Below, in pieces: positions 1 through 33,757 of a stretch of DNA of 33,757 nt. The stretch covers positions 1 to 33,757 of the IMG/VR virus record IMGVR_UViG_3300038825_000946; one strand, 5' to 3'. The stretch is from a virus. Position numbers and translations under genes: made by a program. Numbering within the stretch: position 1 is the stretch's first letter; each line of letters starts with the position of its first letter. A model generated the notes under the pieces. That model saw only the letters and a list, made by a program, of their open reading frames with translations. It was not told the DNA's origin and searched no databases.

Positions 1-138
1 AAGTGGACATCAGGTGTACACAAAGATAAACCTGCAGTTGGACAAGAGTGTCCTGCATATAAACAAGATGGTGAGTGTAAATCTTGCCGTACTTGTTGGA
101 GTCGTTCAGTTAAACAAGTAAGTTATAAGGAGCATTAA
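1..138 (+). CDS. C-terminal end of a cysteine-rich phage protein (partial)
   Basis: This frame is open from the first base and stops with TAA at 136-138; the start lies outside the window. The 45 visible residues contain four cysteines in the pattern C-x9-C-x2-C-x2-C followed by Trp, and end in a Ser-Tyr-Lys-Glu-His tail. This looks like a zinc- or iron-binding knuckle. From memory it resembles the C-terminus of Gp88/DUF7227-type phage proteins ('CxxCRxCW...SY..H'), but with so little sequence that is only a suggestion. The stop shares a base with the next ATG (TAATG), so the genes are translationally coupled. Confidence 0.6.
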   Translation, partial: KWTSGVHKDKPAVGQECPAYKQDGECKSCRTCWSRSVKQVSYKEH

Positions 139-287
139 TGCCTAAAGAAATAGATATAGATGATGAGTTAGAAAAAAGATATGAAAAATTTTATGATTGG
201 TTAAACACTTGTCCTTTTAAATGGACTGAATCTAGTCACCCAACAAGTGGTATGGCTGCAATTAATTTTGATATAGAAGAAGAATGA
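138..287 (+). CDS. Small acidic hypothetical protein
   Basis: This is a 49-residue ORF starting in a TAATG overlap, with AAGGAG (127-132) as ribosome binding site. It is acidic at both ends (IDIDDELE near the start, DIEEE at the end) and has a central Cys-Pro-Phe-Lys-Trp segment. I recognise no family. Its stop overlaps the next start by four bases (ATGA), which supports it being a real member of the early gene string. Confidence 0.6.
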   Translation: MPKEIDIDDELEKRYEKFYDWLNTCPFKWTESSHPTSGMAAINFDIEEE

Positions 288-415
288 TAATTAAAAAAAT
301 AATAGTAAGACTTCGTATGTGGTATGCCGACATAAGAGGTCATCACGGAAAGAAATGGAACTATGAGCCAGGAGATTGGTATATGGGTAGGCATAGAAAG
401 AAAGGAAAAAAATGA
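284..415 (+). CDS. Small basic hypothetical protein
   Basis: This 43-residue ORF overlaps the previous gene by four bases (ATGA). The product is strongly basic, with a lysine-rich C-terminus (GRHRKKGKK) and an aromatic centre (WYADIRGHHGKKWNYEPGD). It might bind nucleic acid, but that rests on charge alone. I recognise no family. Support comes mainly from the regular overlap pattern and the match in style with its neighbours. Confidence 0.5.
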   Translation: MIIKKIIVRLRMWYADIRGHHGKKWNYEPGDWYMGRHRKKGKK

Positions 416-534
416 AACAAAGAAATGCAAAAACTAAATTAATATTTAGACTTAAGTGTTTGATATTAAGATGTAGAGAAAAAGGTAAATGGGATTTAGC
501 TATAAAATTACGCAATAAACTTTTAAATATATGA
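412..534 (+). CDS. Small basic hypothetical protein
   Basis: This 40-residue ORF is coupled to the previous gene by ATGA. It is rich in Lys, Arg and Leu, with two cysteines (KCLILRCREKGKWDLA), and probably forms an amphipathic helix. I recognise no family. Its stop again overlaps the following ATG by four bases, so it sits in a chain of four coupled mini-genes at the left end of the early region. Confidence 0.45.
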   Translation: MKQRNAKTKLIFRLKCLILRCREKGKWDLAIKLRNKLLNI

Positions 535-638
535 AATATATAATTATATTATTGCTACTTACATCTTGTAAGACTACAGATATAGACCCCAAAGTTACAA
601 TAATAAAAAATATTTTACAAAAATCAGTTGACAAATAA
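531..638 (+). CDS. Tiny predicted lipoprotein
   Basis: This 35-residue ORF begins in an ATGA overlap. The N-terminus looks like a lipoprotein signal: Met-Lys, a hydrophobic run (YIIILLLL), then a lipobox-like Leu-Thr-Ser-Cys with Cys13 as the acylation site. The mature part would be only about 23 residues. An exported mini-lipoprotein made early would sit in the host envelope and could act in superinfection exclusion or in anchoring another factor; that role is inference. The last codons contain the TTGACA sequence discussed as a weak promoter candidate. Confidence 0.45.
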   Translation: MKYIIILLLLTSCKTTDIDPKVTIIKNILQKSVDK

Positions 639-651
639 ATAAAAGTATGAT
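626..651 (+). promoter_or_regulatory. Weak promoter candidate before the replication genes
   Basis: The ten bases AGTTGACAAA (626-635) are identical to those at 5183-5192, where they form the -35 part of a convincing promoter. Here the nearest -10-like sequence, TATGAT (646-651), lies only 12 bases from TTGACA, shorter than the usual 16-18. It is therefore either a poor promoter or just the coding end of the lipoprotein ORF. Confidence 0.25.
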
Positions 652-662
652 AGGAGAAAACA

Positions 663-863
663 ATGGAAACAAAGAAATACCTCATAAAAGTATACGGATT
701 AGGATATACAGGACAATACACATTGCCACTAACAGGAGTTGTAAATGCAGATAGAATAGATGATGAAGCAACACATCTAATACTTACCAAAAAACTTATT
801 CTCACTCGAGATACCTTTTATGATAAAACTAACACTAGGGTTACATACGAGGAAGTAAAATAA
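663..863 (+). CDS. Hypothetical protein upstream of primase
   Basis: This 66-residue protein starts at an ATG preceded by AGGAG (652-656). It opens with basic residues and has alternating hydrophobic and polar stretches consistent with a small beta-rich domain (KYLIKVYGLGYTGQYTL). No catalytic motif is visible and I do not recognise the family. It is the first gene of the replication cluster, and its stop directly abuts the primase start codon, so it is probably co-translated with the primase. Confidence 0.6.
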   Translation: METKKYLIKVYGLGYTGQYTLPLTGVVNADRIDDEATHLILTKKLILTRDTFYDKTNTRVTYEEVK

Positions 864-1673
864 TTGAATTATAAACAGCAACTAAATATTATACAAGGAC
901 TATTTATTCCACCTGATACACAGATGAGAATGGATTGTCCTTTCTGTAAAAATTTAAATACATTATCAGTAGACACTATGGATAATAATATAAACTGGTA
1001 TTGCTTTCATTCAACTTGTAAAGCTAGAGGAAAAAAAGAAGGAGAAAAAAATATGCAATATGTAGAGAAAGTTCTTAAAGGTAATCAAGAACTATATATA
1101 GAAAACGAAGAGTTTAAAATACCTGACAGCTTTACGGGTATATACTCAAATGAAAAAGCAATGCGTTGGCTATCAAATAATAATTGTTGGGAAGCGTGGT
1201 CTTGGGGTAGAGCAGATATAAAATATGATGTACAGCAAGATAGAGTTGTGTTCTTAATTAAAAATAGATACTCACATAAATTTGTTGGTGCAGTAGGTAG
1301 AGGATTAAATAAAAATGTTTATCCTAAATGGTTTATGTATGGCAATAAAGATGTACCATTTAAATGTGGTGAGTGTGATGATGCAGTTATAGTAGAAGAT
1401 TGTCCATCAGCTTGTGCTGTATCTAACATACTTACTGGTATTGCAATTATGGGTACAAAATTAAAAGATTTACATAAGAGTCATTTAAAACCGTATAAAA
1501 AACTATACATCTGTTTAGACAGAGATGCCACAACAAAAGCATATGATATAGCTAAAGATTTAAGGTCGTCAGGGTTTGACAATGTCGTGGTTAAACCATT
1601 AGAAGATGACCTTAAATACTTTAATACAGATCAAATAAGGGAGATGTTCTATGATAGAAAAACAAATGCTTAG
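864..1673 (+). CDS. DNA primase, zinc finger plus TOPRIM
   Basis: This 269-residue protein makes RNA primers for phage DNA replication and should work with the helicase encoded next. An N-terminal zinc-binding module is visible (Cys25-Pro-Phe-Cys28, Cys47, Cys52), as in T7 gp4-type primases. The TOPRIM core follows: the glutamate motif VIVEDCPSACA (Glu178) and the DxD motif CLDRDA (Asp219, Asp221). The start is a TTG directly after the upstream stop, with GAGGAAG (849-855) well placed. The next in-frame ATG (924) would leave only three residues before the zinc finger and lacks a ribosome site. The gene overlaps the helicase by 23 bases. T7 carries primase and helicase in one polypeptide; here they are separate. 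Confidence 0.88.
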   Translation: MNYKQQLNIIQGLFIPPDTQMRMDCPFCKNLNTLSVDTMDNNINWYCFHSTCKARGKKEGEKNMQYVEKVLKGNQELYIENEEFKIPDSFTGIYSNEKAMRWLSNNNCWEAWSWGRADIKYDVQQDRVVFLIKNRYSHKFVGAVGRGLNKNVYPKWFMYGNKDVPFKCGECDDAVIVEDCPSACAVSNILTGIAIMGTKLKDLHKSHLKPYKKLYICLDRDATTKAYDIAKDLRSSGFDNVVVKPLEDDLKYFNTDQIREMFYDRKTNA

Positions 1674-2862
1674 ACTAATGCTTGGTAAAGCATTCTATAC
1701 AAAATACAAAGGCACTATATCACCTACTATATTTACAGGAGATATAAGTTCTTTGTTTGATACAATACAAAAAGCACATGCAAAATATTCAGATGATATA
1801 AGTGTTGATGAATTATATTCTTTACATACTGCTATATTTAATCCTGCATTAACTCGTGCTGCAAAAGAAAAGTTTAGTGAGTTAGTAGAAGATATAAAAG
1901 AAATACAAGAACCTAGTAAAGAAATAGCAAAAGATATAATGCGTATCTTATCTGATAGAGATTTAGCACAACGAATAGCTGTTGAAGCTACAGAAATATT
2001 TAATGGTAAAGATGCAAACTTTACTGATATAGCTGGTATGATAGAAAATCATAAACAAGGTGACGAAGAAAAGACACCTGCAGTTACAAGTGATGTAAAA
2101 GAAGTATTAGGATTACTTGATGTAACTACTAAATGGAAGTTTAATATACCTGTGCTAAAAGAAAATGTAGGTGGTATTGGTGGTGGTAATCTTATGATTG
2201 CATTTGCTAGACCTGAAACAGGTAAGACAGCTTTTTGGGTTAGTTTATGTGCAGGACCTGAAGGATTTGCTGAACAAGGTGCAAAGGTTCATGCGTTTAT
2301 AAATGAAGAACCTGCTATTAGGACACAGATGAGAGCTATATCTTGCTATACGGGTATGACTAGAGAAGAAATAATACAGGATAAAGAGATAGCACAAAAT
2401 GCTTGGGGTGAAATAAAAGATAACATAGCTATGTTCGATACAGTTGATTGGTCTATGGAAGATATAGATGCACATTGTGATAAACATAAACCTGATATAA
2501 TAGTTATAGATCAGTTAGATAAAATAAATGTTACAGGTACATTTGCAAGAACAGATGAGAAGTTAAGACAGATATATACAAGTGTAAGAGAGATAGCGAA
2601 GAGAAGAGATTGTGCTGTGATTGCTATATCACAAGCGTCAGCAGATGCACATAATAGAAATAGTATATCGTTTGATATGATGGAAAACTCTAAGACAGGT
2701 AAAGCTGCAGAAGCAGATATTATAATTGGTATAGGTAGAAACTCTAACTCTGATGCAGAAAATAAAATAAGAACATTATGTATAAGTAAAAATAAAATAA
2801 ATGGTTATCATGGAGAGCCATCATGTACAATTAGAAGGAGCATAAGTAGGTACGAAGTATGA
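1651..2862 (+). CDS. Replicative DNA helicase, DnaB/RecA-fold
   Basis: This 403-residue protein is the likely replicative helicase, unwinding DNA ahead of the polymerase. The N-terminal 150 residues are helical and resemble a DnaB-type linker region. The ATPase core starts near residue 175 with GGIGGGNLMIAFARPETGKT, Walker A being Ala186-Thr193. A catalytic-type glutamate follows in FINEE (about 217-220), and Walker B is DIIVIDQLD (Asp287). A later ISQAS segment matches the DnaB sensor region. The ATG lies inside the primase gene and is preceded by GGGAG. The stop overlaps the polymerase start by four bases. Primase, helicase and polymerase therefore form one translationally coupled replication unit. 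Confidence 0.9.
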   Translation: MIEKQMLRLMLGKAFYTKYKGTISPTIFTGDISSLFDTIQKAHAKYSDDISVDELYSLHTAIFNPALTRAAKEKFSELVEDIKEIQEPSKEIAKDIMRILSDRDLAQRIAVEATEIFNGKDANFTDIAGMIENHKQGDEEKTPAVTSDVKEVLGLLDVTTKWKFNIPVLKENVGGIGGGNLMIAFARPETGKTAFWVSLCAGPEGFAEQGAKVHAFINEEPAIRTQMRAISCYTGMTREEIIQDKEIAQNAWGEIKDNIAMFDTVDWSMEDIDAHCDKHKPDIIVIDQLDKINVTGTFARTDEKLRQIYTSVREIAKRRDCAVIAISQASADAHNRNSISFDMMENSKTGKAAEADIIIGIGRNSNSDAENKIRTLCISKNKINGYHGEPSCTIRRSISRYEV

Positions 2863-4895
2863 TTACAGTAGTAGACGTAGAAACATCTTGGCAAGTTACA
2901 AGTACAGGTGGGTATGACCCATCACCTTATCATCCTGATAATATATTAGTTAGTGTGGGTATAAATGATGAGTATTATTTTACAAATCATTCTGAGAGAA
3001 TAGATAAAGGTTGCTATCATAATATACAATCTATACTTGATAAGACTACATTATTAGTAGGGCATAATATAAAGTTTGATTTAATGTGGTTGATTGAAGC
3101 TGGATTTAAATATACGGGTAGAGTATATGATACTATGCTTGGAGAATATATATTAAATAGAGGTATAAGAAAAAGTTTAACATTAGAAATGTCTTGTAGA
3201 AGAAGACGAATTGGTTCTAAAGATAATCGTATAAAGGAATTTACAGATAGAGGTATACCTTTTCAAAATATACCAGCTAATGTTGTAGAGGAATATGGTA
3301 GAATGGATGTACAAATAACTAGAGATTTATTTAATTCACAAATGGCAGACTTTAGAATGCCAAAGAATAAACATCTATTAATGACAGCAAAGATGATGAA
3401 TGAATTTTTAATTGTACTATCTGATATGGAAGCCAATGGTATTAATATAAATTTAGAAGAGTTAGCTAAAGTAGAAAAAGAATATAGGGCAGAGTTTGCA
3501 TACTTAAAGCAAAAGATAGATAAGATTGTATATAAACAAATGGGAGATACTAAAATTAATTTGTCTAGTCCTGAACAATTATCTTGGTTGATCTATAGTA
3601 GAAAGCCAAAAGATAAAAAACATTGGGCAAAGATATTTAATGTAGGTATAGATAAAAATACAGGTAAAAATAAAAGACGACCTAATTTTTCTAGATTGCA
3701 ATTTAGAAATCTAGTTGCAGACAACTCTGAAAAAATATTTAAAACTGTGGCTGAACAATGTATAGATTGCAAAGGTAAAGGTGTAATAAAAAAAATAAAG
3801 AAAGATGGTAGCCCATATAAAAATTATACTAAATGTGAACATTGCTTTGGGGAAGGCTTTACTTATGCTAATTTAGGTAAGGTTGCAGGATTCCAACAAA
3901 GACCTAGAAGTGTATATGATATTGCAGAAGCTGGATTTAGAACAGACAAACTTACATTAACTAAAATAGCAGGTGAAGCAGAGGGTGAGTTTAAAACTTT
4001 TATAGATGCCATTGTACGACACAATGCAGTTGATACTTACTTACATACATTTGTTGAAGGATTAAAAAACTTTACAAATGAAAAAGGTTTTTTACATCCT
4101 AAGTTTATGCAAGCTGTTACAGCTACAGGTAGACTATCTAGTAGAGATCCAAACTTTCAAAACCAACCTAGAGGTAAAACATTTCCTATTCGTAAAGTTG
4201 TATCATCTAGATTTAAAGATGGTAAGATAATAGAAATAGACTTTGCACAGTTAGAATTTAGAACTGCTGTGTTCTTATCACAAGATAAACAAGGTATGGA
4301 AGATATAAAAAATAAAATAGATGTGCATCAATACACTGCAGATATTATTGGTGTGTCTCGACAAGATGCAAAGGCACATACATTTAAACCTTTGTATGGT
4401 GGTACAACAGGAACTGAAGATGAGAAGAGATATTATACTAAATTTTTAGAGAAGTATAAAGATATAAAAACTTGGCATGAAAAATTACAAAGCGAAGCTA
4501 TTAGATTTAAAAGAGTTAAACTACCAACAGGTAGAGAATATTCTTTTCCATATGCTGAACGTACACCCTGGGGTGGATCTACATATGGTACACAGATAAA
4601 AAATTATCCTGTACAAGGATTTGCTACAGCAGATATTGTACCATTAGCTTGTATAAATATTTATAATCTAATGAGAGAAAAGAAAGTAAAAAGTTTGTTA
4701 ATAAATACAGTACATGATTCTATTATCGCAGATGTATATCCTGGTGAAGAAAGATTGATGGCTGATATTTTTAATAAAGGAACTGCAGATGTAATACCTG
4801 CATTAAAAAAGTATTATGATATTAATTTTAATGTTCCACTTGACACGGAACTTAAAATAGGATATGATTGGTTAAATATGAAGGAGGTAATATGA
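2859..4895 (+). CDS. polA: Family A DNA polymerase with DnaJ-type zinc insert (HMO-2011 type)
   Basis: This 678-residue protein is the replicative polymerase. The 3'-5' proofreading exonuclease motifs are present: VDVET (Asp6, Glu8), GHNIKFD, and YGRMD. The polymerase motifs are also intact: motif A EIDFAQLEFR (Asp461), motif B R501-x3-K505-x3-F509-x3-YG, and motif C VHDS (His619-Asp620). Between them, after the thumb segment INLSSPEQL (from 233), lies an insert with two CxxCxGxG units, Cys301/304 and Cys326/329. These match the DnaJ central-domain zinc motif. This arrangement is the published hallmark of the SAR116 phage HMO-2011 and relatives. The insert might stabilise the thumb or bind a processivity partner, as the thioredoxin-binding loop does in T7; that is inference. 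The residue aligned with Pol I Phe762 is Phe509. Confidence 0.95.
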   Translation: MITVVDVETSWQVTSTGGYDPSPYHPDNILVSVGINDEYYFTNHSERIDKGCYHNIQSILDKTTLLVGHNIKFDLMWLIEAGFKYTGRVYDTMLGEYILNRGIRKSLTLEMSCRRRRIGSKDNRIKEFTDRGIPFQNIPANVVEEYGRMDVQITRDLFNSQMADFRMPKNKHLLMTAKMMNEFLIVLSDMEANGININLEELAKVEKEYRAEFAYLKQKIDKIVYKQMGDTKINLSSPEQLSWLIYSRKPKDKKHWAKIFNVGIDKNTGKNKRRPNFSRLQFRNLVADNSEKIFKTVAEQCIDCKGKGVIKKIKKDGSPYKNYTKCEHCFGEGFTYANLGKVAGFQQRPRSVYDIAEAGFRTDKLTLTKIAGEAEGEFKTFIDAIVRHNAVDTYLHTFVEGLKNFTNEKGFLHPKFMQAVTATGRLSSRDPNFQNQPRGKTFPIRKVVSSRFKDGKIIEIDFAQLEFRTAVFLSQDKQGMEDIKNKIDVHQYTADIIGVSRQDAKAHTFKPLYGGTTGTEDEKRYYTKFLEKYKDIKTWHEKLQSEAIRFKRVKLPTGREYSFPYAERTPWGGSTYGTQIKNYPVQGFATADIVPLACINIYNLMREKKVKSLLINTVHDSIIADVYPGEERLMADIFNKGTADVIPALKKYYDINFNVPLDTELKIGYDWLNMKEVI

Positions 4896-5107
4896 GAATA
4901 ATAGAAGCTCTAGAAACTTTAGACGAGTACGATGACTCAGATTATAGTGCTTATTTAGAATATACAGAACTAAAAGATAGATGTTTAATAGAACCATCTA
5001 CTCTATACATCCACGAAAGCCATGAGTATTTAAGTGAATTTAAATACTTTGCAGCTGCTGATGGTTTAGATATTAAAGTTAGTAAGGGAGAGACAAAAAT
5101 ATGTTAG
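4892..5107 (+). CDS. Small acidic hypothetical protein
   Basis: A 71-residue product. I chose the ATG at 4892 rather than the upstream in-frame ATG-like start at 4868, because AAGGAGG (4881-4887) sits at the right distance from it. The start overlaps the polymerase stop by four bases. The sequence is rich in Asp, Glu and Tyr (DEYDDSDYSAYLEYTE) and has no recognisable domain. An acidic small protein next to replication genes could interact with DNA-binding proteins or mimic DNA, but nothing in the sequence proves this. Confidence 0.65.
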   Translation: MRIIEALETLDEYDDSDYSAYLEYTELKDRCLIEPSTLYIHESHEYLSEFKYFAAADGLDIKVSKGETKIC

Positions 5108-5184
5108 GAATAATTAGTGCAATATTTAACTTTACTTTTTTTATAGCTATGATATATATGTTGGTAAATATAGCAATTTTTTAG
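5101..5184 (+). CDS. Tiny single-pass membrane protein (27 residues)
   Basis: The ORF overlaps the end of the previous gene by seven bases and has GGGAG about 11 bases upstream. Almost the whole product is hydrophobic, a single membrane segment of about 22 residues with no charged residues. It ends just before the 5185 promoter. The function is unknown; it may be an early membrane-active peptide. It could be non-coding, because it is so short. Confidence 0.35.
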   Translation: MLGIISAIFNFTFFIAMIYMLVNIAIF

Positions 5185-5213
5185 TTGACAAAACTATAAA
5201 AATGTGATATAAG
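5185..5213 (+). promoter_or_regulatory. Sigma70-like promoter for the recombination/nuclease genes
   Basis: TTGACA (5185-5190) is followed after 17 bases by TATAAG (5208-5213), in an AT-rich stretch between a stop codon and the next ribosome site (GGAGG, 5229-5233). It is the best plus-strand promoter in the window. With no phage RNA polymerase gene visible, host RNA polymerase probably reads it. It should give an extra transcript for the ssDNA-binding protein and the downstream genes. Confidence 0.65.
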
Positions 5214-5236
5214 ATAATAACTAAAATGGAGGACAA

Positions 5237-6097
5237 ATGTCTGATAATCAACTAACAAACATAAAAGGAATGTCTGATGAACAAATCATGCAGGCAATTG
5301 GTCAAGATGATGGATCTAACATGGGTGTTAACATACCTAGATTAGCTATCAATCGAACACCTGAAGATGACGATGGTAATCAATTACCAGTTGGTCATTA
5401 CTACACTTATGATTCAAATATAGGTCAGAATATTTATGGGAAACCCATAACATTAAGACCATTCATAAGTGCAATGCAATACATGCACTACGATGCTGAC
5501 AAAGGAGAGTATGTAAATAGATCTATTATATTTAAAAGCTGGAAAGAAGAGGCTATAGATATTTTAGGTGGAACTAAATGTGGCAAGATAGCTTACAAAG
5601 AAAGAGCAAATCTTACACCTGAACAATTAGAACAGCAAAGAACTATTAGATGTTATAAACTTATCTATGGTTTATTATCTTTTAAAGATGGTAAAACTGC
5701 ACAGGGTAAAGATCATTCAGTAGAAAACTTACCTGTTCTATATAGAGTAACAGGTACAGCATTCTCACCAGTAAGTGCTGCGTTAGATCAATTGAAGAAA
5801 AGAAAAAAACTTATGTTTAATTCTACTCTATCACTTGAAACTAAACGTCAGAAAAAAGGTGGTAATGTATTCTATGTACCTGAAATAATTGTAAATGCTG
5901 ATGCTAATTTACAGTTGTCAGATGCTGATATGGAAACTTTAAAAGTATTCCAAGAGTCTATAGATACAGAAAATGAAGAGGTTATTGGTTTATATAATAA
6001 ATCTAAATCTAATAGTCCTACTGGATCAGATTCTGTAGATGCTAAAGTTGTTGAAGAACTTGATGACAAAGTACCTGAGCAGGTGCTTGCTAGTTAA
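5237..6097 (+). CDS. Putative single-stranded DNA-binding protein
   Basis: This 286-residue protein starts at an ATG with a strong GGAGG site. It begins with a flexible acidic N-terminus, continues with a mixed beta-rich body with aromatic residues (GHYYTYDSN, RSIIFKSWKEEA), and ends with an acidic, low-complexity tail (DAKVVEELDDKVPEQ). It has its own promoter, implying high expression, and is directly coupled to a nuclease gene. Abundance, acidic tail and position match phage ssDNA-binding proteins such as T7 gp2.5, but I see no diagnostic OB-fold motif, so the assignment is by context. Confidence 0.45.
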   Translation: MSDNQLTNIKGMSDEQIMQAIGQDDGSNMGVNIPRLAINRTPEDDDGNQLPVGHYYTYDSNIGQNIYGKPITLRPFISAMQYMHYDADKGEYVNRSIIFKSWKEEAIDILGGTKCGKIAYKERANLTPEQLEQQRTIRCYKLIYGLLSFKDGKTAQGKDHSVENLPVLYRVTGTAFSPVSAALDQLKKRKKLMFNSTLSLETKRQKKGGNVFYVPEIIVNADANLQLSDADMETLKVFQESIDTENEEVIGLYNKSKSNSPTGSDSVDAKVVEELDDKVPEQVLAS

Positions 6098-6987
6098 TGA
6101 GTGATATACTTATTAAAGTACAAAAGTATCTAGACAAGGTGTCTAAGAGTCCTGTGCAAGCAGACAAAAAACTTGTGGAGGAGTTTGGTGAGGCGTGTAA
6201 AAACGCCTTACTAAAACAGTTTACTGAAGATAGATCTTCTAAGTTTGAAATTAGAATGTCTAATGCAGGTAGACCTCTTTGCCAATTACAAATGGAAGCT
6301 AAAGGTGTAAAGGGTGAAGGACAACCTTATAATGTAAAAATAAGAAATACATTTGGTGACCTCATTGAGGCACTAGCTTTATTTATTATGAAATCAGCAG
6401 GAGTAAATGTAAAGAATGAACAGAAAAAAGTTACGTATGAATTTGAAGGAAATAAAATTGAAGGCAAGCAAGATGTTGAAATTGAGAACAAGATATGGGA
6501 TATTAAAAGTGCATCACCATATTCATTTGATAAAAAATTTGGAGAAGAAGGTGGATTTCAAGAAGTTGTTAAGGATGATACCTTTGGTTATGCATCACAA
6601 GGTTTTTTATATAGCGAAAGTCAGAACAAGGATTTTGGAGGCTGGATAGCAATTAATAAATCTACAGGTGAATGGGCTGTATGTGAAACACCTAAACTTG
6701 TAGAGCCATATAAAAGTGAAGCTATTAAAAAAGCTAAAGATAATGTAAAAGCAATTAAAGATGGTGTACCTTTTAAAAGACAGTATGATGCGATTGAAGA
6801 AAAGTTTAGAGGTAAACCTACAGGTAATAAAGTTTTGGGCTTAGCTTGTTCATTCTGCCCATACAAACTTCCTTGTTGGGGAAGTAAATTGCAGTTGTTA
6901 CCACAACAGCAATCTAAAGGTAAGAGCCCTAAATGGGTTTGGTATACGGAAGTTAATAATCCTAAACAGGAGGAAGAGCTTGCGTAA
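6097..6987 (+). CDS. PD-(D/E)XK nuclease, RecB/Cas4-like, with cysteine cluster
   Basis: This 296-residue protein is probably the phage exonuclease that degrades or processes DNA ends and host DNA during replication and recombination. The nuclease core is visible as Glu91 (GDLIEA), Asp126 (EGKQDVEI) and the DxK pair Asp135/Lys137 (WDIKSAS), the classic PD-(D/E)XK layout. Near the C-terminus Cys251-x2-Cys254-x5-Cys260 (CSFCPYKLPC) matches the Cas4/AddB type of iron-sulfur ligand cluster; an upstream cysteine could be the fourth ligand. The start is in a TAATG overlap with the preceding gene. A T7 gp6-like role is likely by position. Confidence 0.8.
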   Translation: MSDILIKVQKYLDKVSKSPVQADKKLVEEFGEACKNALLKQFTEDRSSKFEIRMSNAGRPLCQLQMEAKGVKGEGQPYNVKIRNTFGDLIEALALFIMKSAGVNVKNEQKKVTYEFEGNKIEGKQDVEIENKIWDIKSASPYSFDKKFGEEGGFQEVVKDDTFGYASQGFLYSESQNKDFGGWIAINKSTGEWAVCETPKLVEPYKSEAIKKAKDNVKAIKDGVPFKRQYDAIEEKFRGKPTGNKVLGLACSFCPYKLPCWGSKLQLLPQQQSKGKSPKWVWYTEVNNPKQEEELA

Positions 6988-7048
6988 CTGGGTGAGTATT
7001 AGTTTTGAGGGGTCTAGTGCTCACCTTTACCGACTATGTATTGTTTAA
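6980..7048 (+). CDS. Possible 22-residue coupling ORF with TTG start
   Basis: A TTG at 6980 is preceded by AGGAGGAAG (6968-6976), one of the strongest ribosome sites in this arm. The ORF runs 22 codons and ends 13 bases inside the next gene, which itself has no ribosome site. It overlaps the nuclease stop. It may serve mainly to carry ribosomes from the nuclease gene to the 54-residue gene downstream. The peptide has no recognisable features. Confidence 0.3.
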   Translation: MRNWVSISFEGSSAHLYRLCIV

Positions 7049-7200
7049 TAATAAAAGATAATGATAAGTGGAAAATATTTACAAATGAAATATGGGACTC
7101 AGAAAAAGAAGCAACTGACTATGCCAAGAGGAATAAATTTAAAAAGTCTATTGAATGGAAAGTTGTGCCGTTTGATTACAAATATTTTAAAAAACTATGA
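7036..7200 (+). CDS. Small hypothetical protein
   Basis: A 54-residue product rich in Lys, Trp and Tyr, containing WDSEKEATDYAKRNKF, a pattern seen in small conserved phage proteins with a beta-alpha fold. No ribosome binding site precedes the ATG, but the possible TTG mini-ORF ends within it, suggesting translational coupling. The stop overlaps the next ATG (ATGA). I do not recognise the family. Confidence 0.6.
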   Translation: MYCLIIKDNDKWKIFTNEIWDSEKEATDYAKRNKFKKSIEWKVVPFDYKYFKKL

Positions 7201-7535
7201 CAAAAAAATTTGATAAGTCAGCATTTAAAAATGCTATAAAAGTTTTAGTAACACCTTGGGAAAAAGGTTTTACCTGTGGAATTGTTATGGATAACACAAC
7301 AAAAATGACCACAGAAGAATATGAATTATGTTCTACAATAGCAAGAGGCATGATAAAGATGGCAACTACAGACCCTCATTCTACGTTTCTATGGGGACTC
7401 CGTGGTTTTGCCGATGACAAGAAAAACAATGACAAAGATCTTAGTATTAACTCTATAGCAGAGTTTGATGACGAAGATAATGTTATTGATTTTCTTGAAT
7501 TTTTAAAACTGAAACGTGATAAGGAGTTAAATTAA
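7197..7535 (+). CDS. Conserved-looking hypothetical protein
   Basis: This 112-residue protein has a lysine-rich start, a central GFTCGIVMDNTTKMTTEEYELC segment and an acidic stretch near the end (EFDDEDNVIDFLEFL). It may be a small helical regulatory or adaptor protein. No motif gives a function. It is coupled at both ends (ATGA upstream, TAATG downstream), placing it firmly in the operon between the nuclease and the phosphoesterase. Confidence 0.65.
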   Translation: MTKKFDKSAFKNAIKVLVTPWEKGFTCGIVMDNTTKMTTEEYELCSTIARGMIKMATTDPHSTFLWGLRGFADDKKNNDKDLSINSIAEFDDEDNVIDFLEFLKLKRDKELN

Positions 7536-8278
7536 TGGCAACACATGTTGTAATAGGTGACCCTCATTGCACACCTAAAGCAAGCAATGAAAGATTTCTG
7601 TGGGCAGGTAGGTTAGCCGCAGATGTACGTGCTACACATATTATCTGTATGGGTGATTTTTGTAGTATGGATTCTTTATCTTCGTATGATAAAAAGAAAA
7701 AATCATTTGAAGGTAGAAGATATCAAAAAGATATGGAGCATTCACATGAAGCATTATCTTTGTTTAATAAAGGTTTAGGTAAATTTAAAGGTAAGAAGAT
7801 TATGCTACATGGTAATCACGAGGATAGAATAGATAGGTTTGTAGAAGAAAACCCTGAACTAGATGGCACTTTAAAAATTAGTGATCTTAAATTTAAACAG
7901 TATGGTTGGCAAGAGATACCTTATAAGAAATTTAAAGTTGTTAATGGTGTACACTATGCTCATCATTTTCCATCAGGTATAATGGGTAGTGCTATATCAG
8001 GAGAAAATATAGCAAGAAGTCTCTTGACAAAACACAAAGTATCTGCTACAGTAGGCCATAGTCATTTGTTAGATTATGCTACATCTACTTTACCTAATGG
8101 TAAAAAGTTACATGCTTTATCTGCTGGATGTTATTTAAATCACAAAGAACATTTTGCTAGAGATACTCAGCATATGTGGTGGAGTGGTATTGTAGTTAAA
8201 AGAGAAGTTACTAATGGTTCTTATAACATTGAAACTATTGACTATAATGCAATAAGGAGAGAATATGGTAGACGATAA
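7535..8278 (+). CDS. Calcineurin-like metallophosphoesterase
   Basis: This 247-residue protein has the full metallophosphoesterase signature in order: GDPHC (Asp9, His11), MGDFCS (Asp41), HGNHED (Asn94, His95), VHYAHH (His140/His143) and GHSH (174-177). Such enzymes use two metal ions to hydrolyse phosphomonoesters or phosphodiesters. In phages they are linked to nucleic acid or nucleotide turnover. The exact substrate cannot be read from the sequence. It follows the nuclease block and overlaps the DUF3310 gene by 14 bases, consistent with a role in nucleotide salvage or end processing. Confidence 0.88.
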   Translation: MATHVVIGDPHCTPKASNERFLWAGRLAADVRATHIICMGDFCSMDSLSSYDKKKKSFEGRRYQKDMEHSHEALSLFNKGLGKFKGKKIMLHGNHEDRIDRFVEENPELDGTLKISDLKFKQYGWQEIPYKKFKVVNGVHYAHHFPSGIMGSAISGENIARSLLTKHKVSATVGHSHLLDYATSTLPNGKKLHALSAGCYLNHKEHFARDTQHMWWSGIVVKREVTNGSYNIETIDYNAIRREYGRR

Positions 8279-8483
8279 AGTTAATTCACCTGCACACTAC
8301 AAGTATGGTAAAAAAGAAACTATAGATGTTATACGAGATTGTATGACAGATGATGAATACCATGGGTACTTGAAGGGCAACGTTTTAAAATACGTTGCTA
8401 GATATAAATTTAAGGGAGAGCCTTTACAAGATTTAGAAAAAGCTCAATGGTATTTAAGTAGATTAATAAAGGAGGTTGAATGA
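8265..8483 (+). CDS. DUF3310 family protein
   Basis: This 72-residue protein has the family hallmarks: NSPAHYKYGKKETIDVI near the start, GNVLKYVARYKFKGE in the middle, and DLEKAQWYLSRLI at the end. DUF3310 proteins are widespread in phages and are often annotated loosely as nucleotide kinase-like; the biochemical function is not settled. The start lies inside the phosphoesterase gene, with AAGGAGAG just upstream. The stop overlaps the next start by four bases. Confidence 0.85.
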   Translation: MVDDKVNSPAHYKYGKKETIDVIRDCMTDDEYHGYLKGNVLKYVARYKFKGEPLQDLEKAQWYLSRLIKEVE

Positions 8484-8632
8484 CACACGGTGAGAAGATG
8501 TCTTTGTATGGTAAAATTATAGCACTACAAGAAGTTATGATACATACACAGAATGAAATAAATAAATTAAATAAACAACTACAGGAGGCAGACAATGGGA
8601 GCAATAAAGCAAGCGTTAATAGAAGTAGATGA
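8480..8632 (+). CDS. Small coiled-coil hypothetical protein
   Basis: A 50-residue ORF with a strong ribosome site (GGAGG, 8471-8475) and an ATGA overlap with DUF3310. The middle forms a likely amphipathic helix (HTQNEINKLNKQLQEA). Its last 13 codons overlap the following gene in another frame. It may be a small helical adaptor; no family is recognised. Confidence 0.5.
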   Translation: MTHGEKMSLYGKIIALQEVMIHTQNEINKLNKQLQEADNGSNKASVNRSR

Positions 8633-8786
8633 TATGGTTTGTAACTGTTTAAATACAGGTAGAACTTTGAATCAGACTATAAGAGATTTAAGAATAGAGT
8701 TTAATAAAAGAGGTAGGGATAATCCTTATTTATTAGATGAAGATTTAATAGAAGATAAGTACTATGCTTTTAGAGGTGCAGAATGA
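8595..8786 (+). CDS. Small hypothetical protein
   Basis: A 63-residue protein with ACAGGAGG shortly before its ATG. It contains two cysteines (MVCNC) and charged helices (TIRDLRIEFNKRGRDN), ending in an acidic and aromatic stretch. No domain is recognised. It is coupled to the next gene by a four-base overlap. Confidence 0.6.
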   Translation: MGAIKQALIEVDDMVCNCLNTGRTLNQTIRDLRIEFNKRGRDNPYLLDEDLIEDKYYAFRGAE

Positions 8787-9004
8787 TTAGAACACAATTG
8801 ATAAAAGCATTAGCTAGAAAGTATGAAGCTGATATTGCTAGTGCTAGAGCAACTGCTTTAATATATTTAGAAAATTCTGCAGGTATTGGTGAACATCCAC
8901 AACATATAGAAGAACTAGATAAATTGATAACTAAAATAGCAAACGCAGAAGAAAATATTAAAATGCTAGGTAAGCATTTTGATTACGATGAAATACCATT
9001 TTAA
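8783..9004 (+). CDS. Small helical hypothetical protein
   Basis: This 73-residue protein is predicted to be largely helical, with two long amphipathic stretches (IKALARKYEADIASARATA and EELDKLITKIANAEENIK), suggesting a small helical bundle or dimer. No family is recognised. It starts in an ATGA overlap with the upstream gene, and the spacing to the next gene is 13 bases. Confidence 0.6.
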   Translation: MIRTQLIKALARKYEADIASARATALIYLENSAGIGEHPQHIEELDKLITKIANAEENIKMLGKHFDYDEIPF

Positions 9005-9017
9005 CATAGGAGGATAG

Positions 9018-9209
9018 ATGGAGAAAGAAAAACAACAACAGAAAGCACAGCCTACCCCAAGAATCTATAATATAAATTCTGAACAATTAATGGAAATTAT
9101 GAGATACTTAATGACAAGACCTTATGGAGAAGTGGTAAAACTTATGAATCTTTTATCTACACTGACTCCAAAAACTGTTGGAGACCAGCAAGATGTCAGA
9201 AAAAAATAA
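9018..9209 (+). CDS. Small hypothetical protein
   Basis: A 63-residue protein with TAGGAGG just upstream. The N-terminus is Lys/Gln-rich and probably disordered. The rest forms helices (SEQLMEIMRYLMTRPYGEV) of a type seen in small phage oligomerising proteins. Its last codons overlap the following gene. No function can be assigned. Confidence 0.6.
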   Translation: MEKEKQQQKAQPTPRIYNINSEQLMEIMRYLMTRPYGEVVKLMNLLSTLTPKTVGDQQDVRKK

Positions 9210-9429
9210 TCTAGATAGATACACAGGTATCTTATTTGAGTTGAAAATAGGGTTAAATAAAGACAATGCAATCGTAATTGATTATGGTGGAAAGCCTGTA
9301 GCTAAAGTAAGAGATGCACTTAAAGGTTATCCTTATCATGGTAATCTGTGTGCTGCTGTAATTAATCATGCTAACGCTGTAGGAAGGAAATTACAAGATG
9401 ACATCAAGCAACTTATACAAAAAGTTTAG
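9193..9429 (+). CDS. Small hypothetical protein
   Basis: A 78-residue product. I chose the ATG at 9193, which has GGAG nine bases upstream, over the upstream in-frame TTG at 9178. The body (FELKIGLNKDNAIVIDYGGK) is compatible with a small beta-sheet domain followed by a helix with paired lysines. No family is recognised. It overlaps the upstream gene by 17 bases and the next one by 32. Confidence 0.6.
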   Translation: MSEKNNLDRYTGILFELKIGLNKDNAIVIDYGGKPVAKVRDALKGYPYHGNLCAAVINHANAVGRKLQDDIKQLIQKV

Positions 9430-9565
9430 ATATTACTTTTGGCACAATCCTATCATGGATAAATTTGAGAGGTGGGCCAGTTCATTGAGTACTTGGTTTT
9501 GGCAGAAACGATGGGGTGATAGAGACCTTTATCGTTCTGTCCAAAAAAAAAGACCACCTGACTAA
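9398..9565 (+). CDS. Tryptophan-rich basic mini-protein at the end of the early operon
   Basis: This 55-residue ORF begins inside the previous gene, with AGGAAGGA (9381-9388) well placed. It is unusually rich in Trp, Phe, Tyr and Arg (FRYYFWHNPIMDKFERWASS, then TWFWQKRWGDRDLYR). It looks like a membrane-surface or nucleic-acid-binding peptide, although this is inference. The last codons (QKKRPPD) lie over the A-tract and hairpin that end the opposite-strand transcript, so one DNA stretch serves as coding end and as terminator. Confidence 0.6.
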   Translation: MTSSNLYKKFRYYFWHNPIMDKFERWASSLSTWFWQKRWGDRDLYRSVQKKRPPD

Positions 9566-9581
9566 AAAGTCAAGCGGTCTT
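9543..9581 (-). terminator. Rho-independent terminator of the late (minus) operon
   Basis: On the minus strand an imperfect hairpin, with outer stem AAGACC/GGTCTT (9550-9555 with 9576-9581) and inner stem TGACT/AGTCA, is followed by an unbroken run of T (A9543-9551 on the plus strand). This is a strong intrinsic terminator layout. It ends the leftward transcript just past the last late gene (stop at 9627). Confidence 0.85.
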
Positions 9582-9593
9582 CGTGTTGCCTGC

Positions 9594-9628
9594 AAGGGAA
9601 GTCTATTAATTTAGGCTTCCCTTTTTTT
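9594..9628 (+). terminator. Rho-independent terminator of the early (plus) operon
   Basis: AAGGGAAG (9594-9601) pairs with CTTCCCTT (9616-9623), and the 3' arm runs into seven T (9622-9628). It ends the rightward early transcript. The T-tract also contains the TAA stop of the converging late gene, read from the other strand (9627-9629). Confidence 0.85.
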
Positions 9629-12083
9629 ATGCAAAAAGTCTATTTGATTGCCCCTGTAATTTTGACATTTTCTTGGGCTTGCTTAATATTTCTTTTTGCA
9701 ATTCTTTTGGTAGAGGCATTTTATAAATAACTTCATTTCTTGCAGTGTCCTCTATCTCTTCATTAATTAATACAGCATCATAATCATTTATGTATTTAGA
9801 ACTTTCATTATCTACAACTACTCCTTTTAATGCTACATCTCTTAATCCTTCATCTGCAAATCCTTCTGCTCCTGATTTAGCGTAGTTAGATAATTTAACT
9901 TGTACAGCAGGTAAACCTAAATAAATTTCTTTACTACTACCAATTGTCCAAACTAAATATTCTGATTCAGGACCGTAAGATCCAACTTTTTTTTCTACAG
10001 AATCTCTAAGTAATTCTTGAGTTTCTGACATTGGCTGGGGATCTTCATAACTTTTCATTATATTAACTTGGTTTTGTAAATATTCTATTATACTTCTTTG
10101 TTTTATTATTTCAGGTCTTAATACTTTTGGATCATTGTATTTAGGAACACCTAAAAATATATTAAAGTAGTCTGGAAGTTCCCTTTGTGCAGGACCAGTT
10201 CTTAATTTAGCTAATAACTCTTTAGCACTTAGTTTTGTTAATACAGCATTTGCATTAGTTTCTGCATATTGATATTGTTTATTTAATTCTTGAAACTGTG
10301 TGCTCTTTAAATTTATTTCTTCTATTTCTACACCATATTTTTTTGCAAGTTTATCAAATTTTTTTCTAACAATATTATCATAAAAATATTTCATGCCTTC
10401 CATTTCTTCTGAACCCATTCCTTGATATCTATTAGTTTGGATATTACCATTTGTAAATGCAATACTATCAGCACCCTCGTCTATAGCTTTTTTAATTGCA
10501 GTATCAATACTAAGATCAACCCATTTTTCTGTTTTAACTATAGGTAAATTTGGTACAGGTTTATAAACATTTTTTATATATTGTTTAGTTCTTTCTTCTA
10601 CACTTTGTTTTGTTGAAAAATCTCTTGTTCTTTTACCTCTAATAAGTACGCTTTGATTTCCATATAATTTTAAATCAAGACTACCACCTCTTGAATTATG
10701 ATAAGGATTATTATAATTTTGTTTAGCAACACTATGTAAATAGTTACCTTTAAAAAATATATGGGAATATTCAGGACCTATAGGCATTTCTCTATCTATA
10801 GTAACTCCTTCTCCTTTAGGTGCTGGTTTAACTACATCACTCTCATCTAACCTTACATACATATTGTCTTGTTTAAAACGTGCTACTTTTGTTCCACGAT
10901 TTTCTTCTATGGTATAATCAATGTTTTTATTTGCTAAAAAATTTATAACTTCGTTATCACCAGTTAAGATTTCATAATCACTTACAAAACCTTTTTCTCT
11001 CTGATCTTGTAGATAATCAGATTGTATCTCATCTATTATAAAAGTATTATTTAACTTTATTATTGCTTCTTGTTCTTCTTTTGAAAATGATGTGTCCTTA
11101 ACTGATAGGGACAACCTTTTTAGCATCTCAGGATCTGCATACCCCTTTTGACCTCTAACGTGTGCTATTGTATCAGCACTAATCACTGGATTAAAGTGAG
11201 TGCCTGGTGGAAAATATTTCTCTTCACCAGGTGGTCTGTCAAATTTTATTAATAAAATACTTCTATTTTCTAAAGCCCCAGGCAAACTAAAACTTTCAAA
11301 AGTTTCATAATGACTTGGGCCACCTTTGTCTCCTCTTAAACTTAAACCTTGAGGTATCTCCTCAGCTCTTATAGTAGATGATATATCTCTTTTAGCTAAT
11401 GCTTTTTTAAATTTTGTTATATCAACTTTATCACCTTTATAACTATCTATTAAATTATCAACACCAAGATAAATAGTTTCAGCTTCTGTTGCTTTTAAAT
11501 TTTTTATATAATTTTTTAGTTGTTCTTTACTGGCTATGGGTTGTTTAAAATCATCCATACCTTTTATTACTTTAGAGTAGTACTCAGGTTGTTCTCCCTT
11601 TAAAGATTTTGCAGTTTGTACTTCTACATCTGTTAGAGAACCTGTTTCAGCTTTATCTTTTGTAAGAATAAAATCTTCTTTCTTAGGTGTATCAGCAACT
11701 GGCGTAGTTAAAGTTGTATCTATTTTTTTTGGTTCAGGTGTAATTAAAGTTGTATCTTGTTTTTCGCCAATAGGTGTTTCTAATTTTGTATCTATTTTTT
11801 CAGCCTCAGGTGTAATTAATGGTGGCGGTGGGGGTAATGTTTCTTTTGGCTCACCACCTATAACTAAACCTTCAGGTGATTCTGCAACACTTTGTGTTAT
11901 AGATGGATCTATATTATCATCCATAACTCTATTAAGAACCACACCACCTGTTACAGCAGTTAATGCTTCTTTGCCATGATCTTTTATAAATTTTTTAGTT
12001 CCTTGTTTTACAAGTTCTCTTTGTAAATAAGGTAATGCAAATCGACCAGCTGTTGTTAATATAGGTATTACTGGTAAAGGCAT
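9627..12083 (-). CDS. Large polyvalent-like protein, putative ejected or internal virion protein
   Basis: This 818-residue protein starts with a hydrophobic and basic N-terminus, followed by a proline run (PPPPP near 84) and four 12-residue repeats (89-136). The centre carries motifs I know from phage and plasmid polyvalent proteins: an E-I-Q-S-D motif (DEIQSDYLQDQREKG, about 351-365), then AIDEGADSIAFTNGNIQ and RYQGM (about 525-550), then GMKYFYDNIVRKKFDKLAKK. In such proteins these resemble the 'EIQSD', 'WTTGEQQ..RY' and 'G..FYD..LP..L.K' blocks. These domains are thought to be delivered with phage DNA. It is the last gene of the late operon, next to a glucosaminidase. The enzymatic activity, if any, is unknown. 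Confidence 0.6.
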   Translation of the reverse strand: MPLPVIPILTTAGRFALPYLQRELVKQGTKKFIKDHGKEALTAVTGGVVLNRVMDDNIDPSITQSVAESPEGLVIGGEPKETLPPPPPLITPEAEKIDTKLETPIGEKQDTTLITPEPKKIDTTLTTPVADTPKKEDFILTKDKAETGSLTDVEVQTAKSLKGEQPEYYSKVIKGMDDFKQPIASKEQLKNYIKNLKATEAETIYLGVDNLIDSYKGDKVDITKFKKALAKRDISSTIRAEEIPQGLSLRGDKGGPSHYETFESFSLPGALENRSILLIKFDRPPGEEKYFPPGTHFNPVISADTIAHVRGQKGYADPEMLKRLSLSVKDTSFSKEEQEAIIKLNNTFIIDEIQSDYLQDQREKGFVSDYEILTGDNEVINFLANKNIDYTIEENRGTKVARFKQDNMYVRLDESDVVKPAPKGEGVTIDREMPIGPEYSHIFFKGNYLHSVAKQNYNNPYHNSRGGSLDLKLYGNQSVLIRGKRTRDFSTKQSVEERTKQYIKNVYKPVPNLPIVKTEKWVDLSIDTAIKKAIDEGADSIAFTNGNIQTNRYQGMGSEEMEGMKYFYDNIVRKKFDKLAKKYGVEIEEINLKSTQFQELNKQYQYAETNANAVLTKLSAKELLAKLRTGPAQRELPDYFNIFLGVPKYNDPKVLRPEIIKQRSIIEYLQNQVNIMKSYEDPQPMSETQELLRDSVEKKVGSYGPESEYLVWTIGSSKEIYLGLPAVQVKLSNYAKSGAEGFADEGLRDVALKGVVVDNESSKYINDYDAVLINEEIEDTARNEVIYKMPLPKELQKEILSKPKKMSKLQGQSNRLFA
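11676..11819 (-). repeat. Four 12-residue coding repeats in the polyvalent-like protein
   Basis: Residues 89-136 form four consecutive units of 12 residues with the pattern L-x-T-P-x-x-x-K-x-D-T-T: LITPEAEKIDTK, LETPIGEKQDTT, LITPEPKKIDTT and a more diverged LTTPVADTPKKE. This proline/threonine linker probably separates the N-terminal segment from the globular part. The number of units may vary between related phages. Confidence 0.8.
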
Positions 12084-12084
12084 A

Positions 12085-12609
12085 TTACATTACAGGTATT
12101 TTTAATTTTTTCATTTGATCTCCTAAACTTTCTTCACCTCTAAACATTTTATTAGTTTGCTCCACAGGTGATATTCTTTTTTGATAAGAGTTGTATAGTA
12201 AATCATAATAATTTTCATTAGTTGAGTAATTATTTAATGCTTTAAACTGGTCTTCTATCGGTAGATCTTTTTCAATAGCCATTCTAAAATCTTTATAGTA
12301 ACTTCCAGACTTCATTAAATTTAAAAAATCTCTAACATTATCTTCTATGCTTTCATATTTTTTTAGTTTAACACCACTAGGTGTAGCAACAAATGGTTCA
12401 TTACCTATTGCATGTCTACCCATATAATTATTAGCAGATTTTGCAGTAGGTGCATTTGGAAAATCTCCGTAGCCACTTTCAATAGAAGCTACAGTTGTTA
12501 TAAGTGCAGGATTTACTTTTCTCTCAAAAGAATTTTCATCATACTCCTGTTGTACTTTGACAACAGTGTCATAAAATGTTTTTGGAAATGTTTCTGCTGC
12601 TTGTGCCAT
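12085..12609 (-). CDS. Bax-like glucosaminidase (peptidoglycan hydrolase)
   Basis: This protein would cut peptidoglycan, either for lysis or for local wall opening during DNA entry. The motif ALITTVASIESGYGDFPN, then ANNYMGR, matches the glucosaminidase/Bax family, with the catalytic-type glutamate in IESGYG. A following DNVRDFLNLMKSGSYY segment is typical of the family's C-terminal half. I chose the ATG at 12609 (174 residues) because AGGAA lies seven bases upstream. An alternative ATG at 12678 adds 23 residues that look like a signal peptide ending in AQA-A, but it overlaps the upstream gene by 50 bases and lacks a ribosome site. Confidence 0.75.
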   Translation of the reverse strand: MAQAAETFPKTFYDTVVKVQQEYDENSFERKVNPALITTVASIESGYGDFPNAPTAKSANNYMGRHAIGNEPFVATPSGVKLKKYESIEDNVRDFLNLMKSGSYYKDFRMAIEKDLPIEDQFKALNNYSTNENYYDLLYNSYQKRISPVEQTNKMFRGEESLGDQMKKLKIPVM

Positions 12610-12628
12610 TATGTTTCCTAATAATAAA

Positions 12629-12880
12629 CTAACAATTCCAAGCACGAAGTGCTTTATTAATTCTTGAATTTGGATCATTAGCTGTTTTTTTTGAAGTGAG
12701 CTTTTTTTTCATTCCCTTCATACGGGCACAGAAACTAGCTCTTCTTTTATTTCCTACTTTTTTACTAGGTGCTTTTAAATTACCTCCAGTAGCTTTGTTA
12801 TAACTAGCTCTACCTTTAGCATTTAATCCACCTGAGGGGTTTTTTCCTTCTTTACGTTGCCATGCAGGTGTCTTAGCCAT
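12629..12880 (-). CDS. Lysine-rich small protein, DUF6321-like
   Basis: This 83-residue, very basic protein contains the conserved blocks TPAWQRKEGKNPSGGLNAKG, NLKAPSKK and RASFCARMKGMKKKL, ending in SRINKALRAWNC. From memory this is the DUF6321 family, common in marine and other phages. Its function is unknown; the charge suggests DNA or RNA binding. It is the last of six consecutive tiny basic genes, linked to the previous one by TAATG. Confidence 0.75.
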   Translation of the reverse strand: MAKTPAWQRKEGKNPSGGLNAKGRASYNKATGGNLKAPSKKVGNKRRASFCARMKGMKKKLTSKKTANDPNSRINKALRAWNC

Positions 12881-13023
12881 TACTTCTTCTTACCTTTTTT
12901 CATTCTTAACATAGCAAAGTCTTTCTTAGTTAATTTACCATCTTTGTCCATGTCTAGTTTTTTTCTTTTACCTACAACTTTTTTACCTTTCATAGGTTTC
13001 TTTTTCATTTTACCGTACATCAT
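12880..13023 (-). CDS. EF-hand mini-protein, lysine-rich
   Basis: This 47-residue ORF is linked by TAATG at both ends. Residues 24-35 form a textbook EF-hand loop, DMDKDGKLTKKD. Acidic ligands are at loop positions 1, 3 and 5, Gly is at 6, Leu at 8 and Asp at 12; FAML follows as the start of the exit helix. The rest is almost all Lys, Met and Gly. It would bind calcium, directly usable in sea water, and may be a virion or DNA-associated factor. A single loop normally pairs with another, so a dimer is likely; this is inference. Confidence 0.7.
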   Translation of the reverse strand: MMYGKMKKKPMKGKKVVGKRKKLDMDKDGKLTKKDFAMLRMKKGKKK

Positions 13024-13271
13024 TAGCTATACCTCCTGTATTTCGCTGTTTTTTTTGCAATATTTTTCGGTTGCTTCACAAACTGTTTTCCCTTCTTTGT
13101 TCCTTTTCGTTTTGCTCTTGTCGTTGCCGCATACTCCGCAGACGACATTGCTTTGATAGCTTTCTCGGGCAAGTATCTTTCCCCAGTCTCCGAAGACTTC
13201 TTGCCAGATTTGGTTCTCCATTTCTGTTTTCCCCATGCTTTTAAACTCCTTTGACTCTTTGTTAGTGCCAT
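13023..13271 (-). CDS. Lysine-rich small phage protein, DUF5872-like
   Basis: This 82-residue basic protein contains SLKAWGKQKWRTKSGKKSS, GERYLPEKAIKAMSSAEYAA and GKQFVKQPKNIAKKT. I associate it with the DUF5872 family of small phage proteins, from memory and not certain. The function is unknown. Its codons (TCG, GCG, CCC, ACG, GGC) are clearly more GC-rich than those of neighbouring genes, suggesting later acquisition or strong constraint. A second frame within it is discussed among the findings. Coupled by TAATG at both ends. Confidence 0.75.
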   Translation of the reverse strand: MALTKSQRSLKAWGKQKWRTKSGKKSSETGERYLPEKAIKAMSSAEYAATTRAKRKGTKKGKQFVKQPKNIAKKTAKYRRYS

Positions 13272-13558
13272 TATTTTTTTCTCCCTTTTCTTATCGCTTC
13301 TTTACCTTTCTTAAATATGCCTGCCACCTTTGTCTTACCCATAACTTTGGCTCTTTGCTCGCCAACTGTAAGAATTTGGATTTTTCTTGCGAAGGGTTTG
13401 TTGATTCGTTTAACTTTTGCCACAGTATTACGGGCATCCGTAGGAGTTGAAAACTTAATACCGACAGTATCTTTAGGATTCTCATCTGTATACAACCTCC
13501 TACCTGAACCTTTTGGCTTTTTACCAGTTCCTACTTTAGGATCTCTTTTTTTTGCCAT
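13271..13558 (-). CDS. Lysine-rich small phage protein
   Basis: This 95-residue protein is basic at both ends (AKKRDPKVGTGKKPKGSGRR and KKGKEAIRKGRKK). The central block, KDTVGIKFSTPTDARNTV then INKPFARKIQILTVGEQRA, looks like a small folded beta-alpha domain. I have the impression of close homologues in many ocean phages, without known function. A histone-like or packaging-related role would fit the charge. The codon use is again more GC-rich than surrounding genes. Confidence 0.7.
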   Translation of the reverse strand: MAKKRDPKVGTGKKPKGSGRRLYTDENPKDTVGIKFSTPTDARNTVAKVKRINKPFARKIQILTVGEQRAKVMGKTKVAGIFKKGKEAIRKGRKK

Positions 13559-13664
13559 AAGATTTCATTTCTTTAATATGTTTTTTAATAATATTAGATT
13601 GTTTTTTATGTAGCTTAGATGCTTTACCTAAAGCCTTAGCTACTTTATTTAATTTTTTAACCAT
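13536..13664 (-). CDS. Lysine-rich mini-protein (42 residues)
   Basis: This ORF starts in a TAATG overlap with the preceding gene and overlaps the next gene start by 23 bases. The product is a single likely amphipathic helix, KLNKVAKALGKASKLHKKQ, followed by IIKKHIKEMK. It resembles a nucleic-acid-binding or membrane-active cationic helix. No family is recognised. It belongs to the run of tiny basic genes at 12629-13846. Confidence 0.55.
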   Translation of the reverse strand: MVKKLNKVAKALGKASKLHKKQSNIIKKHIKEMKSYGKKKRS

Positions 13665-13846
13665 TACTTATAACCTCCACCAGCTTTCTTATAAGCCTTT
13701 GCTAACGCTTGGGCTTTTCTTGCTGACCATTTACCAGCAGCTGTCCCATGAGATGCCTGTGCTTTAATCCTATTAAAGATTGTTTTTCTCATGCCTGGCT
13801 TAGTATAGTTACCTGCTTTATTTACTGTTGACTTCTTCTTTGCCAT
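13664..13846 (-). CDS. Small basic conserved phage protein
   Basis: This 60-residue protein contains NKAGNYTKPGMRKTIFNRIK, WSARKAQALAKAYKKAGGGY and a short linker. I recall this pattern ('NYTKP.MR..LF..IK', 'WSARKAQ.LAK.YK..GGGY') as widespread in marine phages, without a known function. It is strongly basic and predicted helical, and probably binds DNA or packs in the virion. It overlaps the preceding gene by 29 bases. Confidence 0.7.
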   Translation of the reverse strand: MAKKKSTVNKAGNYTKPGMRKTIFNRIKAQASHGTAAGKWSARKAQALAKAYKKAGGGYK

Positions 13847-14486
13847 CTTTTATCTCCTTGTATTCGTAATCATAACTTCCTTCTTGATTCTCATCAGTAA
13901 TCCATTTTGAAGTATCTTCAACTGACCATATTCTAGTATTAACTAATCTATGTATCAAGGGTTTAGTTGGATCTGCTGCCATAGATGGATCAAAGATTCT
14001 TAATCTATTGTTGGGTTGTATTGCATAATTACCATCATCTAATTCTATTACGTGTCCACATTTATGTTGATCAGGTTTTTCTGCATAACCAAAATCTAAT
14101 TCATTATAATCACCTGCACACCAATCAATTGTAAATAAGTATTTACCTTCTCTTTGTTTCTTTCTTCTAGATGTATATATCATTTTACATCCATCCATTT
14201 GATAAAATTTAGTTACACTTACATTATAACTAAAAGAATCCCATAACATTAATTCATTTAAAGGTAACTCTTTTACACCTGGTTTTTTACAAAATGCAGA
14301 TACAGGTGCTCTCCACCATATACCACCATCTGTCATCATATAATGAAACAAAGGTACTTGTTTTGGTATTGATGTAAAACCAAATACCACACATTCAAAG
14401 TATTTATCATGAGAATCTTTTTGATCTCTCAGATAATTACCTCTTACATAACATTCTATTGGGGGTATGTTTGCGTTTAAATACAT
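13818..14486 (-). CDS. Conserved hypothetical virion-region protein
   Basis: This 222-residue soluble protein is rich in Trp, Tyr and Cys. Notable segments are PPIECYVRGNYLRDQKDSHD, MMTDGGIWWRAPVSAFC, LFTIDWCAGDYNELDFGY and HVIELDDGNYAIQPNNRL. The density of aromatic residues suggests a compact enzyme or binding domain, but no catalytic motif is recognisable. It ends with an acidic and lysine-rich tail. I have the impression that it is well conserved among ocean phages. The role is unknown. Confidence 0.7.
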   Translation of the reverse strand: MYLNANIPPIECYVRGNYLRDQKDSHDKYFECVVFGFTSIPKQVPLFHYMMTDGGIWWRAPVSAFCKKPGVKELPLNELMLWDSFSYNVSVTKFYQMDGCKMIYTSRRKKQREGKYLFTIDWCAGDYNELDFGYAEKPDQHKCGHVIELDDGNYAIQPNNRLRIFDPSMAADPTKPLIHRLVNTRIWSVEDTSKWITDENQEGSYDYEYKEIKDGKEEVNSK

Positions 14487-14490
14487 AATT

Positions 14491-14571
14491 TTATGGTCTC
14501 AAAGTGTATAGGATCATCCAAACAATGAACAATCCAGCTATAATAGTATTCCAAGGTATAGTAACTTCCAT
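14491..14571 (-). CDS. 26-residue single-TM peptide
   Basis: This mini-ORF starts in a TAATG overlap with an even smaller ORF and ends four bases before the next gene. The peptide has a clear membrane segment (NTIIAGLFIVWMILYTL) with a short acidic N-terminus and basic C-terminus. It could be a pinholin-like or accessory lysis peptide. The overlap pattern supports translation. Confidence 0.4.
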   Translation of the reverse strand: MEVTIPWNTIIAGLFIVWMILYTLRP

Positions 14572-14627
14572 TAGTTACTTATCCCGATTAACCAAAGCAT
14601 AAGAAATATATAACAAATAGGTTCCAT
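14571..14627 (-). CDS. 18-residue hydrophobic micro-ORF
   Basis: This ORF of 18 codons (MEPICYIFLMLWLIGISN) lies exactly between two genes and shares TAATG junctions with both. The product would be almost entirely hydrophobic. It may be a real peptide or just a coupling device. No other evidence supports it. Confidence 0.3.
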   Translation of the reverse strand: MEPICYIFLMLWLIGISN

Positions 14628-14809
14628 TATTTTGCTAATCTATCCATATGTGCATATATTCTACCTATTACTTTATCTATATTCATAAGCTCATTTTGTA
14701 ACATATATACTAAAGTTTGTAATTCAACTAGAGTAACTAACATCCATGTAGCTAAACCAAATAGAACAGTACTAGCAAAAGGCACTATCCATTTATTAAA
14801 ATGTTTCAT
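14627..14809 (-). CDS. Small membrane protein
   Basis: This 60-residue protein has a short basic start (KHFNKW), one membrane segment (about 8-30, IVPFASTVLFGLATWMLVTL) and a helical cytosolic or periplasmic tail (QNELMNIDKVIGRIYAHMD). Layout and size fit an accessory holin or a spanin-like component. It is coupled to the preceding gene by ATGA. The location among other membrane mini-proteins suggests a lysis-related block; the exact role is unknown. Confidence 0.6.
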   Translation of the reverse strand: MKHFNKWIVPFASTVLFGLATWMLVTLVELQTLVYMLQNELMNIDKVIGRIYAHMDRLAK

Positions 14810-14970
14810 ACTACTTTATTTTTATTAGGTCCTTTCTTAATTCTATATTTATGAGTACCAGCACCATTAATATCCACTTCATTACGTAGCATTTTAAACA
14901 TATTCATCTGTTTAAAATCTTCATATTTTTTTTGTGTATACTGAATTACTTTTTTTTGTACTCTATCCAT
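14806..14970 (-). CDS. Small basic hypothetical protein
   Basis: This 54-residue soluble protein is lysine-rich (RVQKKVIQYTQKKYEDFKQ) with an invariant-looking NEVDINGAGTHKYRIKKGP tail. No membrane segment is visible. It lies between two membrane proteins, coupled by TAATG upstream and ATGA downstream, which argues that it is real. Function unknown. Confidence 0.55.
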   Translation of the reverse strand: MDRVQKKVIQYTQKKYEDFKQMNMFKMLRNEVDINGAGTHKYRIKKGPNKNKVV

Positions 14971-15227
14971 TAGTTTGCTAGTGGGTTTTTGTTACTTGCT
15001 TTTAATTCTTGTATTTCTAATTCTAATACTTCAATACTTTTTTTTAATACTGCAATATCTTTTTGATTAGTACCCATTACTTGCATAATTGGGTCTGGAT
15101 TAAAAGGTTCTGCAATATTATTTACTTTTTCTTGTATCTCACCATATTTAACAAAACCTGCACCGATAGCACCTAGTACACCTATAAGTGCTGCAATACC
15201 TGCTAGCTGTTCTTTTATTTTACCCAT
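14970..15227 (-). CDS. TM plus coiled-coil protein, possible inner-membrane spanin or holin partner
   Basis: This 85-residue protein has an N-terminal membrane segment (about 8-26, LAGIAALIGVLGAIGAGFV), a proline-containing linker and a coiled coil (KDIAVLKKSIEVLELEIQE). One TM followed by a periplasmic coiled coil is the layout of i-spanins, which fuse membranes at lysis. No matching o-spanin lipoprotein is seen directly beside it. It overlaps the preceding exported-protein gene by eight bases. Confidence 0.5.
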   Translation of the reverse strand: MGKIKEQLAGIAALIGVLGAIGAGFVKYGEIQEKVNNIAEPFNPDPIMQVMGTNQKDIAVLKKSIEVLELEIQELKASNKNPLAN

Positions 15228-16569
15228 TGTTTAATACCTCTATTTCTCTTAGTAGTTTTTCTTTTTTAGTTTTGATATCATTAATGATATTTTGTTGGAT
15301 AAATATTGGATCGCTTTGTTGATATTCACCCAAAGTCTTAGTATATAATAATCTATCATCAAATATATTTAGTTGTTCTTCGTAAATTTTTTTATCTTTA
15401 TAGAATGGTATATTATAATTTAATAATATAGAGTTATCTACCATTGCATTTATTTTTACAAAATTTTTAGCTTGTAAATTTTTGTCTATATCTTTAATAT
15501 TCTCATCAATTTTATCTAAAGTTTTAACAAGAGCTGAATGGACTTTAGCCTGTCGTATTTCTTTTTCTTGTTTGGTATCACCTGTTGTTTCAGATTCTGC
15601 AGTTTGTGTAGGCTCTTCGCTACTGGATTCTTCTTTAAGTTCTTCTGGTCCTTCTTCTTGTTTTTCATCTTCTACAACTTCTATTGATTCTTCTACTACA
15701 GGTTTTTCTTCTTTCTCCTCTACCATTTCCATTGGCATATCCTCAATAAATTCTTCCATCATTGGATCATCTGCAAATTCTTCCATTGTAGGCTCATCTT
15801 TAAATTCTTCCATTTTAGGCTCATCAAATGTTTGAAAAGATTCTAATTTAGGTTCTTCCATTTTAGGCTCATCAAATGTTTCAAACATAGGTTCGTCAAA
15901 AGTAAAATTATCTTCAAACTTTATTTCATCTTCAAATTTTAAATCTTCAAACTTTAGATCTTCAGTGATGTCATCAAAGGTAGAATTTAAAAATGCAGTT
16001 GTTGTATTATCTAAAACAATTGGATCAGATTCATATGTTACAGTGAGGGAGGGATTTCGTAAGTCGACCCCATAGTGAGAAGTTGTAGAAAAGCTAGTAT
16101 CTGTGAAGTCATACCGAACTGAAACATCATAATCGGTTTGTAAATTTGATTGTACCACCACACTGTCAGACCCAGGGCTATAAGACCCACAATTAAGAGA
16201 GCCACAAGAAGTGCTATTATAAGTTCTAATTTGTGTGATTGTTTCACCATCTGCTCCTATTATCGTTTGTGTTGACTGTACAGTGGATTCATAAGTATTC
16301 CAATGCCAATACTCAAAACTGTGATTTGTTGTAAAACCGTATTGAATTTGTTCTTCAGTTAAAGACGCATCAGTTCTAAGACTAATAGAACTAGACTCGA
16401 TATAAACATCATGCTCAGCAGCGATAACGCTACTACCATGCCTACCATCGGCAGTTCCCGACCAACCTCCGTTATCAAAGTTCGTATCCAGGAGATTTTG
16501 AGTAGTCGTTTCAGCACTATTTAGTGTTGTCGATAACAGGATCAATAATGATACTATTAGCTTTTTCAT
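15220..16569 (-). CDS. Exported protein with acidic repeats and C-terminal coiled coil
   Basis: This 449-residue protein starts with a Sec signal peptide (KKLIVSLLILLSTTLNSA, cleavage near 19). A beta-rich domain follows (about 25-185, with NFDNGGWSGTADGRHGSS and paired cysteines Cys122/Cys127). Then comes an extremely acidic repeat region (198-335) and a helical C-terminus. GAGGAGG stands before the ATG, so expression is probably strong. A signal peptide on a phage late protein implies transport into the periplasm of the infected cell. It may modify the envelope, bind divalent cations or act in adsorption exclusion; that is inference. It overlaps the next exported protein by 53 bases. Confidence 0.7.
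   Translation of the reverse strand: MKKLIVSLLILLSTTLNSAETTTQNLLDTNFDNGGWSGTADGRHGSSVIAAEHDVYIESSSISLRTDASLTEEQIQYGFTTNHSFEYWHWNTYESTVQSTQTIIGADGETITQIRTYNSTSCGSLNCGSYSPGSDSVVVQSNLQTDYDVSVRYDFTDTSFSTTSHYGVDLRNPSLTVTYESDPIVLDNTTTAFLNSTFDDITEDLKFEDLKFEDEIKFEDNFTFDEPMFETFDEPKMEEPKLESFQTFDEPKMEEFKDEPTMEEFADDPMMEEFIEDMPMEMVEEKEEKPVVEESIEVVEDEKQEEGPEELKEESSSEEPTQTAESETTGDTKQEKEIRQAKVHSALVKTLDKIDENIKDIDKNLQAKNFVKINAMVDNSILLNYNIPFYKDKKIYEEQLNIFDDRLLYTKTLGEYQQSDPIFIQQNIINDIKTKKEKLLREIEVLNNG
15565..15978 (-). repeat. Acidic Phe-Asp-Glu-Pro coding repeat
   Basis: Residues 198-335 of the exported protein consist of degenerate short units such as KFEDLKFED, then TFDEPKMEEPK and TFDEPKMEEFK, then DEPTMEEF and DDPMMEEF, shading into an almost pure Glu/Lys/Ser tract. 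TFDEPKMEE occurs twice exactly. The region should be disordered and strongly negative, able to bind Ca or Mg. Confidence 0.85.
16038..16250 (-). CDS. Possible nested membrane protein, alternative frame inside the exported-protein gene
   Basis: Inside the 449-residue gene, a shifted frame encodes 70 residues with a classic membrane helix (LELIIALLVALLIVGLIALG followed by LTVWWY) after a short charged start (MVKQSHK). AGGAG lies three bases upstream of the ATG, rather close. The outer gene in this stretch uses unusually GC-rich codons. Nested lysis genes such as Rz1 are known in phages, but coincidence cannot be excluded. Confidence 0.3.
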   Translation of the reverse strand: MVKQSHKLELIIALLVALLIVGLIALGLTVWWYNQIYKPIMMFQFGMTSQILAFLQLLTMGSTYEIPPSL

Positions 16570-17122
16570 TTGCCTCCTCTATAATTTTTAGTTCTTTAAC
16601 ATATAAATCATAGTCAGGTCTTAGTTTGTCATATTTTTGCCATGCATTTGTAGCTTCTTTACCTATCTTGCCTTCAAAAGGACAAGGTGTACCTGCATGA
16701 TGCATAGCCTGAAAAACTCTTTCATCTTGGCATAACATAGATACTGCTGCAACTTTCATACCTTGATTAGATAATTCTCTTGCTAATTTAATTCTTTCAC
16801 AATTCTTATCTCTAAAATGTTTACCACCCGATACACCTAAACCAAAAGTCTGTACTCCAGCTGATGCACCTACAGCACAAATATCCATACCACCTGCACC
16901 TACATTAGGGGCTGAAGCTGTTGGGGGTGCTGATCTTATATTCGATGTAGAATTGTTTGTTGTTGTAGAACTAGATGAACTACCTGATTCATACGTTGTA
17001 GCATTTGTATAGCCACCCGTTATCGAAGTATTAGATCCGCTTGTGTTGTTCTGTGTAGTATCAGCAAATAATATAGTGCTATATAGGCACACCAAGGCTA
17101 TAATTAAAATTCGTATCGCCAT
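16517..17122 (-). CDS. Exported Cys-containing protein with Ser/Thr-rich linker
   Basis: This 201-residue protein starts with a signal peptide (MAIRILIIALVCLYSTILFA, cleavage near 20). Residues 21-65 form a Ser/Thr/Asn/Gly linker. A folded C-terminal domain follows, with cysteines in DICAVGASAGVQTFGLGVSG, DKNCERIKLARELSNQGMK, SMLCQDERVFQAM and GTPCPFEGKIG. I recall a similar domain in many marine phage genomes, without known function. Four to five cysteines suggest disulphides in the periplasm. It directly precedes the acidic-repeat exported gene, so the two probably work together. Confidence 0.7.
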   Translation of the reverse strand: MAIRILIIALVCLYSTILFADTTQNNTSGSNTSITGGYTNATTYESGSSSSSTTTNNSTSNIRSAPPTASAPNVGAGGMDICAVGASAGVQTFGLGVSGGKHFRDKNCERIKLARELSNQGMKVAAVSMLCQDERVFQAMHHAGTPCPFEGKIGKEATNAWQKYDKLRPDYDLYVKELKIIEEANEKANSIIIDPVIDNTK

Positions 17123-17160
17123 ATTATTTATTAAAGCCTGATGAGTACCAGTTAATAAAT

Positions 17161-17400
17161 TTATTCCAAAGATCCTTTATCTTTTGTTTTATTTTTTTCA
17201 TCTTGTTTTTCCTTAAGTTCTTTTAGTTCTTGTTGGGCTTTCTCTAAATCATCTGTTACATTCTCTAGTTTCTGTAATGTTCTTTTATTAGCAGAATCTT
17301 TAGATTTACCAGCATCTTGTAATTCAGCAACCTCTTGTTTTAAGATTCTGATCTGCTCTTTATACTCAGCTATGAGATCCTGGTATTCTGATTTAGACAT
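17161..17400 (-). CDS. Coiled-coil protein
   Basis: This 79-residue soluble protein is almost entirely a predicted coiled coil with heptad-like Leu spacing (EYKEQIRILKQEVAELQDAG and DLEKAQQELKELKEKQDEK). It is highly charged. It could be a cytosolic partner of the holin or a structural spacer. It is linked to the holin candidate by TAATG. No family is recognised. Confidence 0.6.
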   Translation of the reverse strand: MSKSEYQDLIAEYKEQIRILKQEVAELQDAGKSKDSANKRTLQKLENVTDDLEKAQQELKELKEKQDEKNKTKDKGSLE

Positions 17401-17786
17401 TATTTTTTTCCGTTACGGAAAATCTGTGTACCTTTTATACCATAAATACTAGCCACGACAAGAATCCACAGGTTGGTAAACCAACTTGGGAGTGCCGAGA
17501 AGTATTCAAAAAATAATTTTACTTTATCCATCGCTTCGGGATCGTCACTTACGACTGCCCAAGCTAGCACAGCTATTGGAGCTGACAATATAATAAGGAC
17601 CGCTTCGTCTTTCCAGTCTGATTGTCTAGCTTCTAAGAGTTTACCCTGGTAAGCCTCCTCACCTCGGGCCATCTTAGCTGCATGCATATGTTGTGCATCA
17701 GCCATAGCCATCTTAGTCTCTTGTCTTTTTTTATAGATGTGGCTTCCTGCTTGGATGCCCATTTTTAATAAACTAAACCACGCCAT
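17400..17786 (-). CDS. Holin candidate with two membrane segments
   Basis: This 128-residue protein begins with a soluble helical part (residues 1-58) and has two membrane segments: about 61-80 (EAVLIILSAPIAVLAWAVV) and 102-118 (WFTNLWILVVASIYGIKGT). It resembles phage/GTA holin-type proteins that carry W-K-D-E before the first TM and ASIYGIKG in the last. It overlaps the amidase gene by 14 bases, the usual place for a holin. It would make the inner-membrane holes that release or activate the amidase. Confidence 0.6.
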   Translation of the reverse strand: MAWFSLLKMGIQAGSHIYKKRQETKMAMADAQHMHAAKMARGEEAYQGKLLEARQSDWKDEAVLIILSAPIAVLAWAVVSDDPEAMDKVKLFFEYFSALPSWFTNLWILVVASIYGIKGTQIFRNGKK

Positions 17787-18201
17787 TTTTTATTAACCAT
17801 CCTGGCACATCAAATGAAGGACATTCTTTAGATGCCTCTACTTGATAGTGACCTATAATTTTTTCTATGTCGTATTTGTCTTTTAATTTTAATATGATAC
17901 TTTTTAATGTATCAAACTGTACAGGTGTAAAGTTATTCTCCCAACCCATATCAGCTGTGCCACCGCCAACTAATGCTATACCTATTGATGTACCATTAAC
18001 TGCGACTGCATGTGCACCTACAAGATCTTCATCTCTACCTGTTTGTAATGTGCCATCTCTTTTAATTAAATAGTGATATCCTATTGTATCAAATCCTCTT
18101 TGTGTATGCCACTCTGTAACTTTAGCTACATCAACATCCATATCTGCAGGAGTTTGTGTACAATGTATTACTATTGTATCAGTTATTTGTCTTTTGTCCA
18201 T
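17773..18201 (-). CDS. N-acetylmuramoyl-L-alanine amidase, T7 lysozyme type
   Basis: This 142-residue enzyme cuts the amide bond between muramic acid and the peptide in peptidoglycan. The zinc ligands and catalytic residues of the amidase_2/T7 lysozyme family are all visible: His13 (VIHCTQTP), Tyr42 (GYHYLIKRDG), His118 (GHYQVEASKECPS), Lys125 and Cys127. The length and spacing match the family. There is no signal peptide, so it needs a holin; a candidate overlaps its 3' end. In T7 the same protein also inhibits the phage RNA polymerase; none is seen in this window. Confidence 0.92.
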   Translation of the reverse strand: MDKRQITDTIVIHCTQTPADMDVDVAKVTEWHTQRGFDTIGYHYLIKRDGTLQTGRDEDLVGAHAVAVNGTSIGIALVGGGTADMGWENNFTPVQFDTLKSIILKLKDKYDIEKIIGHYQVEASKECPSFDVPGWLIKNGVV

Positions 18202-18416
18202 TATATAAATAGTCCTAATAGTGTTAATATTGTAGCACCTAGACCACCTACAATAATATATAATAGTTTATCTATTTTACTATGTAAGGATTCTACGTCT
18301 TGGTGCAAGTGTTTGAGGTGGTTATTTTTTATTGTGTTGATATCTCTTCGCAACCCTGTTATGTACCCATATAATGATATTAAGTGTTCACTAGTTGTTT
18401 TGGGTTGCTTAGCCAT
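18201..18416 (-). CDS. Coiled-coil plus C-terminal TM protein, XhlA-like
   Basis: This 71-residue protein has a charged coiled coil (about 15-50: RRDINTIKNNHLKHLHQDVE) and a C-terminal membrane segment (53-71, IIVGGLGATILTLLGLFI). This layout matches haemolysin XhlA-type proteins that lie beside holins and amidases. It is coupled to the amidase by TAATG and to the giant protein upstream by a three-base gap. Likely part of the lysis set, but not proven. Confidence 0.55.
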   Translation of the reverse strand: MAKQPKTTSEHLISLYGYITGLRRDINTIKNNHLKHLHQDVESLHSKIDKLLYIIVGGLGATILTLLGLFI

Positions 18417-18418
18417 GA

Positions 18419-21400
18419 TTAATTTTCAAACCCATATGTTCCAGTATACTTATCAAATATTAATTTATCAAGTAAATTTTTCATAACATCTGTTTTTTGT
18501 AAACTTTTATCTCTCTTAGTAACTCTGTTTAAAAAACTAGAGTTCATAAGTTCAGCTCTATTAGCTATTTTAGTTTCAATAGATTCCATGCCTAATCCTA
18601 ATTTTCTTAGTTCACTGTATATGTATAATGGTACAAATCCATCTTTCATTAAATGTCTAGCACCAGCTGTTATAATTGTATCTTGAGTTGCTTTTAATTC
18701 ACGTTTAAATTTAGTAGTTGCATAAATTAAATTTAATACTTCTCTTTCTTTTAATGAGTATGCTGCTAAGTTTCTAGCTCTCCAATCTTGAAGTGTTCTA
18801 GTTATTTGCCCTCTACCTTTTTTAAATACATTTTGTACTGGACCATATGCCTGATACTTAAATATATTCTCATCTTCTTTTTCAAGACTCCAGTCTTTCC
18901 AATATGAAGATACAGGTCCAGGTATACCCATGTAATATCTTTCAACTGCACCATGTAGTGATGTAGGTACAGAATCACGTAAAAATTGCATCCATGCTTC
19001 TCTTCTTTCTTCAGAACTTTGACTTACTAATGTTGTAGTAATTGCACTTATAGAAGTTGGTATTATGCCTCTACCTTTTTGTATTTGACTTGGAGTTAAT
19101 CCAAAGTAATTTAATGATGGTACACTTACTAAATCTTGTACAGCTAATCCTGGTGCTGCAAGAGTTGATGTTAAATCAATTCCTAATGTGCTTGATGGTA
19201 ATCCATATTTTATAAAATCAGGATAATCACCTGTTAATATAGCAGTTTTTAAAGATGGCGTTGGTTTACCTGTTATTCTAGATATAATTGGTGACAGTTT
19301 ATCTAATATAGCTTCTGCTGTATTTATGCCTATAACTCCAAATAATCCTGCAGTTAAAACCATAGAAGTTAAAAATGCAACAGCACCTTCATTTCCTCTA
19401 CCCTGCTTACCCTTAACTAAATAATCTGCTAGCTGTGCTAAATAGTTATGTTGAAATGTTTTAAATAATCCAAATGGTCTACCTAAAGTTCCTAATCCTT
19501 TTGCACCATAAATACCTGGTTGCTCCATATAAGTATATTCAACCATATATTTATCTGCATTATAGGCAGCATGTTTTTTTGCTTTATCTTTAGGCATGCC
19601 AGACTGTCTATATAAATTATAAAATTGAGTAGCTGCATTTAATCTACTTACTTGTTCAACTCTTGAACTTATGTTCTGCATTGTTAAACCTTTTACTAAC
19701 CAATCTGTATTTAATGCTTTTCTTCCTCTATATTGTAAACTTCCAGGCAATTCAATTACAGGTGCTAATGAATCAATTCTAGCCATCGCTTCATTTAAAA
19801 ATTTAGGTTCAACTACACCAACTTTTTTAAAATAAGCCTGTGCTTCTGCAACTTCTTTACTAGGTAATACTAAATCTTTTGTTGATTGTAAAACTGTTTG
19901 TGCAATACTAGATTTATCATGTCCACTATATTTTAAATCTATTAACTTTGGCAATATCATATGATAAGGCTGAAGTGCCTGTGATATTAAGAATCTTGCT
20001 TGACCAAATAATAATTTTGCAGCAAGAGTAAATCTATTCATACCGCCCAGTGCTTTACCTAAACCTGATTCACCAAACCATTTGCTTCCAATTTTATCAG
20101 CTACTTCTTCAAACTTTCTTCTTGGTAATTCGCCATAGACTAATTGTTTCTGTGCTTCTAATGCTTTTGCAGAATTAGGAAACTCAGCTTGTAATGTAGT
20201 TGTTCTAAAACCACCATTAGGTAATGGCACTACAAATTTTTTATTTAAAAGATTATTTAAATTATAATTTGTTTTCCATCTTGATGAAGCTGTTACAGCA
20301 CCTTTAGTGTATAAAGATACAGCAGTTTCAAAATCAGATGCCATTTTGGCATTTATATTTCTGTCTATTTTTGTACCAAGTTTTTCTGATAAAAAATAAT
20401 TTTTTGCAGCCAATTCACTTCCAAGGTAACCATCTACTTGCTGTCTTGGTAATGCAAATTTTTTAAATCCTGTTTTAGTTCTTGCTTCTGACATAAGTGT
20501 ATCTAAATCTCGATACAACTCTGGCATTTGTTTTTTTAAATTATCGTTTCTATATAATTCCATAAGTGCATCTAATTCAACTGCACCTTCTCTTGTTTTA
20601 TCTTTTGTAACTATATTAAATTTATATTCAGATACTTGTTTACCATCTTTAGTAGTTACTGTTTTACCACCATAATCTTTTTGTAATTTACGTAAAATAG
20701 AATCAGCAGCAAATTTATTACCCGCACCAATAGCAATAGAATCTTCAGCTGTATATTTATTTTTTTCTTTATTAAATTTAACAGCCCATACTCTAAAGTC
20801 ACCACTAAATACTCTAGGAAAATGATTAGGCCTTAAATTAAATACAACACCATTACTTTGTTCAGGATATTTTAATGCAGCTCCATTTACCTCATGTAAA
20901 TTAGAATCACTTAAATCTCTTAGTTTAGAGTACACCCTAACTTGTTGATCTATTAAAGCAGAATCATTTGAATATTTTTTAAATTCATTTTTAATTTCTT
21001 CTACTGTAGCTTCATATTTATGTTTGTTATCAACTTTAGATTTTTGTATTTCTAAAGTTTTAAAGTATAAAAAATCATTGTAATTACCTTTTCTACCATC
21101 AGGAAAATATCTTTCACCTGTTGCAGAATCTACTGGTAATTTACCAAAATCAACATCTCTATAAACTTTTTCAGTTTTTATTCTAGTATCATATGATTCT
21201 TTGTTTGCTTTAGCCTGTGTTGATTTTGCAATATCAAGTGCTGCGTTAACTCTAATAATATCAGCAGCAGCTTTAGGATTTTTTTCTTTTAATATTTGAA
21301 ATTCTGTTAAACCAGCATCTTTACTTTTTGCAGCTGTAAATCCAAAAATTTTAATAAAGTCACCTCTACCTTCAAGTCTTAATTGATAGTCTGCAAATGA

Positions 21401-22813
21401 CTCACCTGGTTTTCTATCAGGCATATATTTTTTATCAGTTACAACTTTAGGATCAAATAACTTTTGATTTACTTTTATATCATCAATTCTTTTTTCTGCA
21501 GCAATACTATCTCTGCCGTATTTAAATAATGGATCTAAATTAAATGATGGTGGAATAGCTAAGTTAATAATTTTTTGTAATGTAGTATCAGGCATATCTT
21601 TAAATTTAGGTGTGCCATCTCTATTAAATTGATCAACTTTAAATTGTTCTATATTTCTTTCACCAAAAATACCATCTTGAAAATCTTTCATCACTTCATT
21701 ATATCTTTCACCTGTAAATATAACTTTACCTTGTGCATCAAGATGAGCTTCTAACTCATTTACTTTATTTCTTAATTTATCTAAAGCCTCAATAGTAGGT
21801 ACTTCACCTTGTATTTTTACTGTGGGTTTTTTACCTTCTGCTAACTCTTTTTCAATTTGTTTAGATGTTTCTAAATTTTTTTCAAACTCTTTTAATCTTG
21901 CTCTATTTAATAAATATGAATCTGATATTTTAATATATTCTTCTGCAGCTCTACCTCTAGTTTCACTAATAGTAGTTTTAGATTCTCTACCTATTAAACT
22001 TTTATAATCTAAAGCTGATTGTGATTCTACCCTAATAGGCTTACCTTCTGCTTTTGGTGATAAATATCCTGCTGCACCCCATACAGTTGCAGCAGCAGCT
22101 CTATCTTCTAAATTTGCATTATGCCCTGCTGTTAAAAAACCAAAACCACCAAGTGCACCCATTCTAGGCCCTACACTTAAATTATTTGCCCATCCAATAA
22201 ATTTACCAGTTCCATAGCCATATGCAGCAGCTTTTGCAATATCAACTGCATTACCATCATCTATTTCTCTAGTAACATCTGTAAGTGCAATACCTTTAGC
22301 TAAACTACCTGATGCTTTTACAAATGGTATATATTGAGCAATTGTCACAGGTAATCCCGCAAAACCTGCCGCTGTTTTATTTATATAACCTTCTGGTGGC
22401 TCATAACCATATGCTTCTGGTGATACACCTCTTGCTAAAGATTTAAAATAATCTTCTGCATAAGTATATATGTTTTCTTCATCAGGTTCAAATCCTAATG
22501 TAGTTCTACCCCAGTTATAAAATCTATCTATACCACCAGGTATACTTCCTAATAATTCATAAGCAGAACTTACACTAGTATTAAAACCATAACCTAATGC
22601 ATTACTAAATTTTTTACTTTGTATTTCTCTTCTTTTTAATATCTCGGGATCAACTTCTTCAGGAACTTGATTAAATAAATCAAATTTATAGAAGTTACCT
22701 CCATCTAAAATATTAGATGTGTTTGGATTTAAATCATAGCCACCCTCATATAATTGTCTTACAGAAGGATGTTGCTGTGTTAAATCTTTTGTATCAAAAG
22801 AAAAATCAGCCAT
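18419..22813 (-). CDS. Giant internal virion or ejection protein (1464 residues)
   Basis: The largest gene in the window. The N-terminal third has a Gly/Ala-rich, mildly hydrophobic region (about 155-260), then a charged helical part. The middle is mixed alpha/beta. The last third contains hydrophobic stretches (near 1140-1160, TSMVLTAGLFGVIGINTAE) and a basic helical end. Size, position after the tail-related genes and composition agree with podovirus internal core proteins (compare T7 gp16) that are ejected with DNA. I see no clear transglycosylase catalytic motif. The C-terminal layout recalls domains of large polyvalent proteins, but I cannot assign one securely. Confidence 0.6.
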   Translation of the reverse strand: MADFSFDTKDLTQQHPSVRQLYEGGYDLNPNTSNILDGGNFYKFDLFNQVPEEVDPEILKRREIQSKKFSNALGYGFNTSVSSAYELLGSIPGGIDRFYNWGRTTLGFEPDEENIYTYAEDYFKSLARGVSPEAYGYEPPEGYINKTAAGFAGLPVTIAQYIPFVKASGSLAKGIALTDVTREIDDGNAVDIAKAAAYGYGTGKFIGWANNLSVGPRMGALGGFGFLTAGHNANLEDRAAAATVWGAAGYLSPKAEGKPIRVESQSALDYKSLIGRESKTTISETRGRAAEEYIKISDSYLLNRARLKEFEKNLETSKQIEKELAEGKKPTVKIQGEVPTIEALDKLRNKVNELEAHLDAQGKVIFTGERYNEVMKDFQDGIFGERNIEQFKVDQFNRDGTPKFKDMPDTTLQKIINLAIPPSFNLDPLFKYGRDSIAAEKRIDDIKVNQKLFDPKVVTDKKYMPDRKPGESFADYQLRLEGRGDFIKIFGFTAAKSKDAGLTEFQILKEKNPKAAADIIRVNAALDIAKSTQAKANKESYDTRIKTEKVYRDVDFGKLPVDSATGERYFPDGRKGNYNDFLYFKTLEIQKSKVDNKHKYEATVEEIKNEFKKYSNDSALIDQQVRVYSKLRDLSDSNLHEVNGAALKYPEQSNGVVFNLRPNHFPRVFSGDFRVWAVKFNKEKNKYTAEDSIAIGAGNKFAADSILRKLQKDYGGKTVTTKDGKQVSEYKFNIVTKDKTREGAVELDALMELYRNDNLKKQMPELYRDLDTLMSEARTKTGFKKFALPRQQVDGYLGSELAAKNYFLSEKLGTKIDRNINAKMASDFETAVSLYTKGAVTASSRWKTNYNLNNLLNKKFVVPLPNGGFRTTTLQAEFPNSAKALEAQKQLVYGELPRRKFEEVADKIGSKWFGESGLGKALGGMNRFTLAAKLLFGQARFLISQALQPYHMILPKLIDLKYSGHDKSSIAQTVLQSTKDLVLPSKEVAEAQAYFKKVGVVEPKFLNEAMARIDSLAPVIELPGSLQYRGRKALNTDWLVKGLTMQNISSRVEQVSRLNAATQFYNLYRQSGMPKDKAKKHAAYNADKYMVEYTYMEQPGIYGAKGLGTLGRPFGLFKTFQHNYLAQLADYLVKGKQGRGNEGAVAFLTSMVLTAGLFGVIGINTAEAILDKLSPIISRITGKPTPSLKTAILTGDYPDFIKYGLPSSTLGIDLTSTLAAPGLAVQDLVSVPSLNYFGLTPSQIQKGRGIIPTSISAITTTLVSQSSEERREAWMQFLRDSVPTSLHGAVERYYMGIPGPVSSYWKDWSLEKEDENIFKYQAYGPVQNVFKKGRGQITRTLQDWRARNLAAYSLKEREVLNLIYATTKFKRELKATQDTIITAGARHLMKDGFVPLYIYSELRKLGLGMESIETKIANRAELMNSSFLNRVTKRDKSLQKTDVMKNLLDKLIFDKYTGTYGFEN

Positions 22814-23997
22814 TATGGAGTTGCGTCTTGTATGTTATCTTGTTGTGCTGCTAAAGCCTTTTTAAGTGTTACAGTTAGTTTTTGACCTTTAAATCTAGGT
22901 GGTATATCATATATCTTACCATTATACATAAACTGATCCTCACTAATTGTTTGTTCTGCTGGCTTAGGTGTTGTAGGTTTTTTTGGTGTAATAGGTTTTT
23001 CTGGCTCTACTACTTGCCCAAAATCAAACTTACCTAAGTAGTTTTTAGCAACCATACTACTATATTTATTTGTTGCATTAAATAATTTATTTTGTGCTTC
23101 TTGTAATTGTACTTGATAAACTCTTGCACTATTAGAATCTTTACTTGCTAATGCAGATTTATACATAGTTCTAGCTTCCTCAACATCATTTGATAAACCT
23201 GCTAGTTCGTTTTGAAATGTTTCTGCTAACATCTTAGCGGAAACTGGACTTTCTAACATATATAATCTTTCTAGATTAATTCCATTTTCTCTTAATTTAC
23301 TTGTTATAAAAGTTTGTTTAGATTCTCTATCTGTAATTTTTCTAGCATTGTGTGCTATAATACTTATCTGATCTATTTGTAATAAATCTTTTCCAGCCTG
23401 ACTTGTAGGTGATTTACCCATAATACCATACGCATTAGCTGTCATAAAAGATGTAGCTATTGAAGTTTTATAATCTTCTTCGGCAAATTCCATCTTATTA
23501 TTAAACTCACCCATAGTTGTAAGTAAGTCAGTTGTTTTTTTAATTTTAGATATTTGTCCTATTTTATTTCTAATATCACCTTGTTTTGTTTTGTAATATT
23601 GTGCAGCAGGAATATACGGATCTTCTGATTCTGTAACTATAGGACTTAAAAATCTTTTTTTAATTTTTTCTTGAACATCTATATTTTTTCCTAAAAATAA
23701 ATCCATATCTTCATTAAATAATAAAGATAATGTTTTATCTACTGCTGCTTCTCTATTCTCACCTGGAACATTTAAAGGAAATAAATTAGGATTATTAACC
23801 ATATAATTTTTCATTTGCCCAAAATTATCATATGCTGCATCTAAATTATTTAACTCCCCATTAAATGCTTTTACTTCATTTGCAGCTAATTGTTTTGTAG
23901 CTATGTAATCTCTTTGTACCTCTGCTTCAAAGTTATTTAATATTTCATTACCTAAATTTGATGTTACATTTCTAAATAATCTTGCATGTACTCCCAT
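22813..23997 (-). CDS. Putative internal virion protein
   Basis: This 394-residue protein is helical and charged, without a membrane segment. A proline/threonine/lysine linker (PEKPITPKKPTTPKPAEQ) near residues 328-345 separates it from a small C-terminal piece. The ATG has GGAG about nine bases upstream. It sits between the 1464-residue protein and smaller virion-region genes, like the smaller internal core proteins of podoviruses. No family match is claimed. Confidence 0.55.
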   Translation of the reverse strand: MGVHARLFRNVTSNLGNEILNNFEAEVQRDYIATKQLAANEVKAFNGELNNLDAAYDNFGQMKNYMVNNPNLFPLNVPGENREAAVDKTLSLLFNEDMDLFLGKNIDVQEKIKKRFLSPIVTESEDPYIPAAQYYKTKQGDIRNKIGQISKIKKTTDLLTTMGEFNNKMEFAEEDYKTSIATSFMTANAYGIMGKSPTSQAGKDLLQIDQISIIAHNARKITDRESKQTFITSKLRENGINLERLYMLESPVSAKMLAETFQNELAGLSNDVEEARTMYKSALASKDSNSARVYQVQLQEAQNKLFNATNKYSSMVAKNYLGKFDFGQVVEPEKPITPKKPTTPKPAEQTISEDQFMYNGKIYDIPPRFKGQKLTVTLKKALAAQQDNIQDATP

Positions 23998-23998
23998 A

Positions 23999-24559
23999 TT
24001 ATTTCTCCATTAATCCTTTTACAGATTGTTCTTCTATTTTTTTCTCTGTCATTTTTTCCATTGGTAAATTATCCAAATCAATTGATTTTTTAATTTTAGC
24101 CATATCTTTATAAAATTCTGTATCTTCAGCATCTCCTAAATTTATTTTTGCAGGAATTTCAGCTACTTGTGCTTTTGACATTATTTGCATAGCCACAATT
24201 GGCTCTAGTAATCTAGCAACATCAACTGTAAATTTACCTTCTAAGAATCCTGAAAATGTAATAACTTTAACAAGAGCTTCTATAGGTATACCAATACGCA
24301 TCATTGTTAATAATCTTTTTAATTGTTTTGGATTACTTAATCTTTCATAAAGAAAGTCAGCAGCATCTTCAATTTGTGCAAACTGTGGGGGATGTTCCCA
24401 TGGATAGTTACCTGGTTCATCAGTTAATCCTTGACCTGGTATAGGTGCATTAAAAGGATTAATTGTTGGCTCTTCATACTGCATAGGCATTGCAGTTGAT
24501 TGTTTTTTTGCTTGATCTATTTCTTGTGCTTGTTTTATAATTGAATCTAATTCTGCCAT
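23999..24559 (-). CDS. Virion-associated protein with NYPWEHPPQ motif
   Basis: A 186-residue product. I chose the ATG at 24559, one base after the upstream stop; an in-frame GTG at 24592 would add 11 residues of Glu/Gln overlapping the preceding gene. The motif PGQGLTDEPGNYPWEHPPQF resembles a conserved domain I know from marine T4-like phages ('PGQSLT..P..YPWE.PP'), with IGIPIEALVKVITFSGFLEGKF following. Its role there is in virion assembly or is unknown. A helical C-terminus follows. The context here is also structural. Confidence 0.65.
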   Translation of the reverse strand: MAELDSIIKQAQEIDQAKKQSTAMPMQYEEPTINPFNAPIPGQGLTDEPGNYPWEHPPQFAQIEDAADFLYERLSNPKQLKRLLTMMRIGIPIEALVKVITFSGFLEGKFTVDVARLLEPIVAMQIMSKAQVAEIPAKINLGDAEDTEFYKDMAKIKKSIDLDNLPMEKMTEKKIEEQSVKGLMEK

Positions 24560-24560
24560 A

Positions 24561-24911
24561 TTATGTTCTTCTTGTTGTTCTTCTTGAGCCACCTGTTGTT
24601 CCAGTATTCATACGACCTACTGAGTTTAAATAATATTTCCAATATGCTTGTAGTGCTGCATAATTTTGAAATCCAGCTTCCCCTATATCTTTAAATGTAG
24701 GTTTACCTGCTGTTGATCTTGATAAGTTTGTACCACTAGATTTATATTCCCCTAAACTTGGTGCTTTAATTATTGTTGTTTGTGGTCTACTTTGACCACC
24801 ACCATCTCCTAAAAAATAATTAGCAGCTCCTGCAATATCTTGAACTGTATCATTTTTTAAAAAATCAACTGCTGTATTTTTAATATCTACTATTGTATCA
24901 TACCATGCCAT
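24561..24911 (-). CDS. Hypothetical virion-region protein
   Basis: This 116-residue protein has an amphipathic N-terminal helix, a Gly-rich turn (YFLGDGGGQSRPQTT), and ends in a repetitive Arg/Thr tail (GGSRRTTRRT). The basic tail suggests DNA or scaffold contact inside the head or neck. It is coupled by TAATG to the 465-residue gene. No family is recognised. Confidence 0.6.
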   Translation of the reverse strand: MAWYDTIVDIKNTAVDFLKNDTVQDIAGAANYFLGDGGGQSRPQTTIIKAPSLGEYKSSGTNLSRSTAGKPTFKDIGEAGFQNYAALQAYWKYYLNSVGRMNTGTTGGSRRTTRRT

Positions 24912-26308
24912 TAGTCATCATCTCCCATTTTATCTATTACTTTTAATCCAAATCTACCTAACATAGTATAGAACTTTTCTTTAGATGCTTCATCAGCTAA
25001 ATCTAAAGTAGTGCTTCTTTCTATAGCAGCTAGTGCAGCATTATGTGCTCTTTGTAATTCATTTTGAGAAGAACTATTCACCCAAGATGCTTCATCTCTC
25101 CATTGTTGCCACATAGCAGATAATGCAAAGTTAGACATATTTAATAAGTTTTGTGCATTAAGTTGGTTAGTTGCATTTACTAGAGCTGTGTTTGCTGTAT
25201 TTACAGAACGCCTCCATTGCACGTTTGATTGATCAATTACTCTTTGATTATCAACATTAAATCTTTCTCTTTGATCAACTAAATTAGCATTAAAAGTATT
25301 TATTTGTGTTTGTCTGTCAGCATTTGCTTTATCTACTGCTACTTGATTATTTGCATTTATAGCAGATATTTTATTTTTTTCTGCTAAAGCAAATTGATTC
25401 ATAGCATCAGCTCTTGCTGCATTTTGTTGTAGTATTTGTGAACTTAAATTATCATAAAATTGATTAACTTGATTTTCACTTGTTGCATTAAACTGACTAG
25501 CTGCATTTTGTGCTGCTTGATCAGATAATAAAAATGCTTGACTTACTTGTAAATTTTGTAGACTAGCCTGCTGTTTATTAGACAAGTTAGCCATATCCAT
25601 TTGAAAATAATTATTAGCATTTGTTATAGCAGCTTGCTGTCTGTTATTAAGATTTTGAAAAATCATATCTTTATAAGTTTGAGCATCTGCTTGTGCTATA
25701 GGTATGGATGCAGTTAATAATCCATCAGCTAATGCTTCAGCCATCATAGAGCTTGCACCTAATCCTCTTTGTGCCATAGCTGCTCTTGTTGCAGAAGCAA
25801 CACCTCTTAAGTATGCAGGTAATGCTGTACCTTGTGATAATGATGTTTCTATATCCTGTGTAATATTTGCAAGCTGTCCTCTTACCGTAGCATCACTTGT
25901 AATTGTTCCAGTTTCAGCAGTCATTGGCTGAGTTAACGTTCCCTGTGCAGCTGTCATTGTAGGTGTTTGACCAGCTACTGTAGCAGCAGTTGTTGCTGCA
26001 TAGTTAGGCATAGTTGGTGCTGTAACAGCCTGTGATGTTGGTGTACTTTGAGCTGTAGCTGTAGGGGCTGAAGGTATAGTTGGTGTGGCAGCTTGTGTTG
26101 TAGTACCTAAACCACCTGTACCTAATAACTCATTTGATTGAACTGTTTGGGCCTGAGCACCAACTGTTGTACCACTAGGTAATGTTGGTGAATTAAGTAA
26201 TGTATCAATTAAAGATACTACTTTTCTACTACCACTTTGTTCAGTAGTTGTAGGCTGTAAAGAACCCTCAGGTAATGTAGTTGTATTTGGTGCGTCTGTT
26301 GTCGCCAT
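24911..26308 (-). CDS. Ala/Gln/Asn-rich helical virion protein
   Basis: The N-terminal 140 residues of this 465-residue protein are Thr/Pro/Ala-rich and disordered. Residues about 165-400 are helical, rich in Ala, Gln and Asn, with a conserved-looking RGVASATRAAMAQRGLGASS block. The Ala/Gln helix composition resembles internal or tail proteins of podoviruses such as T7 gp14, but no signature is decisive. It ends with GRFGLKVIDKMGDDD. It lies between the tail chaperone region and the internal proteins, which fits a virion role. Confidence 0.55.
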   Translation of the reverse strand: MATTDAPNTTTLPEGSLQPTTTEQSGSRKVVSLIDTLLNSPTLPSGTTVGAQAQTVQSNELLGTGGLGTTTQAATPTIPSAPTATAQSTPTSQAVTAPTMPNYAATTAATVAGQTPTMTAAQGTLTQPMTAETGTITSDATVRGQLANITQDIETSLSQGTALPAYLRGVASATRAAMAQRGLGASSMMAEALADGLLTASIPIAQADAQTYKDMIFQNLNNRQQAAITNANNYFQMDMANLSNKQQASLQNLQVSQAFLLSDQAAQNAASQFNATSENQVNQFYDNLSSQILQQNAARADAMNQFALAEKNKISAINANNQVAVDKANADRQTQINTFNANLVDQRERFNVDNQRVIDQSNVQWRRSVNTANTALVNATNQLNAQNLLNMSNFALSAMWQQWRDEASWVNSSSQNELQRAHNAALAAIERSTTLDLADEASKEKFYTMLGRFGLKVIDKMGDDD

Positions 26309-26310
26309 TA

Positions 26311-26445
26311 TTATTTTCCTTGTCCTCTATTTTTAGATCTCTTGGGCACTCGTTTATTATATTTTTTACTGTGTTTCCCAGGTCGTTTCTTTTTAGTTTC
26401 TTTTACAAAATTGTTAACGCCTATGAGGGATTTGCGTTTGGCCAT
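26311..26445 (-). CDS. Lysine/arginine-rich mini-protein
   Basis: This 44-residue ORF fills the gap between two larger genes and ends three bases before the next ATG. It is very basic (ETKKKRPGKHSKKYNKRVPK). It is the seventh tiny basic protein of the late operon, apart from the cluster at 12.6-13.8 kb. It may bind DNA in the capsid. The function is not known. Confidence 0.6.
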   Translation of the reverse strand: MAKRKSLIGVNNFVKETKKKRPGKHSKKYNKRVPKRSKNRGQGK

Positions 26446-26449
26446 TTAA

Positions 26450-26737
26450 CTATGGTTTAGTTGGCCATGTAGCATTTTCACATTTTTCAACAGTGTCTTT
26501 CCCATCAGGCAGGTCTCTTAAATTTTGTCTGTATGTTGTCATGTCAGATGACATAGTAACATCAGATAAAGCATAAAAGTCTGTCTCTGCTAGAAGCTGA
26601 TTTCTTTTAGCTCTTAGGCTAGCTTGTGCTCTTGCTAAAGCACCATCAGCCCAAGCTGCTTCTTCAGCATCTCTAGCTGCTTCTTCTTCAGCAGTTAGTT
26701 GGATTCTTTCACCGTTGACCATTTTATATCTTGGCAT
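26450..26737 (-). CDS. Phage tail assembly chaperone-like protein
   Basis: This 95-residue protein has an acidic Ala/Glu helix followed by RNQLLAETDFYALSDVTM and YRQNLRDLPDG. This matches the pattern of phage tail assembly chaperone proteins (Pfam family with 'R..LL..TDW..LSD', 'YRQALRDIP'). Such proteins assist folding or attachment of fibres. It lies directly downstream of the fibre paralog array, the expected place. The last residues contain TWPTKP, also typical of the family. Confidence 0.75.
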   Translation of the reverse strand: MPRYKMVNGERIQLTAEEEAARDAEEAAWADGALARAQASLRAKRNQLLAETDFYALSDVTMSSDMTTYRQNLRDLPDGKDTVEKCENATWPTKP

Positions 26738-26764
26738 GTTTGTTTCTCCTATTTATTGTTGTTA

Positions 26765-27370
26765 TTAATTTACTCCGTACAAATCTATTGTACCTGAATC
26801 TATGTTGCCTGAATGCATTTTAAAGTCTACAGCATTTATTGCTGATGTTGTATTTCCATATCCAGCAACATAGGTTGGTCTAGCCGTATCACCTGAAGCA
26901 TCTGTCATTCCTGTAAAAATAAAATGTTTTACAAATGTTGTAGAACTAGGATCAAAAAGATGTAAAATACCAACACTATTAGCATCATTATCATTGCCGC
27001 CTTCAAGCACTAAAGTTTGATAACCTGTACCTTGTGCTAGATCATCACCTGTTCTATATCCTAATCCTGTAGATGATCCACTTTCTGTATGAAATGCTCT
27101 AAAATGTGTAGATGTTTTTGTTACGTTATAATTACTACCACCATCAATAGACATATTAAACTGTAAGTTTGCGTTATCAGTAGCTGGGTGAATATTATTA
27201 AAAACAAATATATATTCTTTATAAGTGCTATTTATTCCTGATGTAATACTTACACTTGATGATGAACTAGCTGTTGATCTCGATATAAAAACTAAATCAC
27301 CAAGTCCTGTTATGGTTCCAACTGCTGTTGCATCTTTTAATGCTCTATTATTTAAAGTTACTATACTCAT
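26765..27370 (-). CDS. Fibre-array paralog 8 (201 residues)
   Basis: One of eight related genes and the last in transcription order. Shared signature: STYKEYIFVFNNIHPATD, DGGSNYNVTKT, LFDPSSTTFVKHF, GYGNTTSAINAVDFK and SGNIDSGTIDLYGV at the C-terminus. The first 40 residues are different from the other short members. The domain is probably a beta sandwich at the tip of a fibre, a candidate for receptor binding. It is joined to paralog 7 by TAATG. Assignment rests on position and on the paralogs that carry a fibre N-terminus. Confidence 0.65.
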   Translation of the reverse strand: MSIVTLNNRALKDATAVGTITGLGDLVFISRSTASSSSSVSITSGINSTYKEYIFVFNNIHPATDNANLQFNMSIDGGSNYNVTKTSTHFRAFHTESGSSTGLGYRTGDDLAQGTGYQTLVLEGGNDNDANSVGILHLFDPSSTTFVKHFIFTGMTDASGDTARPTYVAGYGNTTSAINAVDFKMHSGNIDSGTIDLYGVN

Positions 27371-27990
27371 TATGATTTACTCAATCCATACATTTTAATC
27401 ACACCACTATCTATGTTTCCACTAGAAAATTTAAAATCAATAGCATTAATAGCTGAAGTAGTATTCATATAACCAGCATTATAATTATTAGATGTTTGAG
27501 AGGAAGCACCAGCAACCATACCATTAGTTACTGAAATATAATGCTTAACAAAAGTTGTGTTTGATGGTGAGAATAAAAATAAATCACCACAAAAACCTGA
27601 GTCACTATGATTACTAACTGTTCCGTCTGCATCTAAAATATCGTAAGCTGTACTTTGTGCAAGATCAGCACCTGTTCTATAACTTAATCCTGTACCACTA
27701 TCACTTTCTGCATGATATGCTCTAAAATTTGTACTTGTTTTGGTTACGTTATAGTTAGAACCACCATCAGTAGAACCATTAAATGTGAAATTTGCATCTG
27801 ATGCTGGGTGACAATTTATAATTTTAAATAAATAAGTATCATAAGTGCTATTAATATTAGAAGTAAAAGAAGATGACGATACTCCTGATGTAATAGTGTT
27901 TGTGGCAAGTAAAACTAATGAACCACTTGGTATGCTATCTAAAGCAGTAACAGCAGATATAGAATTGTTATTGTATTTAACTAACGCCAT
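27370..27990 (-). CDS. Fibre-array paralog 7 (206 residues)
   Basis: Starts with MALVKYNNNSISAVTALD, close to paralog 6. The conserved blocks are STYDTYLFKIINCHPASD, DGGSNYNVTKT, LFSPSNTTFVKHY, GYMNTTSAINAIDF and SGNIDSGVIKMYGL. The middle part differs most, as expected for a binding surface. Overlaps the end of paralog 6 by 14 bases; all other array joints share one base or have short gaps. Confidence 0.65.
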   Translation of the reverse strand: MALVKYNNNSISAVTALDSIPSGSLVLLATNTITSGVSSSSFTSNINSTYDTYLFKIINCHPASDANFTFNGSTDGGSNYNVTKTSTNFRAYHAESDSGTGLSYRTGADLAQSTAYDILDADGTVSNHSDSGFCGDLFLFSPSNTTFVKHYISVTNGMVAGASSQTSNNYNAGYMNTTSAINAIDFKFSSGNIDSGVIKMYGLSKS

Positions 27991-28585
27991 ATAATTTTAT
28001 AACTCCACTATCTATATTGCCACCTGTCATTTTGAATTGTACTGCATTAACTGCACTTGTTGTATTTACATATCCAGCTTGATAACCATCTAAAGAGAAA
28101 TCACCACCTGAATAACTTTGACTTCTGTTTATCCAATGTTTAACAAATGTTGTATTGCTTGGGTCGAAAAGATGTAAAATACCTGACATACTTTCATCAT
28201 TAGCATTTCCCACATTATTACAAAGATTTTGGAAAGATGTAGATTGTGCTAAATCATCTGCTGTATAGTAAGCTACACCTGAACTAGATCCATCAACTTC
28301 ATAATGATATGCTTGAAAAGCTGAACTTGTTATAGTTACACCATATGAACTTCCACCATTTGTACTTACTTGAAATTGTAACTCAGTATTGTCGGTTGCT
28401 GGGTGCATATCATAATATCTAAAAATATATTCTTTATACGTACTGTCTATTCCACTTGTAAAAGATAATGAGGAACTACTACTAGCTGTCTGTGTAGATA
28501 TTAAATTTAAAGCACCACCACTAATAGCTGCAGGTATCGAAGTTATAGCTGATAAAGAATTATTGTTACAAAAATTTAAAGCCAT
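27977..28585 (-). CDS. Fibre-array paralog 6 (202 residues)
   Basis: Starts with MALNFCNNNSLSAITSIP. Conserved blocks: SGIDSTYKEYIFRYYDMHPA, NGGSSYGVTIT, LFDPSNTTFVKHW, GYVNTTSAVNAVQFK and GGNIDSGVIKLYGVS. Together with paralogs 7 and 8 it forms a subgroup with a short 'NNNS' start and no fibre attachment part visible. It may attach to a longer fibre or assemble as a separate tip protein. Confidence 0.65.
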   Translation of the reverse strand: MALNFCNNNSLSAITSIPAAISGGALNLISTQTASSSSSLSFTSGIDSTYKEYIFRYYDMHPATDNTELQFQVSTNGGSSYGVTITSSAFQAYHYEVDGSSSGVAYYTADDLAQSTSFQNLCNNVGNANDESMSGILHLFDPSNTTFVKHWINRSQSYSGGDFSLDGYQAGYVNTTSAVNAVQFKMTGGNIDSGVIKLYGVS

Positions 28586-29220
28586 TATCTAACTCCATAC
28601 ATCGTTATGGTTCCGCTATCAATATTGCCTGATGACATTTTAAATTGAATTCCTGTAATAGCAGACGTTGTATTAAAAAAACCAGCACCAAATACATCTG
28701 TTGCTCTGTCAAATATTGTCATAGTTCTTGAAATATAATGCTTAACAAATGTTGTAGATGATGGTTCAAATAAGTGCATATGTCCTGAAATACTTTGATC
28801 GTTATCTGAACCTGTGCTTTCATTTAATCTTTGAAAAGCAGTTCCTTGTGCTTGGTCGTCATCAGCACTATAACCTAATGCTCTAGAACTATTATCTTCT
28901 TGATTTCTAGCAACAAAATAAGTGTTTGTAAGTGTAGTATTAAAATTACTTCCATCAGTTGTTGTTTGAAAAACTAATTTAGTATCATCTGTTTGTGGAT
29001 GAAGATTATTGAAAAAAAACATATACTCTTTATAAGTGCTATCAATACCTGATGTAAACGATAATGATGCACTTGAGCTTGCAGTTGTAGTAGCTATCTT
29101 AACTAAATTACCTCCAGCATCTGCTGTCTCTAAACCATTAGCACTTGAATTAAATCTTATGGCTTTACTAGCGGCTGGTGTAACATTTATACTATTAAAT
29201 TTTAATTTATTAAGAGCCAT
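28585..29220 (-). CDS. Fibre-array paralog 5 (211 residues)
   Basis: Starts with MALNKLKFNSINVTPAASKA, part of a second N-terminal subgroup (also paralogs 3 and 4). Conserved blocks: STYKEYMFFFNNLHPQTD, LFEPSSTTFVKHY, GFFNTTSAITGIQFK and SGNIDSGTITMYGV. The intermediate surface residues differ from all others. Joined by TAATG on both sides. Confidence 0.65.
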   Translation of the reverse strand: MALNKLKFNSINVTPAASKAIRFNSSANGLETADAGGNLVKIATTTASSSASLSFTSGIDSTYKEYMFFFNNLHPQTDDTKLVFQTTTDGSNFNTTLTNTYFVARNQEDNSSRALGYSADDDQAQGTAFQRLNESTGSDNDQSISGHMHLFEPSSTTFVKHYISRTMTIFDRATDVFGAGFFNTTSAITGIQFKMSSGNIDSGTITMYGVR

Positions 29221-29861
29221 TATTTTGTAACTCCATACATTTTAATTGTGCCTGCATCTATTGTGCCTGCAGAAAAAGTAAATCTTATACCATCGATGGC
29301 AGCCGTAACATTTGCATATCCAGCATTAAAGTGATTCATTGCATAATCATAACCATCTGTGGTATTTATATGAGCTAAAAAATGTTTTACAAATGTTGTT
29401 GAACTAGGACTAAATAAATACATTGTGCAACAAAGAGATTCATCATTAGCATTACCTGTATCACCTAAACGTTTTTGACTTGTGCTTTGTTCTAAATCTT
29501 GTCCAGAATTATAAGTTAAACCTGAAGCATTACCAGCTTCATTTGAACCACCGTACCACGATGTACTTGTTATTGTTGCATCAAAGTTACTACCACCATC
29601 TCTAAGATTAAAACCAAAAATAGCGTGATCATTAGATGGATGAATATCAAAACACTTAAATACATAAGTATCATAGGTGCTATCTATACCTGATGTAATA
29701 TCAACTTGACTTACAGATGATGAAACAGTGCTAGTTGAAATTAATGTTAAAGCACCTGGTGCTGCTGTGTCAAACCCATTAGCACTTGCATTGAAAGCTA
29801 AACCTGTGCTTGCAACAGTTGTTAAATCAAAACTATTAAAATTAAATTTAGTAAGTGCCAT
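29220..29861 (-). CDS. Fibre-array paralog 4 (213 residues)
   Basis: Starts with MALTKFNFNSFDLTTVASTG. Conserved blocks: STYDTYVFKCFDIHPSND, DGGSNFDATIT, LFSPSSTTFVKHF, GYANVTAAIDGIRF and AGTIDAGTIKMYGV. It is the most diverged of the short members at the C-terminal block (Thr and Ala replace otherwise shared residues). Probably the same fold with another specificity. Confidence 0.65.
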   Translation of the reverse strand: MALTKFNFNSFDLTTVASTGLAFNASANGFDTAAPGALTLISTSTVSSSVSQVDITSGIDSTYDTYVFKCFDIHPSNDHAIFGFNLRDGGSNFDATITSTSWYGGSNEAGNASGLTYNSGQDLEQSTSQKRLGDTGNANDESLCCTMYLFSPSSTTFVKHFLAHINTTDGYDYAMNHFNAGYANVTAAIDGIRFTFSAGTIDAGTIKMYGVTK

Positions 29862-30511
29862 TATAAAATCCCATATAATTTAAATGTTCCAGACTGTATA
29901 TTACCAGATGACATTGTAAATTGAATAGCATTTATAGCAGATGTTGTGTTACCATACCCACCAACAAAACATTGTGTTGAAGCATCACCGTTAGCTGAAT
30001 ATGTTTGTGTAATTACATTATAATGTTTAATAAAAGTTGTGCCTGATGGATTGAATAAACGAACTTCTCCTGAACAACTTTGATCATTATCACCACCAAT
30101 TGTTAATCCAGAAATAGCTTGAACACCTGTACTTTGTGCTAAATCAGGACTTGAGGCATTATCTAAACTTGCTGAACCACCTCCTTCTTCGTGCGATGCT
30201 CTAAAAAAATGACTTGTTTTTGTAACATTATAATTACTTCCGCCATCAGCTGATAAATTCATTCTAAAGTCAACGTTATCAGTGCCTGGATGAATGTTAA
30301 TCATTTTAATTACATACTCTTTATAAGTAGTATCTATTCCACTAGTTATTGAAATTGCTGAATCATCACTTGCTGTGGTTGTAGATATGAGTTGTAAATT
30401 ACCCCCAACATCATCCGCAGCTAACCCATTGTTACTAGAGTTAAATGTTATAAACTTACTCGCTGTTGGAGTAACGTTGAAGCTATTAAAGTTTGCTTTA
30501 GATATTGCCAC
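29861..30511 (-). CDS. Fibre-array paralog 3 (216 residues), GTG start
   Basis: Starts at a GTG (30511) with AGGAG six bases upstream. The overlapping ATG at 30513 is out of frame and gives only a short ORF. The N-terminus is MAISKANFNSFNVTPTASKF. Conserved blocks: TTYKEYVIKMINIHPGTD, DGGSNYNVTKT, LFNPSGTTFIKHY, GYGNTTSAINAIQF and SGNIQSGTFKLYGI. It separates the six short paralogs from the two long ones by a nine-base gap. Confidence 0.65.
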   Translation of the reverse strand: MAISKANFNSFNVTPTASKFITFNSSNNGLAADDVGGNLQLISTTTASDDSAISITSGIDTTYKEYVIKMINIHPGTDNVDFRMNLSADGGSNYNVTKTSHFFRASHEEGGGSASLDNASSPDLAQSTGVQAISGLTIGGDNDQSCSGEVRLFNPSGTTFIKHYNVITQTYSANGDASTQCFVGGYGNTTSAINAIQFTMSSGNIQSGTFKLYGIL

Positions 30512-30520
30512 ATTTTACTC

Positions 30521-31510
30521 CTATGAAATTCCGTAAAACCTAATTACTCCACTATCAAAATTACCACTTTCAGGTGTAAATTTTATAGCATTAAAAGCAT
30601 TATCTGCATCTGCTGTATAAAATCCACCAGAAACAAAAGGCATAGCATCATCTTGTACATCATGAGAAATTCCTGATACAAAATAACTAAAAAAAGTTGA
30701 AGTGTTTAATGGATCATAAATAAACATTCTAAAATTGTTTGGTCTAGTTGTTGCACTTGTTGTATCTGCAAATAATTGAAATCCACCTGAAGCAGCACCA
30801 TCAGCTTGGTTTCTTGCGTTTCCAGCACTTTCTGTACTAAAAGCAGAATACCTATAATTAGAACCTGATTTATAATTTGAACCATTATCACTACTAATTT
30901 TCATATTTATTTTTCCTTGTGCATCAATAATAATAGAATCAAAATCAAGCATAAATCTTTTGTAAGATGAGGTTATAACACTACTATTAAAAACTATATT
31001 AGCTGTATCTGCAGATATTGTTGTGGTAGAAAGTAAAGTATGTGTTGAAGAACCTTTTATAAGTGAGTAATCAATTCTTTTTAATACACCAGCGTCACTA
31101 ACTAGAAACTCATCAGTATCTGCAGGTTCAGAAGCTAAAGCAGTTTGTCCCGAGATTACATCTGCATTAAATTTAGCAGCTGTTACTGAGTTTGCAACTA
31201 GTTTTGCAGTTGATATACTATTGTCTGAAGGTGTGCCTAGATCTAATACATCTCCTAAAATAATTACAAAGTCTATAACATCACCTGTCGCTAAGTTACT
31301 AGCAAAGGTAAGTGTAGACCCTGATACTGTAAAGGAATCACCTGGTGCTTGTAGTACACCATTAAGAGATACTAACATATGATTAGCATTCTCAGGGGAT
31401 ACCGCTGCACCACCAACGTTTAGTGTGTATGCTGCTTGTCCATTAACAACCGATATTGCATCACACTTTTGAAAGTTTCCTACTACTGGTTGTTTACCTA
31501 TATATGCCAT
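30521..31510 (-). CDS. Fibre-array paralog 2, long form with fibre N-terminus (329 residues)
   Basis: The N-terminal half (MAYIGKQPVVGNFQKCDAIS, then LVSLNGVLQAPGDSFTVSGS and GDVLDLGTPSDN) is a domain I know from marine phage tail fibres. Residues about 105-150 (VTAAKFNADVISGQTALASE, LVSDAGVLKRIDYSLIK) form a fibre linker. The C-terminal domain is a diverged copy of the array domain (IYDPLNTSTFF, SGNFDSGVIRFYGI). This links the array to fibres. Coupled by TAATG to paralog 1. Confidence 0.75.
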   Translation of the reverse strand: MAYIGKQPVVGNFQKCDAISVVNGQAAYTLNVGGAAVSPENANHMLVSLNGVLQAPGDSFTVSGSTLTFASNLATGDVIDFVIILGDVLDLGTPSDNSISTAKLVANSVTAAKFNADVISGQTALASEPADTDEFLVSDAGVLKRIDYSLIKGSSTHTLLSTTTISADTANIVFNSSVITSSYKRFMLDFDSIIIDAQGKINMKISSDNGSNYKSGSNYRYSAFSTESAGNARNQADGAASGGFQLFADTTSATTRPNNFRMFIYDPLNTSTFFSYFVSGISHDVQDDAMPFVSGGFYTADADNAFNAIKFTPESGNFDSGVIRFYGIS

Positions 31511-32472
31511 TAATTAACTCCATAAAGTTTGAATATACCACTTTCAATATTTCCTGCTGAAAAGTAAAATCTTACACCATCAACTGCTGTTGTTTCCTCT
31601 ACTCTCGCTATACCGTCAATCCTTGCAACTTTATCACCATCAACCTGATAATTTAGATCATATTTAATGTGAGTATTAAAAGTTGTATCTGAAGGATTAT
31701 AAATAAAAAATCTTCCATTATGACTAGCTTCAGCAACATTATGACTAGCATAAGATAATTTTATATGATCGGTGTCTTGTCCATATTCTGCTGTATTAAT
31801 ATCATTTTGTTGGTATCTTTGATAAACCCAATCATAAACAGTTCCTGTATCTACTGAACCACCTTGAAAAGCTCTCATTCTAAAAATTGAATCATTAGTT
31901 GCTTGATGAACATTAATTAATTCAATCATATAAACTTTATAAGTGCTATTAATATTTGAAGTTATATCTACTTCTGCTACTGCACTAGATACTGTTGCTG
32001 TAGATAATAAAACATGAGTTGGATTAGATTTAATTAAACTATAATCAATTCTTTTTAATGTTCCAGCGTCTGATACTAAAAATTCATCTGTATCTGCTGG
32101 GGCTTCTGCTAATGCTGTAGTGCCAGAAATAATATCATTATTTAATTTAGCAGCTGTAACAGAAGTAGCAGCTAATTGTGATGTTCCAACAGATGCATCT
32201 GCAGGATTAACTGTTTGTAATGCTCTACCTAAAAATACAGCATACATTGTATCTGTACTAGCTGTGGCTGCAGATAATGTAAGTGCAGTTCCAGTAGCTG
32301 TGTATGCTTTACCTGAACCAGGTTGTTGTCTTACGTTATTAATAAATAACGCAAGTTCATTTTCATTTGTAACTGGGTGACTCAACGTATAGGAGGTTGT
32401 AGCACTTGTTGAAAATTCTTGAGTTGCAAATGAAGTAAATGTTTCTGCTGGTAATGGACCAATATACGCCAT
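31510..32472 (-). CDS. Fibre-array paralog 1, long form (320 residues)
   Basis: The first of the array. The N-terminus (MAYIGPLPAETFTSFATQEF, then FINNVRQQPGSGKAYTATGT) has the same layout as paralog 2. The linker (VTAAKLNNDIISGTTALAEA, LVSDAGTLKRIDYSLIK) is nearly the same as in paralog 2, pointing to a recent duplication or conversion of that part. The C-terminal array domain carries STYKVYMIELINVHQATN, IYNPSDTTFNTHI and AGNIESGIFKLYGV. Likely a fibre or fibre-adaptor protein. GGAG precedes the start. Confidence 0.75.
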   Translation of the reverse strand: MAYIGPLPAETFTSFATQEFSTSATTSYTLSHPVTNENELALFINNVRQQPGSGKAYTATGTALTLSAATASTDTMYAVFLGRALQTVNPADASVGTSQLAATSVTAAKLNNDIISGTTALAEAPADTDEFLVSDAGTLKRIDYSLIKSNPTHVLLSTATVSSAVAEVDITSNINSTYKVYMIELINVHQATNDSIFRMRAFQGGSVDTGTVYDWVYQRYQQNDINTAEYGQDTDHIKLSYASHNVAEASHNGRFFIYNPSDTTFNTHIKYDLNYQVDGDKVARIDGIARVEETTAVDGVRFYFSAGNIESGIFKLYGVN

Positions 32473-32473
32473 C

Positions 32474-32839
32474 TTACGTTATCTCCATTATTGATAGCGT
32501 GCCTGAAAGTTTATCAGCTACAGAGCAATCTATCTTTATTTCATCTGTTGCTTCTAAAACTACTTTACCACCTGATAATAATTCAAGTGATGTTCCTGCT
32601 GGTATGTTCACATCTTTTACAAGAAATGATGTCCCATTAGAAACGTCATTTGCACCACCCCTATTGCCTGTGTCACTAACTAATTCTACCTCTGCAGTTA
32701 CTGCTGAAGTATGAATGTTAGTAAGTATAAGACCAAGAACAACTGTAGTTGTACTTCCAGCACAAGTGTACATCTTATAAGGTGTACCTGCTGAAGCTGG
32801 TTCTGCTGCAAAAGTCACTACTTTGAAAGTATTTGCCAT
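32474..32839 (-). CDS. Small conserved virion protein, fibre-associated
   Basis: This 121-residue, all-beta-looking protein starts MANTFKVVTFAAEPASAG; it has AGSTTTVVLGLILTNIHTSA, FLVKDVNIPAGTSLELLSGG and DKLSGTLSIMEIT. I recall a similar small virion protein in marine T4-like and podo-phages, next to fibre genes, with the same ends ('VPxGSxLxxLGGxKxVL', 'SxxExT'). It is the first gene after the late promoter, with a strong ribosome site (TAGGAGG). Probably a trimeric collar, baseplate or fibre component. Confidence 0.7.
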   Translation of the reverse strand: MANTFKVVTFAAEPASAGTPYKMYTCAGSTTTVVLGLILTNIHTSAVTAEVELVSDTGNRGGANDVSNGTSFLVKDVNIPAGTSLELLSGGKVVLEATDEIKIDCSVADKLSGTLSIMEIT

Positions 32840-32866
32840 TTATTATATCCTCCTATTTACCTATAT

Positions 32867-32894
32867 ATTATATCGTTATTTTTAAAAAAGTCAA
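32867..32894 (-). promoter_or_regulatory. Strong late promoter (minus strand)
   Basis: On the minus strand TTGACT (32889-32894) is followed after 16 bases by a perfect TATAAT (32867-32872), in a 62-base gap between the fibre stop and the next start. It should transcribe leftward through the fibre array, virion and lysis genes to the terminator at 9543-9581. This is a host sigma70-type promoter. Confidence 0.75.
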
Positions 32895-32901
32895 TGTTTA
32901 T

Positions 32902-33757
32902 TTATCCTAATGCTATTGCTAGTGCTGTAGGATCGTCTGTTACAAATCCTGCACTACTTAAATATGTTTTAACATCTGTTAATGCTACTTGTTTCATAGT
33001 GCCTGCATCATTTGCAACTAATCTATCTGCATCTACTAAAGTAGTAGCTGTAGCTGATGTATCTCCATCTATTATATTTAATTCTGTTGTACTAACTGTC
33101 GCACCATCTAATATCTCTAATTCTGCTTCTGATATACCTGCAGATCCAATAGTTACTGTACCTGCAAATGTTACATTAGCCCCACTAAACGTCATAGCTG
33201 TAGTAGGTGTAGATCCTGATTTAATTACAAGCTCTCCACTAGAATTTGTTAAACTACCAAAAGTTGTACCATCATCTTTAAGTGTGACATCTGCTCCACC
33301 TGCATCTAAAACTATATCTGTTGTTGCATCTAATGTAATACTAGAACCTGAATCTATTTCAGCTATAATTGGTGTTGTTAAAGTTTTGTTAGTTAACGTA
33401 GATGTAGATGCATCTGATACTAAAGTTGAATCACCACCAGTACTTGGAATTGTTAAAACATTATTAGCACTTTCTGAGTGTGCTGCAGCTTTAATTTGCT
33501 GTCCATGAGAGTTATTCTCACAGTTAAATTGAATAGTACCTTGATTTGTATTACCTTTAATAGTTACATGCCCTGTGCCATTTGGTGCTAATTCTATATC
33601 TGCATTTGATGTAGTAATAATATCTGCACCATTCATATCAAGATTACCACCTAACTGAGGTGTAGTATCTTCTACAACATTTGAAATTGCACCTGATGAA
33701 GCAAGTCCTGCTACAACTGCTGATCTAGCTATTTTTTTAAGACCACCACCTGAAGTA
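32902..33757 (-). CDS. Tail fibre protein (5' end outside window)
   Basis: The frame is open to the right edge of the window, so at least 284 residues are visible and the N-terminus is missing. The ATG at 33636 is internal; upstream of it the frame encodes SAVVAGLASSGAISNVVED and TTPQLGGNLDMNG. The repeats are typical of marine phage fibres: ADIELAPNGTGHVTIKG, TLTNKTLTTPIIAEIDSG, LEILDGATVSTTELNIIDG and ADRLVANDAGTMKQVALTD. The C-terminus is LSSAGFVTDDPTALAIALG. The protein should form a beta-rich trimeric shaft. It lies upstream of the late promoter, so it belongs to a preceding transcript. Confidence 0.85.
   Translation of the reverse strand, partial: TSGGGLKKIARSAVVAGLASSGAISNVVEDTTPQLGGNLDMNGADIITTSNADIELAPNGTGHVTIKGNTNQGTIQFNCENNSHGQQIKAAAHSESANNVLTIPSTGGDSTLVSDASTSTLTNKTLTTPIIAEIDSGSSITLDATTDIVLDAGGADVTLKDDGTTFGSLTNSSGELVIKSGSTPTTAMTFSGANVTFAGTVTIGSAGISEAELEILDGATVSTTELNIIDGDTSATATTLVDADRLVANDAGTMKQVALTDVKTYLSSAGFVTDDPTALAIALG

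Follow-up and report, generated by a model that had tools for sequence, protein, structure and literature searches.

The last late gene of a 33.8-kb virus record encodes an 818-residue protein, P0001, that is by profile similarity a member of a protein family defined here, the EIQSDWHQ module family, and whose core is predicted to fold like GNAT acyltransferases. Nucleotide comparisons with close relatives identify residues ~373–505, within this core, as a folded, fast-evolving cassette that recombination exchanges between pelagiphage genes that are nearly identical elsewhere; such recombinational cassette exchange within the fold of an EIQSDWHQ-module protein is new here. The best explanation we can offer, and one to which we give an even chance, is that P0001 is a late virion-associated protein, probably ejected, with a divergent GNAT-fold core that modifies a host target.

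The window (the whole stretch of DNA analyzed, 33,757 nucleotides) encodes a DNA polymerase that shares 86% identity with the Pelagibacter phage HTVC033P enzyme and 41% with the HMO-2011 enzyme, and judged by its HMO-2011-type replication genes the phage belongs to the HMO-2011-type pelagiphages. Its kinship with HTVC033P and HMO-2011 suggests that its probable hosts are SAR11, an abundant group of marine bacteria. The 818-residue ORF has eight close relatives in IMG/VR (65–88% identity) and two more at 42%, and in the relative checked for synteny (L006) the amidase gene, the ferredoxin-like gene, the genes for small basic proteins, the glucosaminidase gene and the 818-residue-type gene are all retained. 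The late operon of HTVC033P ends with its amidase gene, and the 818-residue-type gene is absent from that end.

Several other genes of the window deserve mention. A minus-strand array at 26765–32472 comprises about six tandem paralogues of 201–216 residues and two proteins of ~325 residues, with the C-terminal half in common (TSxIxSTYKEYxF...HP.TDN). Its products match phrog_14820 and tail fibre families, HMO-2011 has a comparable run of small tail-fibre genes, and the array is possibly a receptor-binding diversity array. A 1464-residue late protein (18419–22813, minus strand) occupies the position expected of an ejection protein; tblastn found no match to it among 50,697 phage records, despite the polymerase being 86% identical to that of HTVC033P. 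A secreted-looking 449-residue protein (15220–16569, minus strand) has an acidic, repetitive EDLKFEDEIKFEDNF / FDEPKMEEPK stretch. The 222-residue late-operon protein encoded at 13818–14486 (minus strand) matches phrog_3704, labelled 'ferredoxin' (E=2e-56), a label that looks doubtful because the sole Pfam hit (COX7B) falls under its cut-off.

A preliminary description of this DNA had reported the 818-residue ORF at 9627–12083 together with its motifs, and both are borne out by our ORF check of the window, which also supplies the strand that it had left unspecified (minus). The EIQSD motif lies at residues 352–356 (11016–11030), AIDEGADSIAFTNG at 533–546, RYQGM at 552–556 and GMKYFYD at 563–569. 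Its placement of the gene at the end of the late operon, beside a wall hydrolase, was also correct: the start codon follows by 1 base the stop codon of a glucosaminidase-family wall hydrolase gene (12085–12678, minus strand; PF01832, E=4e-9, above the cut-off), and two terminator-like hairpins, one per strand, lie at 9549–9623 between the late operon and the convergent early operon. Just upstream of the glucosaminidase gene are small ORFs very rich in Lys and Arg (60–95 residues; 12629–13846, minus strand), conserved in L006, which possibly encode packaged DNA-binding proteins.

Read from its N terminus along the minus strand, P0001 begins with a hydrophobic/amphipathic segment (residues 1–55, 11919–12083) that is strongly conserved in the clade alignment, followed by a Pro/Thr-rich linker (residues 56–165, 11589–11918) encoded in part by ~3.2 copies of an imperfect 36-nt repeat at 11704–11819 (LITPE..KIDTxLxTP). 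A helical subdomain (residues 166–235, 11379–11588), the counterpart of FYS..KGTG..GVK..E in the canonical module, precedes the first half of the predicted GNAT-like fold (residues 236–372, 10968–11378), which contains the strands SILLIKF, TIAHVRG (with R310) and TFIIDEIQ, with EIQSD where predicted strand beta4 ends. The variable cassette (residues 373–505, 10569–10967) is predicted to be beta-rich and is inserted between beta4 and alpha3. The second half of the fold (residues 506–600, 10284–10568) comprises the VPNLP..W521 helix, the IAFTNG strand, RY at 552–553 and FYD with Y568. A second variable segment (residues 601–740, 9864–10283), in which model confidence is mostly low, leads to the C-terminal part (residues 741–818, 9630–9863), whose predicted last strand, VIYKMPL, and helix before the stop codon correspond to ITPEM..GQPLF of the canonical module.

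Scanning viruses with an EIQSDWHQ DNA pattern returned at least 120 viral stretches, and a canonical HMM was built from 100 viral EIQSDWHQ proteins with the window's own clade left out. This HMM matched P0001 with 75.6 bits (E=2.4e-22, Z=1000) and with 63 bits (E=1.5e-18) when residues 341–370 were masked, compared to a best score of 5.5 bits on ~400 shuffled or reversed controls. Aligning the canonical profile to the clade profile with hhalign gave a probability of 98.9% (E=3.4e-17) over residues 505–595, with EIQSD outside the aligned stretch. Since both the masked HMM and the hhalign match are independent of EIQSD, the relationship is real and not a matter of a single motif. The EIQSDWHQ proteins have an ordered set of motifs in common, and P0001 keeps the same order: the helical FYS/KGTG, LPG..LL, HF, AHxR, EIQSD, the P-P-W helix, IA-TxG, RY, GM-FYD and the ITPEM end. 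The window's clade differs in having DYLQ for DWHQ, a short spacing from RY to GM and the beta-rich cassette after EIQSD, and in carrying the module alone in an 818-residue protein with a Pro/Thr linker.

Existing annotation offers little on this family. Pfam, PHROG and NCBIfam models matched P0001 at chance level only (Imm33, arsC_related, PQLLE), tblastn of the protein in phage records found no match, and a literature search for EIQSD returned nothing relevant. In the proteins scanned, the EIQSDWHQ module lies outside every Pfam and NCBIfam model; the only profile to touch it is PHROG 7348 'endolysin', which is long and fused. We rejected the idea that the motifs represent a known LPD, as LPD models miss the module in every protein scanned. 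The 'endolysin' and 'lysin' labels of PHROG 7348 and of Nostoc and Microcystis phage genes we read as fusion artefacts, because no similarity to lysozymes was detectable in the module; large proteins that bear such labels via the EIQSDWHQ module (L134:3168–15206 and those in PHROG 7348) are probably misleadingly named.

The preliminary description had also likened P0001 to polyvalent proteins. This resemblance exists by relationship, in that ART-PolyVal, PBECR5, LPD22, LPD23, LPD39 and PLxRFG domains are found in proteins that carry the module, but P0001 itself has no catalogued polyvalent domain (LPD1-40, ART-PolyVal, PBECR etc.) in a Pfam scan. The profile search against polyvalent-protein domains that the description had proposed was thus negative, the reason being that the libraries searched hold no curated model of the EIQSDWHQ module. 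Because the Pfam scan was negative, we class P0001 as related to a polyvalent-protein module and not as a polyvalent protein. It has one recognizable enzyme-like fold and zero curated domains, whereas other carriers of the module are multi-domain proteins. Among 23 long module ORFs, four had fusions to ART-PolyVal and one each to PBECR5, LPD22, LPD39 and GGDEF; the module is also fused to a PLxRFG domain, and a 5000-residue protein of a P. aeruginosa plasmid joins it to LPD23. Structural searches of BFVD gave E-values down to 2e-23, with matches named LPD, ART-PolyVal and LT_GEWL/lytic transglycosylase.

The module is widespread beyond pelagiphages. A genome scan identified 65 loci in bacterial and archaeal assemblies (Proteobacteria, Campylobacterota, Acidobacteria, Firmicutes and others), which are presumably prophages or mobile elements, and a Cupriavidus plasmid encodes a 532-residue protein with a module whose core has almost no inserts (L204:2530–4125, WP_220631717.1). 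Carriers of the module also include the cultivable Pseudoalteromonas phage PH1. The nameable neighbors of 68 canonical viral loci are foremost terminase, portal, tail and head-tail adaptor families. In Pelagibacter phage HTVC028P, the module (with EMQSD) is found in the late gene product gp34 (QPZ53416.1), whose gene is flanked by genes annotated as encoding internal virion proteins and precedes the tail fibre gene; in T7-like phages, ejection proteins are encoded at this position. While both are pelagiphage late genes with the module, gp34 is a 954-residue protein encoded among internal virion genes, whereas the gene of P0001 stands apart at the 3' end of the late genes, ~6 kb downstream from those that likely encode ejection proteins. 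From the gene context of its relatives, ejection of P0001 is plausible.

The preliminary description had pointed to residues 240–600 as a place to look for an enzyme fold, and structure prediction indeed yields one that is GNAT-like. AlphaFold models were made of a compact canonical module (L061; pLDDT 87.6, pTM 0.78) and of window residues 160–818 (pLDDT 73.9, pTM 0.64, with the core blocks above 85). In VIA comparisons, nearly all of the best 50 rows for the canonical model were GNAT acyltransferases (best Z 9.9), and the first 41 rows for the window model were all from the GNAT superfamily (best Z 9.6), with unrelated rows appearing from Z ~5 down. Foldseek matches against the PDB were weak (best E 2e-3 for the canonical model and 3.5e-2 for the window model). 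The predicted models thus have the fold that defines the GNAT superfamily, and the EIQSDWHQ core, in the window residues ~236–600 plus the C-terminal strand, likely folds as GNAT-like. This predicted fold is the same as that of the M. tuberculosis ICL2 C-terminal domain, the KacT/AtaT/TacT toxins, GCN5, NAT9 and EsaI, and both P0001 and these proteins have a Glu on beta4 and a Tyr at alpha4. P0001 differs in its incomplete CoA loop, its large insert between beta4 and alpha3, and its sequence: in the libraries searched, neither the module nor P0001 matched GNAT families, the module profile found no relative among PDB sequences, and profile comparison with the annotated phage acetyltransferase HTVC028P gp37 detected no similarity. 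EF-hand-like matches over residues ~164–234 (Z about 4) were set aside. We also considered an ART fold, which the module may have even though the listed fold matches contained no ADP-ribosyltransferase.

Nine positions are invariant in 25 aligned members (H296, R310, E352, Q354, S355, D356, P514, W521 and A533), and Y568 is conserved in 96% of them. Conservation of EIQSD is partly a selection effect, and its invariance was not used as evidence where members had been picked by EIQSD. Conservation of H296, R310, W521 and Y568 is free of that effect: the first three persist in divergent proteins of HTVC028P, Cupriavidus and Caballeronia, whose discovery did not involve the EIQSDWHQ DNA pattern, as does Y568 with one exception. 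In GNATs the catalytic residues usually lie at the positions occupied here by E352, where beta4 ends, and by Y568, in the subsequent helix alpha4. The GNAT CoA loop, Q/R-x-x-G-x-G/A, is half present as R362-x-x-G365, each residue occurring in 80% of the 25 members, and the third G/A is missing. The cassette is inserted exactly where the CoA loop runs into alpha3.

This cassette exists as three types in the window's clade, and identity drops across it in some gene pairs. Comparing nucleotides of the flanks (residues 346–372 and 506–600) and the insert, L002 is 95–99% identical to the window in the flanks and 71% in the insert, while L006 is 98–99% identical to L004 in the flanks and 70% in the insert; in contrast, L004 and L002 are 87–90% identical in the flanks and 91% in the insert. 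A 3SEQ-like permutation test located exchanged segments at residues 371–467 (L002) and 374–523 (L006, with L005 as a parent, and L007); in three comparisons, which have a breakpoint near residues 371–374 in common, none of 5000 permutations was as extreme. The dN/dS of the insert was 0.59–1.21 compared to 0–0.56 for residues 506–600, these being pairwise values that recombination blurs. The insert site is also a family-wide hot spot of length variation, with 21–222 residues between EIQSD and P-x-A-P-F.

If P0001 is an ejected modifying enzyme, it would be synthesized late, packaged and then ejected with the phage DNA, and its GNAT-like core would, in the early phase of infection, modify a host molecule with the help of an acyl-CoA. 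Glu352 on beta4 and Tyr568 in alpha4 would be the candidate catalytic base and acid, and the exchangeable cassette (373–505) may set or shield target recognition. Of the family as a whole we say more tentatively, as a possibility that falls somewhat short of probable, that EIQSDWHQ modules may be uncatalogued, very widespread cryptic GNAT-fold acyltransferases serving as injected effectors of phages and plasmids, whose target specificity, in pelagiphages at least, is diversified by swapping a core-inserted cassette in the manner of interchangeable recognition domains.

The half-conserved CoA loop, with an insertion hot spot (21–222 residues) at that very loop, and invariant H, R and W residues that are not standard GNAT signatures could instead mean that the core is a GNAT-fold pseudoenzyme, binding another ligand or a protein or nucleic acid partner and serving as a platform with its specificity in the swappable cassette. 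We regard this as unlikely, given that an invariant Glu on beta4 and a Tyr at the alpha4 position occupy the usual GNAT catalytic sites, and that strict polar conservation of this kind is more typical of enzymes. The likeness to GNATs might itself be a generic alpha/beta coincidence, with the module having another fold or belonging to another enzyme class, since the best Z of 9–10 is modestly above the 7–8 typical of models without clear matches and the Foldseek E-values are weak. However, two models with different alignments and targets ~20% identical both retrieve GNATs almost exclusively, and a gap separates the GNAT rows from the unrelated ones in the VIA lists, which makes coincidence quite improbable. 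It also seems distinctly unlikely that P0001 is neither packaged nor ejected but remains in the producing cell, aiding lysis or assembly in connection with the glucosaminidase. Although its translational closeness to the glucosaminidase gene, its position downstream of the amidase and small lysis-type genes, and its absence from the end of the HTVC033P late operon, where the amidase is last, are consistent with such a role, relatives of the module are encoded within blocks of virion genes and form part of very large late proteins that also carry domains of injected effectors.

As an ejected modifying enzyme, P0001 would work like T4 Alt, an injected ADP-ribosyltransferase, or the polyvalent ART domains (PMC5512222), by the similar logic of a late-made, packaged and ejected protein-modifying enzyme, without being a member of either; their fold and chemistry differ, and packaging of P0001 is proposed. 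Iyer et al. (2017) described two RimI-like GNAT families in polyvalent proteins, one of them beside ART domains, and solo forms in Firmicutes and Actinobacteria (PMC5512222). These families and the EIQSDWHQ module have in common the GNAT fold (predicted in the module) and the class of protein, and one of the two families may be the module itself.

None of the libraries searched includes a model dedicated to the module, although it is present in at least 120 viral stretches and 65 bacterial and archaeal loci. Now that an enzyme fold is predicted and invariant residues are defined, these 'hypothetical' late genes become testable effector candidates, and cassette exchange would make what pelagiphages inject a directly testable question. 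That phages probably infecting SAR11 swap a subdomain within the core suggests that a specific host target is the object of an arms race.
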